Assembly (NCBI GenBank): GCA_028532915.1
Contig: JAQQAI010000037.1
Location: 1 to 52,054 of the forward strand
Length of the DNA stretch: 52,054 nucleotides
Reading direction: 5' to 3'
Source of the DNA: Sphaerochaetaceae bacterium
GTDB lineage: Bacteria > Spirochaetota > Spirochaetia > Sphaerochaetales > Sphaerochaetaceae
Notes under the pieces: model-generated
Seen by the model: the letters and a program-made list of their open reading frames with translations, nothing else
The model's database searches: none
What the model was told of the DNA's origin: nothing
Shown: in pieces, positions 1-52,054 of the stretch
Numbering within the stretch: the stretch's first letter is position 1
Layout of the letters: every line of letters begins with the position of its first letter
Translations under genes and position numbers: made by a program

Positions 1-2
1 TA

Positions 3-44
3 CTCCAGTACCGGGCTTTCATGAATGAGTTTGAAGATGTCTGA
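3..44 (+). CDS. Possible 3' end of an upstream gene (partial)
   Basis: An open frame enters from the left edge and ends at a TGA at 42-44, giving the C-terminal residues LQYRAFMNEFEDV. Fourteen codons are too few to name a family. A perfect 7-bp inverted repeat follows at 58-81, which would fit the end of a transcription unit. The reading frame could equally be chance. Confidence 0.25.
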   Translation, partial: LQYRAFMNEFEDV

Positions 45-57
45 TCTCCTTGCTGGA

Positions 58-81
58 TAGCGGGTATCCAAGATCCCGCTA
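58..81. terminator. Inverted repeat, possible terminator of the upstream unit
   Basis: TAGCGGG (58-64) pairs with CCCGCTA (75-81) around a 10-nt loop. No T-tract follows, so this is either a factor-dependent end or a transcript-stabilising hairpin for the gene ending at the left edge. Confidence 0.35.
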
Positions 82-102
82 CTGCAAGAAATCTACCGTT
101 TA

Positions 103-131
103 TTGATAAATTTACCTTCATATGGTAATGT
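103..131 (+). promoter_or_regulatory. Candidate sigma-70 promoter of icd
   Basis: TTGATA (103-108), a 17-bp spacer and TAATGT (126-131) form a reasonable sigma-70 promoter upstream of the isocitrate dehydrogenase gene. The leader that follows contains a small hairpin, GGGTCC (169-174) with GGACCC (181-186). Confidence 0.45.
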
Positions 132-251
132 CGCTTATCGACCGGCATGATTAGGAATGCTGGACTGAGGGTCCTCTCGGGGACCCGAAAAATGTATGAA
201 CCAGGATTATGGTATGCCTGCGCCTACCAAATACAAAAAAGAGAGATGCAT

Positions 252-2480
252 ATGGACCAAAAGATCATCTATACAATCACCGACGAGTCGCCGGCTCTGG
301 CCACCAGTTCTTTACTTCCGATAGTTCGGGCGTTCACCAAAACAGCGGGCATTACAATCGAAGAGAAAAACCTCTCACTCGCCGCCCGTATTCTTGCCGT
401 TTTTCCGGAATATCTCACAGAGGAACAAAGGGTCTCAGATGATTTGAAGGAGCTGGGAGAGTTCGTCAAAGATCCGAATGCGAACATCATAAAACTGCCG
501 AATATCAGCGCCTCTACATTTCAGCTTATCAGTGCGGTAAAAGAGCTGCAGTCGAAGGGGTACAACATTCCCGACTATCCGGAAAATCCATCCGGCGAGA
601 CTGAACAGGAAATAAAGAAACGTTACGATCTGATCAAGGGCTCCGCTGTCAATCCTGTACTTCGTGAAGGGAACTCGGACAGACGGGTTCCGGGTGCTGT
701 GAAGAAGTTTGCCAGAAAACATCCTCACACGATGGGGCCATGGAGTAAGGATTCCAAAACTCATGTGGCAAGTATGACAGACGATGATTTCTATCATACT
801 GAGAAATCCATCGTCCTCTCACGTGCAGATTCTGTAAAAGTGGTTCTTGCTGCAGAGGATGGAGAAACGGTCGTTCTTAAGGAGAGTCTTCCGGTTCTTG
901 AAGGGGAGATTCTCGATTCGGCTGTGATGAGAAAGTCAGCACTGAGAAGCTTTCTCAGGAAACAGATCGCTGATGCCAAAGAGAAGGGTGTTCTCCTTTC
1001 GGTTCAGTTGAAAGCAAGTATGATGAAAGTTTCCGATCCGATCATTTTCGGACACATGATCTCAATATTCTTTGAGGATGTGTTCGACAGATACGGTGAA
1101 GTTTTTGAGAGACTTAACATAAATCCTGAATACGGTCTTGAAGATATGTTCTCAAAGATTGATACACTTTCAGCCTCTCAACGTGAACAGATCTATTCTT
1201 CTTTCGAAGAAGTCTACCGGAAACAGGCAAAGCTGACGATGGTGAACCTGGAGACAGGTCGTACCAGTTTACATGTCCCCAGTGATGTACTCATTGATGC
1301 CTCGATCCCGTTCGCTATCAAAAACTCGGGTAAGATGCTCGGTTTTGACGGAAAGATGGAGGATGTGAAACTGATCATCCCTGACAGTGCCTATGCCCCT
1401 GTCTATCATAACACTATAGAATTCTGTAAAGAGAACGGGGCTTTAGACCCTAAGACGCTGGGTAGTGTCGCTAATATCGGACTGATGGCACAGAAAGCCG
1501 AAGAATACGGATCTCATGATAAAACGTTCAAGATCCCGTACTGCGGTACTGTCAAAGTTCTCGACGGCAGCGAAACGGTCCTCATGGAGCAGAGTGTCTG
1601 TGAAGGTGATATCTTCAGAATGTGTCAGGTGAAAGATATTGCTGTCAAAGACTGGGTGCGCCTGGGAGTCGAGAGGGCAAGACTTACTCACACTCCGGCT
1701 CTCTTCTGGCTGGATGAGAACAGGCCTCATGATGCCCATCTTATCGATAAGGTGAAGGAAAATCTCAAACTGCTGAATACCGATGACCTTGAGATAAGGA
1801 TCATGGCACCGGGAGATGCTGTCAGATTTACACTCGACTGGATACGAAGCGGCAAAGATATTCTGTCAGTTACCGGAAATGTCCTGAGAGACTATCTTAC
1901 CGATCTGTTCCCTATTCTGGAGCTCGGGACAAGCTCGAAGATGCTTTCGATCGTGTCGCTTCTCAATGGAGGCGTGCTGTTCGAGACAGGAGCAAGCGGT
2001 TCCGCCCCGATGCTCGTACAGCAGTTTCTCAAAGAGGGACATTTTCAATGGAACTCTCTCGGTGAGATACTGGCACTTACCGAATCACTTGAACACATCG
2101 GTAATACCTGTTCAAACCAGAAAGCTGCCATACTCTCCGATGCTCTCAGTAAGGCTACCCAGCTGTTTCTGGAAAATGACCGCTCTCCCTCGGAGAAAGT
2201 GAATGAACTCGATACGAGAGGCAGTCATTTCTATATCATGCTCTACTGGGCTCGGATGCTCGCCGGTCAGGATGAAGATGAACAGCTCAAGAAGATCTTC
2301 GGTCAAGTCGCTCAATCTCTGGAGGAAAACCGGGAGAAGATTCTAAAAGAGCTGCTGCAGAAGCAGGGCACGGGTGAGGATCTGGGAGGCTATTATCTGC
2401 CTGACAGCGATACGGTCTCTTCTCTGATGCGTCCTTGTAAGACCTTTAACTCGATCCTTACATCCCTCTCTGATAGATAA
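252..2480 (+). CDS. icd: Monomeric NADP-dependent isocitrate dehydrogenase
   Basis: This enzyme oxidatively decarboxylates isocitrate to 2-oxoglutarate with NADP+ in the cytoplasm, supplying glutamate carbon and NADPH. The protein matches the large single-subunit (about 740 aa) isocitrate dehydrogenase family end to end and is unrelated to the common 420-aa dimeric form. Recognisable blocks are the N-terminal [12 protein letters not shown] stretch, [11 protein letters not shown] near residue 80, and the [16 protein letters not shown] substrate-binding segment near residue 135, followed by [12 protein letters not shown]. The frame is open from 147, but ATG 252 is chosen because GAGAG lies 6 nt upstream and it begins at the conserved family N-terminus; ATG 246 is the alternative. 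The gene stands alone between a candidate promoter at 103-131 and an intrinsic terminator at 2511-2536. Length and motifs look intact. Confidence 0.95.
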
Positions 2481-2510
2481 TCTGTATCATCAGGATACCA
2501 GGAAAATGAG

Positions 2511-2536
2511 ATCCCTCAGAAATGGGGGATTTTTTT
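2511..2536 (+). terminator. Intrinsic terminator of icd
   Basis: ATCCCTC (2511-2517) pairs with GGGGGAT (2524-2530) around a 6-nt loop, and a run of seven T follows immediately. This is a classical rho-independent terminator 30 nt behind the icd stop. Confidence 0.85.
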
Positions 2537-2886
2537 ATTGTGGGGAAATATAATACTGCCCGTACACTCAAACGTCTGCATGTTCTGCCTGCATATAGTG
2601 ACCCTTTTTATGCCTTTATGATCAAAGAGGACATTCTGAAAATAGGGTATCTTTAATCGATAATAAAAGTTGAATTCACATTATCTTGTTATATTAAAAT
2701 GATATACATATCAATACTGCAGCTTGGGAGCGTTGGTTGATTTTCCTGCAAATCCGGCAACATTTTTCCTTGTTTTCTAAAAATATATATGATACCATCT
2801 ATATAATATATAATATACGATAGAAAAAAACGAAGAGCGATTCAATTTTTTCTATCAATCATCAAATTATAAGAGTGAGGTTTAGC
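2537..2886 (+). promoter_or_regulatory. AT-rich control region of the TAXI-TRAP operon
   Basis: About 350 bp without a gene, strongly AT-rich from 2780 to 2830 with TATAAT-like hexamers at 2802-2807 and 2809-2814 but no convincing -35 partner. A perfect 11-bp inverted repeat, GATAGAAAAAA (2819-2829) with TTTTTTCTATC (2846-2856), sits about 30 nt before the first gene and would fold in the leader RNA or serve as an operator. I see nothing coding here. Confidence 0.5.
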
Positions 2887-4875
2887 TTGAAAGACGAAAA
2901 GGAAAAAAACAAAGTAGACAATACTGTTTCAATGCCTGCGCCTGACGGTCAAGCGATTCTGAGGGAACGTGATACTCAATCACGTTATCGAAACAAATTA
3001 GATCCTTTCTGGAAATATGTCGTGATGGTGATTTCAATTGCATTTGTATCCTACCACCTGATTACTTCCAGATTCGGTATGCCTGACATGGTAAAACACC
3101 GTGCTATTCACGTTGCCTTCATATTAGGCCTTGTCTGGTTGTACTATCCTGCGACCAAGAAATCCCCGAGAAACCGGCCGAGTGTCGTTGATATGGGACT
3201 TTTCGTGGCTACACTGGTGATGATCCTGTATACCTGGTTCACCCGTGACCTGTTTCTCAAACGGGCAGGTGTTGCAGTCATGAGTGACTACGTGATCGGA
3301 GTTATGACGATTCTGATGACGTTGGAAGCCTGCCGGCGTGCAGTAGGGAAGGGTCTATTGATCCTGGTCCTCGTATTCCTCGTATATGCTCTGTTCGGAC
3401 CATATTTCCCGGGAGTGTTTGCTCACAGAGGTCATTCACTTGAAAGAATCATCTATCAGATGTACCTCACAGGTCAGGGAATCTTCGGAATGCCTATCGG
3501 TGTATCGGCTACCTACCTGATCATCTTCATCATATTGGGTTCTATGCTCGAAAAGAGCGGGCTCGGTAAACTTTTCAATGATATCGCGATGTCTTTCGGC
3601 GGACGTCTCGTCGGTGGTCCTGCCAAGGTTGCTGTCGTTGCAAGTGCTCTCGTCGGAATGATTCAGGGAAGTGCTGCTACCAACGTAGCTACCAGCGGAG
3701 CTTTTACCATTCCTCTTATGAAAAAAGTCGGGTATAAACCTTATTTTGCCGGTGCGATTGAAGCTGCGGCCTCGACCGGCGGGCAGTTCATGCCGCCTAT
3801 CATGGGTTCGGTTGCCTTCATTATGGCAGAATTCCTCGGTGTAAGATATCTTTCGATCGCAGCTGCGGCTATTGTTCCTGCAATTCTCTATTTCGGTAGT
3901 GTATTCTTCCAGATCGACCTTCGTGCAAGAAGAATGAAACTGAGAGGTCTTTCAAAAGAAGAGATGCCAGATGTCAAAACTACGATTCTGCGCTACGGTC
4001 AGATGATGATTCCTGTTGTCATTCTTGTCTTCCTCCTTATCGAAGGACGCACACCCTTGTACGCAGCATTCTTTACCGTTGTAGCTACATGGCTTCTTTC
4101 ATGGGTGAGAAAAGAGACCCGTATCGGACCGAAAGAGATGAAAGATGTTGCAGTGAACTCATCAAGAAACATCCTGGGAATCGGCGTTGCCATGGCTAAT
4201 GCAGGGTTCGTTGTTGCGATCCTTTCGATGACAGGTCTGGGAGTCATTCTTGCAGACAATATCGTACAGCTTTCTGGCGGACATCTGTTCATCGCGCTTC
4301 TTCTGAGTATGCTCGTTTCGATCGTGCTCGGTATGGGACTTCCAACAAGCGCATGTTACGTTATCGCAGCATCGATCACGGTTCCTATACTTCGCGCAAT
4401 GAATGTCCCTGCCTTCCAGGCACACTTCTTCGTCCTGTACTTCTCTGTCATCTCGACGGTCACTCCGCCGGTTGCTTTGTCCGCCTATGTCGGAGCAGGA
4501 ATGGCGAATGCTGATCCTAACAAAGTCGGTTGGGCTGCGTTCCGATTGGCTATCGCAGGATTCATCATTCCGTTCTTCTTTATCTACTCTCCGGAGATGC
4601 TCCTTATTTCCGATTCTGTATGGCATATCATCTGGGCCTCTATCTCGGCGCTTATCGGTATCGGATTTCTGGCTATCGCCGTTGAAGGATATCTGTTCAC
4701 ACCGCTTCAGCTGTGGACAAGAGCGATCTTCCTGGCGGCTTCGATCATGCTGATCTCTCCGGGATTGTCACTTGATTTTGTCGGATTCGCTATTGGTGGT
4801 CTGGGTATTCTTATCGCATACATGAAAAAGAGAAAAGACCTTCCCGGCGGCGGCGCTGCTGCGATGGCGAACTAA
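2887..4875 (+). CDS. TRAP transporter permease, fused small and large subunits (TAXI type)
   Basis: This integral membrane protein combines the DctQ-like (4 TM) and DctM-like (12 TM) subunits of a TRAP transporter in one chain, the arrangement used with TAXI binding proteins for sodium- or proton-driven uptake of organic acids or amino acids. After a polar N-terminus of about 45 residues come hydrophobic segments throughout. The large-subunit hallmark GSAATNVATSGAFTIPLMKK lies around residue 280 and GMGLPTSACYV around 485; the family length of 620-680 aa fits. TTG 2887 is preferred because GTGAGG lies 6 nt before it, whereas GTG 2875 has no ribosome site. The TAXI receptor gene follows 86 nt downstream, so the two form one system. 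The substrate is not readable from sequence; the metabolic genes behind suggest an amino acid or 2-oxo acid. Confidence 0.93.
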   Translation: MKDEKEKNKVDNTVSMPAPDGQAILRERDTQSRYRNKLDPFWKYVVMVISIAFVSYHLITSRFGMPDMVKHRAIHVAFILGLVWLYYPATKKSPRNRPSVVDMGLFVATLVMILYTWFTRDLFLKRAGVAVMSDYVIGVMTILMTLEACRRAVGKGLLILVLVFLVYALFGPYFPGVFAHRGHSLERIIYQMYLTGQGIFGMPIGVSATYLIIFIILGSMLEKSGLGKLFNDIAMSFGGRLVGGPAKVAVVASALVGMIQGSAATNVATSGAFTIPLMKKVGYKPYFAGAIEAAASTGGQFMPPIMGSVAFIMAEFLGVRYLSIAAAAIVPAILYFGSVFFQIDLRARRMKLRGLSKEEMPDVKTTILRYGQMMIPVVILVFLLIEGRTPLYAAFFTVVATWLLSWVRKETRIGPKEMKDVAVNSSRNILGIGVAMANAGFVVAILSMTGLGVILADNIVQLSGGHLFIALLLSMLVSIVLGMGLPTSACYVIAASITVPILRAMNVPAFQAHFFVLYFSVISTVTPPVALSAYVGAGMANADPNKVGWAAFRLAIAGFIIPFFFIYSPEMLLISDSVWHIIWASISALIGIGFLAIAVEGYLFTPLQLWTRAIFLAASIMLISPGLSLDFVGFAIGGLGILIAYMKKRKDLPGGGAAAMAN

Positions 4876-4961
4876 GATCCTGTCGTTGACAGGGTGTGAA
4901 AACTGAATCTATGTCTGCAGGACGGAGAATCCTGCAGACCAGAATAATAAAAGGAGGAGCG

Positions 4962-5975
4962 ATGTTTATGAAATTTAAAACAACTGTCGTTCTGGTTTTA
5001 GTGTTGGCTATGGTGTCTACAGGGGCACTGTTTGCAAACGGAGAAGAAGAAACTGGTGATTCAACCAAATCATCAGGTCCTATCTTCATCACGATGGGTA
5101 CTGCCGGTGTCGGTGGTATGAACTATCCTACCGGTATTGCAATGAGTTCGGTGTGGAACTCTGAAATTCCCGGAATGAAAGCTGTTGCGATCGCAACTGG
5201 CGGTAGTCCCCATAATATCGACCTTCTGAGAACAAAAGATGCAGATGTGGCTGTCTGTCGTTCACTGGAAGCTTATCGTGCAAGTGTCGGAGAAGATCCA
5301 TACACAGAAAAGATGGATTGGATGAGATCACTTACCGGAGGTCTGTTCGTTGACGTGTTCCAGGTTGTAGCAAGCAAAGAAAGCGGAATTACCAGTGTTG
5401 ACCAGTTCAAAGGAAAGAGAATCGTTGTCGGTCCTGTCGGAAGCGGCGGTGAAGTTGATGCAAGAGAGACTCTGGCTGCATACGGTCTTACCTACGATGA
5501 TGTGAAAGTCAGTTTCGTAGAATTCTCTCAGGGAATGGATATGATCAAAGACGGTCTTGCAGATGCAGGTATCCTCGGTGTTGCACTCGGATCATCTACC
5601 ATGCAGGAGCTTCTTCTCGACAACAAGGTGAACCTTATCGACATCTCGGACGAAGGGCTTGCAAATCTCAAGAAGAGCAATCCGTTCTACATCAGAGCAA
5701 CGATTCCTGCAAACACTTATCCGAATCAGGATTATGATGTAGCAACTGTCGGAACTCCTCCGGATATCATCATCGTCCGTGCCGAAACAGATGCAGATCT
5801 GGTCTACAAGATGACAAAGGCTCTGTACGAGAACCTTCCTGCAATTCAGGCTGTATCTCCTCTGCTCCAGCAGTTCGACCAGGATCTCGTCCTTGCGGAT
5901 GCAGACATGCTCGTTCCTTACCATGACGGTGCCCGCCGTTACTTCGTGGAACAGGGATGGCTTCCAGAGAAATAG
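4962..5975 (+). CDS. TAXI-family TRAP transporter solute-binding protein
   Basis: Exported substrate receptor for the fused permease encoded just upstream. The N-terminus has a basic start, a hydrophobic core and LFANGEEE, a signal peptide style common in spirochaete binding proteins. The TAXI signature follows: FITMGTAGVGG near residue 45, GGSPHNIDLLRTKDADVA, then GKRIVVGPVGSGGEVDAR in the middle and a C-terminal YHDGARRYFVEQGW. ATG 4962 is chosen for the strong AAAGGAGG 5-10 nt upstream; the frame is open upstream to 4896 but that part lacks a ribosome site. A strong hairpin at 6000-6033 directly follows the stop and separates this highly expressed receptor from the enzyme genes downstream. 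Confidence 0.93.
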   Translation: MFMKFKTTVVLVLVLAMVSTGALFANGEEETGDSTKSSGPIFITMGTAGVGGMNYPTGIAMSSVWNSEIPGMKAVAIATGGSPHNIDLLRTKDADVAVCRSLEAYRASVGEDPYTEKMDWMRSLTGGLFVDVFQVVASKESGITSVDQFKGKRIVVGPVGSGGEVDARETLAAYGLTYDDVKVSFVEFSQGMDMIKDGLADAGILGVALGSSTMQELLLDNKVNLIDISDEGLANLKKSNPFYIRATIPANTYPNQDYDVATVGTPPDIIIVRAETDADLVYKMTKALYENLPAIQAVSPLLQQFDQDLVLADADMLVPYHDGARRYFVEQGWLPEK

Positions 5976-5999
5976 GGTTGATGTAGAAGCATATATCAT

Positions 6000-6033
6000 T
6001 GCTGCCGTTACCGCTTCGGTGTTGACGGCAGCA
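6000..6033 (+). other. Intercistronic hairpin behind the TAXI receptor gene
   Basis: TGCTGCCGT (6000-6008) pairs perfectly with ACGGCAGCA (6025-6033); inside, ACCG-CTT-CGGT gives a further 4-bp stem. There is no T-run, so it probably protects or attenuates the mRNA between the receptor and the enzyme genes and does not end it outright. Confidence 0.65.
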
Positions 6034-6096
6034 CCATGAATCCAAAGAGAAAAGCATCGCTGCAGCAGATGAAAGTGGGGTGTTTTCCTAATTGGA

Positions 6097-6123
6097 TTCG
6101 GGCTGCGTCGATAGCAGCCTGAA
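6097..6123 (+). other. Second intercistronic hairpin
   Basis: TTCGGGCTGC (6097-6106) pairs with GCAGCCTGAA (6114-6123) with one G-T wobble and a 7-nt loop. Together with the hairpin at 6000-6033 it makes the 230-nt gap between receptor and ThDP enzyme genes highly structured. Confidence 0.5.
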
Positions 6124-6205
6124 ATTTGGAATGATGTTTCACAAGCTTTCTGAAATCTTGTGTATTGAATCATTTTTGAATGTGAATTTTTTTTAAGGAG
6201 GCGGT

Positions 6206-7825
6206 ATGATAACAGCTGCTGAAAGATTGATAAAAAGGATGTCTGAACTGGGTGTCCGTTATGTTTTTGGTATTCCCAGCGGATCCTGGTTGTATTATAT
6301 GGATGCCATGAGAAAAGAGGGTATCGAATTTGTTCTGGTTAGCAATGAAGCCAGTGCCGGTTTCATGGCTGATGTCTATAACCGGCTCACCGGAATTCCG
6401 GGTATCTGCTATGCTACTCTCGGAGCAGGTGCAACGAACCTGACCACCGGAGTCGGTAACGCATTTCTGGACCGGTCTTCCGTGATCTCACTGACAACAG
6501 AGCCTTCCAATCCGATGATCGGAAGAACCTATCAGATGGGAATAGATCAGCAGACTCTATTCCAGCCGATCACAAAATGGACTACACGCATGAGCAGTCC
6601 TATCATCGATCAGGTATTCCAGAAAGCCGTGCACATCACAAAGACCGGAATCCCCGGCCCTGTCAATATCGGTCTGCCTGAAGATCTCGGTGATACCATG
6701 GTATCTGAAATCGAAGAGAAGATGTCATTTGAAGCACCTTGTGCTGAAGTGAATCCCAACAGCGATATGCTCGAAAGACTGGCAGCTCGTTTCAAAGAGG
6801 CAAAACGGCCTGTATTGGCTGTAGGTCTCGGTGCTGTTCGATCAAAAGTCTCTTCTCTCCTTGTAAGTGTTGCTGAACGTCATAATATCCCTGTGGTACT
6901 CACACCTATGGCAAAAGGTATGATAAGTGAAGATCATCCTATGTATGCCGGTGTGTTGTTCCATGCTCTGAGCGATCGTGTCGCCGAGACATACCGCAAT
7001 GCTGATTTAGTCATCGGTGTGGGATATGATCCTGTAGAGTTCAACTATGAAAGCTGGATGCCTGAAGTGCCTCTCGCCCATCTCGATATCGTACCTGCCG
7101 ACATCGACCGCAATACCTACACGACTGTTCTTGATGTGATCGGAAGGATCGATAAATCTCTGAGCGTTCTCGAAGAGATTGACCCTGTCAGCAATGAATG
7201 GGATATCGATGCCCTTGTCGAACGCAAAAATGCTATGTTCAAGGCGTTCGAACCACCTAAGGGTAAATTCGGATCGAGAGCTGCCTTGGCTATCCTCAGA
7301 GAGGTTCTTCCTCAGGACGGAATAATGACATGCGGTGTCGGGGCTCACACTCACCTGATCGGTCAGATGTGGAAAACTCCCGCTCCAGGCCTGCAGATCA
7401 TGACTAACGGCTGGTCATCGATGGGATTCGGAATCCCCGCAGCGATCGGTGCCAAACTGAGCTGTCCGGACCGGGCAGTCGCCTGTGTGACCGGTGACGG
7501 AGGATTTTTGATGATGGCAGGAGAACTATCTGTCGCACAAAGACATAACCTCAATGTCGTCTTTGTCATATTCAAAGATAAGAATCTGGAGCTCATCAGA
7601 ATTAAACAGGCCAAAAAGAACATGCCTGTGTACAGAACGATCCTCGACGAGAAAGAGACTGCAAAATCGGAGAGCATGTTCGGAGTACCTATCCTGTGTG
7701 CTGAAAACGCTGAAGACTACAGAGAAACACTGAAAAAAGCGTTTGAAATGGAAGGTCCGGTTGTTGTCGAAGCAAGAATCGAGGACGGAGATTACGATGA
7801 TCTCATTCTTAAGAATCATAAATAG
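6206..7825 (+). CDS. Thiamine diphosphate-dependent enzyme, acetolactate synthase/2-oxoacid decarboxylase family
   Basis: Cytoplasmic ThDP enzyme with the three-domain order of the acetolactate synthase and 2-oxoacid decarboxylase superfamily: N-terminal PYR domain (residues 1-165) with the catalytic glutamate in SNEASAGFMAD, a central domain (about 185-310), and a C-terminal PP domain with the cofactor motif GDGGFLMMAGEL near residue 430. The length of 539 aa fits. The exact reaction is not readable: it could decarboxylate a 2-oxo acid to an aldehyde or condense it with a second one. AAGGAGG stands 4-9 nt before ATG 6206. An aminotransferase and an aldehyde dehydrogenase of the aspartate-semialdehyde type follow at 31 and 16 nt, which suggests amino acid to 2-oxo acid to aldehyde to acyl phosphate chemistry on the imported substrate. 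That pathway is an inference. Confidence 0.85.
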   Translation: MITAAERLIKRMSELGVRYVFGIPSGSWLYYMDAMRKEGIEFVLVSNEASAGFMADVYNRLTGIPGICYATLGAGATNLTTGVGNAFLDRSSVISLTTEPSNPMIGRTYQMGIDQQTLFQPITKWTTRMSSPIIDQVFQKAVHITKTGIPGPVNIGLPEDLGDTMVSEIEEKMSFEAPCAEVNPNSDMLERLAARFKEAKRPVLAVGLGAVRSKVSSLLVSVAERHNIPVVLTPMAKGMISEDHPMYAGVLFHALSDRVAETYRNADLVIGVGYDPVEFNYESWMPEVPLAHLDIVPADIDRNTYTTVLDVIGRIDKSLSVLEEIDPVSNEWDIDALVERKNAMFKAFEPPKGKFGSRAALAILREVLPQDGIMTCGVGAHTHLIGQMWKTPAPGLQIMTNGWSSMGFGIPAAIGAKLSCPDRAVACVTGDGGFLMMAGELSVAQRHNLNVVFVIFKDKNLELIRIKQAKKNMPVYRTILDEKETAKSESMFGVPILCAENAEDYRETLKKAFEMEGPVVVEARIEDGDYDDLILKNHK

Positions 7826-7856
7826 GATGAGAGAGTATTGAAAGGAAATAAACATT

Positions 7857-9062
7857 ATGAGTAATTCAATTGACAGTTTATTTGCAGACAGACTGGACAT
7901 TATTCCGTTTTCAGGAATCAGAAAAGTCTTCGCAAAGATCAGGAAGATGGAAGCTGAAGGAAGAGATATCATTCACTGGGAAGTAGGCAGAACTGATTTC
8001 GATACACCTCAGCATATCAAAGATGCTGCGATCGACGCACTGAACCGCGGTATGGTTCACTATTCACCCAACCTGGGTATTCTCCCCCTGCGTAAGGCAA
8101 TCGCAGAAAGGACCAAGATCGACAACGGAGTCGAAATTGATCCTGAGACTCAGGTTATCGTGATGTCAGGTGCCAATGAAGGTATTCTTGCTTCAATACT
8201 TGCATTTGTGAATCCCGGAGATGAGGTTCTCGTTACAGATCCTAACTGGCATCACTATAAGTCGATCACCAGCATCGCAGGCGGTACTCCTGTTGAGATC
8301 CCTACCTTTGCAGAAGATAATTTCGCTATCAGACCGGAGGAAGTGGAAAAGAGAATCACAGATAAGACCAAGCTTCTGTGTATAACTTCTCCGGGAAACC
8401 CGACAGGCTGTACACAGACACAAGAGAATCTAGAGGCACTGGCCGAGATCGCGATCCGTCATAATCTGATTGTGATCGCAGATGAGATCTACGCAAGAAT
8501 CTATTACGGAGAAGGGAAAGTCGCACCGAGCATTTTCTCCATTCCCGGCATGGCTGAGCGCACTGTTATCATCAACGGCTTCTCGAAGATCTATGCAATG
8601 GACGGATGGAGACTCGGCTGGACAGTCGCATCTCCTGAACTCACTCAATGTATCCTGAAGATCCGCCAGTACACCACAGTCTGTGTGAACACCTTCACAC
8701 AGTATGGAGCAGCAGCAGGGCTTCTCATGGATCAGACCTGCATCGACGAGATGGTTGTAGAGTTTGCCAAAAGAAGAAAGATCATCCTGGACGGTCTCAA
8801 AGAGATTCCCGATGTCAAAGTCTCTGATTCATCCGGAGCATTCTACGTATTCCCGGACATCAGTGCATACGGACTGACTTCCAAGGAGATGGCAGATTAT
8901 CTGATCAATGAATACGGAATCGCCACCGTTGCCGGCAGCGTATTCGGCACAAGCGGAGAAGGACACATCAGAATCGCATATTCCTGTTCTACTGAAGAAT
9001 GTGCCCGTGGAGTGATTATACTCAAAAAAGCGTTGGCAGCATTGCGTGAGAACAACAACTGA
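7857..9062 (+). CDS. Class I/II PLP-dependent aminotransferase
   Basis: Fold type I aminotransferase of the aspartate/alanine aminotransferase group. The PLP lysine lies in INGFSKIYAMDGWRLGW near residue 240. The aspartate and tyrosine that hold the cofactor are in IADEIYARIYYG near residue 205, and the substrate carboxylate arginine is in EGHIRIAYSCS close to the C-terminus. The HWEVGRTDFDTP start is typical of the group. The length of 401 aa is complete. The start is ATG 7857, behind GAAAGGAAATAAAC. It sits between a ThDP enzyme and aspartate-semialdehyde dehydrogenase, so the natural amino donor may be the substrate brought in by the TAXI transporter. Assignment to a single amino acid is not possible from sequence. 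Confidence 0.9.
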   Translation: MSNSIDSLFADRLDIIPFSGIRKVFAKIRKMEAEGRDIIHWEVGRTDFDTPQHIKDAAIDALNRGMVHYSPNLGILPLRKAIAERTKIDNGVEIDPETQVIVMSGANEGILASILAFVNPGDEVLVTDPNWHHYKSITSIAGGTPVEIPTFAEDNFAIRPEEVEKRITDKTKLLCITSPGNPTGCTQTQENLEALAEIAIRHNLIVIADEIYARIYYGEGKVAPSIFSIPGMAERTVIINGFSKIYAMDGWRLGWTVASPELTQCILKIRQYTTVCVNTFTQYGAAAGLLMDQTCIDEMVVEFAKRRKIILDGLKEIPDVKVSDSSGAFYVFPDISAYGLTSKEMADYLINEYGIATVAGSVFGTSGEGHIRIAYSCSTEECARGVIILKKALAALRENNN

Positions 9063-9078
9063 TAAGGAGCATAATACT

Positions 9079-10098
9079 ATGGAAAAGAAAATCAATGTTG
9101 CAGTCGTAGGAGCCATGGGGCTCGTCGGCGGTGAGATGATAAAGACCCTCGAGAGAAGAAATTTCCCTGTAGCTGAATTGAGACCCCTGGATATTGCCGC
9201 GAATGTAGGCAGGGAAGTCACATTCCACGGTGAAGCTGTCAAGGTGAAAGAAGCCTGTAAAGAGAATTTCAAAGATATAGACATCGCGATCTTCTCTGCC
9301 GGCGGCGATGCGAGCACAATCTTGGCTCCCCAGGCCGTTGAGATGGGGGCTATCGTAGTCGACAACAGCAGCGCATGGAGAATGGACGAAAAGTGTCCTC
9401 TGGTCGTTCCCGAGGTTAACCCCGAGGATCTCGACTGGCACAACGGCATCATCGCCAACCCGAACTGTTCGACCATACAGATGGTAGTTGCTCTCAAACC
9501 CATTCATGATGAGAGCACGATCAAGCGTATCGTCGTTTCGACCTATCAGGCGGCAGCCGGAGCCGGAAAGAAGGGGATCGGTTCTCTTTATAAAGAGAGC
9601 GAGAATTTCTTGAAGACCAAAGAGGTTCAGACTTCTGATGCTTTCTCCTATCAGCTCGGTTTCAATGCCATCCCTCATATCGATGTGTTTCAGGAGGGCG
9701 GCTACACCAAAGAAGAGAACAAGATGATCTTCGAGACAAAGAAGATCATGAAGAGTCAGGATATCAGAGTGACAGCCACCTGTGTGCGTATCCCGGTTGC
9801 TATCGGTCACTCGGAGTCTGTTAATGTCGAGACCGAGGATAAGATCACAAAAGAGAGAGCCCAGCAGCTCCTCGCAAATGCTCCGAGCATTATCCTTCAG
9901 GATGATCCCGAGACGAACACCTATCCGATGCCTCTGTTCTGTGAAGATGTCGATGAGACGATGGTCGGAAGAGTCAGAGAGGATTCCTCGATCGATAACG
10001 GATTGAATTTCTGGATCGTTTCGAACAATGTGAGAAAGGGTGCAGCTCTGAACGCCGTTCAGATTGCCGAAACTCTCATTGAGAGAAAACTGGTATAA
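9079..10098 (+). CDS. asd: Aspartate-semialdehyde dehydrogenase
   Basis: Catalyses the NADP-linked interconversion of aspartyl-4-phosphate and aspartate-4-semialdehyde, the branch point to lysine, threonine and methionine. The N-terminal Rossmann motif is VAVVGAMGLVGGEM. The active-site cysteine is in NPNCSTIQM near residue 130, and the conserved STYQAAAGAGKKG and HSESVNVETE segments with the catalytic histidine follow. The 339-aa length is standard. ATG 9079 is chosen because ATAAGGAGC precedes it; the frame is open upstream into the aminotransferase end. No aspartokinase is nearby. It ends a transport-plus-transaminase operon, so it may serve either biosynthesis or oxidation of an aldehyde made by the ThDP enzyme. 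A hairpin at 10107-10136 ends the unit. Confidence 0.93.
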   Translation: MEKKINVAVVGAMGLVGGEMIKTLERRNFPVAELRPLDIAANVGREVTFHGEAVKVKEACKENFKDIDIAIFSAGGDASTILAPQAVEMGAIVVDNSSAWRMDEKCPLVVPEVNPEDLDWHNGIIANPNCSTIQMVVALKPIHDESTIKRIVVSTYQAAAGAGKKGIGSLYKESENFLKTKEVQTSDAFSYQLGFNAIPHIDVFQEGGYTKEENKMIFETKKIMKSQDIRVTATCVRIPVAIGHSESVNVETEDKITKERAQQLLANAPSIILQDDPETNTYPMPLFCEDVDETMVGRVREDSSIDNGLNFWIVSNNVRKGAALNAVQIAETLIERKLV

Positions 10099-10106
10099 CG
10101 ACACAC

Positions 10107-10136
10107 GAAGAAACCTGCTTTGCGGCAGGTTTCTTC
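10107..10136. terminator. Strong hairpin ending the TAXI/asd operon
   Basis: GAAGAAACCTGC (10107-10118) pairs perfectly over 12 bp with GCAGGTTTCTTC (10125-10136) around a 6-nt loop. The pyrimidine-rich 3' arm supplies the U-rich end, and the A-rich 5' arm makes it potentially bidirectional. Confidence 0.75.
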
Positions 10137-10176
10137 CGTATGATCCTTTAGAGCGTATAAGGACCTGTTCAAATAG

Positions 10177-10286
10177 AGACTGCTGAACCTGTTGGGATTG
10201 TATCTCAGATTTACTTCCGATATAGAATAGTTTTTAAGAGAAGAAACTTGTTCTATACATCTGAGCTAGGGGATGTTCAGCAGTCT
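10177..10286. repeat. Four-tier nested inverted repeat (about 110 bp)
   Basis: Collinear arms nest inside one another: AGACTGCTGAAC (10177-10188) with GTTCAGCAGTCT (10275-10286), CTCAGAT (10204-10210) with ATCTGAG (10259-10265), TATAGAA (10221-10227) with TTCTATA (10251-10257), and AGTTT (10229-10233) with AAACT (10244-10248). All pairs are perfect and separated by unpaired internal loops. The element lies between convergent units: asd ends before it and the small gene on the minus strand ends just after it. It could be a structured RNA, a MITE-like remnant or an elaborate convergent terminator. Confidence 0.6.
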
Positions 10287-10297
10287 TATTATATCAT

Positions 10298-10612
10298 TTA
10301 CCGTGAATATGCCTGTACCCAGTCTATCAATCCGAGTTTATAGGCCTCATTGACTATCTTCCATTCATTTCTGCGTTCAAAGAACAATGCTGCGTAATTT
10401 CTCTGAATCTGATCCCCTTTGAAAAGGTAATGTTCGATCCGCTTCAACCCTTCAGGGTTCGTTACCCGGCCCAGATGGAAATCGACAAAACGGGTGACCG
10501 GAAGGTCTCCTTTCGAAAGTATCTTCATGATTGAATCGATATCCGAACGATTCGCCTTGCGGGCATGCTGTCTAATCAATTCAGAGATTTCTGCATAATT
10601 GCTGGTGTTCAT
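10298..10612 (-). CDS. Small hypothetical protein (104 aa)
   Basis: I do not recognise a family. The protein is soluble, rich in charged residues and predicted mostly helical, with segments such as EISELIRQHARKANRSDIDSIMK and YAALFFERRNEWKIVNEAYK; it has no signal peptide or membrane segment. It begins with ATG preceded on the minus strand by AAAAAAAGGAAATTGAG, a good ribosome site. It lies 78 nt downstream of the HTH_17 regulator gene on the same strand and is probably co-transcribed with it from the promoter at 11195-11223. The pairing may mean a two-protein regulatory module, but that is a guess. Confidence 0.7.
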   Translation of the reverse strand: MNTSNYAEISELIRQHARKANRSDIDSIMKILSKGDLPVTRFVDFHLGRVTNPEGLKRIEHYLFKGDQIQRNYAALFFERRNEWKIVNEAYKLGLIDWVQAYSR

Positions 10613-10690
10613 CTCAATTTCCTTTTTTTTACGAAGTAATTCATTTTTTTCAGTTTTACAGGTCAGAACTCAGGACCTGCAAGCAGCTCG

Positions 10691-11137
10691 TCAATCTCCT
10701 TTTCCGAGAAGTTCATCTGCAATGACCAGCAATCTGCTTATCAGAAAAGGTGATCCGTGAAAAATGAGTTTTCCTCTCCCTTCTTCAGCAAAATAGACAA
10801 AATCATAACGCCCCTGTCCATCCTCGGGAAGTTTAGAATTCATTACTGCATTGAAACTGTTTGAGATCCTCATTGCCTGTTCGGAATTTCCGATGAAACA
10901 ATCAATCACCGCAGAGGCGACAGGTTTTTCTTTCAGAGCCTCCGGGTCAGGTCGGTATATCTCTTCTCTCTTTTCACCTTTCTGAGCGAATGTGCTCAGT
11001 TCATGACCATCTATCCGGTAGCTTCTACCGACTTTCCGTGCAGAAAGTTTTCCTTCACGTATGAATCTCTGTACTGTTTTCTCATGAAGTTGAAGCAGAC
11101 CGGCTGCCTGCGATACTGTATACCATACTTCTTCCAT
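10691..11137 (-). CDS. HTH_17 (excisionase/MerR-like) DNA-binding regulator with C-terminal domain
   Basis: Residues 1-52 form a winged helix-turn-helix of the excisionase-type HTH_17 family: YTVSQAAGLLQLHEKTVQRF, then IREGKLSARKVGRSYRI. Residues 75-148 form a separate domain (SAVIDCFIGNSEQAMRISNS and FVYFAEEGRGKLIFHG) that resembles a ligand-sensing or dimerisation module more than a phage excisionase tail. No integrase or other phage gene is present, so a chromosomal transcription regulator is more likely. A good promoter and an 11-bp perfect palindrome upstream (11195-11245) suggest autoregulation. The small gene at 10298-10612 follows on the same strand. Confidence 0.8.
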   Translation of the reverse strand: MEEVWYTVSQAAGLLQLHEKTVQRFIREGKLSARKVGRSYRIDGHELSTFAQKGEKREEIYRPDPEALKEKPVASAVIDCFIGNSEQAMRISNSFNAVMNSKLPEDGQGRYDFVYFAEEGRGKLIFHGSPFLISRLLVIADELLGKGD

Positions 11138-11194
11138 AGATATTCCTCCAAGTATATAAAGTCATTTAATTGCCATAAAAAGGACTAAAAGGGA

Positions 11195-11223
11195 AGAATA
11201 AGGAATAATAAGGAATATGTCAA
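11195..11223 (-). promoter_or_regulatory. Promoter of the HTH_17 regulator gene
   Basis: On the minus strand, TTGACA (11223-11218), a 17-bp spacer and TATTCT (11200-11195) form a near-consensus sigma-70 promoter about 60 bp ahead of the start codon. The spacer holds two direct copies of the AATAAGGAAT motif (plus-strand reading). Confidence 0.65.
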
Positions 11224-11245
11224 GTGTTGAAATGACACTTGACAT
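11217..11245. promoter_or_regulatory. Perfect palindromic operator overlapping the -35 box
   Basis: ATGTCAAGTGT (11217-11227) and ACACTTGACAT (11235-11245) are perfect 11-bp inverted repeats around a 7-bp centre. The left arm contains the -35 box of the regulator gene, as expected for an autorepressor site. The symmetry also creates a TTGACA on the other strand. Confidence 0.6.
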
Positions 11246-11410
11246 GCAATGTGAGCTGACAGGCTTATGATTTCGTAGTTTACGCCAGGTATAGAAAGCA
11301 TAATCCGAGTATGAACTTTATTTCAGATACTTCCGGGAGACTATAGTTCCTTTCATTCTCTCAATCCCCGTTCTAATCTGATATTATAGATTGACCCTTT
11401 TGACCACATA

Positions 11411-11570
11411 AGATCGGGTTCGCCATCACCATAGGGGAGGATACCGACCTCTCCTTTGAATTAATGGTGGAAGCCGAAATCATTCTCTGTGAGTTGATAA
11501 GGCCGGGAAATTCCGGTGACCGGACAACGAGTATCCTGTGCAAGATCAGAGAATCTGGCCGCCGGTTACG
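11411..11570 (+). pseudogene. Possible coding remnant
   Basis: In the gap between 11246 and 11773 one plus-strand frame stays open across about 50 codons (HKIGFAITIGEDTDLSFELM, then VEAEIILCELIRPG), with protein-like composition but no good start and a stop soon after. I do not recognise the product. It may be a decayed gene; chance is also possible. Confidence 0.2.
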
Positions 11571-11656
11571 AATCCGGCATCGATGATGGTAGAATCTTCG
11601 TTAAGCTCTTCGATAAAGCCTAAATCTGCAGCAATTGATTTGACGATTCCGCTCAT
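11546..11656 (-). CDS. Small ORF (36 aa) with a good ribosome site; possibly a gene fragment
   Basis: ATG at 11656 is preceded on the minus strand by ATAAGGAAGTTGAAGC, a proper ribosome site. The peptide begins MSGIVKSIAADLGFIEELNE and ends at TGA 11546-11548. Its acidic, globular-looking composition resembles the N-terminus of a larger enzyme, so it may be the surviving start of a frameshifted gene. I do not recognise a family. The rest of the gap (11246-11773) shows only broken frames. Confidence 0.3.
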   Translation of the reverse strand: MSGIVKSIAADLGFIEELNEDSTIIDAGFVTGGQIL

Positions 11657-11773
11657 GCTTCAACTTCCTTATCATATCCATGGCAATGCACGAATCTACA
11701 GATTCTACATTAAAAAAATGAACCAGGAAAAGAACTTTAAGAAATAGGACGAAGAATTATCCTTTACTATCAG

Positions 11774-12697
11774 CTAAAAACAGGACTTTCTCACAATTTC
11801 CGACAGACGACTCAGCTGTTCCACTTCAGATCTTTCTGTAGGTCCGAGCAGATTGTGATCTTTCGTTCTGGTGACGATTGTGCCGATGACTGATTCTTTT
11901 TTTAGATAATATTTTGCATTGACCGGATATACCTGACGTTCAATGAAAGCCGATACTGTAAGAAAATCGCTGAGTGTACGGGCTCTTTCGGCTTCTTTCT
12001 CCCAATTGTTCAGCAGCCAGCTGTACAGGTCGCACTGCATGTTTGCCATAACACCGCTGTATCCGTGAGAACCGGCCTGAAGCGATTCAAGCAGAGTCGC
12101 CGTGTTGGCATTGTAAAGGCCCATGTGTGTTCCTTCGAGAATTCTGATCTTTTCTCTGATGTTCTCGATATCACAGCTGGTGTCCTTGAGAAAATAGAAG
12201 CGGTCGAGTTCCCTGCAGAATTCGAGTATCGGTTTTGACAGGATTCTCTTATACGGGTAGGGGCATTCGTAGAAACCTAAAGGAATATCCTGAGGAAGAC
12301 GGTCGATCACGTACCTGGCGTTCGCTATCCAGGTCTCATCCGATTCGTCTTCCTTTGCAAAACGATTCGTTAGGAAGATGAGAGCATCCACACCGGTAGA
12401 GGCGATCCGGCTCATCTGATCGATCTGTTCATCGAGAGAGTCTGCGGTATTTCCCGATGCGATGACGGGAACCCGTCCGGCTGCTGCTTTTACGACGTAC
12501 TCGGCTACAGCGACTTTTTCCTCGGTGGAAAGAAAGAATATCTCGCTCGACTGACAGGTTGCGAACAGTCCGGCAGAACCATTGGCGATATACCATTCGA
12601 CCAGTTTCTCAAGTGATCTGAAATCAATTGTGTTATCTTCGGTGAAAGGTGTGAGCATCACCGGCCATACACCTTTCGGGAATGTAATGTTTTTCAT
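11774..12697 (-). CDS. DapA/N-acetylneuraminate lyase-family aldolase (paralogue 1)
   Basis: Class I (Schiff-base) aldolase of the dihydrodipicolinate synthase superfamily, which cleaves or forms 2-oxo acids such as pyruvate adducts. The Schiff-base lysine is K171 in FYFLKDTSC and the catalytic tyrosine lies in GFYECPYPY (143-147). The usual carboxylate-binding GTTGE/GSTGE motif is replaced by CQSSE at 48-52, so it is not a standard lysine-pathway DapA. It is the last gene of the IclR-BNR-TctCBA unit, 39 nt behind tctA, which argues for catabolism of an imported sugar acid. A close paralogue is encoded at 46547-47476 with a different transporter. AGGAGTACGT precedes the ATG. The substrate is unknown; sialic-acid-like or 2-keto-3-deoxy-onic acids are candidates. 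Confidence 0.88.
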   Translation of the reverse strand: MKNITFPKGVWPVMLTPFTEDNTIDFRSLEKLVEWYIANGSAGLFATCQSSEIFFLSTEEKVAVAEYVVKAAAGRVPVIASGNTADSLDEQIDQMSRIASTGVDALIFLTNRFAKEDESDETWIANARYVIDRLPQDIPLGFYECPYPYKRILSKPILEFCRELDRFYFLKDTSCDIENIREKIRILEGTHMGLYNANTATLLESLQAGSHGYSGVMANMQCDLYSWLLNNWEKEAERARTLSDFLTVSAFIERQVYPVNAKYYLKKESVIGTIVTRTKDHNLLGPTERSEVEQLSRLSEIVRKSCF

Positions 12698-12736
12698 ACG
12701 TACTCCTCATGATTGTTTGGAATTCTTCAATGTTCA

Positions 12737-14236
12737 TTATACAGTCTTTTCCCGGTTTTTCATTCTTTTGAATGCGGAAGAAAGAAGCGGAGAAATGAGA
12801 GAAAGAACAGCTACGATCAGAAGCGTCAGGCAGATGGGATGCTGTATGAATACCATCATATCACCGTCGCTCATGATAAGAGATCCTCTGAAGTTCGCCT
12901 CAGCCAGTTTTCCCAGAATGATTCCGATGATGATAGCCGACATGGAGAACTCGAATTTATTAAGGAAATAGCCGAGGATGCCGAATCCTACCATGATGAA
13001 GATGTCCGTCAGTGAATTGTTGTATGCATAGGCTCCCACGAAGGTGAGACTGAAAATCAGAGGAAGCAGATATTTTTTCGGGACATTTATCACTTTCACA
13101 AACAGCCTGATCAGCGAGAAGCCGAAGATTCCCATCACGATATTCGCTATCAGAAGACCGAGAAAGAGGCTGTAAACAGTGGGCATCTGTTCTTTGAAAA
13201 GAAGAGGTCCGGGCTGTATTCCCTGGACAAGAAGTGCTCCGAGCATGATGGCTGTTGCACCGTCTCCCGGAATACCTAACGTAAGCATCGGGATGAAGGC
13301 CCCGCCTGAAACCGCATTGTTTCCGGCCTCGGGGGCGCAGATGCCTTCAAGAGCACCATTTCCAAATTCTTCCTTATGTTTCGACCATTTCTTCGCCTGA
13401 TCGTATGATATGAACGAGGCGATATCGCCTCCTGTTCCGGGAACACATCCGATGAATGTTCCGATAAACGATGAACGGATAAGTGTTGAGAGCACTTTCT
13501 TTATATCCTTCAGACTGGGGAAGGAACGGTCTATCTTCACCACCTTTTTCTGCTGGGGTTTTCCGTATGATTCTTCGATAGTCAGAAGAATCTGTGAAAA
13601 AGCGAACAGCCCGATCAGGATGGGGATGAAAGAGATTCCTCCCATCAGATAGATTGTTCCAAAGGTGAATCTGATCTCACCGCTCATGGCATCGATGCCG
13701 ATGGTAGCAAGAAAGAGACCGAGGATACCTCCCATAAGACCTTTGAGTACTGATCCTGATGAAAGGCTCGTGATGATGCTGATACCGAAGATGGCGAGGG
13801 CGAAGAACTCGGGTTTCGAGAATTTTAATGCGACTTTTGCCAAAAGGGGTGAAATGAGCATCAGTGTTATTGCACTGAATACTCCACCGAAAAGGGATCC
13901 TAACGTGGAAAGTCCCAGGGCTCGACCGGGTTGGTTCTGTTTGATTGCCAGCGGATAGCCGTCAAGAGTCGTCGCTGCTGATGCAGGTGTCCCCGGGGTG
14001 TTAAGCAGTATCGCGGAGATAGAACCGCCGTAGATAGCCCCGCAGTAGATTCCCATGAGCATCAAAATTCCTCCGATACCGGTATAGGCAAAAGTAAGAG
14101 GAAACAGCAGTGCGATTCCCATGTTGACTGAAAGACCGGGAAGAGCTCCTATGAGAATTCCGATCCCCGTGCCGAAAACGAGACCGATGATATTCATCGG
14201 CTGAAATACCTGAACGAATGCTTCAATAACGTACAT
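12737..14236 (-). CDS. Tripartite tricarboxylate transporter, large membrane subunit (TctA family)
   Basis: Large polytopic membrane subunit, about 12 TM helices, of a TctCBA (TTT) secondary importer. Family hallmarks are visible: GIGIGILIGALPGLSVNMG near residue 20, YGGSISAILLNTPGTPAS near residue 70, and the internally repeated version GCVPGTGGDIASFISYDQAK near residue 265 followed by PEAGNNAVSGGAFIPMLTLG. The length of 499 aa is typical. It lies 22 nt behind the TctB gene. The substrate is set by the TctC receptor at 14785-15744 and is unknown; neighbours point to a sugar acid or carboxylated glycoside. A second TctA is encoded at 43929-45419. Confidence 0.95.
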   Translation of the reverse strand: MYVIEAFVQVFQPMNIIGLVFGTGIGILIGALPGLSVNMGIALLFPLTFAYTGIGGILMLMGIYCGAIYGGSISAILLNTPGTPASAATTLDGYPLAIKQNQPGRALGLSTLGSLFGGVFSAITLMLISPLLAKVALKFSKPEFFALAIFGISIITSLSSGSVLKGLMGGILGLFLATIGIDAMSGEIRFTFGTIYLMGGISFIPILIGLFAFSQILLTIEESYGKPQQKKVVKIDRSFPSLKDIKKVLSTLIRSSFIGTFIGCVPGTGGDIASFISYDQAKKWSKHKEEFGNGALEGICAPEAGNNAVSGGAFIPMLTLGIPGDGATAIMLGALLVQGIQPGPLLFKEQMPTVYSLFLGLLIANIVMGIFGFSLIRLFVKVINVPKKYLLPLIFSLTFVGAYAYNNSLTDIFIMVGFGILGYFLNKFEFSMSAIIIGIILGKLAEANFRGSLIMSDGDMMVFIQHPICLTLLIVAVLSLISPLLSSAFKRMKNREKTV

Positions 14237-14258
14237 TATATTAACTCCAATGAATCTC

Positions 14259-14726
14259 TTACCGTAGGAAGATCGGTAACGGAAGAGCAGTGTTCAGCAT
14301 CAGAGTGAACACCACATACAGCAGTACGACAATACCAAGGGCCGTCAAGATTTTTTCCTTTCTATTTGTGATCCCGTAAATGCTCATGAAAATGTAGGTG
14401 AACATAAACGAGGAGAAGATAAAACCCAGAAGGTAGGTGCTTATACAGAACAGAACGGAAACTCCCATGACGATGTAGACGATCTTATGTTCATGCGATG
14501 AAAGATCGATTTTCTTCTCCCTGATATGTCTGCTGAAAAAGCTTTCAATCAGAAGCAGAACAGAAAGGAAGATCAGTATCATGCCCAGCATGGACGGCCA
14601 GAAGCCGGAGCCGGGGTCTCCGGTGCCGAGATCTACCGGGAAGTTTCGGGACAGAAGGATGAACGAGATCCCGAGCAGAGTAAAAACAGCTGAAACGACG
14701 ACGTTCCACCAGCACATAGATTTCAT
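14259..14726 (-). CDS. Tripartite tricarboxylate transporter, small membrane subunit (TctB family)
   Basis: Small membrane partner of TctA, with four predicted hydrophobic helices: one at residues 8-27, one around 40-62, and two between 85 and 150. The typical GSGFWPSMLGMILIFLSVLL segment lies between helix 1 and helix 2. The length of 155 aa is normal for TctB. It sits between the TctC and TctA genes on the same strand. AGGAGTACCT ahead of ATG 14726 is a good ribosome site. Confidence 0.88.
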   Translation of the reverse strand: MKSMCWWNVVVSAVFTLLGISFILLSRNFPVDLGTGDPGSGFWPSMLGMILIFLSVLLLIESFFSRHIREKKIDLSSHEHKIVYIVMGVSVLFCISTYLLGFIFSSFMFTYIFMSIYGITNRKEKILTALGIVVLLYVVFTLMLNTALPLPIFLR

Positions 14727-14745
14727 AGGTACTCCTCAGAAAACC

Positions 14746-14767
14746 CGGCATGAAAACTTTCATGCCG
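14746..14767 (-). other. Intercistronic hairpin behind the TctC gene
   Basis: CGGCATGAAA (14746-14755) and TTTCATGCCG (14758-14767) pair perfectly over up to 10 bp. The hairpin follows the receptor gene and precedes the TctB ribosome site, as at the other transport operons in this window. Confidence 0.7.
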
Positions 14768-14784
14768 AGTAGTAACTTCATAGA

Positions 14785-15744
14785 TTATAGCATCTGTTCG
14801 TACAGTTCGTGGTCCTGTTTCATCATTTCATAGCAATCATCACCTACAATGTGTGTAGGATCGATTCCCTGCTTGACGAAATATTGGATATATTCAGGAT
14901 CATCGTATATGGCATCAGCCGCATCTCTGAGGATCTGGAGGACATCTGCCGGAGTGTCTTTAGGTGCAACCAGGGCAGCCCATGCACGGATAGTGAGATC
15001 GTGGCCGAGTTCTTTGAATGTCGGGACATCAGGATAGAGGTTCGATCTTTCGGCTGACATTGTTGCGATAATCTTTACCTGACCAGCTTCATACTGTCCT
15101 TTTACACCGGAAGGATCTGCGAACGTTGCATCGATATGCCCGCCCAGAAGAGCTGCAACGATATCGGCTGTACCGTTCGGGTAGGGCACATGTTTCACTT
15201 TCACATCGAATTCCTCTTCGAACTTCATTGCGGCGATATGCCAGATAGCTCCCATTCCGGAGTTCCCTACCTGAAGTTTCCCTGAATTCTCTTTACAGTA
15301 GGCAACGAATTCATCGAGAGTATCATATGGTGCATCGGCAGGCACTATCAGAGCGGCGGGAGCAGCGATAGGAGCAGCGATCGGTGCGAAATCTTCGTAT
15401 GTTACCGGAGATTTTCCCTGATGAGGGAACATCGCAAGTTCAACGGTCACCATTCCGAGAGTGTATCCGTCAGCATCAGCGTTTGCGGTTTCAACCATTC
15501 CTGTAACTCCACCTCCGTCAGGCTTGTTCACGGGTACGAAATTAATGCCTTCAATCTTCTTTCCGAGGAACTGAAGCATTCCTCTTGCCGAGGTGTCTGT
15601 TCCTCCTCCTGCTCCTTTAGGGATGATGACTTTTACATCTTTACCCTGAGGATAAGGCTTATCACTCTGTCCGCTCGCAAAGAGCATCGAAGTTGAAAGG
15701 ATAGTGAGAATCACTACTGCAGCAATCAGCGTTTTCTTGATCAT
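14785..15744 (-). CDS. Tripartite tricarboxylate transporter substrate-binding protein (TctC family)
   Basis: Exported receptor of the first TTT system. The N-terminus is a signal peptide (KKTLIAAVVILTILSTS then MLFASGQSDK). The mature part begins with the TctC-type VKVIIPKGAGGGTDTSARGM carboxylate-binding segment, then VNKPDGGGVTGM, and later GNSGMGAIWHIAAMKFE and HVPYPNGTADIVAALLGGHI. The acidic-ligand loops are the hallmark of the family, whose members bind citrate, tartrate, aromatic acids and many other carboxylates. AAAGGAGACTTG precedes ATG 15744. It is 26 nt behind the BNR protein gene. Confidence 0.93.
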   Translation of the reverse strand: MIKKTLIAAVVILTILSTSMLFASGQSDKPYPQGKDVKVIIPKGAGGGTDTSARGMLQFLGKKIEGINFVPVNKPDGGGVTGMVETANADADGYTLGMVTVELAMFPHQGKSPVTYEDFAPIAAPIAAPAALIVPADAPYDTLDEFVAYCKENSGKLQVGNSGMGAIWHIAAMKFEEEFDVKVKHVPYPNGTADIVAALLGGHIDATFADPSGVKGQYEAGQVKIIATMSAERSNLYPDVPTFKELGHDLTIRAWAALVAPKDTPADVLQILRDAADAIYDDPEYIQYFVKQGIDPTHIVGDDCYEMMKQDHELYEQML

Positions 15745-15770
15745 ATCAAGTCTCCTTTGTATTTTTTTTA

Positions 15771-16826
15771 TCAGATTCTATTCTGATAATCATTATCGAT
15801 TTCAAATTCCCAGAACGCTATACGTTCTCTCTTGTGGGAATAAGAGATGAAAATCCTGTTTCCGCGATGAGTTATCGCGGGGTAGGAGAATTCTCCATCT
15901 CCGGTATCTAGAGTTCTGATGGTCTTCCATGTCTTTCCGTTGTCTTCTGATACGGCCACAGAGAGAGGAGATCTTTCACCCCAGTTTTTTTTCACAGGAT
16001 TGAAGACCAAAAGCAGAAGACCGTTGTCTATTTTGACGAGATCTATTCCGCTATTATTGTTGGGAAGATCTGTCCGGTATGCATATGACCATGTCTTCCC
16101 GAAATCTTCGGAATCACTTCTGTAGATATTTCCTTCCGAAGAACGCAGGAGCATATGAACGTGCCCAGATTCAGATTCCCACAGGGTCGGCTGGATCACT
16201 CCCCGACCGTAAAAAGACTGCTCACTTACGGGAATACGTTTCTGAGATTCAGTCACCTTTACCTGATTTTCATCGTAGATGAGATCTTTGATACTCACGA
16301 GAGAACTTTTTCTCCAGGTTCGTCCTTCATCCCTGCTGAGATCAACAAAAGCATGCCAGATTCCGTTTTCTTTCGAAGCCGGCGCTGCGATATCTCCGTT
16401 GGATAACCGTATCGGCTTGTTCCTTACCGGTCCCCGGCCTCCATTATCTTCAGGAACTAGAATCTGTGAAGCAGAGAAAGTCTTCCCTCCGTCCTCTGAT
16501 ATACAGTAATAAGTCTGCCATTCATTGATCTTTTTTCCCACTTTGTAGAAAAGTATCACCTGTTCATCAGAAAGAGAGAAAAGAACCGGATTCCAATGAG
16601 GTTGATCTATATGATCTTCGATAGCAGTGATTGAGGACCATTTCCCCCTTTCTTTTCTTGTATGGTAGATCCTTACATCCTTACTTCCTTCTGCTGAACC
16701 AGAGAACCATGCAACGATGACTGAACCATCTGTAAGGCACAGATTTGTAGAAGCATGGACGAACTGTGTTCCATTAGGTCTTTCAATAAATTCTTTTCGT
16801 TCCATCAGTATAAGAGGTTTTTTCAT
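15771..16826 (-). CDS. BNR/Asp-box (sialidase-like) six-bladed propeller protein, cytoplasmic
   Basis: Sialidase-superfamily beta-propeller of the BNR_2 type. Four Asp-boxes (S-x-D-x-G-x-T-F/W) stand at residues 110-117, 164-171, 239-246 and 293-300. A G-P-V-R-N-K-P-I-R segment near 132-140 and W/FSGSAEGS near 40-47 match exo-sialidase-like proteins of this group. It has no signal peptide, so unlike secreted sialidases it should work inside the cell, on something the TctCBA system brings in. It is the first gene of the operon, with its own promoter (16886-16913) and a palindromic site at 16859-16881 downstream of iclR. Together with the DapA-family aldolase it suggests release and cleavage of a sialic-acid-like or other ulosonic acid. 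A non-sialic substrate remains fully possible. Confidence 0.82.
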   Translation of the reverse strand: MKKPLILMERKEFIERPNGTQFVHASTNLCLTDGSVIVAWFSGSAEGSKDVRIYHTRKERGKWSSITAIEDHIDQPHWNPVLFSLSDEQVILFYKVGKKINEWQTYYCISEDGGKTFSASQILVPEDNGGRGPVRNKPIRLSNGDIAAPASKENGIWHAFVDLSRDEGRTWRKSSLVSIKDLIYDENQVKVTESQKRIPVSEQSFYGRGVIQPTLWESESGHVHMLLRSSEGNIYRSDSEDFGKTWSYAYRTDLPNNNSGIDLVKIDNGLLLLVFNPVKKNWGERSPLSVAVSEDNGKTWKTIRTLDTGDGEFSYPAITHRGNRIFISYSHKRERIAFWEFEIDNDYQNRI

Positions 16827-16858
16827 AAGCAGTGTTCAGTTCCCTAAGTAGAGATTAT

Positions 16859-16881
16859 ATATATGAACTAAGTTCCTATAT
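16859..16881. promoter_or_regulatory. Palindromic operator candidate for the IclR regulator
   Basis: GAACT-A-AGTTC (16865-16875) is a perfect palindrome that extends to ATATA and TATAT outer arms with a single mismatch, giving 10 of 11 paired positions over 16859-16881. It covers about +1 to +20 of the promoter at 16886-16913, the classical position for a repressor. The adjacent iclR gene makes IclR the obvious candidate. Confidence 0.6.
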
Positions 16882-16885
16882 CGGT

Positions 16886-16913
16886 ATAATAACATGCATT
16901 TCCCATATGTCAA
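16886..16913 (-). promoter_or_regulatory. Promoter of the BNR-TctCBA-aldolase operon
   Basis: On the minus strand, TTGACA (16913-16908), a 16-bp spacer and TATTAT (16891-16886) lie between the iclR stop and the BNR gene. The operon can thus be transcribed separately from iclR. Confidence 0.6.
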
Positions 16914-16921
16914 CAGGATTT

Positions 16922-17686
16922 TTAATCTGAGTAGCCGAATATGTGGGAGATTTCTTTTGTTGCTGTGAGAACTTTTTCGGAGATCTCCTCGATCTTTTTT
17001 TCATTGATTTTCTGAGCAAGGCCGAGAACGCTCAGTGATGCGATGACTTTCCCGTCAGAATTAAAAATAGGGGAGGCTATAGAGCGGATCATCTCATCAT
17101 GTTCGGCATTGCTTACCGCATACCCGCGTTTTCGTATTGCATCAAGGTCTGCGAGAAGGGCGGACCTGTCACTTTTGGTGCTTTTTGTAAAAGATATGAG
17201 TTTCCTGTCGAGGATCTGTTCTATCTCTTCAGGCTGCAGAAAGGCGAGAATCGCCTTACCTGCTCCGGTAGCATACAGCGGGGCGGAGATACCTACTGAG
17301 ACAGGATATTTGAAATGATGCCAGTACCAGTTGCCCGATTCGACACTCTCTATGGGAAGGACCTCTCCGTGAGCCATGATCCCCAGATGCACCGTGAGAT
17401 CTAGAGATTCGTGAAGAGAATTCATGAAAGGTCTGCAGATATCCCTGATCTCCAGAGATGCTCTTGCAGCACTCCCGAGTTCAATGAGTCTGTTACCTAA
17501 CTTGTATCTGTTGGTCTCTTTCTCTTTTCTGATAAACTGTTCAGCTTCAAGAGTATGTAGGGTCTTTGACAGAGTACTTTTCGGCAGCTCATAGAGTCTT
17601 ATCAGTTCATTGAAACTGAGAGACCCATGCTCTTCCAGAAGACTTAAGATCTTAGCCGCCTTGACGATCGAGTTCACTAATTCCAT
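16922..17686 (-). CDS. IclR-family transcriptional regulator
   Basis: Residues 5-65 form the IclR winged helix (VKAAKILSLLEEHGSLSFNE, LPKSTLSKTLHTLE). Residues 75-250 form the C-terminal effector domain, with GHxGIM-like VHLGIMAHGEVLPI, SAPLYATGAGKAILAF and the closing GYAVSNAEHDEMIRSIASPI and ASLSVLG motifs. The length of 254 aa is standard. These regulators sense small carboxylates or aromatic acids. The gene lies directly upstream of the BNR-TctCBA-aldolase operon on the same strand and has its own promoter at 17750-17778; the palindrome at 16859-16881 is its most likely target. The start is ATG 17686, with a weak AGAGGAA further upstream than usual. Confidence 0.93.
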   Translation of the reverse strand: MELVNSIVKAAKILSLLEEHGSLSFNELIRLYELPKSTLSKTLHTLEAEQFIRKEKETNRYKLGNRLIELGSAARASLEIRDICRPFMNSLHESLDLTVHLGIMAHGEVLPIESVESGNWYWHHFKYPVSVGISAPLYATGAGKAILAFLQPEEIEQILDRKLISFTKSTKSDRSALLADLDAIRKRGYAVSNAEHDEMIRSIASPIFNSDGKVIASLSVLGLAQKINEKKIEEISEKVLTATKEISHIFGYSD

Positions 17687-17749
17687 GTTAAATACCCGAT
17701 AATTCCTCTTATGTATGATGTAATTGAAACGAAAGCTCTCATCGCGATT

Positions 17750-17778
17750 ATTCTAAGAGATAATAATGTATTAATCAA
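17750..17778 (-). promoter_or_regulatory. Promoter of iclR
   Basis: TTGATT (17778-17773), 17-bp spacer and TAGAAT (17755-17750) on the minus strand, about 60 bp ahead of the iclR start. Confidence 0.5.
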
Positions 17779-17794
17779 TTGATAATCTTGACAG

Positions 17795-18238
17795 CTAGAA
17801 TCTGTTGAAGATAGTTTCGACTACGGCGTCTTTGGCCTCATTCGCTTTCTTCAGAAGTTCCTGTTTGACAGACTGCTCAATGAGAAATCTCTCCATCTCC
17901 TGGGTGTTTTCTCTCAGAGCAAGATACTCTAGTGCACTCATATCGGTCTTCCAGTTAACCTTACTGATGTCGGGAAAATAGGAGGTGATGACTTTCAGTA
18001 CTTCGACATTCGTGGAAAATCGTGCGGCGATCATCAGAACAGTATCTCCGCCTGCGATGACTCTGTCGATGTCGCTCCCTCCTGAAAGTTCGGTTATAAT
18101 GAAAGAATCTACCGCCTGAGGATCATCGATGTTTGCTCTCAGGTAGTTGTAGGCTTCAATGTCTTCCTGCGTGGTAGACATGCATCCGGAGAGTGATATG
18201 GCCATTGCTGCCATTACTAAGAGTAATGTTCTTTTCAT
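17795..18238 (-). CDS. Small lipoprotein with ankyrin-like repeats
   Basis: A lipoprotein signal is evident: MKRTLLLVMAAMAISLSGC, with the lipobox LSGC and the acylated cysteine at residue 19 of this start. ATG 18238 is chosen since AAGGA lies 9 nt before it; ATG 18247 is almost on top of that ribosome site. The mature part has ankyrin-like helical repeats, for example GGDTVLMIAARFSTNVEVLK and KTDMSALEYLALRENTQEM, without a recognised enzyme motif. It is probably anchored to the cytoplasmic or outer membrane on the periplasmic side. It has no evident link to its neighbours, and its function is unknown. Confidence 0.8.
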   Translation of the reverse strand: MKRTLLLVMAAMAISLSGCMSTTQEDIEAYNYLRANIDDPQAVDSFIITELSGGSDIDRVIAGGDTVLMIAARFSTNVEVLKVITSYFPDISKVNWKTDMSALEYLALRENTQEMERFLIEQSVKQELLKKANEAKDAVVETIFNRF

Positions 18239-18302
18239 TGTCTTCATTCCTTGTTTGTTTTGTTGGTATAACTATAAAATACCTTTTATCTACACGCAAT
18301 GA

Positions 18303-18443
18303 TTAAGAATTGATTATGACGGCATTAAAGGTTTCACACCTTATGGTCGTTTTATATCTGAAAACATTGAAGATTTTAGTACGCAACTGTTATCATGGGT
18401 AAAGAGCGCCGAAAGCAGATATAGAAGATGGGTGCAGGAATAG
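18303..18443 (+). pseudogene. C-terminal fragment of a degraded gene
   Basis: A frame without any start codon opens after TGA 18300-18302 and runs 46 codons to TAG 18441-18443, reading IDYDGIKGFTPYGRFISENI and then EDFSTQLLSWVKSAESRYRR. The composition is clearly protein-like and the stop lies 10 nt before the maturase start, as for the last codons of a co-transcribed gene. The rest of the gene is missing, since a lipoprotein gene on the other strand begins 65 nt upstream. A lost sulfatase would suit the context, but I cannot identify the family. Confidence 0.5.
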
Positions 18444-18453
18444 GGAGAATTAT

Positions 18454-19728
18454 GTGACTACAAATATTACTAAACACGTCCAATATCCGTTCAACATGAT
18501 GGCTAAACCTATCGGTCCTCTATGCAATCTGGATTGTGAGTATTGCTATTATCTGAAAAAAGAAAAGCTGTTTTCTCATTGTGGCCGCAGTGAGTTCAGA
18601 ATGTCAGATGAAGTTCTCCGGCGGTACATTCAGCAGTATATCGCTTCTCAGCCCGAGAATACACCCGAGGTGATTTTCGGATGGCAGGGGGGAGAGCCCA
18701 CGTTGCTGGGGGTGGAATACTTCGAGAAGGTCCTGCGTCTTCAGAAAAAGTATAATCAGAGAAATATCGTGATCAGAAATGCTCTTCAGACCAACGGAAC
18801 TCTTATCACCGATGAGATGGCCCGGTTCTTCAAGAATAATGAGTTTCTTATCGGAGTGAGTATTGACGGACCTGAGAAGCTTCATGACAGATACCGCAAA
18901 GACCGCAGCGGAAAGGGAAGTTTTTCTTCTGTAATGGCAGGTCTGGAGAAGCTTAAAAGATATGATGTCGATTTCAATACACTCACGGTCGTCCAGAATG
19001 ACAATTCGAATTATCCTGTTGAAGTCTATCAGTTTCTGAAAGAGATCGGTTCACGTTACCTTCAGTTCATACCTATCGTCGAACCGCCTTTACCCGCATC
19101 GAAAAGAATCGCAGGAAAACGGAGTGTCGATCCTCTGATGTGGGGAAAGTTCCTCGTATCTGTGTTCCAAAAGTGGATAGCAACTGATATCCACGGAATA
19201 TCCGTCCAGCATTTCGATGTGACTTTGGGTCAGTATCTGAACATGCCGTCAGCGCTCTGTGTCCACAGTAAATATTGCGGAAAGGCTCTTGTTATCGAAC
19301 ATGACGGGAACATATATAACTGTGACCATTTCGTCAATCCTGAAAACTATGCGGGAAACATCATGAAAGATGATCTTGCCGATATCGTCTCCTCTGATAA
19401 ACAGGTCGCATTCGGGATGAACAAATACGATGGACTGCCTCAAGAATGCCTCAAGTGTCCATATTTGCCCCTGTGTTACGGAGGCTGTCAGAAAGACCGG
19501 CTCGTCGGTGGTAAGAACTGGCTGTGTGATGGTTATAGATATTATTATGAGAAAACCTTCCCGGTATTCTCGGCGATGGCACAAGCTGTGAAGTACCACC
19601 GTCTTCCCTCCGAATTCAGAAATTTCTTGAGGTTGACACCCGAGGTGATGAAACAGACAGGCCGGAACGAACCGTGTCCATGCCTGAGCGGAAAGAAATT
19701 CAAAAACTGTCACGGGAAGAACCTTTAG
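18454..19728 (+). CDS. Anaerobic sulfatase-maturating enzyme (radical SAM/SPASM) with C-terminal SEC-C motif
   Basis: Radical-SAM enzyme that converts the active-site cysteine or serine of sulfatases to formylglycine without oxygen. The SAM cluster motif is C24-x3-C28-x2-C31 (PLCNLDCEYCYY), followed by GGEPTL near 80 and QTNGTLI. The SPASM part has the cysteines of ALCVHSKYCGKALVIEHDGN, YNCDHF and ECLKCPYLPLCYGGCQKDR. A SecA-like SEC-C zinc motif (CPC-x8-CH) ends the chain at GRNEPCPCLSGKKFKNCHG. The start is GTG 18454 behind AGGGAGAAT; the ATG at 18452 is out of frame and runs straight into TGA. No sulfatase lies in the window, so the partner must be elsewhere, or was lost with the fragment at 18303-18443. 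Confidence 0.92.
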   Translation: MTTNITKHVQYPFNMMAKPIGPLCNLDCEYCYYLKKEKLFSHCGRSEFRMSDEVLRRYIQQYIASQPENTPEVIFGWQGGEPTLLGVEYFEKVLRLQKKYNQRNIVIRNALQTNGTLITDEMARFFKNNEFLIGVSIDGPEKLHDRYRKDRSGKGSFSSVMAGLEKLKRYDVDFNTLTVVQNDNSNYPVEVYQFLKEIGSRYLQFIPIVEPPLPASKRIAGKRSVDPLMWGKFLVSVFQKWIATDIHGISVQHFDVTLGQYLNMPSALCVHSKYCGKALVIEHDGNIYNCDHFVNPENYAGNIMKDDLADIVSSDKQVAFGMNKYDGLPQECLKCPYLPLCYGGCQKDRLVGGKNWLCDGYRYYYEKTFPVFSAMAQAVKYHRLPSEFRNFLRLTPEVMKQTGRNEPCPCLSGKKFKNCHGKNL

Positions 19729-19781
19729 GAGAAAGCCGGGCCGGTCAAAATCGCTGCGCTATAACAGGTGAAGACAAGAAA

Positions 19782-19809
19782 GCCGCCGCAGTCTTTCATC
19801 TGCGGCGGC
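19782..19809 (-). terminator. Terminator of the ABC importer operon
   Basis: GCCGCCGCAG (19782-19791) and CTGCGGCGGC (19800-19809) form a perfect 10-bp GC-rich stem with an 8-nt loop. On the minus strand TTTCTTGTCTT follows, so it ends the importer operon; it may also stop read-through from the maturase gene on the plus strand. Confidence 0.8.
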
Positions 19810-19840
19810 AGCCGTTGTGAACGTCATTCCTCAATTTAGA

Positions 19841-20935
19841 CTATTCAGTCTTGTACACCAGAACGAGGCCTGATCTCTGGTATACCTGGGCAATCTCAAG
19901 GAGGTCCATCCCTGCAGCTTTAGCTGCGATGAGGTTTGAGACCCAGGTTACACCGAAATCTACCTGGCCTGTATATACGGCAGTGGTTTCGCCGATATCA
20001 CCACCGCCGGGAATGATAGTCACGTTCAATCCGACTTCATCGTAATAACCTTTATCGAGAGCAACATAATAGCCCATGAACTGAGCCTGGGGGAGCCATT
20101 TCAGCTGGACGCTGACGTCTGCTTTTTCGACATCGAATGAACCTTCTGACGCCATAGCCTCTTCCCAGTAGGAAGAATCTCTGATGTCATCAAGTTCCAT
20201 AGCTTCGAGGGCTTTTGCAGCAACAGAGTCTTCGAGTTTGATGTACGTCTTTGCGAGAGAGAGAGTCTGAGCCATGGCATCTTCGTCGATTTCACCATAG
20301 GAGGTCACCGTGTTTCCTTCGGTGTCGGTTTCTACCAGTTTCTTCACTTCACCGGCCATATATGCCTGGTGTTCCGGGGATACTGATGAGCCGTAATTGA
20401 AGACGATTTCGGCAGCTTCTTCAGGATTCGCACATGCATATTCCCATCCTTTCATTGAAGCATAGATGAATGCTTTCACTGTTTCAGGATTTTCTGCTGC
20501 GAATTCAGCTTTGGTGAAAAGGTTATCCTCCAGCATAGCGACACCTTCATCATTCATGTCGATGAAAGATACATCTTCTCCATAGCCGTAGCCGCCGTCG
20601 TAACTGTTCTTTACGAGTCCAAGCTCGTTATAGGTCATAGCTGAAGCAAGCAGGATTGAATCATCATCGAATCCGTCCATATCGAAAGCCTGACTCAGAT
20701 ATGAGGTGGGCAGATCATATTTTGTCAGCAATGCGAGAACCTCATATTCATTACCGAGTCCCCAGTTACCAACCTGACCTTTTGTGGCCGCATCTGTGAG
20801 AATCGATTCTACCGATGCATCCGCTGCATAATAAGAAAATTCCTCGACTGTTTCGGATTCCCCGCCTGCAAAAACACTCGAGACGACTGTCAGAAGCAAC
20901 ACCAAAAGAAATACACTTTTGTTCAAATTTTTCAT
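19841..20935 (-). CDS. ABC transporter substrate-binding protein, NMT1/THI5-like, circularly permuted
   Basis: Exported receptor of the ABC importer encoded upstream. A signal peptide (residues 1-24, ending VSSVFAGG) is followed by what is normally the second part of an NMT1/THI5-type protein: VGNWGLGNEYEVLALLTKY at 55-73, AFDMDGFDDDSILLASAMTY at 83-102, and the helical PETVKAFIYASMKGWEYACA region at 150-169. Only then, from residue 272 to the end, comes the family's usual N-terminal lobe: VSVQLKWLPQAQFMGYYVAL, DKGYYDEVGLNVTIIPGGGD, VDFGVTWVSNLIAAKAAG and QVYQRSGLVLVYKTE. The chain stops exactly where a normal homologue would cross into the second lobe. Frame and length (364 aa) are intact, so this reads as a circular permutation and not a deletion. 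Gene order suggests pyrimidines or their breakdown products as ligands. Confidence 0.88.
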   Translation of the reverse strand: MKNLNKSVFLLVLLLTVVSSVFAGGESETVEEFSYYAADASVESILTDAATKGQVGNWGLGNEYEVLALLTKYDLPTSYLSQAFDMDGFDDDSILLASAMTYNELGLVKNSYDGGYGYGEDVSFIDMNDEGVAMLEDNLFTKAEFAAENPETVKAFIYASMKGWEYACANPEEAAEIVFNYGSSVSPEHQAYMAGEVKKLVETDTEGNTVTSYGEIDEDAMAQTLSLAKTYIKLEDSVAAKALEAMELDDIRDSSYWEEAMASEGSFDVEKADVSVQLKWLPQAQFMGYYVALDKGYYDEVGLNVTIIPGGGDIGETTAVYTGQVDFGVTWVSNLIAAKAAGMDLLEIAQVYQRSGLVLVYKTE

Positions 20936-20985
20936 ACTCTTCTCCCTTAAAAAGATTTGTTATATGTGAATTGAATGTTTTCCAT

Positions 20986-21780
20986 TCAAGGACGACCTTT
21001 CATACTTGCTCTTTCAACTGCCAGAAGGATCAAATACATCGTGACTCCTATCACTATCGCGGCGACTATATAGGCCCAGGCGGTAGCATATTGCGCCAAT
21101 ACGATATTTTCCCTTATCTGCCTTCCGACTCCTATGATGTATTCTGCGAAATATTCGCTCACCATCGCGCTGATGACACTTGCAGGAACACTGACTCTCA
21201 GCGCGGTGAAGATGTAGGGGACACTGTTGGGAACTTTCAGCTTCAGAAATATCGTTCCTTTGGAGGCAGCAAATGATTTCATCAGATCTTCCGAGAAGGG
21301 TTTTAATTCCGTAAATCCCCGGTAGGCGTTCACGCTCATCGAAACAGTACAGGTGATCATAACGACAAGCGTCTTCGCCAGCATGCTTCTCACATTGGGA
21401 TCTCTTGAGAAATCCTTGGTCAGATTGTTCAGGATAGGGGCGATCGCAATGATCGGGATGGCATTGAACGAGGAGACGACCGCAAGCCCTCCCGTACCCC
21501 ATTTCGGAAATGCCGATGCTATGATGGCCAGCAGATAGCCGAGAAGAGACCCCATGAGAAGTCCTCCCAGAGCAACAGTGACAGTTGCCTTCATATTGAT
21601 AAGAATCTTGCCGATGTTCTCCACGATGATATTGAAGATCCTTCCCGGAAGTGGGAGTGTGAATGTGTCTGCATCGATCATCCTGTGAAGCAGCTGCGAC
21701 TGCCAGAGTATGATGACTGCAAGTCCCAGCAGCAATGGAAGGACTACCGATGATAATCTGCTTCTATTGTGTTTATCCAT
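20986..21780 (-). CDS. ABC transporter permease (NMT1/SsuC-type), subunit 2
   Basis: Inner-membrane permease of the binding-protein-dependent type, with about six hydrophobic helices. The EAA-like coupling loop reads MKSFAASKGTIFLKLKVPNS followed by VPYIFTALRVSVPASVISAM around residues 165-205. The 264-aa length is typical. It is 6 nt downstream of the other permease gene, so the importer has a heterodimeric membrane part, as in several pyrimidine, thiamine-precursor and riboflavin importers that use NMT1-type receptors. The receptor gene follows 50 nt downstream. Confidence 0.92.
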   Translation of the reverse strand: MDKHNRSRLSSVVLPLLLGLAVIILWQSQLLHRMIDADTFTLPLPGRIFNIIVENIGKILINMKATVTVALGGLLMGSLLGYLLAIIASAFPKWGTGGLAVVSSFNAIPIIAIAPILNNLTKDFSRDPNVRSMLAKTLVVMITCTVSMSVNAYRGFTELKPFSEDLMKSFAASKGTIFLKLKVPNSVPYIFTALRVSVPASVISAMVSEYFAEYIIGVGRQIRENIVLAQYATAWAYIVAAIVIGVTMYLILLAVERASMKGRP

Positions 21781-21786
21781 AGTCGT

Positions 21787-22605
21787 TCACCTCGCTCCTT
21801 TAGCTCTTTCATGGGGTGAGAAGATCTTTTCGGCAAAGGACATCAGCTTGTAGCTGAGAATCCCGACAGTTGCGCTGAAGAACACGATCTGCCAGAATAC
21901 ATAGATCGACATGGCATGCTTGAGCGACTGGGAAAGCATCGTACCGAGCCCGGCTCCACCCTGCAGGGTGTCGACAAGAATCGATGCGGTGATCGCCATG
22001 GGGGCGGCGATCTTCAGTCCCGAAAAGATATAGGGGATGCTTGTCGGAATAAGCAGTTTCGTATAAATGTTCCAGTTGCTCGCCGCGAGCGACCGCATCA
22101 GATCATATTTCTCTTTTTCCACCGACTTGAGTCCGTCGAGCATATTCGTCGCAACCGGATAGAACGTGAGTATCGCAGCGATGATTATCCTGCTTTTATT
22201 GATGTCCTGTGTGATGGCGAGGACTATCGGAGCCATTCCCAGTATAGGAATCATCTGAATCATCATCAGATATGGAAAAGTCGCTTTCTCTACGGTAATG
22301 AACCTGTGCATCGCAAGTGCCAGAAGAAATCCTGCGCCGGCACCGTAGAGAAATCCTATGCCGGCACGAAGCAGTGTGATACCGGCATTGGTGATGACGA
22401 TCTGAAAAGCAGTCTGCTTATTGCTCACCATCTTGTCACTGAATACCGATTCGACGATCTGACTCAGATGAGGCAGAACGTTCTGCGGGGACCGCTTCGT
22501 CTTCTCCACGACACTCGCCCCGATCTCCCACACGATGATCAGTGCGATGATCCACACGATAATCACAAGTTTATCTGTCAATGAATTTTTCCGGGCCTCT
22601 GTCAT
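21787..22605 (-). CDS. ABC transporter permease (NMT1/SsuC-type), subunit 1
   Basis: Second permease, 272 aa, with a cytoplasmic N-terminus and about six membrane helices. The coupling loop reads MRSLAASNWNIYTKLLIPTS then IPYIFSGLKIAAPMAITASI around residues 180-218. It is clearly homologous to, but diverged from, the neighbouring permease at 20986-21780. The start overlaps the ATPase gene stop (ATGA), so the two are translationally coupled. Confidence 0.92.
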   Translation of the reverse strand: MTEARKNSLTDKLVIIVWIIALIIVWEIGASVVEKTKRSPQNVLPHLSQIVESVFSDKMVSNKQTAFQIVITNAGITLLRAGIGFLYGAGAGFLLALAMHRFITVEKATFPYLMMIQMIPILGMAPIVLAITQDINKSRIIIAAILTFYPVATNMLDGLKSVEKEKYDLMRSLAASNWNIYTKLLIPTSIPYIFSGLKIAAPMAITASILVDTLQGGAGLGTMLSQSLKHAMSIYVFWQIVFFSATVGILSYKLMSFAEKIFSPHERAKGAR

Positions 22606-23390
22606 TCGTATATTCCTTCAAAACTGTGTCTTACTTTAGAAACAAGCGCTGCAAATTCCGCTGTTTCCCGGATAGCCAGGTCTCTGGGTCTTTTCAGACC
22701 GATGTTCACAACAGCCGATACTCTTCCCGGGTGGGGAGAGAGAACGACGACATCATCTGAGAGAAACACTGATTCCTGTATGTTGTGTGTAACGAACAAG
22801 ATGGTCTTCTTTGTTTTCTGCCAAATGCTCAACAGGTCGATCTGCAGTTTCTCCTTGGTGAACTCATCGAGTGCGGAAAAGGGTTCGTCCATCAGCAGGA
22901 TCTCCGGATCCAGCGCCAGGGCTCTGGCGATTCCGACTCTCTGCTGCATTCCTCCGCTCAACTGGTGAGGATATTTCCTGCCGAATTCTGTAAGACCTAC
23001 GAGCTCAAGTACCTCGTCGACTCTTCTGGTCCTTTCTTCCTTCGGCAGTCCGATTACCTCCATCGGCATGCAGATATTTCTTCTTACCGTTCTCCATTCA
23101 TAGAGAACGGGACTCTGGAACACGATTCCGTACTGCTGACTCAATCTGGTCTCTTTCGGTGTTTTTCCTTTGACCGAGATGATACCGCTGCTTATATCCT
23201 GCAGATCGGCAATAGATCTGAGCAGGGTTGTCTTTCCGCACCCCGAAGGACCGAGAAGAGAGACGAATGAGCCCTCTTTTATCGCTAGATTCACATCCTT
23301 CAGTGCCTGAATATCACCTCCGTTATCTTTATCCGGGAAGTTAACGCATAGTCCTTTAATATTTATTTCCGTCTCGTTAGCGTTTGCCAT
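22602..23390 (-). CDS. ABC transporter ATP-binding protein (SsuB/TauB-type)
   Basis: ATPase of the importer, with Walker A GPSGCGKTT near residue 50, Q-loop VFQSPVLYEWRTV, signature LSGGMQQR, Walker B EILLMDEPFSALD and switch histidine FVTHNIQES. The order and 262-aa length fit the nitrate/sulfonate/taurine ATPase family. Three ATG codons are in a row (23396, 23393, 23390); the last one is best spaced from AAGGA and is used here. It is the first gene of the importer operon. Its upstream region holds the three ACATT-N4-AATGT palindromes shared with the divergent degradation operon. Confidence 0.93.
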   Translation of the reverse strand: MANANETEINIKGLCVNFPDKDNGGDIQALKDVNLAIKEGSFVSLLGPSGCGKTTLLRSIADLQDISSGIISVKGKTPKETRLSQQYGIVFQSPVLYEWRTVRRNICMPMEVIGLPKEERTRRVDEVLELVGLTEFGRKYPHQLSGGMQQRVGIARALALDPEILLMDEPFSALDEFTKEKLQIDLLSIWQKTKKTILFVTHNIQESVFLSDDVVVLSPHPGRVSAVVNIGLKRPRDLAIRETAEFAALVSKVRHSFEGIYE

Positions 23391-23647
23391 CATCATTCCT
23401 TACAAGTTTTTTTCGATACTAGACTCTTGCAATTAATGTGCCATCATTCTTTTTTATTCATATTTTTTGCAGATTCAGAGCTGAAATTCATAGTATAAGG
23501 CGTATTTTTTTCCGAAAAAAACAGGACTGAAAAAAATAAAACGCAATAGGGTAATAATTTAGAGGAGCAAAGAGGTGAGGGCACTAAAAGAGAGAAAAAT
23601 TTTTATGATTTTCGTTATTGTATTGAACAGGAAAAGTCAATAAACCT
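23391..23647. other. AT-rich intergenic region between divergent operons, left part
   Basis: No convincing gene. On the minus strand TATACT (23497-23492) is a possible -10 box for the importer operon, with a T-rich and therefore weak -35 region. On the plus strand GAGGAGCAAAGAG precedes a 22-codon GTG frame at 23575-23643 (a basic and hydrophobic peptide); this might be a leader peptide but is too short to support. Base composition is markedly lower in GC than that of the flanking genes. Confidence 0.4.
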
Positions 23648-23717
23648 ACATTTGAGAATGTGGAAAGCTTAAAACCTACATTTTAGAATGTATAAAACTA
23701 AAAACATACAAAAATGT
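23648..23717. promoter_or_regulatory. Array of three ACATT-N4-AATGT palindromes
   Basis: ACATT-TGAG-AATGT (23648-23661), ACATT-TTAG-AATGT (23678-23691) and the slightly degenerate ACATA-CAAA-AATGT (23704-23717). The first two lie in 20-bp direct repeats beginning AAACCTACATTT and are spaced exactly 30 bp, about three helical turns; the third follows at 26 bp. This is the pattern of a multi-site operator bound cooperatively. It lies between the importer and degradation operons and could control both. No regulator gene is adjacent. Confidence 0.6.
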
Positions 23718-23853
23718 AGTAAATAATAGCTGAATACTGACTGTTTTTGAATCCTGAAACCGGAAATTGACCAGAGAAAGAATATTTTTTTTCAATTACA
23801 AACGGTTCTATTCGCTGAAATTCAATAAAATTTCAAAAATAACAAGGAAAAAA

Positions 23854-23882
23854 TTGCTAACACCTCCATATTGGCATATTTT
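23854..23882 (+). promoter_or_regulatory. Candidate promoter of the pyrimidine-degradation operon
   Basis: TTGCTA (23854-23859), 17-bp spacer, TATTTT (23877-23882), about 78 bp before the amidohydrolase start. The palindrome array at 23648-23717 is 140-200 bp upstream. Confidence 0.4.
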
Positions 23883-23930
23883 GTGCAACAGTGTACTTCC
23901 GTAGATGTTTGAACACTGTTCAGACACAAA
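23880..23930 (+). other. Leader hairpin or operator ahead of the amidohydrolase gene
   Basis: TTTGTG (23880-23885) with CACAAA (23925-23930), and AACAGTGT (23887-23894) with ACACTGTT (23913-23920), form a two-part stem around an 18-nt loop at or just after the predicted transcription start. Either RNA folding or protein binding is possible. Confidence 0.45.
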
Positions 23931-23959
23931 GACAATCAAAGTAAAGGAAGTAAAACAGT

Positions 23960-25222
23960 ATGTACACATGCAGCCTGGAGAGGATGACAGACAAGATCGA
24001 GACATTCAGCAGATTCGGTGATGCCGGACATGGAGGAATCACCCGATATACCTTATCTGAAGCAGATATCGCAGCGAGAAACGAATTCGTGAAAAGAATG
24101 GAGAAGATCAAAGCGATAATTGAATACGATGACGTCGCCAATGTCTACGCCACCATCCAGGGCACCGATCCCGATGCGAAAAGGATCGTAATGGGATCAC
24201 ATACAGACTCGGTGAAGAATGGAGGAAACTATGACGGGATTCTCGGTGTCATGTCGGCGATGGAAGTTCTCGAAACGGTCGTCGAGAAAGATATCCCTCA
24301 TACCCATCCTCTTACAGCCATGATCTGGACGAACGAGGAAGGCTCACTGTATCCGCCTGCGATGATGGTTTCAGGTATCGTATGTTACGACTATCTTCCC
24401 GAGAGCATCAAAGAGAAATTCAAGTATGAGAATATGCTCTCTTCTGTCAGTGTTCTCGACCCTTGTGATACCTTCAAAGATGCTCTTGAACGATCGGGAT
24501 TCAAAGGTGATGCGAAAAACAGATTGAATCCCGACAGCTATGAAAGTATGTTCGAGATCCATATCGAACAGGGCCCTATTCTGGAAGATGCCGGAAAGAA
24601 CATCGGGATTGTCGACTGTGTTCTCGGAATGTTCAACTACCGGCTGAGATTTTACGGTCAGACTGTTCACGCGGGAACCTTTCCCATGAATAAACGTCAG
24701 GATGCCCTGTTCGCCGCATCCCAGGCAATCTGTCATCTTCATAAAGAGATAGATGCGCTGGGGTATCCCGAACTTGTGTACACGACAGGAGAGATCGTCT
24801 GTCATCCGAATGTCCACACCTGTGTTCCCGATTATGTGGATTTCTGCATTGATGTGCGCCACGAAAGCGCTCAGGTGCTCGATAAGGTTCTCTCGATCGT
24901 CAAAGGATGTGCTGAAAAAGAGTGGGCCGGCTGTAATTGTGAAGTCGAGAAGATGTGGAACAGAGATACCGTCTACTGGGATAAAACGCTCTTTACCTAT
25001 GCGAAGGAGGCTGCCGAAGAGGTTGATTCCTCTCACATGGTGGTGCACAGCGGTGCCGGTCATGATGCACAGTTCGCAGCCTATATGATTCCGACTACGA
25101 TGCTCTTCGTGCAGTCGAAGGACGGACTTTCACACTGTGAACCCGAGTATTCTACACCTGAGCAGTGCACAGAAGGGGCGACAGTACTGCTCAATGCAGT
25201 CTTGAAAGCCGATAAGAGCTGA
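23960..25222 (+). CDS. M20-family amidohydrolase (N-carbamoyl-beta-alanine/N-carbamoyl amino acid hydrolase)
   Basis: Zinc-dependent amidase of the allantoate/carbamoyl-amino-acid hydrolase branch of peptidase family M20. The metal ligands are visible in order: GSHTDSV, GGNYDGILGV, WTNEEGS, FEIHIEQGP and the C-terminal LSHCEPE. The dimerisation lid carries RLRFYGQTVHAGTFPM, typical of this branch. In this setting the natural reaction is hydrolysis of N-carbamoyl-beta-alanine (or its methyl homologue) to beta-alanine, CO2 and ammonia, the third step of reductive pyrimidine degradation. AAAGGAAG lies before ATG 23960. PreA-like dehydrogenase and dihydropyrimidinase genes follow directly. Allantoate or hydantoin-derived substrates are alternatives. 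Confidence 0.9.
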   Translation: MYTCSLERMTDKIETFSRFGDAGHGGITRYTLSEADIAARNEFVKRMEKIKAIIEYDDVANVYATIQGTDPDAKRIVMGSHTDSVKNGGNYDGILGVMSAMEVLETVVEKDIPHTHPLTAMIWTNEEGSLYPPAMMVSGIVCYDYLPESIKEKFKYENMLSSVSVLDPCDTFKDALERSGFKGDAKNRLNPDSYESMFEIHIEQGPILEDAGKNIGIVDCVLGMFNYRLRFYGQTVHAGTFPMNKRQDALFAASQAICHLHKEIDALGYPELVYTTGEIVCHPNVHTCVPDYVDFCIDVRHESAQVLDKVLSIVKGCAEKEWAGCNCEVEKMWNRDTVYWDKTLFTYAKEAAEEVDSSHMVVHSGAGHDAQFAAYMIPTTMLFVQSKDGLSHCEPEYSTPEQCTEGATVLLNAVLKADKS

Positions 25223-25267
25223 AAGATATCCTCACAATATATATCAGGAAAAAAGAAAAGGAATGCC

Positions 25268-26458
25268 ATGAGTTTACTAGAGACAACCATATGTGATATC
25301 CCGCTGGAAAATCCGTTTATCATAGCATCAGCCTCTCCCTCCGCATCGATAGAGATGATAGAGAAGGCCTTCAGAGCCGGATGGGGCGGGGTGGTCACCA
25401 AAACGATCAAACCCGATTTCATGAAGATCGAAGATGCGCGGCCGCGGTTCAACGTGGTCAAAGAGGGGAAGAAGATCATAGGGTTCGAGAATTTCGAACT
25501 GGTGAGTAAGAAAGACCTTTCCTACTGGCTGAAAGGAATATCGTATCTGAAGAAGACCTACCCGAACAAAGCCGTCATCGCTTCCATCATGGGAGACAGC
25601 AGTCGAGAATCATGGAGTGATCTTGCCCTGCAGGTGGAAAAATCGGGAGCCGATGCAATAGAGCTCAACTTCTCCTGTCCGCACGGGATGCCGGAGATGG
25701 GGGTGGGGGCTGCGGTAGGACAGAACCCGCCGATCATCGAGAAGATCACCCGGTGGGTATCTGAATCGGTGACAGTCCCTGTGATAGTGAAGCTGACTCC
25801 GAATGTGACGAGCATAGAGGAGGCAGCAGCTGCCGCGGCAAGAGGAGGGGCGGATGCCTTTGCCGCGATAAATACTGTTGAGAGTCTGTCCGGGATCGAC
25901 CTGGAGACATTCGATCCTCTTCCGAGTGTCAACGGAAAGTCCACTTATGGAGGTCTTTCCGGGAAGGCCGTGAAACCTATCGGACTGAGAGCTGTATCAC
26001 AGGTCGCACGGACTCATAGCCTTCCCATCATGGGAATCGGGGGAATATCGAACTTCAGTGATGCTCTTGAGTACATCGCTGTCGGAGCCTGTTCGGTCCA
26101 GGTCTGTACCGAAGTGATGATCAACGGTTTCGATATCGTCAAAAAGATGATCATTGAAACAGAAGACTATCTTAGAAGAAAGGGTTTTTCCTCGATTACT
26201 CAGGTTCAGGGTAAAGCCCTTGGGAAACTGACCACACATGAAAGTCTCGTCAAGAATTCCCCTCTGGTTGCCGCTGTCGATACAGCCGGATGCATCGGCT
26301 GCGGCCGGTGTGTGGTTGCGTGTGAAGACGGTGGCTATGGCGCGGTATCACTTGTGGACAAAAAGGCACAGATAGATGAAGGACTCTGTGACGGGTGCTC
26401 GCTGTGCACCCATGTCTGTCCTGCAGATGCATTGAAATTAGTTAAGTTGGAGGCATAA
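25268..26458 (+). CDS. preA: Dihydropyrimidine dehydrogenase, catalytic/Fe-S subunit (PreA-like)
   Basis: Reduces uracil or thymine to the 5,6-dihydro form. Residues 1-310 are a dihydroorotate-dehydrogenase-like FMN barrel: WGGVVTKTI near 40, ELNFSCPHGMPEMGVGAAVGQ at 132-152, KLTPNVTS near 175, TVESLSGIDLET, and MGIGGISNFSDA. The C-terminal ferredoxin domain has two 4Fe-4S motifs, CIGCGRCVVAC and CDGCSLCTHVCP. The cysteine that serves as general acid in mammalian dihydropyrimidine dehydrogenase (ACGQ) reads V150 here (AVGQ). No PreT (NADH/FAD) subunit gene is adjacent, so electrons must come from an unlinked PreT or another donor. GGAATGCC precedes ATG 25268; the dihydropyrimidinase gene begins 1 nt after the stop. 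Confidence 0.9.
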   Translation: MSLLETTICDIPLENPFIIASASPSASIEMIEKAFRAGWGGVVTKTIKPDFMKIEDARPRFNVVKEGKKIIGFENFELVSKKDLSYWLKGISYLKKTYPNKAVIASIMGDSSRESWSDLALQVEKSGADAIELNFSCPHGMPEMGVGAAVGQNPPIIEKITRWVSESVTVPVIVKLTPNVTSIEEAAAAAARGGADAFAAINTVESLSGIDLETFDPLPSVNGKSTYGGLSGKAVKPIGLRAVSQVARTHSLPIMGIGGISNFSDALEYIAVGACSVQVCTEVMINGFDIVKKMIIETEDYLRRKGFSSITQVQGKALGKLTTHESLVKNSPLVAAVDTAGCIGCGRCVVACEDGGYGAVSLVDKKAQIDEGLCDGCSLCTHVCPADALKLVKLEA

Positions 26459-26459
26459 C

Positions 26460-27866
26460 TTGAAGACTATCATAAAGAACGGAAAAGTGATCACGGCCGG
26501 TGACACAATTTTTCAGGACATCCTGATCGAAGACGGGATCATAAAGGCACTGGGAAAGAATTTCAGCGAAGAGGGATGTGAAGTGATCGATGCTGAGGGG
26601 ACATACATACTTCCCGGCGGTATCGATCCCCACACACATCTTGAAATGCCGTTCGGAGGAACCGTAAGTTCGGACGACTTTTACACAGGACACAAAGCCG
26701 CGGCTTTCGGGGGAACCACCTGCCACATCGACTTTGCTCTTCAGACTAAAGGCGATAGCCTGACAAACGGCATCAGAACATGGAAAGAGAAGGCCAAAGA
26801 CAAAGCGGCAATCGACTACAGCTTCCACATCGCCGTGACCGACCCCACAGAGGAGACGATCGAGGAGATTCCGGCAATCGTGAAAGAAGGAGTCACATCA
26901 CTGAAAGTCTTTCTCGCCTACAAGGGTGTATTTCAGGTCGATGACACGGCCTTCATGCAGACGATGACGAAAGCTGCAGAGAACGGGATGCTGACGATGG
27001 TCCATGCGGAAAACGGAGATGCCATCGCGCTGAAGACAAAAGAGCTGCTCGAGGAAGGAAAGACCGATATGAAGTATCACAGTGAGGCCCACTGTGAAGC
27101 CATCGAGGCCGAGGCCATCAACAGGGCCGTATCCTTTGTGGAGATCACGAAGGCTCCGCTATACATCGTCCATATAGCGAGCGGCAACGGTGTGGAAGCT
27201 GTACGGAAGGGAAGGAGAAAAGGGCTGCCTGTCATGGGCGAGACCTGTATACAATACCTCTACATCACAGATGACGCCCTTGATCAGCCGGGCTTTGAGG
27301 GAGCAAAATACATCTGTTCTCCACCCCCGAAAAAAGAAGAGGATAAGAAGGCTATCTGGGAAGGACTTACCGACAAGACCATCCAGACGATGGCTACCGA
27401 CCACTGTCCGTTCTGGTTCGATGGGACGAAAGAGGGGCGGACACCCGGTAAGGAACTGGGGAAAGGCTCATGGGATAAGGTTCCCAACGGTGTGCCCGGA
27501 ATCGAAGACCGCTATCCCCTCTTATGGGACGGAGCCGTAAACACCGGGATAATCACTCCCAACAGGTTCGTGGAACTTACTTCCACCAACCCTGCGAAGA
27601 TATTCGGACTCTATCCCAAAAAAGGGACCATAGCCGTCGGTTCCGATGCTGATATCGTGATCTTCGATCCTGAGAAGAAACACACCATCGAAGCTTCAAC
27701 TCATCATATGAATGTCGATTACAACCTGTATGAGGGAATGACTGTGACCGGCTGGCCTCAGAAAGTGATGGTCAGGGGAAAACTTCTGGTTGATGGTGAT
27801 GATTGGCTCGGAGAAGCAGGTTTCGGCGAGTTCGTGGCAAGAAAGACAGAGAATGAAATCTTATAG
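26460..27866 (+). CDS. hydA: Dihydropyrimidinase (hydantoinase)
   Basis: Binuclear zinc amidohydrolase that opens dihydrouracil or dihydrothymine to the N-carbamoyl-beta-amino acid. The motif order is complete: GGIDPHTHLEMPFGG near residue 60, the lysine that becomes carboxylated in SLKVFLAYKG near 150, HAENGD near 183, the HIASGNG histidine near 240, and the aspartate of ATDHCPFWFDG near 315. The 468-aa length is normal. The start codon is TTG 26460, supported by TTGGAGG 7 nt upstream and by the absence of an in-frame ATG near the conserved N-terminus. It is packed between preA and the iron alcohol dehydrogenase gene. Confidence 0.94.
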   Translation: MKTIIKNGKVITAGDTIFQDILIEDGIIKALGKNFSEEGCEVIDAEGTYILPGGIDPHTHLEMPFGGTVSSDDFYTGHKAAAFGGTTCHIDFALQTKGDSLTNGIRTWKEKAKDKAAIDYSFHIAVTDPTEETIEEIPAIVKEGVTSLKVFLAYKGVFQVDDTAFMQTMTKAAENGMLTMVHAENGDAIALKTKELLEEGKTDMKYHSEAHCEAIEAEAINRAVSFVEITKAPLYIVHIASGNGVEAVRKGRRKGLPVMGETCIQYLYITDDALDQPGFEGAKYICSPPPKKEEDKKAIWEGLTDKTIQTMATDHCPFWFDGTKEGRTPGKELGKGSWDKVPNGVPGIEDRYPLLWDGAVNTGIITPNRFVELTSTNPAKIFGLYPKKGTIAVGSDADIVIFDPEKKHTIEASTHHMNVDYNLYEGMTVTGWPQKVMVRGKLLVDGDDWLGEAGFGEFVARKTENEIL

Positions 27867-27880
27867 ATTAAGAGGTAATG

Positions 27881-28990
27881 ATGATTCAACAATACTATAT
27901 GCCGGTAAAAGTCGTCTCCGGCAGAAACTGCCTGATGCGCAGCAGCAAGACCTTCAGACAATTCGGCACGAAGGCAATCATCATCTGCGGCTACAGTTCC
28001 GCAGAAAAGAACGGTTCTCTGGCCGATGTGAGATGCGCCCTCGAATCTTCTCAGATAGGTTATGAGATATTCAGAGGTATAGCACCGAACCCTACGGTTC
28101 AGCAGGTATTCCAGGTAAGTGAGATATCAAGAGCGAATGATTGCGATTTCGTGATCGCGATCGGTGGAGGATCCGTCATTGATGCAGCGAAGGTCGTCGC
28201 GATTCTGACGAAGAATGATCTGACCGAGGATGAGCTTTTTACACGGCAGGAGTTTGATTCGGTTCTGCCGCTCGTTGCGGTCCCGACCACCGCAGGTACC
28301 GGAAGCGAAGTGACCCAGTATTCGATTCTTACGAATGTTCAAAAAGAGACCAAATCGTTTGTCATCAGTGAAAAGATATTTCCTCAGATGGCCTTTCTCG
28401 ACGGCAAGTATCTGGAGAATCTTCCCGAAGAGACGACGATTCATACCGCGGTAGATGCATTGAGTCATGCTGTGGAAGGATATCTGGCTGTCAGAGCCAC
28501 ATCGCACGGAAGGATTCTGGCTCTCGAGAGTATCAAACTTCTCGCACCGGCTCTGAAAAAACTCTACAAAGGTGAAATTCTTTCGGTTGATGAGCGCGAC
28601 CAGCTACTGTACGCATCTATGCTTGCGGGAATCGTGATCTCTCAAAGCGGTACTACAGCTGTTCATGCGGTGGGGTATTCACTGACCTATTTCAAGCTGG
28701 TGGACCATGGAAGAGCCAACGGACTGCTGATGCCCAGCTATCTCGATTTTCTCAGCGGAGAACGGAAGAACGAAGTTCAGACGATTCTCGATGCTCTGGG
28801 ATTATCATCCGTACAGGAGCTGAGAACAATGTGTTCAAAACTGCTGACTCCGCAGCCGCTGACCGAAGAAGAGATCGTGAAGTTTTCCCAGATCGCAATC
28901 GAAGCGAAGAATATCGAGAACACCACTCCGCGACCGACAATCAAAGTGCTTAAGAGAATGCTGAAAGATGCTTCAGAATTAGGAGAATAG
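27881..28990 (+). CDS. Iron-containing alcohol dehydrogenase, probable malonate-semialdehyde reductase
   Basis: Group III (Fe-type) alcohol dehydrogenase. The NAD(P) motif IAIGGGSVIDAAK lies near residue 95 and TTAGTGSEVTQYS near 140. The metal site is D-H-H-H: TAVDALSHAVEGYL near 195, AVHAVGYSLTYF near 265 and VDHGRANG near 280. The length is near the usual 380 aa. ATG 27881 is better spaced from AGAGG than ATG 27878. Since the next gene is a class III transaminase that could turn beta-alanine into malonate semialdehyde, the likely task is reduction of that aldehyde to 3-hydroxypropionate, which would also dispose of electrons in an anaerobe. That role is inferred from position. Confidence 0.87.
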   Translation: MIQQYYMPVKVVSGRNCLMRSSKTFRQFGTKAIIICGYSSAEKNGSLADVRCALESSQIGYEIFRGIAPNPTVQQVFQVSEISRANDCDFVIAIGGGSVIDAAKVVAILTKNDLTEDELFTRQEFDSVLPLVAVPTTAGTGSEVTQYSILTNVQKETKSFVISEKIFPQMAFLDGKYLENLPEETTIHTAVDALSHAVEGYLAVRATSHGRILALESIKLLAPALKKLYKGEILSVDERDQLLYASMLAGIVISQSGTTAVHAVGYSLTYFKLVDHGRANGLLMPSYLDFLSGERKNEVQTILDALGLSSVQELRTMCSKLLTPQPLTEEEIVKFSQIAIEAKNIENTTPRPTIKVLKRMLKDASELGE

Positions 28991-30316
28991 ATGATGAATA
29001 GTGAAAAATTGTTTCAGCTCGATAGAGAGCATGTCGTATACAGCTGGAAAAATCAAAAAGATGCAGCTCCGATCATGATGGAAAAAGCAGACCGCATCTA
29101 CATGTGGGATGTCGACGGAAAACGGTATACCGATTTCTCCTCAGGTCTTCTGAATGTGAATATCGGGCATAATAACGAACATGTCAAAAAGGCGATGAGA
29201 GAGCAGATGGAAAAGGTTTGCTATGTCGGAACCGGTTTCGGCACCGAAGTAAAAGCTGTTCTGTCCAAAATGATCAGCGAGGTGACTCCCGGCGACCTCG
29301 ATTATGTCTTCTATACGAACGGGGGTGCGGAAGCTGTAGAGAACGCCATCAAGGCTGCAAGAGCATACACCGGCCGACACAAGATCTATTCCAGATGGAG
29401 ATCCTACCACGGAGCGACCGCGGGAGCGATCACACTCACCGGAGACCCCAGAAGATGGGCAGCCGAACCGGGAATTCCCGGAGTTGTGAAATATTTCGGC
29501 CCCTATGGTTATAACTGCCCTTTCGGTACCGAAAATGCTGAAGAATCGGGTCAGAAGGCCCTCGAGATGTTGAAAACCCAGGTAATGCTCGACGGTCCCC
29601 ATACGGTCGCAGCCATCTTTATGGAGCCCATCGTCGGCACGAACGGTATTATCATCCCGACTGAAAGCTACGTGAAGGGTGTGAGAGAACTGTGTGACGA
29701 GTACGGTATACTCCTTATAGCCGATGAGACGATGTCCGGCTGGGGAAGAAGCGGGAAGTGGTTCTGCATGGAACATTTCGGCGTCGTTCCCGACATCATG
29801 ACAACAGCTAAAGGGGTTACTTCGGGATATGTTCCTCTGGGATGCATGATCTGGAGCAAAAAGATCTGGGAATATTTCTGGGATCATCCGTTCATGGGAG
29901 GACTCACCTACGGCGGACATGCTCTTGCCTGTGCTACTGGAATCGCCAACATCGAAGTGTACAAAGAGGATAAGCTCATCGAGAATTCCGAGAATCTTGG
30001 AAATTACCTTGAGAAGAAACTTCTGGAACTGAAAGAGAAACACCCCTCGATCGGTGATGTGAGATGTAAGGGGCTGTGGGCATGTGTCGAGCTGACAGCA
30101 GACAGAAAGACAAAAGCCCCATTGGCAGGGTTCAACAATTCCATCAGAAATGTTGCAGGTCCTCTGATGAAGATTCTCTATGATGAAGGGCTGTACACCT
30201 TCTGCAAGTGGGATTTCATATTCCTGAGTCCTCCGCTGTGTATAACCAGAGAAGAGATTGACGAATCGCTGGAAAAACTCGAGGTGGGATTGAGATACAC
30301 AGACTCTCTGCTGTAG
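28991..30316 (+). CDS. Class III aminotransferase, probable beta-alanine:2-oxoacid transaminase
   Basis: PLP fold type I, class III (omega) aminotransferase. Visible features: MWDVDGKRYTDFSSGLLNVN near 38-57, YTNGGAEAVENAIKAARAYT near 105, RSYHGATAGAITLTGD, LLIADETMSGWGRSGKW near 240 with the cofactor-binding aspartate, and the Schiff-base lysine in TTAKGVTSGYVPLG near 278. At 441 aa it is complete. ATG 28991 and ATG 28994 are both possible behind AGGAGA. As the last gene of the pyrimidine operon it most simply transaminates beta-alanine (or 3-aminoisobutyrate) to malonate (or methylmalonate) semialdehyde. A hairpin terminator follows at 30338-30382. Confidence 0.9.
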   Translation: MMNSEKLFQLDREHVVYSWKNQKDAAPIMMEKADRIYMWDVDGKRYTDFSSGLLNVNIGHNNEHVKKAMREQMEKVCYVGTGFGTEVKAVLSKMISEVTPGDLDYVFYTNGGAEAVENAIKAARAYTGRHKIYSRWRSYHGATAGAITLTGDPRRWAAEPGIPGVVKYFGPYGYNCPFGTENAEESGQKALEMLKTQVMLDGPHTVAAIFMEPIVGTNGIIIPTESYVKGVRELCDEYGILLIADETMSGWGRSGKWFCMEHFGVVPDIMTTAKGVTSGYVPLGCMIWSKKIWEYFWDHPFMGGLTYGGHALACATGIANIEVYKEDKLIENSENLGNYLEKKLLELKEKHPSIGDVRCKGLWACVELTADRKTKAPLAGFNNSIRNVAGPLMKILYDEGLYTFCKWDFIFLSPPLCITREEIDESLEKLEVGLRYTDSLL

Positions 30317-30337
30317 ATATGATCCAGTGATAATGAA

Positions 30338-30382
30338 AAGCCTCTTCTGTCCTGAACATTGTGGAAGAAGAGGCTTCCTTTT
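30338..30382 (+). terminator. Terminator of the pyrimidine-degradation operon
   Basis: AAGCCTCTTC (30338-30347) pairs with GAAGAGGCTT (30367-30376); TCC (30350-30352) with GGA (30363-30365) extends the stem. CCTTTT follows. It stands 22 nt behind the aminotransferase stop. Confidence 0.75.
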
Positions 30383-30468
30383 GTGTTCATGTTCCTATGT
30401 ATTCCCCCGTAGAATTCTCTTGTGAAGCATTTCGGTGACATTCGTGCAGAGTATGCTTTCTTACCCGT

Positions 30469-30497
30469 TTGACATAGGATGGACTGTTATCTGATAA
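30469..30497 (+). promoter_or_regulatory. Promoter of the D-2-hydroxyacid dehydrogenase gene
   Basis: TTGACA (30469-30474), 17-bp spacer, TGATAA (30492-30497; GATAAT with an 18-bp spacer), about 58 bp before the start codon. This shows that the gene is a unit separate from the pyrimidine operon. Confidence 0.6.
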
Positions 30498-30554
30498 TAA
30501 ACTATCTCTTCTTGCGTTCGTATCATCAGAGAAGTCACTCAGGAGGTGTTTTAC

Positions 30555-31523
30555 ATGAAGAAGGTCAGAACTCTTGTCCTCTGCCGGCTGACAGAGACCG
30601 AGAAGTCCAGAATTTCCCGGTTTTCCGATAGGCTTGAATTCACATTCAAAGATATCGAAAAGGTGAATGTCACACAGAAAGATGTGCAGGAAGCCGAGAT
30701 CATCATCGGGTATCCGCCGAGAAAATACCTTAAAGAGGCCCGGAATCTGAGATGGCTTCAGACGCTCTCTTCGGGTGTAGACCGCTATCTTTCCGACAGT
30801 ATTCTCCATCCTGAAGTAATCGTCACCAATGCCCGGGGCTCTTATGGAGCGGCCCAGAGCGAATTCATGTTCGCGATGCTTATCTCATTGATGAAGAAAC
30901 TTCATATCTATCGAGATAACCAGAAGCAAAACAGATGGCATGATGAAGGCAACGTGATGATGCTCAAAGGATCCACCGCCCTCGTCATCGGACTGGGCGA
31001 TATCGGAAGCAGGTACGCGAAACTGTTGAAGGCCTTCGGTGTGTATGTCATCGGGGTGAGAAGGGACCCTTCCAAAAGGTGCGAATGGGCCGATGAGATT
31101 CATTCTTTCATAAATCTTGATACTCTTATCGGTAAAGCTGATATTATCTCGATGGTCGTTCCTGCGACACCCGAAACAAAGAATCTCATGAACTCTGACC
31201 GGATCGGTCTGATGAAAAAGGGTTCTGTGTTCGTTAATACCGGAAGAGGGATATCTGTTGATAATGAAGCTCTCTGTGATGCTGTCGAGAGTGGGAATAT
31301 AGCGGGAGCCGCCCTTGATGTCTTCGATGTGGAGCCGCTTCCTCCCGGTCACAGGATATGGAAGAATGAAAAGATCCTGATAACTCCCCATATCGCGGGA
31401 CTCGAGTACATGGAAGACAACTGGAAGCATACCCTTGATCTGATTGAAGACAATCTGGAAGCATTCTGTGAAGGTAAAGCGATGCGGAATGTGGTAGACC
31501 GGTCTCTTTTCGAGTTCCTCTAG
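30555..31523 (+). CDS. D-isomer-specific 2-hydroxyacid dehydrogenase
   Basis: NAD(P)-dependent dehydrogenase of the phosphoglycerate/glyoxylate/hydroxypyruvate reductase family. The Rossmann motif is VIGLGDIGSRYAKLLKAFG near residue 140. The catalytic arginine lies in FVNTGRGISVDNEAL near 230, the glutamate in ALDVFDVEPLP near 260 and the histidine in ITPHIAGLEYM near 283. At 322 aa it is complete. ATG 30555 is preferred over an in-frame GTG at 30546 because AGGAGG (30541-30546) fits it. The substrate is not readable. Its stop lies only 3 nt from the trpA stop on the other strand, so the two transcripts must overlap. Confidence 0.9.
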   Translation: MKKVRTLVLCRLTETEKSRISRFSDRLEFTFKDIEKVNVTQKDVQEAEIIIGYPPRKYLKEARNLRWLQTLSSGVDRYLSDSILHPEVIVTNARGSYGAAQSEFMFAMLISLMKKLHIYRDNQKQNRWHDEGNVMMLKGSTALVIGLGDIGSRYAKLLKAFGVYVIGVRRDPSKRCEWADEIHSFINLDTLIGKADIISMVVPATPETKNLMNSDRIGLMKKGSVFVNTGRGISVDNEALCDAVESGNIAGAALDVFDVEPLPPGHRIWKNEKILITPHIAGLEYMEDNWKHTLDLIEDNLEAFCEGKAMRNVVDRSLFEFL

Positions 31524-31526
31524 GGC

Positions 31527-32300
31527 TCAGCTGACACTCTCTTTCATGGAGGAAGCGAACTCTTTTACTTTTGAAACGCAATCTCTGCCGTACTGTTCAA
31601 CCAGTTCGACAATCGCAGAACCCACGATAGCTCCATCTGATATCGCAGCCATCTCATGTGCCTGCTGAGGATTGCTGATACCGAATCCGATGGCACAGGG
31701 GAGGGAAGGGCGGACCTGTTTTACGGTCTTTATCAGATCTTCGAGGTTGGAACTGAACGAACTGCGTACACCGGTGACTCCGAGCGAGGAGACACAGTAG
31801 AGAAACCCTTTAGCCTCCTGCGCTATCATCTTCACTCTGTCACGGCTCGTGGGGGCGATCAGCGAGATGAAATCGACACCGAATTCAGAGAAGATCTGTT
31901 CGAATTCTTCACTTTCCTCGAAAGGAATATCGGGGATGATGACAGCATCTATTTTGGCCTGTTGTGCCCTTTGTGCGAATCTTTCGATGGAATAGCTGAA
32001 GATCACATTAGCATAGGTCATGAAGGCCAGCGGGATATCAGTGTTCTTTCTTATCCTCTGGACAAGATCGAACACATCGTCCGTACAGATCGAATTTTGC
32101 AGAGCCCGTTCACTCGCACCCATGATCACTGGACCTTCGGCGGTGGGGTCCGAAAAGGGAATTCCCAGTTCGATCAGATCGCTTCCCGCTTCTTCAAGGG
32201 CATAGACGAGCTTCTCTGTTGTTTCGATATCGGGGTCTCCGACGGTGATGAAGGGGATGAAAGCTTTTCCCCGGGCGAATACTTTATCGATATTACTCAT
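31527..32300 (-). CDS. trpA: Tryptophan synthase alpha subunit
   Basis: Cleaves indole-3-glycerol phosphate to indole, which is passed to TrpB. The motif [14 protein letters not shown] contains the catalytic glutamate E44; the second catalytic acid, aspartate in enteric TrpA, is glutamate E55 here, a variant I believe occurs in other anaerobes. Other landmarks are PDIPFEE near 130 and LGVTGVR near 180. The start is ATG 32300, behind GGAGAGAG within the trpB end; the frame is open upstream but that part is trpB in another frame. It overlaps trpB by 8 nt and is the last gene of the operon. The length of 257 aa is normal. Confidence 0.95.
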
Positions 32301-33477
32301 TGATACTCTCTCCTCTGTATTTGGCGATCGAGACGCAATCCTTATCTCCGCGTCCGGAAAGATTGACCACGATAATCTGATCAGGTCCCATCTTCGGTGC
32401 AAGCTCCATTGCATAGGAGAGGGCATGTGCACTTTCGATAGCCGGGATGATCCCTTCCATCTTTGAAAGATATTCGAAAGCCCTGACAGCTTCCTCATCG
32501 GTCACAGGATAGTATTGCGCCCGTCCGGCATCTTTCAGATAGGCATGTTCGGGGCCGATACCGGGATAATCGAGACCTGCAGATATCGAATAGACAGGAT
32601 CTATCTGTCCATAGTCATCCTGGCAGAAGTAGCTTTTCATCCCGTGAAAGATTCCCATTTTCCCGACTGTCAATGTCGCAGCTGTTCTGTCTGTGTCTGC
32701 CCCTTCTCCGGCCGCTTCCAGACCGATGAGTGCAACGTCAGGATCGTCAATAAAATGATAGAATGCTCCGATCGCATTCGAGCCTCCTCCCACACAGGCG
32801 AGTACGGCATCGGGAAGTCTTCCCTCCATTTGCAGGATCTGTTCTTTGATCTCTTTCGAGATGACCGCCTGGAAATCGCGAACGATCGTGGGAAATGGAT
32901 GGGGACCCATCACCGAACCCAGCACGTAATGGGTGTCACTCACTCTATTGGTCCACTCTCTCATCGTCTGGGATACGGCATCTTTGAGAGTCGCAGTTCC
33001 TGTGGTGACACTGTTGACAGTCGCTCCGAGCAGTCTCATTTTGTAGACATTCAGTGCCTGTCTGATGATGTCCTCTTCACCCATGAAGATCTCGCATTCC
33101 AGTCCCATAAGAGCGGCTGCGGTCGCCGTTGCAACACCATGCTGGCCGGCTCCGGTTTCCGCGATCACTCTCTTCTTTCCCATCTTCTTTGCCAGCAGAC
33201 ACTGTCCGAGTACATTGTTGATCTTATGGGCTCCGGTATGATTGAGATCTTCTCTTTTCAGATAGATCTTCGCACCGCCGAGATCTTCACTCATATGGCG
33301 GGCATAATAGAGACGGGAAGGGCGGCCCGCATATTCATTGAGAAGATAGGTAAGCTCCTCATTGAAAGCAGGGTCGTCTTTATAGGTATTATAGGCTTCT
33401 TCCAGTTCGATTATGGCGTTCATGAGAGTCTCGGGGACGAACTGACCGCCGTGAACTCCGAAATATCCTTTACTCAT
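32293..33477 (-). CDS. trpB: Tryptophan synthase beta subunit
   Basis: PLP enzyme that condenses indole with serine to tryptophan. The Schiff-base lysine is K85 in [22 protein letters not shown] near residue 110 and the phosphate-binding GGGSNA near 232 are intact. This is the standard TrpB1 type (394 aa) that pairs with TrpA; it has no TrpB2 insert. It overlaps trpF by 8 nt upstream and trpA by 8 nt downstream, so translation is coupled. Confidence 0.97.
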
Positions 33478-34084
33478 CTTTTACTCCATTGAGAGATCTC
33501 AGTATCATAGTGATCTTCCGTATCTTCTCTCTGTCTTTGTATCCGTTTGTCTCCACACTGCTGCTGAGGTCAAAGGCATACGGTTGAAAGATTTCAAAAG
33601 CTCTTTCAATATTTTCCTCGCCGATACCTCCTGCGATAAACAGCGGTTTTTCGCTTTGAAGCGCAATAGACCAGTCGAAGGTCCTTCCGCTTCCCGCGAA
33701 GCTGTCGGCCAGCAGAAAATCACTGAGAGGAGAATCGAGAAGCACATTATTTTTTTCACCCATTCTGACGGCTTTGATCACCTGAACGGGAACAGATGCC
33801 TTGAGTGTTCTGATGTAGGTGTCATCCTCGTTTCCGTGCAGCTGAACGATATCTATCGCTTTACTCTTTACTGCTTCAATCACATGATCGATAATTTCAT
33901 CAACGAAGACTCCCACGCTTTTGATACGCTCATCGAGCTTTCTTCTGAGAAGAAGGGCTTTGTGCAGGTCGACTTTCCGTCTGCTTTCTGCAAAGACGAA
34001 GCCGATGTAATCAGGGAGAGCTTCGTTTACCATGTCGATCTCCTCTTCTGTTCTGATTCCGCAGATCTTCAGTTTGACTGTCAT
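33470..34084 (-). CDS. trpF: Phosphoribosylanthranilate isomerase
   Basis: Isomerises N-(5-phosphoribosyl)anthranilate to the deoxyribulose form. The start [14 protein letters not shown] has the catalytic cysteine in KICGIR; VQLHGNE near 80, [15 protein letters not shown] near 125 with the catalytic aspartate, and [19 protein letters not shown] follow. The 204-aa length is standard. Its start overlaps the trpC stop (ATGA). Confidence 0.94.
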
Positions 34085-34863
34085 TCGGTCTCTCCTTTGA
34101 GGGATGCTAAAAGGCGGTCTTTGTTCATCGAGCGCATGAAAGATTCTCCGATCAGAACCGCATCGGCTCCCATAGAAACCGCCCGTTCAATATCCTCACG
34201 GGTGAAATAACCGCTTTCACTCACCATGATCTTTTCTGCGGGAATGAATGCTCTCAGTCTATAAGAGGTGTTCAAATCTACTTCGAAGGAATGCAGGTCT
34301 CTGTTGTTTATCCCGATGATGGAGGCATCTGTCGAAAGGGCCTTTTCGACCTCTTCTTCATTGTGGGCCTCCACAAGAACATCCATGTTCAACGAGATTG
34401 CCTCTTTGTAGAGAGAAGAGAGTTGATTGAGATCAAGCAGAGCGCAGATGAGAAGGATGGCCGATGCTCCCAGGACGGCAGCTTCATGCACCTGATACGC
34501 ATCTATGATGAAATCCTTTCTCAGTGTCGGAACGTTCACTGTTGAACTGATGTTCTGAAGATATTCACCTTCTCCCAGGAAGAAGTGCTCTTCGGTAAGA
34601 ACGGAGATCGCATCGATACCGATTCTCTCATACTCGCGGGCGATTTCGACGGGATGAAAATCTTCACAGATGAGGCCTTTTGAAGGAGATGCCTTTTTCA
34701 CTTCGGCTATGTATGACAGGCCCGGTTTTGCCAGTGCATCATAGAAGGATGTTTTCTCAGATCTTTTCAACTCGAAAGCTCTTTGCTCCATCTTCTTCCT
34801 TTCGCAGCTTCCCACCGCATCGAGATCTTTCTTCGTTTCGGCTGCAATCTTGTCGAGGATCAT
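34081..34863 (-). CDS. trpC: Indole-3-glycerol phosphate synthase
   Basis: Closes the indole ring with loss of CO2. Landmarks: YIAEVKKASPSKGLI near 50 with the catalytic lysine, ISVLTEEHFFLGE near 85, VPTLRKDFIIDAYQVHEAAV near 110, IIGINNRDLHSFEVD near 180 and MVSESGYFTREDIERA near 210. It is a separate monofunctional protein (260 aa), not fused to TrpF as in enteric bacteria. It is joined to trpD and trpF by 4-nt overlaps. Confidence 0.96.
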   Translation of the reverse strand: MILDKIAAETKKDLDAVGSCERKKMEQRAFELKRSEKTSFYDALAKPGLSYIAEVKKASPSKGLICEDFHPVEIAREYERIGIDAISVLTEEHFFLGEGEYLQNISSTVNVPTLRKDFIIDAYQVHEAAVLGASAILLICALLDLNQLSSLYKEAISLNMDVLVEAHNEEEVEKALSTDASIIGINNRDLHSFEVDLNTSYRLRAFIPAEKIMVSESGYFTREDIERAVSMGADAVLIGESFMRSMNKDRLLASLKGETE

Positions 34864-35876
34864 GATGAGGCCTCGTTGGTAGAACGGATCATCTGCTCCA
34901 GTTTTTCTGCAGCTTTTTTGCTATCGATGGCATCTTGAACCTCGACTATGGCATCTTTCAGTGTAATATTCTCTTTTGCGATATACAAAGCTGCCGCACT
35001 GTTGAGAACTACAGCATCACGTTTGGGGCCTTTCTTTCCGGCGAATATATCCGTGATGATCTGAGCGTTCTCCTTCGGTGTTCCTCCGACAAGATCCTCT
35101 TTTTGGCAGAGGGTGAATCCTAATTGTTCAGGGTCCAGCTCATAACTGCTCAGCTTATTATCACGAATCTCGCAGACCTTTGTCTTTCCTGCAAGAGAGA
35201 TCTCATCGAGGCCTTCTTTTCCCCAGACGACAAGACCTCTTTTCACACCGAGGTTCACAAGGACCCGGGCAAGAGGTTCTACAAGGGATTCATCATAGAC
35301 TCCCATCAGCTGGTAGGAGGCCCCCGCGGGATTGGACAGCGGTCCGAGGATATTGAAAATCGTTCTGATGGAAAGCTCCTTTCTCACCGGAGCGACAAAA
35401 CGCATCGCACTATGGTATTTCTGTGCGAAGAGGAAACAGATTCCGATCTCATCGAGTACCTTCTTCGAAACCGCAGGATCGATCGAGATGTTCACTCCGA
35501 GTTCCTCGAGAACATCGGCTGCCCCGCATTTGCTTGAGGCGGCTCTGTTGCCGTGTTTTGCAACAGGAATGCCGCAGGAAGCGACAACTATAGAGGAGGT
35601 AGTCGAAATGTTGAAGGAATTGGAATGGTCACCACCAGTTCCCACTATCTCGAGGACTTTCTTGTCATTGAGAAGTTTGAGGGAGTGATTCCTCATTATT
35701 CGTGCGCCGGCTGTGATCTCTTCAATCGTCTCGCCCTTCATCGACAGGGCGGTGAGGTATGCTCCGATCTGAACAGCACTCGCTTTACCGCTCATTATCT
35801 CATCCATCACCTGTTCGGCAGTGGAGGAATCGAGATCTTCTTTGTTCGTTAATCTGATAATCGCTTCTTTTATCAT
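34860..35876 (-). CDS. trpD: Anthranilate phosphoribosyltransferase
   Basis: Transfers phosphoribose from PRPP to anthranilate. The glycine-rich PRPP site VGTGGDHSNSFNISTTSSIV lies near residue 80, KHGNRAASSKCGAADVLEELG near 105 and the anthranilate-site region with FNILGPLSNPAGAS near 165. The usual start would be GTG 35885, overlapping the trpG stop, but ATG 35876 has AAAAGG 8 nt upstream and is preferred. Its N-terminus is the normal one for the family. It is separate from trpG. Confidence 0.95.
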   Translation of the reverse strand: MIKEAIIRLTNKEDLDSSTAEQVMDEIMSGKASAVQIGAYLTALSMKGETIEEITAGARIMRNHSLKLLNDKKVLEIVGTGGDHSNSFNISTTSSIVVASCGIPVAKHGNRAASSKCGAADVLEELGVNISIDPAVSKKVLDEIGICFLFAQKYHSAMRFVAPVRKELSIRTIFNILGPLSNPAGASYQLMGVYDESLVEPLARVLVNLGVKRGLVVWGKEGLDEISLAGKTKVCEIRDNKLSSYELDPEQLGFTLCQKEDLVGGTPKENAQIITDIFAGKKGPKRDAVVLNSAAALYIAKENITLKDAIVEVQDAIDSKKAAEKLEQMIRSTNEASS

Positions 35877-35881
35877 GTTAT

Positions 35882-36448
35882 TCACCTTTTTAGAAAATTG
35901 TTCATGATCACCCTGCCATTTTCGGTAAGGATCGATTCGGGATGAAACTGCAGTCCGTAGATCCTGTTCTTTTTATCCTGTACAGACATGACCTCGTCGG
36001 TGCCGACAACCCGGGAGGTGACCTCGAGTTCGCTGGGAAGTGTTGATTCCACTACCGCGAGACTGTGATACCGTCCCACCTGAAGAGGGCTTGCGATCCC
36101 TTCGAAAAGAGGGGAGGAAGAAAGACTGGCATCGGATCTCTTTCCGTGCATCAACGATGGTGCGTGATCTACTGTTGCACCGTAGGCACAGCAGATCGCC
36201 TGATGCCCCAGACAGACTCCCAAAATGGGAAACCGTCCTCTGAGCTGTTGTACGACCCGGATGCAGATTCCCGCATCTTCAGGTTTTCCCGGTCCGGGAG
36301 AGAGAACGATGGCATCAGGGTTGATTTCTATGATCTCATCGATAGTGATCTCATCATTTCTCACGGTCGTGATATCGGTATCGATTTCGCCGATCAACTG
36401 ATACAGGTTGTAGCTGAAACTGTCGTAATTATCTATCAATAGAACCAT
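35882..36448 (-). CDS. trpG: Anthranilate synthase glutamine amidotransferase component
   Basis: Class I glutamine amidotransferase that supplies ammonia to TrpE. LSPGPGKP lies at 49-56, the nucleophile C79 in GVCLGHQ, and the catalytic His-Glu pair in GLQFHPESILT near 170. At 188 aa it is a free-standing subunit. The gene starts directly behind the trpE stop (TGA-ATG contact) and overlaps the trpD region, as expected for equimolar synthesis with TrpE. Confidence 0.95.
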   Translation of the reverse strand: MVLLIDNYDSFSYNLYQLIGEIDTDITTVRNDEITIDEIIEINPDAIVLSPGPGKPEDAGICIRVVQQLRGRFPILGVCLGHQAICCAYGATVDHAPSLMHGKRSDASLSSSPLFEGIASPLQVGRYHSLAVVESTLPSELEVTSRVVGTDEVMSVQDKKNRIYGLQFHPESILTENGRVIMNNFLKR

Positions 36449-37906
36449 TCAATTATCCTCTAATGCATTTACCACGGCTTTCGCCTTATTGATGCATTCG
36501 TCATATTCGCGTTCACCGACCGAATCGGCGACGATACCGGCACCGCTTCTCACATAGACATTCCCGTTCTTCTTGAATGCCAGGCGGATGGCTATACAGG
36601 TATCAAGGCCACCGTTGAATGACAGATATCCTATAGCTCCGCCGTAGACTCCCCGTTTGTTGTTCTCCAGTTCGTTGATGATCTCGCAGGCGCGGATCTT
36701 CGGAGCTCCCGAGAGAGTTCCCGCAGGCAGGATGGAATCTATCGCATCGAGTCCGTCAAGACCTTCTTTCAGTTCTCCCGTGACTGTAGATCCGATATGC
36801 ATCACATGCGAGAATCTGAGAACCTGCATGTATTCTTCTACCTTCACACTCGAGAATCTGCTGATCTTTCCGATATCGTTTCTGCTCAGGTCCACGAGCA
36901 TGTTGTGCTCCGCTCTCTCTTTCGGGTCCTCAAGCAGTTCTTTTTCAAATGCCAGATCTTCCGCCTCGTTCTTTCCTCTTTTTCTGGTACCCGCAAGGGG
37001 GAAAGTGCTAAGCTTGTTATCTTCGAGTTTAACCAGCGTTTCGGGAGAAGCACCGGTAAGCTCTATGCTGTCGCTGACAAAGTAGAACATGTACGGTGAG
37101 GGATTCGTCTCTCTGAGATACCTGTAGACTCCTTTCAGGTTTCCTTCGAACGGAGCTACCAGCCTGTTTGAGAGGACGACCTGGAAGATATCGCCTTCGT
37201 AGATATAGTTCTTTGCTTTATCGACCATCCCGCAGAACTGTTCTTTGGAGAACAGGGGAGTGAGAGAAGACAGAAGTCTCCCTCTTTTCTCCTCCATTTC
37301 CAGTTCGTCATCAAGGAGAAAATCGTAGAGACTGTTGAGTTCAAGCAGCGCTCTTTTGTAGTTCAGTTCGAAATTATCCCGTTTCACGTTCACAATGAGG
37401 TATATCTTCTGTTCAAGATTGTCGATCGCGATGATCTTGTCGAAAAGCATCAGGTCGATATCATTGAATTCCTCTTCATCAACGGCGTCAAGACGAAGTT
37501 TCTTCTCGCTGTATGAGATGAAATCGTAGGAGAAATACCCTACAAGGCCTCCCGTGAACGGAGGAAGTCCTTCTATTTTAGGGCTTTTGTTCTCACCGAG
37601 AATCTTGCGGATGTAAGGGTGGGGCCTTTCACAGTCGATCTCGATCGTTGTGGCAGATTTGATACGAAGCTTCTCTCCTTTCTGAGTGAATTCGAGACTC
37701 GGATTGAATCCCAGATAGGTGTAGCGGCCCCATACCCTGCTGTCTTCACACGATTCGAGAAGAAAACAGTGTTTGCTGATTTTCTGAAGCCGGTTGAGAA
37801 TTTCCATCGGACTCTGTCCGTCCAGCGGGACAGAAAGAGAAACCGGTATTGTATTGAACTCTTGCGGATAGGAAAGAGCTTTTTTGTAATCAGGATAAAC
37901 GTTCAT
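36449..37906 (-). CDS. trpE: Anthranilate synthase component I
   Basis: Makes anthranilate from chorismate and is the committed, feedback-inhibited step. The tryptophan-binding LLES motif is at residues 49-52, so end-product inhibition is likely retained. The chorismate-using domain shows GDIFQVVLSNR near 240, ASPETLVKL near 295, PLAGTRKRG near 308, HVMHIGSTVTG near 365, LPAGTLSGAPK near 395 and RSGAGIVADSV near 460. The 485-aa length is normal. It is the first gene of the operon; GAGGTG precedes ATG 37906 and the predicted transcription start is only about 36 nt upstream, leaving no room for an attenuator. Confidence 0.97.
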   Translation of the reverse strand: MNVYPDYKKALSYPQEFNTIPVSLSVPLDGQSPMEILNRLQKISKHCFLLESCEDSRVWGRYTYLGFNPSLEFTQKGEKLRIKSATTIEIDCERPHPYIRKILGENKSPKIEGLPPFTGGLVGYFSYDFISYSEKKLRLDAVDEEEFNDIDLMLFDKIIAIDNLEQKIYLIVNVKRDNFELNYKRALLELNSLYDFLLDDELEMEEKRGRLLSSLTPLFSKEQFCGMVDKAKNYIYEGDIFQVVLSNRLVAPFEGNLKGVYRYLRETNPSPYMFYFVSDSIELTGASPETLVKLEDNKLSTFPLAGTRKRGKNEAEDLAFEKELLEDPKERAEHNMLVDLSRNDIGKISRFSSVKVEEYMQVLRFSHVMHIGSTVTGELKEGLDGLDAIDSILPAGTLSGAPKIRACEIINELENNKRGVYGGAIGYLSFNGGLDTCIAIRLAFKKNGNVYVRSGAGIVADSVGEREYDECINKAKAVVNALEDN

Positions 37907-37920
37907 AGCACCTCTTCAAT

Positions 37921-37938
37921 GTTTCTGTTTATAGAAAC
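37921..37938. promoter_or_regulatory. trp operator 1 (downstream of the transcription start)
   Basis: GTTTCTGTTTATAGAAAC: 6-bp perfect outer arms, GTTTCT and AGAAAC, plus a partly symmetric centre. It lies between the predicted start of transcription and the trpE ribosome site. It is the same motif as at 37967-37984, 46 bp away centre to centre. Confidence 0.7.
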
Positions 37939-37948
37939 GATTACAGAG

Positions 37949-37977
37949 ACAATAGAAGAAATGTGTGTTTCTGTCAA
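37949..37977 (-). promoter_or_regulatory. Promoter of the trp operon
   Basis: On the minus strand, TTGACA (37977-37972), 17-bp spacer and TATTGT (37954-37949) form a strong sigma-70 promoter. Its -35 box is inside the palindrome at 37967-37984. Confidence 0.8.
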
Positions 37978-37984
37978 TAGAAAC
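37967..37984. promoter_or_regulatory. trp operator 2 (overlapping the -35 box)
   Basis: GTTTCTGTCAATAGAAAC has the same 6-bp arms as 37921-37938 and covers the -35 box. The pair fits repression by a dimeric regulator, with possible looping. The motif does not resemble the enteric TrpR operator, and no regulator gene is adjacent. Confidence 0.7.
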
Positions 37985-38088
37985 GAATACGAAAAAAGTA
38001 TCCGATATGCGAAATACCGGTTCAGTGAAGAGATCAGACTGAAGTGAAGATACGATAAGAAAGGAACATTTAATGAACTTTGAAGATG

Positions 38089-38736
38089 TTATAACCTCAA
38101 TAACCCCCAAACGCTTTCGAACGTCTGTGTAATACTTTTCAGGTGTGCGGTCACAGCAACCTCTGCAGCATCCTGATCATGGTTTTTCAATGCGTTATAA
38201 ATTGCCTGATGTTCTTTAAGGGAATCAGTCTTCCGTCCCGGAAGCAGGATTGTTCTGAGCTGAAGTCGTGCTATTCTGGTTTTTACCTGTTTTATCAGAA
38301 GCGGTACTGTCTTATTGCCTGCCGCCTCGTAGATCGTTTCATCAAAAAGGGTATTCTGGCGGGTATACTCTTCCAGATTATTTTCATCCAAAGCTGATTT
38401 AATTCCTTCCAGGCATTTTGCCAGCACTTGAAGTGATTCATCAGTAATATTGGCTGCAGCATATCTGATCAGCGCAGACTCCAATATTGTTCTGGCTGTC
38501 ATAGCATCAAGTGTCTCTTCCAAAGAAAGTGTCGCGACTTTGGCTCCTCTATAGGGTTCAATGACGACAAGACCTTCGTTCTGAAGCTGGTTGAGCGCGG
38601 CTCTGATATTTTGCCTGCCGACAGAGAGTTCTTGTGCAAGTTCCTGTTCGATCAGCCGTTGTGATGGAGCATAAGTTCCTTCAAGAATATTTTTTTTAAT
38701 GGTCTTATAAGGTGTATCTGATGATTTTCTGTTCAT
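38089..38736 (-). CDS. GntR-family regulator, FadR/FCD type
   Basis: Residues 5-70 are a GntR winged helix (YKTIKKNILEGTYAPSQRLI, VGRQNIRAALNQLQNEGLV). Residues 80-210 are an all-helical FCD ligand domain, with the metal/ligand-binding pattern spread over TLFDETIYEAAGN, LKEHQAIYNALKNHD and VTAHLKS. Such regulators usually bind organic acids. It is divergent from the dehydratase/TctCBA operon at 39268-45419, whose promoter region holds two FCD-type palindromes (39022-39033, 39070-39081); it is the likely repressor of that operon. The 215-aa length is normal. Confidence 0.92.
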   Translation of the reverse strand: MNRKSSDTPYKTIKKNILEGTYAPSQRLIEQELAQELSVGRQNIRAALNQLQNEGLVVIEPYRGAKVATLSLEETLDAMTARTILESALIRYAAANITDESLQVLAKCLEGIKSALDENNLEEYTRQNTLFDETIYEAAGNKTVPLLIKQVKTRIARLQLRTILLPGRKTDSLKEHQAIYNALKNHDQDAAEVAVTAHLKSITQTFESVWGLLRL

Positions 38737-39021
38737 AAAGTAATCCCTGTAATGTTGTTAGCCAATTCTTTTCAAATAATTTAACACTATATCCAAATGC
38801 AGTATGAAAATCTTTTGGGTGAATTATACCTTCAATTAAAGAAGGAGAAAACAGGAAAAAATGCACTAAACAAATTATTGATACCTCGTATTCGTTTGTT
38901 TCTGATATCCGCTCGACTCTCTTTTTACCAAAGATTCCGGCACATAATGCAGTTCATTCAAAGAACAGGAAAGCAATGGAGTTTCCCCAGAATCTGATTA
39001 ATCATAGATTTTGCAGGAAAA
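38737..39021. other. Upstream part of the divergent GntR control region
   Basis: AT-rich, with no supported gene. A 66-codon plus-strand frame at 38797-38997 has no ribosome site or recognisable sequence. Beyond general AT-richness I see no firm promoter for the GntR gene here. Confidence 0.4.
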
Positions 39022-39033
39022 TTTGTCAACAAA
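39022..39033. promoter_or_regulatory. FCD-type GntR operator, distal
   Basis: TTTGT-CA-ACAAA, a perfect 5-2-5 palindrome matching the TTGT-N2-ACAA pattern known for GntR/FCD regulators. It lies 48 bp upstream of a second copy at 39070. Confidence 0.55.
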
Positions 39034-39069
39034 AACATGAGAGAAATAGATGACAAAACTGATAACAAA

Positions 39070-39081
39070 ATTGTTGACAAT
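39070..39081. promoter_or_regulatory. FCD-type GntR operator overlapping the -35 box
   Basis: ATTGT-TG-ACAAT, a perfect 5-2-5 palindrome. It contains the -35 box of the promoter at 39074-39102, the position expected for a repressor. Confidence 0.6.
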
Positions 39082-39102
39082 ATGAAATACCGGGGTTACA
39101 CT
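39074..39102 (+). promoter_or_regulatory. Promoter of the dehydratase/TctCBA operon
   Basis: TTGACA (39074-39079), 17-bp spacer, TACACT (39097-39102). It leaves a leader of about 160 nt with a hairpin, CCGGCAAA (39221-39228) with TTTGCTGG (39233-39240), 27 nt ahead of the first start codon. Confidence 0.6.
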
Positions 39103-39267
39103 TCCATTATCTTCAAGATTGCGTGTTGAGAAATACTCGTTAGCCGGTTAATCACAAATGATTCAGTGGTTATCCATGAAGACTGCTACAAATTAATGAA
39201 AAATCTGTGACGAATTTTGCCCGGCAAACAGTTTTGCTGGTGGATCACAAAAGAGGTTTGAGAATTT

Positions 39268-40167
39268 ATGGAAAATGTAATTGCTTTCATTGGCTTCGGA
39301 GAGGCTGCCTACAATATTTCAAAAGGACTCAAAGAAGAGGGGCTTAAATGTATCGGGGCATACGATGTGAAAACGAATGACCCTGATACCGGACATCTCA
39401 TCAGAGAACGTGCCGTTGAAACGGGAGTCACGTTGTATGATTCGCTGGAGAAAGCCTGCAGGTCTGCTAAACTCATTGCTTCATTGACCAGCGCAGGTGT
39501 TGCAGTGAAGGTTGCAAAATCGGTTCTTCCTTATTTAGAGGCCGGACAGACTTTCATAGATATGAATTCTGCAGCTCCTGATGTTAAAGAAGAGATCGAA
39601 GAGATCAACAGAAAGGATGGAGTTCTGGTGTGTGATGCAGCTGTCATGGGAACTGTGCCTCAGAACAGGCATAAGGTAAAGATGTTCCTTTCTGGTAGTG
39701 GTTCTCGTGTTTTCCATGATGCGATGATGGGGTACGGTATGAATCTGGAAGTCCTTGATGTTCCGATGGGCGGAGCCTCTGCCATCAAGATGTTCAAGAG
39801 TATCGTCATGAAGGGATTGCCTCAACTCATGTTCGAATCAATGACTTGCGCCCATAAATACGGAGTGCTGGATTCTCTTGTGAAATCTCTTAATGACAGT
39901 CTTCACGGAAAAACAATCGAACAACTATCTGACACATTCTTCGCGAGAACGATAATACATGCAAAAAGAAGAGCTGTAGAAATGGAAAATGTCATAGCGA
40001 CTGTCGAGAGTATCGGTATGGATGCCTCGATGGCTGCTGTAACGAAAATGAAATTGGAAAATCTTGAAAAGTCCGGTCTGAAAGACCTGATTGGTACTCG
40101 GACAGATATGGATTATAAAAGTGTTCTTGAATTAGTGAACCGGAAGGAGATGAAAGATGAGCAGTAA
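39268..40167 (+). CDS. NAD(P)-dependent beta-hydroxyacid dehydrogenase-like protein (DUF1932 type)
   Basis: An N-terminal Rossmann domain (IAFIGFGEAAYNISKGL) and 6-phosphogluconate/3-hydroxyisobutyrate dehydrogenase-like body (FIDMNSAAPDVKEEI, VMGTVPQNRHKVKM) are followed by a C-terminal helical domain of the DUF1932 kind, with the lysine-bearing GGASAIKMFKSIVMKGL near 170. Members of this group reduce or oxidise branched or substituted hydroxy acids. Here it opens an operon with an RraA-type aldolase and a class I dehydratase, so it probably produces or consumes a 2-oxo-4-hydroxy acid in that pathway. The start is ATG 39268 behind AGAGGTTTGAG. The end overlaps the next gene by 11 nt. The true substrate is unknown. 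Confidence 0.85.
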   Translation: MENVIAFIGFGEAAYNISKGLKEEGLKCIGAYDVKTNDPDTGHLIRERAVETGVTLYDSLEKACRSAKLIASLTSAGVAVKVAKSVLPYLEAGQTFIDMNSAAPDVKEEIEEINRKDGVLVCDAAVMGTVPQNRHKVKMFLSGSGSRVFHDAMMGYGMNLEVLDVPMGGASAIKMFKSIVMKGLPQLMFESMTCAHKYGVLDSLVKSLNDSLHGKTIEQLSDTFFARTIIHAKRRAVEMENVIATVESIGMDASMAAVTKMKLENLEKSGLKDLIGTRTDMDYKSVLELVNRKEMKDEQ

Positions 40168-40867
40168 AGATTATCGTGAGTTACCGCAATTGATTCCGCA
40201 GGATATCATTGACCGGTTCCGTCGGCTGAGTCCTGCGCAGCTGTGCGATGGGATGAAAGGGCTGGGAATTTTATCAGATGGCTGCATGGATAGTGAGATC
40301 ATGCCTGTCGACGAGAAAAAAGTGATGATAGGTACGGCCTGCACCGTCGATACAGAAGACGGAGATAACTTTCCAATACATGTAGCGCTGAGCCAGGGAA
40401 AACCCGGGTACGTGATGATTATTGCCGGAAAAGCACATAAAAATAGAGCCTATATGGGTGATCTGATGGGTGCGACAGCAGAAGCTGTGGGGCTGAATGG
40501 GATAGTTGTTGATGGATTTGTGCGGGATAAATTCGGATTGAGAGATTTAGAGGTTCCGATATATTCACGAGGATTCATGCAGAGAGGTCCTTCAAAGAAA
40601 GGTCCGGGAAAAATTAACACTGAAGTTTTCTGCGCGGGGGTCATAGTAAGACCGGGCGATCTTGTTGTCGGCGATTATGATGGAGTGACCGTAGTCCCGA
40701 GGGATATGATCGATGCTGTTCTCGAAAAAGCTGAAAAAAAAGACGCATATGAAGTCCAGAGAAGAAAGACGATTGGTGAATATGTCGATTGTGTCAAAAA
40801 AGGGAAAGAACCTCCCGAGATTGCTCCTGCATGGGTGAAAGACATGCTGAACAAGAGTGAGAATTAG
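40157..40867 (+). CDS. RraA-family aldolase/decarboxylase (HMG/CHA aldolase-like)
   Basis: A member of the RraA/MenG-like family, whose enzymatic branch cleaves 4-hydroxy-4-methyl-2-oxoglutarate or 4-carboxy-4-hydroxy-2-oxoadipate and decarboxylates oxaloacetate. The loop GDLMGATAEAVGLNGIVVDG followed by FVRDKFG shows the G-x20-R-D metal/substrate pattern of the aldolases, which true RNase E inhibitors need not keep. N-terminal SPAQLCDGMKG and C-terminal VRPGDLVVGDYDGVTVVPRD are typical. The 236-aa chain carries a longer C-terminus than the 160-aa RraA of E. coli. The metabolic operon supports the enzyme role and not RNA turnover. Confidence 0.88.
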   Translation: MSSKDYRELPQLIPQDIIDRFRRLSPAQLCDGMKGLGILSDGCMDSEIMPVDEKKVMIGTACTVDTEDGDNFPIHVALSQGKPGYVMIIAGKAHKNRAYMGDLMGATAEAVGLNGIVVDGFVRDKFGLRDLEVPIYSRGFMQRGPSKKGPGKINTEVFCAGVIVRPGDLVVGDYDGVTVVPRDMIDAVLEKAEKKDAYEVQRRKTIGEYVDCVKKGKEPPEIAPAWVKDMLNKSEN

Positions 40868-40881
40868 CAAGGAGCAGAAAT

Positions 40882-41391
40882 ATGAATACAAAACAATTGA
40901 CTACGCCGATAAGTTTTGCCGATCTGGAAAACCTGAAGGCAGGTGATCCTGTTGAAATTTCAGGGACTATCTACGTGGGAAGAGATGCTGTGATTCCTCA
41001 GGTTCTTCAGGCTGTGAGAGAAGGCAGATTGAAAGAGATGGGTATTGATCTGGAAGGTGGTGTAATCTTTCATTCGGCAGTCAGCAAGGCCGGTTTAGGC
41101 CCGACTTCCTCCAATAAAGTAGAGATCGAAGGGAATATGGCGGAACTTTCTGATGCAGGAATCAGATTACATCTCGGCAAAGGGGCATTATCGGACAAGA
41201 CTGTTCAGATTTTGAAAGAGAAAAGATCGATCTTTGTCGTCATTCCTCCGATATCTGCCTATCTCACGAAGAAAACACTGAAAAGAGAAGTAGCTGCATT
41301 CGAAAAGGAAGGAATGGAAGCCTTCTGGCGTCTTGAAGTCGACAGGTATCCGGGAATCGTTGCCATAGCACACGGTGAGACAATTTTTTAA
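40882..41391 (+). CDS. Class I fumarase/L-tartrate dehydratase-like beta subunit
   Basis: Matches the C-terminal (beta) domain of iron-sulfur fumarases and tartrate dehydratases: LKAGDPVEISGTIYVGRDAV, GGVIFHSAVSKAG, GPTSSNKVE and KGALSDKTVQIL. It is made as a separate 169-aa subunit. The order here is beta before alpha. AAGGAGCAG precedes ATG 40882. With the alpha subunit it should add or remove water at a hydroxy-dicarboxylate; see the alpha entry for limits on the substrate. Confidence 0.88.
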   Translation: MNTKQLTTPISFADLENLKAGDPVEISGTIYVGRDAVIPQVLQAVREGRLKEMGIDLEGGVIFHSAVSKAGLGPTSSNKVEIEGNMAELSDAGIRLHLGKGALSDKTVQILKEKRSIFVVIPPISAYLTKKTLKREVAAFEKEGMEAFWRLEVDRYPGIVAIAHGETIF

Positions 41392-41408
41392 CAAAAGGGG
41401 AAGATTAA

Positions 41409-42278
41409 ATGTCAATTTCTGTCAATGATATTAGAAAAGCCGCCAGTCAGGCCTTAGTTATCGGTAGCAGCACATTCCGTCCGGATCAGATTCGGGCTTA
41501 CGAAAGAGCTATAGAAAAGGAAACTGATGAAAAATCGAGATGGGTTCTTGAGAAGACATTGGAGAATGCTGCTATCAGTGAAAAAGATGTGAGCCCGTTG
41601 TGTGATGATACCGGTATTCCACATCCGTTTCTGGAAATCGGAAAGGATGCCCGATACGAAGGATCTGTATATGACCTGTTGAAAGCAGTGGAAGAGGGTG
41701 TCGCCGATGGGCTGAGAGAGCTTCCAGGAAGACCAATGGCAGTCAAGGGAGAAGGCCTCGAACGGATGGCACAGATCCACGGATTATATGAAGATTCAGG
41801 GAAACTCCTCGCAGCACCTGTGAATATCAGGAAGATCGATGGTTCCGAAATCAGAGTGACTGTCCTGATGCAGGGCGGCGGCCCTGAGATCAGATCCAAG
41901 ACATATCATGTATTTCATAAACATAAGGAAATGCAACTCATCGATACCGCAGTCGAATGGGCAAACGAGATGGTTGCTAAGCTTGGTTGTACTCCCTGCG
42001 TTCCCGCGATCGGAATCGGCCGAACTCATTATGAGGCTTCTTCGATGATGATCGAAGCGCAGAAAGAGGGTAACTTTGATATTCAGAGCGATATCGAAAA
42101 TTACATTACCGATAAGATCAATAAAAGCGATGTCGGACCTCTTGGCCTCGGTGGAGATGTCACGGCGCTTGGTACCTTTTTGAAGATAGGCGAGGCTCGC
42201 GGCAGCGGAGTGAGGATCTTATGTGTGAGACTCAGCTGCTGCTTTGAACCGAGAAAGCATACAGTTGTTCTGAGATAG
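41409..42278 (+). CDS. Class I fumarase/L-tartrate dehydratase-like alpha subunit
   Basis: Catalytic 4Fe-4S subunit of the two-subunit class I hydro-lyases. Likely cluster cysteines are in VSPLCDDTGIPHPF near residue 65, KLGCTPCVPAIGIGRTHYEA near 195-200 and LSCCFEPRKH near the end. MQGGGPEIRSKTY replaces the usual GGGGSENMS-type loop. Such enzymes are oxygen-labile and fit an anaerobe. The diverged substrate loop and the RraA and dehydrogenase neighbours argue for a hydroxy-acid other than plain malate/fumarate, for example tartrate or a methylated C5-C6 relative; this is inference. Confidence 0.87.
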   Translation: MSISVNDIRKAASQALVIGSSTFRPDQIRAYERAIEKETDEKSRWVLEKTLENAAISEKDVSPLCDDTGIPHPFLEIGKDARYEGSVYDLLKAVEEGVADGLRELPGRPMAVKGEGLERMAQIHGLYEDSGKLLAAPVNIRKIDGSEIRVTVLMQGGGPEIRSKTYHVFHKHKEMQLIDTAVEWANEMVAKLGCTPCVPAIGIGRTHYEASSMMIEAQKEGNFDIQSDIENYITDKINKSDVGPLGLGGDVTALGTFLKIGEARGSGVRILCVRLSCCFEPRKHTVVLR

Positions 42279-42440
42279 AAGAAAAGAAAAATCAAAGTCA
42301 AAGATTATTGGTTAAAGAACTGGCTGTTATGTTGTATTTTGAATAGTAATCAGCCTTTTCAGAATAGTGTATGGAGTCTTTTGGTTCTGATGCCGATACC
42401 CTTCTGATTTTGAGTAGATAATAAAAAAGGAGAAGACAAG

Positions 42441-43418
42441 ATGAAAAAAAGATTATTGTCGATGATGATGGTTCTATTGGTGTTAACTATGGGGCTTTAT
42501 GCGAACGGACAGGACGAGACTAATGCTGAAGATAGCTCGAACTGGCCTGAAAAGGAAATCTTTATCAATGTACATGCGGGCTCTGGTAACCTTGATACAG
42601 CAATGCGACTGATCGCACCATTCATTTCTGAAAGACTGGGTGTAGATGTTCTCGTTCAGAATAAACCGGGCGGATCACAGGCGGTATCTCAGGTCGCGAC
42701 TCAGGGAGAGCCTGCTGATGGTTACACTTTTCAGACTTTTACAGGAAGCACCAGTTTCTCAATGGCATCCGGAGCGATCCCTTTCGGTCCTGAAGATTGG
42801 TCTGTAGTCAGTTCAATCCAGAGAGAACCTGCGAGTATCGCGGTATTAGCAGACAGTCCGTTGAAAACCATCGATGATCTGGTTGCTGCTCTGAAAGAAG
42901 ATCCCGACAGTTATATCATCGGAGGATATCAGAGTGCTTCGTTCATGAGATATGTGTACTATAAACTGCAGGAGCTTACGGGATTCAATGCCAAATGGAT
43001 TCCGATCGATACCACCGACGAAGTTGCAACAGCTTTGCTCGGTAAACATATTGATGTAGCTATAATGACACCAAGTACTACCGGAACAGCTGTTTCTCGG
43101 GGGGATGTGAGACTCTTGGGAATTGCAACAGCTGAAAGATCTCCAAACTATCCTGACGTTCCGACTTTCAGAGAACAAGGAATAGATATCGTTGAGATCC
43201 TGTGGAGAGGACTCGGTGTAAAAAAAGGTACCGACAGTGCGATCATTCAGAAAATGGCGGATACAATCTCTGAGATTACTCAGACCGAAGAGTGGAAGGA
43301 GATTCAGGAGAAATATAATCAGGAAAACGATCCTGTTTCCCCTCAGCAGCTTGACGAACGTCTTGCAAACGAAGTAGCAGGCCGAACAAAATTCCTTCAG
43401 GATCTTGGGCTGAAATAA
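42441..43418 (+). CDS. Tripartite tricarboxylate transporter substrate-binding protein (TctC family), second system
   Basis: Exported receptor with a signal peptide ending LYANGQDE. The TctC pattern is present: KEIFINVHAGSGNLDTAMRL, VLVQNKPGGSQAVSQVATQ, TFQTFTGSTSFS and LGIATAERSPNYPDVPTFRE. It is only distantly similar to the TctC at 14785-15744, so a different ligand is expected. AAAAAGGAGAAGACAAG precedes ATG 42441. A 162-nt gap separates it from the dehydratase genes, and a strong hairpin at 43423-43474 follows. Confidence 0.93.
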   Translation: MKKRLLSMMMVLLVLTMGLYANGQDETNAEDSSNWPEKEIFINVHAGSGNLDTAMRLIAPFISERLGVDVLVQNKPGGSQAVSQVATQGEPADGYTFQTFTGSTSFSMASGAIPFGPEDWSVVSSIQREPASIAVLADSPLKTIDDLVAALKEDPDSYIIGGYQSASFMRYVYYKLQELTGFNAKWIPIDTTDEVATALLGKHIDVAIMTPSTTGTAVSRGDVRLLGIATAERSPNYPDVPTFREQGIDIVEILWRGLGVKKGTDSAIIQKMADTISEITQTEEWKEIQEKYNQENDPVSPQQLDERLANEVAGRTKFLQDLGLK

Positions 43419-43422
43419 AAGT

Positions 43423-43474
43423 ATGTTTTCGGATTCGTAGGTGATGTCAGCCTGCGAATCCAGATAGAAAACAT
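43423..43474 (+). other. Intercistronic hairpin behind the second TctC gene
   Basis: ATGTTTTC (43423-43430) with GAAAACAT (43467-43474), and GGATTCG (43431-43437) with CGAATCC (43455-43461), plus AGG with CCT inside, make a long stem with one asymmetric bulge. It begins 5 nt behind the stop and ends before the TctB ribosome site. Confidence 0.75.
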
Positions 43475-43493
43475 TTCTGTTAAAGGTGGTTGT

Positions 43494-43913
43494 ATGAAAA
43501 AAGGTAATGTGATCTTCGGATCGATAGTATTACTGTTTATGTGTTATTTGCTCTTTCTTACCTATCAGATTCCAAAGCCGATGAGCGAATACGAAATGGG
43601 AGCAGGGTACGTTCCGACCGTCTATCTGTATACTGCGATCTTTTTGCTGGTAAGTATATTGATAAAGGAATTCCTGAAGAAGGATGATTCGCCGGTAAAT
43701 GTGAGTAGACGAGCATTGTTCTTCTTCCTCATCATTGTAGCGTATGTCATCGGGATCAGGTTCATCGGTTACTATATTCCGACTTTCGTTGTTCTGACGG
43801 CATTGCTCTTTTTACTTGGAGAACGACGCAAAAAGATATTATTAACAGTTCCAATAGGATTTATAGTGTTCATTTTTGTGGTCTTTCAGAAGATTCTTCA
43901 CGTACGATTTTAG
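43494..43913 (+). CDS. Tripartite tricarboxylate transporter, small membrane subunit (TctB family), second system
   Basis: A 139-aa protein with four hydrophobic helices (residues 5-23, 43-62, 76-95 and 100-135) and the TctB-type EYEMGAGYVPTVYLYTAIFL segment after helix 1. GGTGGTTGT ahead of ATG 43494 is a modest ribosome site. It lies between the receptor gene and tctA, as normal. Confidence 0.85.
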   Translation: MKKGNVIFGSIVLLFMCYLLFLTYQIPKPMSEYEMGAGYVPTVYLYTAIFLLVSILIKEFLKKDDSPVNVSRRALFFFLIIVAYVIGIRFIGYYIPTFVVLTALLFLLGERRKKILLTVPIGFIVFIFVVFQKILHVRF

Positions 43914-43928
43914 ATGAAGAGGTAACAT

Positions 43929-45419
43929 ATGGATGTGATTATTGAAGTTTTGGGGATGGTTCTAACCCTTAAGACATTGTTGATAGTGATTTTGGGAACT
44001 GGCGTGGGTATCATGATCGGGGCACTTCCGGGGTTGGGTCCTACTGTCGGAACGACACTGATGATTCCCCTTACATACAGTATGGAACCTGTGACGGCTA
44101 TCATACTACTTGTGGCGATATACATGGCAGCAGAATATGGCGGATCGATAACGGCTATTCTTCTTAATACTCCCGGAACTACCGCGGCTACAGCCACATT
44201 GCTTGATGGATATCCTCTGACAAAGAAAGGAATGCCGGGGAAAGCTCTGGGAGCCTCCATAACCGCGTCGACAATCGGAGGTATCATCAGTACCTTCATT
44301 CTTCTGTTTCTTGCAATTCCTTTGATGAAAGTGGCAATACAGTTTGGCCCTATGGAGTTCTTTGCGCTAGGGCTGTTCGGGATTTCTCTCGTGGCATCCT
44401 TGAGCAATAAGTCTATTCTCAAAGGTATCCTTGCCGGTGTTCTCGGATTGATCATAGCAACTGTAGGAATTGATCCTCTTACCGGTCATGTCCGTTATAC
44501 ATTCGGAAGTTATTACCTTCTTGAAGGTATTTCTCTCATGCCTGCTCTGGTAGGTCTATATGCACTTTCAGAAGTTATTTTCATGTTTGAAACACAGACT
44601 AAGAATGAAAAGAGTAAAAAGATATCTTCCAATCAGTTTATAACATTCAAAGAATTTAAAGATATGCTCCCTGTAATTTTTTCAGGCAGTTTCATCGGAG
44701 CCGGAACAGGAATCATTCCCGGAGCCGGCGGAAGTATCGGAGGATGGCTTTCATATCAGCAGGCAAAAAGATTTGCAAAAGACCGGGACCAATACGGGCA
44801 AGGAGCATTGTCAGGAGTCGCCGCATCGGAATCCGCGAACAACGCCGTTGTCGGCGGAGCTCTGATTCCCCTTCTGGCTCTCGGAATCCCGGGATCTCCA
44901 ACTACAGCAGTGTTACTTGGAGCATTGATGCTTCATGGAGTTTCCCCCGGTCCTGATATCATGACAAATGATGCCCCGCTGTTCTACGGGATAGTTATCG
45001 GATTGTTCGTGACATGCATCGTAATGTTTTTCATCGGTAATCTTCTCAGGAATTTCTGGGTGAAGATGATCAATATTCCCTCCAGAATCATCGCACCGAT
45101 CGTTTTGTGCATCTCGATCATCGGAGCATTTTCTGTAAGAAATCTGATGTTTGATGTTTTTGTTGCGGTAGGATTTGGAATTCTAGGCTATTTTATGAGA
45201 AAATTTGATTATCCTCTAGCCCCAACTGTGTTAGCACTAGTACTAGGGAAGATGATGGAATCGAATCTAAGACGTTCTCTTCTTATTTCTAATGGAGATT
45301 GGGGTATCTTTCTGACAAAGCCGATAAGTGTCATTTTCCTGATTCTGGCTTTCATCTCATTTTTCTCACCCATCATACGAAATTATTTGGAAAGTCGCAA
45401 AATGAGAAGCAACATTTAA
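43929..45419 (+). CDS. Tripartite tricarboxylate transporter, large membrane subunit (TctA family), second system
   Basis: A TctA permease of 496 aa with about 12 membrane helices. Signature segments: GVGIMIGALPGLGPTVGTTL near 25, YGGSITAILLNTPGTTAATA near 75, GAGTGIIPGAGGSIGGWLSY near 260 and ESANNAVVGGALIPLLALG near 300. It is 15 nt behind TctB and is the last gene of the GntR-controlled operon. The hairpin at 45459-45480 lies behind it. Confidence 0.95.
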   Translation: MDVIIEVLGMVLTLKTLLIVILGTGVGIMIGALPGLGPTVGTTLMIPLTYSMEPVTAIILLVAIYMAAEYGGSITAILLNTPGTTAATATLLDGYPLTKKGMPGKALGASITASTIGGIISTFILLFLAIPLMKVAIQFGPMEFFALGLFGISLVASLSNKSILKGILAGVLGLIIATVGIDPLTGHVRYTFGSYYLLEGISLMPALVGLYALSEVIFMFETQTKNEKSKKISSNQFITFKEFKDMLPVIFSGSFIGAGTGIIPGAGGSIGGWLSYQQAKRFAKDRDQYGQGALSGVAASESANNAVVGGALIPLLALGIPGSPTTAVLLGALMLHGVSPGPDIMTNDAPLFYGIVIGLFVTCIVMFFIGNLLRNFWVKMINIPSRIIAPIVLCISIIGAFSVRNLMFDVFVAVGFGILGYFMRKFDYPLAPTVLALVLGKMMESNLRRSLLISNGDWGIFLTKPISVIFLILAFISFFSPIIRNYLESRKMRSNI

Positions 45420-45458
45420 AACTCGTGGTTTAACCGAATATCAATAACAAAACTAATT

Positions 45459-45480
45459 GGGGCGGCCTTCTGGCCGTCTC
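45459..45480. terminator. Convergent terminator between the TctCBA operon and the AraC gene
   Basis: A 9-bp stem, 45459-45467 with 45472-45480 (core CGGCC-TTCT-GGCCG, two G-T wobbles), lies between the tctA stop and the araC-type gene stop. T-rich sequence follows on the plus side. Confidence 0.6.
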
Positions 45481-45520
45481 ATTCTATTGTAGATTCAGAA
45501 TTCTGAGAAAATAGAAATTT

Positions 45521-46420
45521 TCAGGTATGTCTATCAGTATTCCGGAGATAGGCATCGCGGTATTCTGATGGGGTGTAGTTGGTGAAGTTCTTGAAAACAG
45601 TGCAGAAATAGTTGCTTGAAGAGAATCCGGCATCCAAGGCGATCTGGGTGATCGCTTCTGAGGTCTGTTCGAGTAGCTCCTTCGCATATTCGAGTTTCTT
45701 GAACGTAATGTAGTTGGCCGGAGGGATACCGACGACCTCTTTGAATTTGATTTTGAACCTAGATAAAGAATATCCCGATATCGCTGATAACTCTTTCAAC
45801 TGTAGATTCTCACTGTAATGTTCGTTGATGTGATGGATCACCCGCTTGATATGAGGATCGTTTATCCGCTTTACCTCATTTATGATGGGGATGAAATCAG
45901 GTATCTTGAAAAGGAAACTGCTCAGATACTGTACTCCAAGCATACGGGATGAAACCGTATTCTCACAAATATTCTCAAAGGCCAAACGGAGAAACTGCTT
46001 CTCGTTCAAAGAGAATTTAAGATGCCTGTAATTCAATGAAGTGAGCATCTGGTACAAGGCCAGCGAATATTCTCTGTTCAGACCGAGAAGTTCATCCTTT
46101 TGGGTAACATCGATCTGAAAGCCGAAGAATGAACAGGGACTTAAATCATTGCTGCTCGTATAATGGGGTTCATAAGGCAAAGAGAAGAACATCTCATTTC
46201 CGGTAATGATGTAGGTCTTCTCCTCCAAATGGAAGACTCTTCTTCCTTTGGTTAGACAATGGAATTCAATGATATTGGGATGATGATGGAGAGGTACCGG
46301 ACTAGATGCTCTCGGGAGATTCCAGTGCGCGAAATTTCTGAGTCCTTCAATCTTGTGCATATCGTAGGTTATTGTCTTGTTGTACTTTTCCCAACAGAAT
46401 TTATCAACTATTTCCAGCAA
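45521..46420 (-). CDS. AraC-family transcriptional regulator
   Basis: Residues 25-130 form a cupin-like sensor (PVPLHHHPNIIEFHCLTKGR and the beta strands after it). The C-terminal 100 residues carry two helix-turn-helix units: LQLKELSAISGYSLSRFKIK and ITQIALDAGFSSSNYFCTVF, followed by NYTPSEYR. The start is TTG 46420, with AAAGGAG 6 nt upstream and no alternative nearby. It is divergent from the aldolase-TRAP-glycosidase operon, so it most likely activates that operon in response to the sugar derivative. The operon's -10 (46489-46494) has only a weak -35, as expected for an activator-dependent promoter. Confidence 0.93.
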   Translation of the reverse strand: MLEIVDKFCWEKYNKTITYDMHKIEGLRNFAHWNLPRASSPVPLHHHPNIIEFHCLTKGRRVFHLEEKTYIITGNEMFFSLPYEPHYTSSNDLSPCSFFGFQIDVTQKDELLGLNREYSLALYQMLTSLNYRHLKFSLNEKQFLRLAFENICENTVSSRMLGVQYLSSFLFKIPDFIPIINEVKRINDPHIKRVIHHINEHYSENLQLKELSAISGYSLSRFKIKFKEVVGIPPANYITFKKLEYAKELLEQTSEAITQIALDAGFSSSNYFCTVFKNFTNYTPSEYRDAYLRNTDRHT

Positions 46421-46488
46421 TACAGGCTCCTTTTATGTTCACAAAAGTATTAAGCATTATTCTGAATGTTTTTACCACGCCCCACAAT

Positions 46489-46531
46489 TATACTATAGAA
46501 AAATTGAATCTCAAATATATTGAGAATCAAT
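46489..46531 (+). promoter_or_regulatory. -10 box and inverted repeat ahead of the aldolase-TRAP operon
   Basis: TATACT (46489-46494) is a good -10 without a proper -35. Just downstream, ATTGAATCTCAA (46503-46514) and TTGAGAATCAAT (46520-46531) pair at 11 of 12 positions around a 5-nt centre, either an AraC-type or repressor site or a leader hairpin. Confidence 0.45.
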
Positions 46532-46546
46532 AAACAAAGGATGAAA

Positions 46547-47476
46547 ATGATGACTAAATCAATTTCCAATGGCGTCTGGCCGGTGATGATCACTCCATAC
46601 ACCGAAGACAACAGAATCGATTATGACGGTGTTCTGGAACTGCTCAAGTGGTATGCGCATCAAAAGGTTTCCGGAATCTTCGCTGTGTGTCAATCCAGTG
46701 AGATGTTCTATCTTTCCAGAGAAGAACGTTACAATCTAGCTTCATTTATCATCAGTAACAGACCGAAAGGTCTCGGTATCATCGTTTCCGGACACGTGGC
46801 GCAAACGATAGAAGAACAGATTGATGAGGCTCAAAGCATCATAGATGCCGGCGCTGATTCATATGTGTTTATCACCAATCAGTTCGCAAAAAAGAGTGAG
46901 AGCGATGATGTCGCGAAGAAGAGTATTGAAAAACTCATTTCAAATATCGATGCCGACAGTTTCGGCCTTTATGAATGTCCTTACCCCTATAAACGGCTCA
47001 TGTCTCCCGAACTGCTTTCCTGGTGTGCAAAGACCGGACGATTTGCCTTTCTGAAAGATACATGCTGCAGCCTGAACGGTCTGAAATCGAAACTTCGTGC
47101 AGTAGAGGGGACACCGTTGAAAATCTTCAACGCAAATGCCGCCACCTTGCTCGAATCTCTCAAGTTGGGAGTTTCCGGCTACAGCGGTGTGATGGCGAAT
47201 TTTCACGCCGACCTGTACAGTTGGTTGTGCACCCATTATGAGAAAGATCCAAAGAAGGCTCAGGTTGTACAGAACCTGCTTGGTTTTGCGAGTGTCATCG
47301 AATGCCAGTTTTATCCGGTAAACGCAAAATATCATCTCGGCCTGGAAGGGTTGAACATCAATCTGTTCAGCAGGGTCCAGGATTTCAGCCAGTTCTCTAC
47401 CAATCGCCAGATGGAAGTCGAACAGATGAAGAATATCGTGGACCTTATGAGGCTGCAGATAGGAATTTGGAACTAA
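46547..47476 (+). CDS. DapA/N-acetylneuraminate lyase-family aldolase (paralogue 2)
   Basis: Schiff-base aldolase, clearly paralogous to the protein of 11774-12697. Shared blocks include GVWPVM, TEDN, CQSSE at 48-52, ECPYPYKR (143-150), the Schiff-base lysine K170 in FAFLKDTCC, NANAATLLESLKLG-type and SGYSGVMAN, and FYPVNAKYHL. Catalytic tyrosine Y142 and lysine are both present. The altered CQSSE in place of the usual GxTGE/S is kept in both copies, so they form one functional subfamily. ATG 46547 (or 46550) is best spaced from AAAGG; TTG 46520 and ATG 46541 are less likely. It opens the operon with DctPQM and a GH106-like glycosidase. Its substrate is probably a 2-oxo-3-deoxy sugar acid or ulosonic acid. 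Confidence 0.88.
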   Translation: MMTKSISNGVWPVMITPYTEDNRIDYDGVLELLKWYAHQKVSGIFAVCQSSEMFYLSREERYNLASFIISNRPKGLGIIVSGHVAQTIEEQIDEAQSIIDAGADSYVFITNQFAKKSESDDVAKKSIEKLISNIDADSFGLYECPYPYKRLMSPELLSWCAKTGRFAFLKDTCCSLNGLKSKLRAVEGTPLKIFNANAATLLESLKLGVSGYSGVMANFHADLYSWLCTHYEKDPKKAQVVQNLLGFASVIECQFYPVNAKYHLGLEGLNINLFSRVQDFSQFSTNRQMEVEQMKNIVDLMRLQIGIWN

Positions 47477-47508
47477 CCCCGTCTATCGGGAGAAAAAAGG
47501 AGTCATAT

Positions 47509-48519
47509 ATGAAAAAGAAAATGTTGATGGTTATGCTGGTGCTTCTGGTCACAGGCATGATGGTTTGGGCTGCCGGAGAAAAAGAATCTGATGGTACAAA
47601 ACCTGTAGAACTGATTTTCACTTCGGTCTCGGTTCCAGGGGATTCTCATACCGAAGCGATGTATGTATTTGCAGATAAGGTCGAAGAACTAACCGGAGGA
47701 TCTGTTGAAGTCAAGGTATACGACAGCGGGACTCTCTTTACTCAGGAGAATGAATATGATGCTCTGGTGAATGGTGATGCAGATATGGCATATATCTCAT
47801 TTCCGACACTTGCAACACAGATTCCTTCATTCAGTATGTTCGGATCAGGGTATTTTTTCAGTTCTTATGATCATATGACCTCGGTACTCAACGGGGATAT
47901 CGCAGAAGAACATATCTGGCCGAAGGTTCGTGACCTTGGTATGCAGCCTCTCGGCAGTATGTACCTCGGTTCCCGTGTCATCAATACCAAAGACAAGAAG
48001 ATCGATAGTTATGAAGATATGGAGGGAGTTCTCCTTCGTATGCCAGGGTCAGAATCATGGCTCTTCCTCGGTGAGGCTCTCGGTGCCAATCCGACACCCC
48101 TGTCTTTCAGTGAGTTGTATACCGCTTTACAGACCGGTGCTGTCGGCGGACAGGACAATCCTCTTCCTACAGTCGAAAAGGCTAAATTCTACGAAGTAAC
48201 AAAATATCTGGCGATCACGAATCACGTCATTGATTCGATCATGCCTTGTGTGAATCTGGACAAGTGGAACTCCATGACTGCAGAACAGCAGGAAGCTGTG
48301 AGTGAAGCCATGGACTATGCAATTGCGTTCAACGATGAAGAAAGAATCGCAAGTGAGAACAGCCTCGTGGAATTCTTTGAAGGTGAAGGTATGGTCGTAA
48401 CATACCCCGATATCGCTGAATTCAGGGAGAACGTTCAGGCTGCATATGCCGGCAACTCGGCAATGACCTCCACATGGGACATGGATCTGTATAAGACTGT
48501 TCAGGAAATGGCAAAATAA
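47509..48519 (+). CDS. TRAP transporter substrate-binding protein (DctP family)
   Basis: Exported receptor (336 aa) with a signal peptide ending MMVWAAGEKE. The DctP/SiaP-like pattern is visible: SVPGDSHTEAMYVFADKVEE, NGDADMAYISFPTLA, the carboxylate-binding arginine in GVLLRMPGSESWLFLGEALG near 170, and TGAVGGQDNPLPTVEKAKFY near 215. The arginine implies an organic acid ligand, such as a sugar acid. ATG 47509 follows AAAAAAGGAG; the open frame upstream is out of register with the aldolase gene and not used. A strong hairpin at 48545-48578 follows. Confidence 0.94.
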   Translation: MKKKMLMVMLVLLVTGMMVWAAGEKESDGTKPVELIFTSVSVPGDSHTEAMYVFADKVEELTGGSVEVKVYDSGTLFTQENEYDALVNGDADMAYISFPTLATQIPSFSMFGSGYFFSSYDHMTSVLNGDIAEEHIWPKVRDLGMQPLGSMYLGSRVINTKDKKIDSYEDMEGVLLRMPGSESWLFLGEALGANPTPLSFSELYTALQTGAVGGQDNPLPTVEKAKFYEVTKYLAITNHVIDSIMPCVNLDKWNSMTAEQQEAVSEAMDYAIAFNDEERIASENSLVEFFEGEGMVVTYPDIAEFRENVQAAYAGNSAMTSTWDMDLYKTVQEMAK

Positions 48520-48544
48520 TGATGCTGTAAGAATTAGAAAAAGG

Positions 48545-48578
48545 TATGGATGGCTCTTTTTGATAAAGAGCCTCCATA
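48545..48578 (+). other. Intercistronic hairpin behind the DctP gene
   Basis: TATGGA (48545-48550) with TCCATA (48573-48578) and GGCTCTTT (48552-48559) with AAAGAGCC (48565-48572) give a 14-bp stem with one bulged T and a 5-nt loop. There is no T-run, so it probably partially terminates or stabilises. Confidence 0.75.
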
Positions 48579-48619
48579 TTCAATATCTGGCAACCAAAGC
48601 CGGGCGATAGGATTACAAA

Positions 48620-49129
48620 ATGAATTCAATTAAGAAGATGGGCCGAGGTGTGATGTATTTGTTAGGTACAATCATACCTAATCTTACGTTTTTGTTGATA
48701 TTTGTCACTTTTATGATAACGATCATCTCAAGGTATCTGCTGAGGACTCCGGTCCCTTGGGCGTACGAGATAAGTATTCTTGCCTATATGTGGACCATGT
48801 TCTTCGGCGTGGGCAAAGCAATGCAGAATGAAGAACATGTGGTCTTCGCTCTTGTCTATGACAGCGTCGGACCGAAGCTCAAAATAGTTTTTGAGATACT
48901 CAACAGTCTGATTCTGGTCATCCTGCTCGTTATTGTTTTTCTTCCATCAGTGAACTCTCTCTTGTCCAAGAAAATGGTCACAGGAGTTCTAAAGCTTCCA
49001 TATAAGGTCGTCTTCGCCCCCCTTATCTATATGTTCGCAGAGATGCTTATAAGAAGTGTTATGGTAAGCGTAAAGCATCTGAAAAACCTGAGAAACACCC
49101 TGGAGAAAAAAGGCGGTGATCGAAAATGA
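48620..49129 (+). CDS. TRAP transporter small permease (DctQ family)
   Basis: A 169-aa membrane protein with four hydrophobic helices (residues 12-35, 48-65, 90-110 and 130-148). The DctQ motif PVPWAYEISILAYMWTMFFG lies between helix 1 and 2. It overlaps the DctM gene by 4 nt (ATGA). The DctP gene is 100 nt upstream, the gap being filled by the hairpin. Confidence 0.9.
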   Translation: MNSIKKMGRGVMYLLGTIIPNLTFLLIFVTFMITIISRYLLRTPVPWAYEISILAYMWTMFFGVGKAMQNEEHVVFALVYDSVGPKLKIVFEILNSLILVILLVIVFLPSVNSLLSKKMVTGVLKLPYKVVFAPLIYMFAEMLIRSVMVSVKHLKNLRNTLEKKGGDRK

Positions 49130-50406
49130 ATATTGTACTTATCCTGTTTCTGGTCCTTGCTATATGTTTTATCATCAAGATGCCTGTCTCTATGGCAATG
49201 CTCTCCGCTTCAATCACCTATTTTATTCTGAGCGGAAGATCCTTGGGTCAGGTGTTCACGGTCATGTCGGGTAATATGTTTTCGAACTATACCATGCTCG
49301 CCGCTCCTCTTTTCATCTTCATGGCGAACGTGATGAACGAGGGAGAGATAACCGATAAATTGTTCAAGTTCTGCAACGGTCTGTTTGGTCGGATGAGAGG
49401 AGGGACTGCCCAGGTTAATGTTGCGGCATCTCTGATCTTCTCCGGTATGACCGGCTCTGCGATCGCAGATGCTTCCGGAATCGGACTGATGGAGATCGAT
49501 CAGATGAAGAAAGAAGGATACGACCCCTCTTTCAGCTGTGCCCTGACTGCCGCATCCGCCACAGTCGGTCCGATCTTTCCTCCCAGTATCCCTATGGTTA
49601 TATATGCGATGCTGTCAGGGGCCTCCGTAGGTAAACTCTTCATGGGAGGAATGATCCCTGGAATCATTCTCTCTGTGCTTCTGATGATATATGTTGCGAT
49701 CATCTCATTCAAACGCAAATACCCTCGCGGGGAGATCATGGCCATCAGACAGTTCATTAAAGTCTCCATCAGTGCCGTTCCGGCCCTGTTTACTGTTGTT
49801 CTGCTTCTCGGGGGTATCTATCTGGGTGTCGTAACCCCTACCGAGGCGGGAGCTTTGGCCTCTGCCTATGCAATTCTGATTTCGATTCTCCTCTATCGGA
49901 ATCTTGGTCCTGTGAAATTCTGGAGGATTATCAAAAAGAGCGCATCCAACACCGCGACTCTGGCGCTGCTTGCAGGAACATCAATGCTTTTTTCCTATAT
50001 CATATCCCTGGAACAGGTCCCGAGAGCCATCGCATCGGTAGTTATGGGAATAACAGAGAATAAATACATCTTCCTGATGGTTGTAAACGTGGTATTCCTT
50101 CTCCTCGGATGTGTTCTCGATGTTTCGACCATCCAATTGGTCTTTGTTCCCATGGTGCTGCCGCTGGTGACGGCCTTCGGTATCGATCTGGTCCATTTCG
50201 GAGTCATCATCTGTTTCAATATGATGATAGGGCTTTCCACTCCGCCGTTCGGAATGCTGCTGTTCATTGTTTCCGGGCTGGGAAAAGCTAAGATCAGAGG
50301 TGTCATACGGGAGATTATTCCGATGATTCTTGTTATGCTGATCGTCCTGATCCTGATCACCTATATTCCGAATATCGTCATGTATATTCCGAATAATTTT
50401 ATGTAG
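49126..50406 (+). CDS. TRAP transporter large permease (DctM family)
   Basis: A 426-aa permease with about 12 membrane helices and family motifs: GNMFSNYTMLAAPLFIFMAN near 45, VAASLIFSGMTGSAIADASG near 105, SAASATVGPIFPPSIPMVIY near 150 (plus-charge-free loop), and FGVIICFNMMIGLSTPPFGM near 365. It forms the sodium-coupled translocation pathway together with DctQ and DctP. The glycosidase gene starts 12 nt after its stop. Confidence 0.95.
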   Translation: MNIVLILFLVLAICFIIKMPVSMAMLSASITYFILSGRSLGQVFTVMSGNMFSNYTMLAAPLFIFMANVMNEGEITDKLFKFCNGLFGRMRGGTAQVNVAASLIFSGMTGSAIADASGIGLMEIDQMKKEGYDPSFSCALTAASATVGPIFPPSIPMVIYAMLSGASVGKLFMGGMIPGIILSVLLMIYVAIISFKRKYPRGEIMAIRQFIKVSISAVPALFTVVLLLGGIYLGVVTPTEAGALASAYAILISILLYRNLGPVKFWRIIKKSASNTATLALLAGTSMLFSYIISLEQVPRAIASVVMGITENKYIFLMVVNVVFLLLGCVLDVSTIQLVFVPMVLPLVTAFGIDLVHFGVIICFNMMIGLSTPPFGMLLFIVSGLGKAKIRGVIREIIPMILVMLIVLILITYIPNIVMYIPNNFM

Positions 50407-50418
50407 CGGTTTCTGTCT

Positions 50419-52054
50419 ATGGAAGATTTGGTGAAAGTTCTTGAGAGACTGAATAATCCCAGTTCGAAGTACAGGTCTACACCCTTTTGGGCATGGAACG
50501 ATCGTCTCGAATCAGACAGACTGATCGAACAGCTCGATCAGATGAAAGAGCAGGGATCGGGAGGTTTTTTCATCCATTCCCGGGAAGGTCTCGAAACGCC
50601 GTATCTTTCAAAAACGTGGATGACACATGTCGAGGATGTCATCGCTCATGCGCAGCGTTCAGGTCTCGAATGCTGGATTTACGATGAAGATACATGGCCT
50701 TCGGGCAGTGCGGGAGGATCTGTCAGCGCGCAGGACCCTCAATCGTATTCTGCCAGAGCTTTGACAGCTGAACTGCTGACTGATCCGACATCAGATTCTA
50801 TCGGACAGGTTTTTCGGGACCCTCAGGTTCTTGCGGTATACCGGATAGTGAGAGACGAAACAGGTACAGCAGCTGTGAAGTTCGAATTGACCGGTTTTAA
50901 CCGTTTAGACACCGACGGTCAAAAAAAGCCGGAATATCTCATATTCAGAAATGAGATTTCACATGTTTCCGAATGGTACAACAACAGTGCTCCGACAGAT
51001 AACCTCAACCCCGAGGCTGTCGGGGTATTCATCAAAAAGACTCATGAGTTATATGCACAGCGCTTCAAAGAGTCTTTTGGCGGCACGATCAAAGGTTTTT
51101 TCACTGATGAACCGAATATCTGTGATTTCTTTTCCCATTTCACACCGGGTCGTCCCTGGCTGCCATGGACCACGCAGATGCCTGCAGCCTTCGAGAAATC
51201 TAGCGGTTACAGCATTCTCAAAATTCTGCCTTTGCTATTTCTCAAAGGAGATCATATGGAAAAGGCTCGATATGACTTCTGGCTGACCTTGACCCGTCTT
51301 TTCCTATCATCCTATACGAAGCAGCTTTACCAATGGTGTGAAGAGCACAATGTCAAATTGACCGGGCATATGCTGTATGAGAACGACCTCGGGTATGCTA
51401 CACGGTGCAATGGTGCAGTCATGCCCCATTACAGATATATGCATTCTCCGGGAATAGATCTTCTCGGAGATCAGAGAGAAGAGTATCTGACAGTCAAACA
51501 ATGTACGAGTGTAGCCAATCAGTTCAGAAAAGAGATGGTTGTAAGCGAAATGTATGGTTGCACTGGGTGGGATTTCTCTTTTGCCGGACAAAAGAGAGTC
51601 GGAGACTGGCAGTATGTGATGGGCGTCACTCGGCGGTGTCAGCATCTTTCACTTTATTCGATTACCGGTTGTCGGAAACGTGACTATCCTCCCGCTTTCT
51701 CCTATCAGAACACCTGGTGGAAATATTCTCATGTGATCGAAGACTATTTTGCTCGGCTTGGAGTGTGTACGACCTCTGGTGTAGTTCACAGGAAGATACT
51801 CATGATTCACCCGACGGGAACATTCTGGATGCGTTCGCATAGTTCTTTGAATGAAGATCTGAGCAGAATCTATATGAACATGGGATGGCTGGAAAAGAAT
51901 CTTACAGAGCTCAATAAAGCGGGAGATTACTACAATCGTCTTGCAGAGAAGATCCTGAAAAAACAATTTGACTTCGATTTCGGAGATGAGCTGATCATGA
52001 GTGAATCAGGGAGAATCGTCGGCGATCAGATCCAGGTCGGATCACACTGCTATT
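50419..52054 (+). CDS. Glycoside hydrolase, GH106-like (alpha-L-rhamnosidase-type), truncated by window edge
   Basis: An open frame of 545 codons runs from ATG 50419 past the right edge without a stop. The N-terminal FWAWNDRLESDRLIEQLDQM and GSGGFFIHSREGLETPYLS, then LECWIYDEDTWPSGSAGGSV near residue 95 and GTIKGFFTDEPNI near 228, match the GH106-like group of large retaining/inverting rhamnosidase-type enzymes, which are usually 900-1100 aa. There is no signal peptide, so it should act on imported material in the cytoplasm, in parallel with the BNR protein of the other aldolase locus. The frame upstream is closed by the DctM stop, 12 nt away, which supports this start and operon membership; the ribosome site is weak. 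Family assignment is moderately sure, substrate unknown. Confidence 0.8.
   Translation, partial: MEDLVKVLERLNNPSSKYRSTPFWAWNDRLESDRLIEQLDQMKEQGSGGFFIHSREGLETPYLSKTWMTHVEDVIAHAQRSGLECWIYDEDTWPSGSAGGSVSAQDPQSYSARALTAELLTDPTSDSIGQVFRDPQVLAVYRIVRDETGTAAVKFELTGFNRLDTDGQKKPEYLIFRNEISHVSEWYNNSAPTDNLNPEAVGVFIKKTHELYAQRFKESFGGTIKGFFTDEPNICDFFSHFTPGRPWLPWTTQMPAAFEKSSGYSILKILPLLFLKGDHMEKARYDFWLTLTRLFLSSYTKQLYQWCEEHNVKLTGHMLYENDLGYATRCNGAVMPHYRYMHSPGIDLLGDQREEYLTVKQCTSVANQFRKEMVVSEMYGCTGWDFSFAGQKRVGDWQYVMGVTRRCQHLSLYSITGCRKRDYPPAFSYQNTWWKYSHVIEDYFARLGVCTTSGVVHRKILMIHPTGTFWMRSHSSLNEDLSRIYMNMGWLEKNLTELNKAGDYYNRLAEKILKKQFDFDFGDELIMSESGRIVGDQIQVGSHCY

What the first reader, a model, noticed from the sequence alone, without database searches (positions are those of the whole stretch)
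19841..20935. Natural circular permutation of an NMT1/THI5-type ABC binding protein
Sequence: behind an intact signal peptide, residues 40-262 correspond to the usual second part of the family (GNWGLGNEYEVLALL, SAMTYNEL, the C-terminal helical part), and residues 272-364 to the usual first part (VQLKWLPQAQFMGYYVALDK to QRSGLVLVYKTE). The protein stops exactly where a normal homologue continues into its second lobe, and begins shortly before that junction. The frame is continuous and the neighbouring permeases and ATPase are intact, so decay is unlikely. Knowledge: NMT1-type receptors run first lobe then second lobe. Inference: tandem duplication followed by trimming moved the termini to the hinge while retaining export, a rare, functional re-wiring of a Venus-flytrap receptor.
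Basis: partly seen in the sequence, partly recalled or inferred. Interest (0 to 1): 0.88.

Follow-up and report, generated by a model that had tools for sequence, protein, structure and literature searches.

The report
Naturally rotated pyrimidine-import receptor family
A bacterial nutrient-catching protein has had its front and back ends swapped by evolution; the swap happened once, is shared by at least 80 spirochaete and clostridial genomes beside genes for digesting uracil-type bases, and un-swapped relatives survive in the same gene cluster, so the effect of the swap can be tested directly.

Summary
The 364-aa ORF at 19841-20935(-) matches Pfam NMT1 (105 bits) in swapped order: residues 284-363 hit profile positions 2-81, and an earlier stretch hits 158-216. 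It is no artefact. About 80 relatives (64-83% identity) in Bacillota and Spirochaetota, including isolates and a complete chromosome, share the order. Two spirochaete genomes carry normal-order orthologues (57% and 52% identity over the rotated sequence) in the same ABC-transporter/pyrimidine-catabolism cluster. Trees of the receptor, of each half separately, and of the permeases plus ATPase all make the permuted set one clade, with normal order on the outside: one circular permutation. The cut is at the first lobe-crossing strand; the old ends are joined by a roughly 10-residue linker; nothing else is lost. An AlphaFold2 model (pLDDT 90, pTM 0.86) is collinear with OpuAC, a known permuted type II binding protein, while normal-order 4nmy aligns over one part only. 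77 of 82 permuted loci have a dihydropyrimidinase/hydantoinase homologue within about 5 kb, so uracil/thymine import is likely. Natural permutation is known for OpuAC and Treponema MglB-2; it is new here for the NMT1/THI5 family. Ligand binding and any functional effect of the swap remain untested.

The parts
19841..20935 (-). circularly permuted NMT1/THI5-type substrate-binding protein (364 aa)
20864..20935 (-). signal peptide (about residues 1-24); no Cys/lipobox in this copy
   Evidence: sequence; for relatives; exact cleavage site not computed
20528..20815 (-). lobe 2, which is the middle part of a normal homologue (about residues 41-136), now first
   Evidence: alignment to normal-order orthologues; model secondary structure
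20510..20527 (-). remaining covalent lobe-to-lobe crossing strand (about residues 137-142)
   Evidence: model strand E137-142; assignment as hinge crossing inferred from homology
20150..20509 (-). second part of lobe 1, i.e. the normal C-terminal part (residues 143-262)
20120..20149 (-). new linker joining the old C-terminus to the old N-terminus (about residues 263-272; mostly 10-13 residues across the family)
19844..20119 (-). first part of lobe 1, i.e. the normal N-terminal part (residues 273-364), ending at the first crossing strand 357-363
20986..21780 (-). ABC permease 1
21787..22605 (-). ABC permease 2
22602..23396 (-). ABC ATPase (taurine/nitrate/sulfonate/THI5 class)
23960..25222 (+). 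hydantoinase/carbamoylase-family amidase (N-carbamoyl-beta-alanine hydrolase candidate)
   Evidence: TIGR01879 above cutoff
25268..26458 (+). dihydropyrimidine dehydrogenase PreA-type
   Evidence: NF006183 above cutoff
26460..27866 (+). dihydropyrimidinase (D-hydantoinase)
   Evidence: TIGR02033 above cutoff
27878..28990 (+). iron-type alcohol dehydrogenase homologue (malonate-semialdehyde reduction candidate)
   Evidence: sequence; homologues at permuted loci; name from general knowledge
28991..30316 (+). class III aminotransferase (beta-alanine transaminase candidate)

Best explanation
The ORF encodes the extracytoplasmic receptor of an ABC importer that most likely brings uracil/thymine-type bases (or their dihydro forms) into the cell for the reductive pyrimidine pathway encoded next door. 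It descends from a normal-order NMT1/THI5-type receptor of the same gene cluster by one ancient circular permutation. The chain was opened at the end of the first lobe-crossing strand (normal '...GLVLVAKKE|SGVASGKDITNATKVGNW...'), and the old C-terminus was joined to the old N-terminus by a linker of about 10 residues. SHOWN by computation: swapped order, orthology with un-permuted receptors, single origin, conservation in two phyla, intact fold in the model. INFERRED: each lobe is now a contiguous segment joined by one covalent crossing instead of two; the Venus-flytrap still closes on its ligand and docks on the permeases, because the residues conserved between normal and permuted forms lie in both parts; the ligand is a pyrimidine; the route was duplication followed by trimming.
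For: Swapped Pfam order with both parts significant, against one collinear stretch in normal orthologues. Around 80 independent genomes share the order at 64-83% identity, including isolates and a complete chromosome. Normal-order orthologues L141 (57%) and L142 (52%) align in one HSP to the rotated sequence and sit in the same ATPase-permease-permease-receptor-dihydropyrimidinase-preA cluster. Trees: permuted rows form one clade (100/99), nested inside normal-order rows; each half alone gives the same grouping (88/90 and 100/99); the permease+ATPase tree agrees (SH-aLRT 99). 77 residues are conserved between the permuted family and the three closest normal-order forms, spread over both parts. 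AF2 model pLDDT 90, pTM 0.86. Collinear match to OpuAC over residues 44-364 (Z 11.2, rmsd 4.8, 211 aligned), while normal-order 4nmy aligns only over 35-262 (Z 11.3, rmsd 3.7, 200 aligned). Context: 77/82 permuted loci have the dihydropyrimidinase/hydantoinase homologue and 66 the PreA homologue within about 5 kb; normal-order relatives on plasmids of S. meliloti, Qingshengfaniella and Klebsiella also sit beside dihydropyrimidinase and/or PreA genes.
Against: No binding or transport data. The model was built from the permuted family's own alignment and its coordinates could not be measured here, so hinge geometry is inferred from secondary structure and homology. Ligand identity rests on gene context only. 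No duplicated intermediate was found, so the route is unproven.
Confidence: 0.9

Rival explanations
1. Assembly artefact or decaying gene: a misassembled tandem copy or scrambled pseudogene.
For: The window's genome is a draft in 96 contigs.
Against: The same order is found in about 80 independent assemblies at 64-83% identity, including isolate genomes and a complete chromosome; open frame throughout; 136 positions conserved in at least 97% of permuted rows.
Confidence: 0.01
2. Fusion chimera: the two parts come from two different paralogous receptors joined tail to head, not from one rotated gene.
For: Both parts could in principle come from different NMT1 paralogues, which are common.
Against: The half-A and half-B trees both put the permuted clade beside L141 (half B beside L141 and L142); identities to L141 are 71% and 54% for the two parts, both far above other homologues.
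Confidence: 0.03
3. The permuted receptor serves a thiamin-precursor (HMP/FAMP) or other NMT1-type ligand rather than uracil/thymine.
For: Nearest solved sequence relatives are the thiamin-bound 4nmy, FAMP-binding 3ix1 and yeast THI5.
Against: Reductive pyrimidine catabolism genes adjoin nearly all permuted loci; no riboswitch family was found in the window; homologues in unrelated phyla keep the same context.
Confidence: 0.1
4. The permutation was selected as an adaptation to membrane tethering (the hypothesis proposed for MglB-2, PMC4990184).
For: Most permuted members carry a lipobox by a simple pattern (73 of 82).
Against: Normal-order relatives L175-L178 are also lipobox proteins, and several spirochaete permuted members, including this one, have none, so the two traits are not tightly linked.
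Confidence: 0.15

Closest known systems
NMT1/THI5-like ABC receptors (Pfam PF09084; ThiY 3ix1, 4nmy)
   Same: Same sequence family by profile, type II bilobed fold, partner permeases and ATPase of the same class
   Different: Order of the two parts is swapped; ligand probably a catabolic pyrimidine base
OpuAC of Bacillus subtilis (2b4l/2b4m), in a circular-permutation family with ProX, molybdate-binding proteins and CysB (CPSARST, PMC2395249)
   Same: Type II binding protein with natural circular permutation; collinear with the model over 44-364
   Different: Not among the PDB sequence hits; binds betaines; presumably an independent permutation
Treponema pallidum MglB-2/Tp0684, 'Type Ic' (PMC4990184)
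   Same: Natural circular permutation of an ABC receptor, distribution in treponemes and Gram-positives
   Different: Type I fold, glucose ligand; the authors describe an added fourth hinge crossing, whereas here one of two crossings is opened (inferred)
Normal-order pyrimidine-cluster receptors (L141, L142; S. meliloti pSymB UIJ94200.1)
   Same: Orthologous or homologous receptor and gene cluster
   Different: Un-permuted

Membership tests
NMT1/THI5 receptor family (PF09084) | Profile match above gathering score | tested here: met
   105 bits against 20.5
NMT1/THI5 receptor family (PF09084) | Collinear first-lobe/second-lobe order | tested here: not met
   Order swapped; met by L141, L142 and L002. 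It is a permuted derivative of the family.
NMT1/THI5 receptor family (PF09084) | Type II bilobed fold | tested here: met
   Model pLDDT 90; matches 4nmy (Z 11.3, rmsd 3.7, 200 aligned) and OpuAC (Z 11.2, rmsd 4.8, 211 aligned)
Naturally permuted type II receptor (OpuAC-like topology) | Strand order rotated so that the normal second lobe comes first | tested here: met
   Collinear structural match over model 44-364
Naturally permuted type II receptor (OpuAC-like topology) | Sequence homology to OpuAC / betaine site | tested here: inconclusive
   No OpuAC among PDB sequence hits; binding site not examined
MglB-2 'Type Ic' permuted receptors | Type I (cluster B) fold | tested here: inconclusive
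   The best structural matches are type II binding proteins; absence of type I hits is not proof
Reductive pyrimidine catabolism gene cluster | PreA/PydA, dihydropyrimidinase, carbamoyl-amidase together | tested here: met
   window; relatives
Reductive pyrimidine catabolism gene cluster | Receptor binds pyrimidines | not testable with these tools
   Needs a binding assay

The most novel reading that the evidence does not exclude
The single permutation changed hinge behaviour (one covalent crossing instead of two), and so altered affinity, closing dynamics or permease docking in a way that was selected and spread horizontally between Bacillota and Spirochaetota: an independent, convergent re-wiring of the type II receptor to the OpuAC-like topology, with the un-permuted orthologue still living in the same gene cluster.
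Probability: 0.3. Interest if true: 0.78.

Novelty: new variant of a known kind. Interest (0 to 1): 0.64.

Why it matters
Natural circular permutations are usually recognised between distant proteins. Here the permuted and un-permuted receptors are 52-57% identical orthologues in the same gene cluster, and the change maps to a single branch on congruent trees. That makes a clean natural experiment on whether chain order and hinge connectivity matter for binding-protein dynamics and ABC transport. The family occurs in gut bacteria such as Ruminococcus bromii and is scored as two broken NMT1 fragments by linear profiles. The loci carry PreA- and dihydropyrimidinase-type genes of the kind that act on 5-fluorouracil in Anaerostipes hadrus (PMC11036815).

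Tried and rejected
Misassembly or pseudogene (rejected). Two-source chimera (rejected). Thiamin riboswitch control (no Rfam match in the window). Tethering as a sufficient cause (not supported). Literature searches found no description of a permuted NMT1/THI5 receptor in the open-access library; subscription papers are not covered. Foldseek, which keeps sequence order, put OpuAC first and did not list normal-order NMT1 structures in its top 50. No fused or tandem intermediate was seen among the loci (permuted open frames 364-477 aa). An attempt to name the L141 organism by paper search failed.

Full report
OBSERVATION. The ORF at 19841-20935(-) is a continuous 364-aa frame. Pfam NMT1 matches it at 105 bits in two stretches: residues 284-363 to profile 2-81 and, tested alone, the part before residue 275 to profile 158-216. 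phmmer against PDB sequences gives the same crossing: 4nmy_A 7-76 matches query 273-344 and 173-245 matches query 118-188. The genome's own NMT1 paralogue on contig C84 shows the normal order.

NOT AN ARTEFACT. The search for related loci returned 80 loci (134 confirmed candidates, best 80 kept), nearly all in Bacillota and Spirochaetota, collinear with the window protein in single alignments from about residue 35-50 to 364 at 64-83% identity. They include isolate genomes and a complete chromosome (NZ_CP121445.1). The end '...QRSGLVLVYK' is shared, followed only by short tails, and the start of the folded part '...A..GKVGNWGLGNEYE' follows a signal peptide or lipobox plus a variable linker.

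THE UN-PERMUTED STATE SURVIVES. A rotated query (residues 272-364 followed by 40-262) found normal-order homologues. L141 (386 aa frame) aligns in one HSP to rotated positions 2-315 at 57% identity, and L142 (370 aa) at 52%. Both lie in ATPase-permease-permease-receptor-dihydropyrimidinase-preA clusters with carbamoylase, aminotransferase and alcohol-dehydrogenase homologues. The comparison defines the event. The normal chain '...SGLVLVAKKE SGVASGKDITNATKVGNW...' is opened, giving the new C-terminus '...SGLVLVYKTE' and the new N-terminal fold start 'ASVESILTDAATKGQVGNW'. The old end '...YDPSYWEEAVK' (permuted '...RDSSYWEEAMA') is joined through 'SEGSFDVEKA' to the old start 'DVSVQLKWLPQAQFMGYY'. 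Linker lengths are mostly 10-13 residues across the family. More distant normal-order relatives occur in the class of L016 (L175-L178, 36-46%) and on proteobacterial plasmids beside dihydropyrimidinase and/or PreA genes (37-43%).

ONE EVENT. On an ML tree of rotated sequences (103 rows) the 85 permuted rows form one clade (100/99), with L141 and then L142 outside it and the remaining normal-order receptors further out. A reduced set without the very long branches gives the same result, and trees of the two parts taken separately also keep the permuted rows together next to L141 (first part 88/90, second part 100/99), which argues against a two-source chimera. A tree of the concatenated permeases and ATPase also groups the permuted operons (SH-aLRT 99). 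Since normal-order rows surround the clade, normal order is ancestral (inference from rooting by more distant NMT1 proteins). Spirochaete members fall in several places among Bacillota, which suggests horizontal transfer; direction not tested.

STRUCTURE. AlphaFold2 with 66 family members gives pLDDT 90, pTM 0.86; only the signal peptide and linker are poorly predicted. Foldseek's best hits are OpuAC. VIA-align matches OpuAC 2b4m collinearly over model 44-364 (Z 11.2, rmsd 4.8, 211 residues), but thiamin-bound 4nmy only over model 35-262 = chain 95-301 (Z 11.3, rmsd 3.7, 200 residues), as expected for a rotation. OpuAC is itself reported in a circular-permutation family of type II proteins (2b4l in PMC2395249).

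FUNCTION. In the window the receptor, two permeases and ATPase lie divergent to carbamoylase, PreA, dihydropyrimidinase, alcohol dehydrogenase and aminotransferase genes, a reductive pyrimidine pathway. Among 82 permuted loci, 77 have the hydantoinase/dihydropyrimidinase homologue and 66 the PreA homologue within the roughly 5 kb flanks, some of which are truncated. 77 positions are identical between the permuted family and the three nearest normal-order receptors, in both parts. The best inference is a uracil/thymine-type importer receptor whose fold and site survived rotation. No thiamin or other riboswitch was detected.

COMPARISON AND NOVELTY. Natural permutation of ABC receptors is known in type I (MglB-2, PMC4990184; also treponemes and Gram-positives) and type II (OpuAC). 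No report of a permuted NMT1/THI5 receptor was found in the open-access library. The membrane-tethering idea proposed for MglB-2 is not sufficient here: lipobox and non-lipobox forms exist on both sides of the permutation (by a simple pattern). The finding is therefore a new variant of a known kind, unusually clean because permuted and un-permuted orthologues share one gene cluster.

Noticed in passing
trees (L005-L009, L049/L051, L044/L046/L055/L067/L073/L077, L084/L085/L144): Permuted operons of spirochaetes fall in several separate places among Bacillota, suggesting repeated horizontal transfer.
   Followed up: partly
L176 and L179 (same genome G862): One genome carries both a permuted receptor with a pyrimidine cluster and a normal-order homologue (about 37%) with its own transporter genes, without the pyrimidine enzymes nearby.
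   Followed up: partly
window 23960-27866 compared with L011-L083: Transporter genes are mostly 57-87% identical to relatives, but PreA and dihydropyrimidinase are mostly only about 40-45% identical outside close spirochaetes, so the clusters look mosaic (enzymes replaced around a conserved transporter).
   Followed up: no
window 25268-31523: PreA-type dihydropyrimidine dehydrogenase (396 aa) without an obvious PreT partner among the neighbouring ORFs; PreA homologues in relatives L141/L142/L144/L145 are about 510-530 aa frames.
   Followed up: no
L034 and L056: Two ORFs match permease 1 next to the permuted receptor, a possible permease duplication or split gene.
   Followed up: no
window 18454-19728: Anaerobic sulfatase maturase (radical SAM, TIGR03942 above cutoff) with a C-terminal SEC-C-like motif (NEPCPCLSGKKFKNCHGK) next to the receptor.
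   Followed up: no

Follow-up and report, generated by a model that had tools for sequence, protein, structure and literature searches.

Results

The window (the whole stretch of 52,054 nucleotides analyzed here, from a Sphaerochaetaceae bacterium) carries eight neighboring genes, seven of which form one operon, with a GntR-type regulator gene divergent from it. The operon lies on the forward strand and begins with the genes for a DUF1932 NAD(P)-dependent dehydrogenase (39268–40167; Pfam NAD_binding_2 and DUF1932) and an RraA-fold class II pyruvate aldolase (40157–40867; RraA-like), which overlap by 11 nt. After 14 nt follows the beta subunit of a class I fumarase-type hydratase (40882–41391; Fumerase_C) and, after a further 17 nt, its alpha subunit (41409–42278; Fumerase). 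The periplasmic receptor TctC (42441–43418; Pfam TctC and PDB relatives), the small membrane subunit TctB (43494–43913; Pfam TctB) and, 15 nt downstream, the large membrane subunit TctA (43929–45419; Pfam TctA) make up a tripartite tricarboxylate transporter with all three subunits. The PDB relatives of TctC were uninformative as to its specificity. A terminator-like hairpin on the same strand (45458–45481; 10 pairs, 7 of them G-C, with a T-rich tail) closes the operon. The positions and families that an earlier note on this DNA had given for the seven ORFs from DUF1932 to TctA were confirmed by the ORF check and by Pfam.

The divergent gene (38089–38736, reverse strand) encodes a GntR/FCD regulator with both Pfam domains, and its product probably controls the operon. 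It is 45% identical to the GntR adjoining a GalB-type module in locus L126, from the window's own class, in which the GalB homolog matches 5CGZ with an E value of 1.5e-61. Two operator-like palindromes lie in the intergenic region: TTGTCAACAA at 39023–39032 covers the −35 element of a leftward promoter-like site, and TTGTTGACAA at 39071–39080 covers that of a rightward one (39074–39102). Exact matches within the window are confined to 39023 and 39071, and the same 10-mer is present at position 3781 of L126. At least two copies of TTGTNNACAA in the 531-base gap between the GntR and DUF1932 genes occurred in 1 of 5,000 shuffles. Regulation would be exerted through the TTGTTGACAA sites. Neither the regulator gene nor the palindromes figured in the earlier note.

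The top PDB match of the window RraA protein is the HMG/CHA aldolase 3noj. Compared with this enzyme from P. putida F1, N71, H75, D102, R123, D124, G144, K147 and E199 are kept at identical numbers, whereas T145 is replaced by P, R195 by K, and R40 is unmatched. R123, D124, E199 and D102, the last of which we take to be a catalytic or metal residue of HMG/CHA aldolase, are therefore all present. The catalytic or metal roles of the first three are described in an excerpt of PMC5065237. The protein scores below the NCBIfam equivalog cut-offs (143.3 vs 179 bits for NF006731; 130.9 vs 304.5 bits for TIGR02798), and so it is classed only as working like an HMG/CHA aldolase, not as an equivalog. A fourth close RraA match (L095, genome G638) has no recognized partner.

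The dehydrogenase scores 52.9 bits against PF09130 (cut-off 25) and 40.2 bits against NAD_binding_2 (cut-off 21), so that it combines a DUF1932 domain with a Rossmann domain. Its PDB relatives, 4ezb and 3qsg, are both uncharacterized, and literature searches for DUF1932, also in combination with RraA or fumarase, gave nothing to the point among the papers listed. DUF1932 homologs of named plasmids adjoin genes of the lower protocatechuate-4,5/gallate pathway. Rhizobium daejeonense has a GalB-type hydratase, CHA aldolase, DUF1932, TctA, TctC, TctB and OMA tautomerase in this order, and L126 likewise has the cassette with a GalB homolog. Among 27 DUF1932 loci examined, an RraA/CHA aldolase (RraA/LigK) was found in 21, a GalB or LigJ homolog in 11, and an OMA tautomerase in 10, compared with none of these in 79 control loci of the alpha clade. 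Nineteen of the 27 are plasmid regions from among the matches listed (40 of 118 records), selected non-randomly for spread and annotation, with relatedness among some of them (two from Pantoea, two from Priestia, several from Rhizobiaceae). The other eight are all the DUF1932 matches of further searches, and six of them have RraA; L092 and L094, which lack DUF1932, are excluded from the 27. The six loci without RraA include an NRPS-like (L130) and a phosphonate-type cluster (L113), while L125 has DUF1932 and RraA with the hydratase absent.

Both hydratase subunits score above the Pfam cut-offs (Fumerase, 165.7 bits; Fumerase_C, 67.4 bits) but miss the NCBIfam subfamily cut-offs (97.0 vs 100.65 for ttdA_fumA; 71.8 vs 145.15 for ttdB_fumA). 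With the class I fumarases, mesaconases and L-tartrate dehydratases (FumA, FumD, MesAB and TtdAB) they share the two Pfam families, Cys at three ligand positions of alpha, and the GRD, GPT and GKG motifs of beta. They differ from these enzymes in having CDDTG for CQDTG and GPTSSNK for GPTT..R, in lacking the NTGTN motif, and in the order of the genes, beta before alpha. CDDTG was found in all 74 aligned alpha-clade sequences and CQDTG in none, whereas CQDTG is present in all four reference enzymes compared; GGGP also occurs in all 74 and GGGP.IR in 71. The alignment contains 74 sequences because ORF calling failed to recover, or overlapped, some of the loci, those retained for comparison being the best 80 of 322. 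In the beta clade, GPT[ST]SNK replaces GPTT..R. The beta-before-alpha order and the GGGPEIR loop, in which the earlier note had seen signs of an enzyme other than plain fumarase or tartrate dehydratase, are thus real, but they mark a clade and are not peculiar to the window. The genome also encodes a canonical fumarase and a separate TtdAB with 55% and 69% identity to the E. coli subunits, compared with 23% and 30% between the window pair and TtdA and TtdB. On the basis of these paralogs and the motifs, we reject a plain fumarase or tartrate dehydratase identity for the pair, in agreement with that note.

In the alpha tree, the window groups with locus L006 (support 1.0), and the sister group is weakly placed (0.73). 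L006 has the order DUF1932-RraA-beta-alpha-TctC-...-TctA of the window, with 56 to 75% identity across the four enzyme genes, and also carries oxaloacetate decarboxylase alpha (OadA), above its cut-off. These are the only two genomes in which alpha/beta is linked to RraA. The alpha subclade was found in the window itself and one 50% relative among 392 genomes of the phylum, in the window only among 139 genomes of the family, and in L006's genome only among 20 genomes of its family. Phosphonate and secondary-metabolite readings, suggested by Ppd, PrpD and ATP-grasp genes in the sister clade, were not carried over, because the window's neighbors differ.

Discussion

We suggest, with a probability of about 0.55, that the module represents the lower protocatechuate-4,5/gallate pathway in a stand-alone form that needs no oxygen. 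The two have in common the RraA-fold aldolase with its catalytic residues, the DUF1932 companion and, in R. daejeonense, the TTT transporter. They differ at the hydratase, which in the known pathway (LigU/GalD, LigJ or GalB, LigK/GalC) is a PIG-L or amidohydrolase protein and for which the module has a [4Fe-4S] pair of the class I fumarase type; no homolog of GalB (PIG-L) or LigJ (amidohydrolase) lies in the window operon. Likewise, no LigB-type ring-cleavage dioxygenase (PF02900) or PrpF-type tautomerase was detected in the window genome (97% complete). The connection to aromatic ring cleavage had no place in the earlier note.

The route predicted from sequence, with all its enzyme activities, the succession of oxidation and hydration, and the acid imported, would run as follows. 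The acid taken up by TctCBA would be a C7 hydroxy-tricarboxylate resembling citrate, probably 4-hydroxy-homoaconitate or 4-hydroxy-homocitrate. Its secondary alcohol (2-hydroxy) would be oxidized by the DUF1932 dehydrogenase to the 2-oxo acid, OMA or CHA; alpha/beta would hydrate OMA to CHA; and the RraA protein, the proposed CHA (or HMG) aldolase, would cleave CHA by retro-aldol reaction to pyruvate and oxaloacetate. Chemically, OMA is an "oxalo-mesaconate", so a mesaconase-type hydration would give CHA, and alpha/beta may be a non-homologous replacement for GalB/LigJ as OMA hydratase. A literature search for OMA with fumarase gave nothing to the point among the papers listed, and one by the names of the two acids found no natural source for them, which weighs against the proposal. 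So do the RraA scores below the equivalog cut-offs, the linkage of alpha/beta to RraA in two genomes only, the six DUF1932 loci without RraA, the absence of a hydratase in L125, and the neighborhoods of the nearest alpha relatives. The earlier note had proposed a hydroxy-dicarboxylate pathway. Its version with a branched acid and an HMG/CHA-type aldolase using all the enzymes is supported by the aldolase residues and the DUF1932 neighborhoods, although the substrate is probably a tricarboxylate, because the neighbors and swap-in enzymes of the relatives are OMA/CHA enzymes and their transporters are citrate-type (CitMHS in L125, MatC/CitMHS in L092).

The same considerations make it unlikely that the substrate is a C6 branched acid with a methyl in place of the carboxymethyl group, although excerpts of PMC5065237 and PMC4682846 describe HMG/CHA aldolase as accepting both HMG and CHA and mesaconate hydration as common among class I fumarases, and methylaspartate ammonia-lyase adjoins two sister alpha/beta loci (L072, L039). 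GalB, LigJ and OMA tautomerase, the relatives' swap-in partners, act on OMA or CHA, and the citrate-type transporters with OadA suggest a tricarboxylate and oxaloacetate. Dehydration of tartrate by alpha/beta to oxaloacetate, with decarboxylation by RraA, was the other route in the earlier note. It agrees with the family annotation and with the oxaloacetate decarboxylation that the PMC5065237 excerpt gives for this aldolase class, but it leaves the dehydrogenase unexplained, and with a true TtdAB elsewhere in the genome and no CQDTG in the window pair, we consider it very improbable. The nearest alpha relatives lie beside PrpD, a protein of citrate-synthase fold and a CoA ligase resembling SucCD, so the substrate of alpha/beta may be another substituted malate. 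These neighbors also favor the reading that the pair acts on a citrate- or aconitate-type acid in a separate step, its adjacency to RraA being secondary, but this is improbable in view of the gene order and identity common to the window and L006.

In four loci (L100, L102, L104 and L116), DUF1932 lies inside lig/gal clusters that are already equipped with enzymes for the known lower steps. This would suit a role in repair, in which DUF1932 re-oxidizes a wrongly reduced keto group of OMA or CHA in aromatic degraders and the window organism scavenges the excreted product. We regard this as rather doubtful; it overlaps with the pathway proposed here, and the two are not mutually exclusive. Somewhat less doubtful, but still tentative, is the wider proposal that the DUF1932 family consists of 4-hydroxy-homoaconitate/4-hydroxy-homocitrate dehydrogenases and that a class I hydratase of the CDDTG type adds one more non-homologous enzyme for OMA hydration. 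With a CHA aldolase, the two would make up an anaerobic route living on tricarboxylates that aerobic degraders of aromatics release. The module thereby suggests a job for the DUF1932 family, which has had no assigned one. The excerpt of PMC12710314 describes the NAD(P)-dependent oxidoreductase SARO_RS14280, from the LigR-activated ligJA1B1C operon of Novosphingobium, without a known role; we equate it with DUF1932 through the gene order shared with L102. Since only a transporter, DUF1932, a hydratase and an aldolase are left of the pathway in the window, the role of such oxidoreductases is testable with three purified enzymes.

The module looks self-contained for import and cleavage, using an iron-sulfur enzyme where its relatives have unrelated ones, and citrate-like C7 acids may serve as a carbon source in anoxic habitats. 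One hydration step appears to be served by several protein families: PIG-L, amidohydrolase and, possibly, a class I fumarase-type and an aconitase-type one. In L127 a LeuCD/homoaconitase-type protein has the hydratase place. If OMA hydration by alpha/beta is true, the wider CDDTG clade would be a hydratase family for 2-substituted malates.

Operon organization and regulatory region

We suggest, with a probability of about 0.55, that the operon at 39268-45419 imports a citrate-like C7 tricarboxylate and degrades it through OMA- and CHA-type intermediates, as in the lower protocatechuate-4,5/gallate pathway, to pyruvate and oxaloacetate; the enzyme activities are predicted. ORF calling and Pfam searches gave a compact operon of seven ORFs with one divergent regulator, and all seven lie where the earlier note had placed them. 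The GntR/FCD regulator gene (38089-38736, minus strand) faces the operon, which runs on the plus strand from the DUF1932 dehydrogenase gene (39268-40167) through those for RraA (40157-40867), fumarase beta (40882-41391) and fumarase alpha (41409-42278) to tctC, tctB and tctA, which ends at 45419; a hairpin at 45458-45481 closes the operon. The 531-base gap between GntR and DUF1932 contains one palindrome twice (TTGTTGACAA at 39071 and TTGTCAACAA at 39023), these being the only exact copies in the 52-kb window, and each overlaps the -35 of one of two divergent promoter-like sites. When this gap was shuffled 5000 times with dinucleotides preserved, one shuffle contained at least two TTGTNNACAA sites. 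The identical 10-mer also occurs upstream of L126, a related module whose GntR is 45% identical to that of the window. No Rfam families or tRNA were found in the window.

Elsewhere in the window, a second tripartite transporter operon (11774-17686, minus strand) contains genes for IclR, a BNR_2 sialidase-like protein, TctC, TctB, TctA and a DHDPS/NanA-like protein, and possibly serves a sialic-acid-like substrate. A third carboxylate-type transport operon (45521-50406) comprises AraC (minus strand) facing a diverged DHDPS-like gene, DctP, a small permease and DctM.

The hydratase and the proposed chemistry

Alpha and beta score above the Pfam class I fumarase cut-offs and below the NCBIfam fumarase/tartrate subfamily cut-offs. 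Scanning one genome per species gave 322 relatives, and the best 80 of these form a clade separate in the tree from FumA, TtdA and the two other copies of the window genome. Among the 74 clade sequences drawn from these best 80 of 322, CDDTG is present in all and CQDTG, found in all 4 reference sequences, in none; GGGP is likewise present in 74/74 alphas and NTGTN in 0/74. The clade beta motif is GPT[ST]SNK at the position of the references' GPTT..R, and the cysteines are retained at the three ligand positions. Since the replaced Q and R are substrate contacts in the Leishmania fumarase structure, it is probably the substrate rather than the mechanism that has changed in the clade. The genome also encodes two further pairs, one (C4) sharing 55%/69% identity with TtdA/TtdB of E. 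coli and the other (C94) fumarase-like with the alpha gene first, so the window pair is neither this organism's tartrate dehydratase nor its only fumarase. The clade motifs and these separate pairs bear out the earlier note's view that the dehydratase is no plain fumarase or tartrate dehydratase, and the TtdAB-like C4 pair speaks against the latter assignment.

OMA is mesaconate with an oxalyl group on the methyl, and CHA is the corresponding citramalate. Hydration of mesaconate to (S)-citramalate is described as common among class I fumarases in PMC4682846. Because OMA is a mesaconate derivative, a class I enzyme whose pocket has been reshaped could thus hydrate it without new chemistry. If DUF1932 oxidizes the alcohol of the correct isomer, a tautomerase becomes unnecessary, which agrees with the lack of any PF04303 match in all five genomes searched (the window genome, G275, G329, G392 and G417). 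Searches for a LigB-type dioxygenase (PF02900) found none in the window genome, G275 or G329; the single matches in G417 and G392 fall within larger open reading frames of 479 and 492 aa.

The aldolase

Among solved structures, the HMG/CHA aldolase 3NOJ is closest to the window RraA. N71, H75, D102, R123, D124, G144, K147 and E199 are retained at the same numbers, while T145 is replaced by P, R195 by K, and R40 is unmatched. According to PMC5065237, R123 is essential, D124 and E199 are metal ligands, and the enzyme converts CHA to pyruvate and oxaloacetate and HMG to two pyruvates. We call the window protein CHA-aldolase-like because it scores under the CHA-aldolase equivalog cut-offs. A methyl version of the pathway, running through HMG, is the main rival and seems unlikely. 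In the relative L006, the last gene of the operon encodes the alpha subunit of oxaloacetate decarboxylase (824 bits against a cut-off of 718), as expected if oxaloacetate is one of the products.

Gene neighborhoods of DUF1932

The structurally solved DUF1932 relatives in the PDB comparison are all uncharacterized. In named plasmids, DUF1932 recurs beside lower protocatechuate-4,5/gallate genes: PIG-L, CHA aldolase, DUF1932, TctA, TctC, TctB and OMA tautomerase in R. daejeonense; LigJ-like, LigK, DUF1932, LigI-like, LigA and LigB in Diaphorobacter, with the same set arranged around a LysR gene in Sphingopyxis; and galB, CHA aldolase, tautomerase and DUF1932 in Pantoea. Uniform tblastn of 27 DUF1932 loci, comprising 19 plasmid regions picked by hand and 8 unselected loci from genome searches, found RraA/LigK in 21 of them; 11 carry a GalB or LigJ homolog, 10 an OMA tautomerase, which in one locus is a fragment, and 5 LigA/LigB. 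RraA, GalB, LigJ or tautomerase occurred in 23/27, all four being absent from L106, L113, L129 and L130; RraA was present in 6 of the 8 unselected loci. The same search gave no match for RraA, LigK, GalB, LigJ, tautomerase or DUF1932 in 79 alpha-clade control loci (1.27 Mb, from the best 80 of 322, L006 excluded).

In PMC12710314, SARO_RS14280 is reported as an NAD(P)-dependent oxidoreductase gene without known role in a LigR-activated operon with ligJA1B1C; we identify it as DUF1932 from gene order (L102) rather than from sequence. The available portion of Table 1 of PMC12997858 lists SYK-6 ligJ as SLG_12520 and ligR as SLG_12540, with no row for the gene between them. Deletion of ligK in Vibrio natriegens abolished growth on protocatechuate, according to PMC11951559.

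Three hydratase arrangements occur within a single DUF1932 clade whose members share 46-57% identity with the window protein: alpha/beta (the window and L006), a GalB homolog with TctCBA (L126), and a CitMHS citrate-type permease without a hydratase (L125). The L126 GalB homolog matches 5CGZ at E 1.5e-61, the next best being 1e-8. The more distant L127 combines TctCBA, DUF1932 and RraA with two LeuCD pairs of the aconitase/homoaconitase type, the L006 genome has a second RraA beside LeuCD and a MatC/CitMHS permease, and in genome G687 RraA lies directly 3' of a GalB homolog. PrpR-type activators are present at L006, L092, L125 and L127.

DUF6282 lies directly 5' of the GalB homolog in L126 (3824-4780, by Pfam) and L094 (14-829, by eye only). 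In a Klebsiella record (L108:4430-5190), a galB-like stretch interrupted by a stop is unannotated though its neighbors are annotated; intact copies occur elsewhere. CP125156.1 (Klebsiella, 5.37 Mb), which the plasmid collection lists among its plasmids, is probably a chromosome judging by its size.

Other alpha/beta loci

A sister alpha/beta clade (L026, L071, L009 and others of L007-L085; Clostridia, rumen and other anaerobe genomes) has a recurring biosynthetic-looking cluster of PrpD, an aldo-keto reductase or other dehydrogenase, a phosphonopyruvate-decarboxylase-like enzyme, a PF15617 C-C bond lyase, a 300-aa protein, beta and alpha, followed by ATP-grasp, DegT and glycosyltransferase genes. 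The 300-aa protein has no Pfam or NCBIfam match and was found in 46 loci. Its predicted fold (L071:7305-8207 and homologs) is TIM-barrel-like (pLDDT 84.8), and Foldseek matched it best to class II aldolases, PrpB/PEP-mutase and carboxyltransferase barrels, in every case weakly (TM about 0.5).

In L013, L015, L017, L019, L020, L028, L040 and L077, alpha/beta adjoin FAD fumarate-reductase-like and iron-sulphur subunits, several also with PrpD, citrate-synthase-fold and SucCD-like CoA ligase genes; these loci perhaps serve tricarballylate or aconitate oxidation. Alpha/beta adjoin methylaspartate ammonia-lyase in L072 and L039, which suggests that the alpha/beta clade includes a mesaconase.
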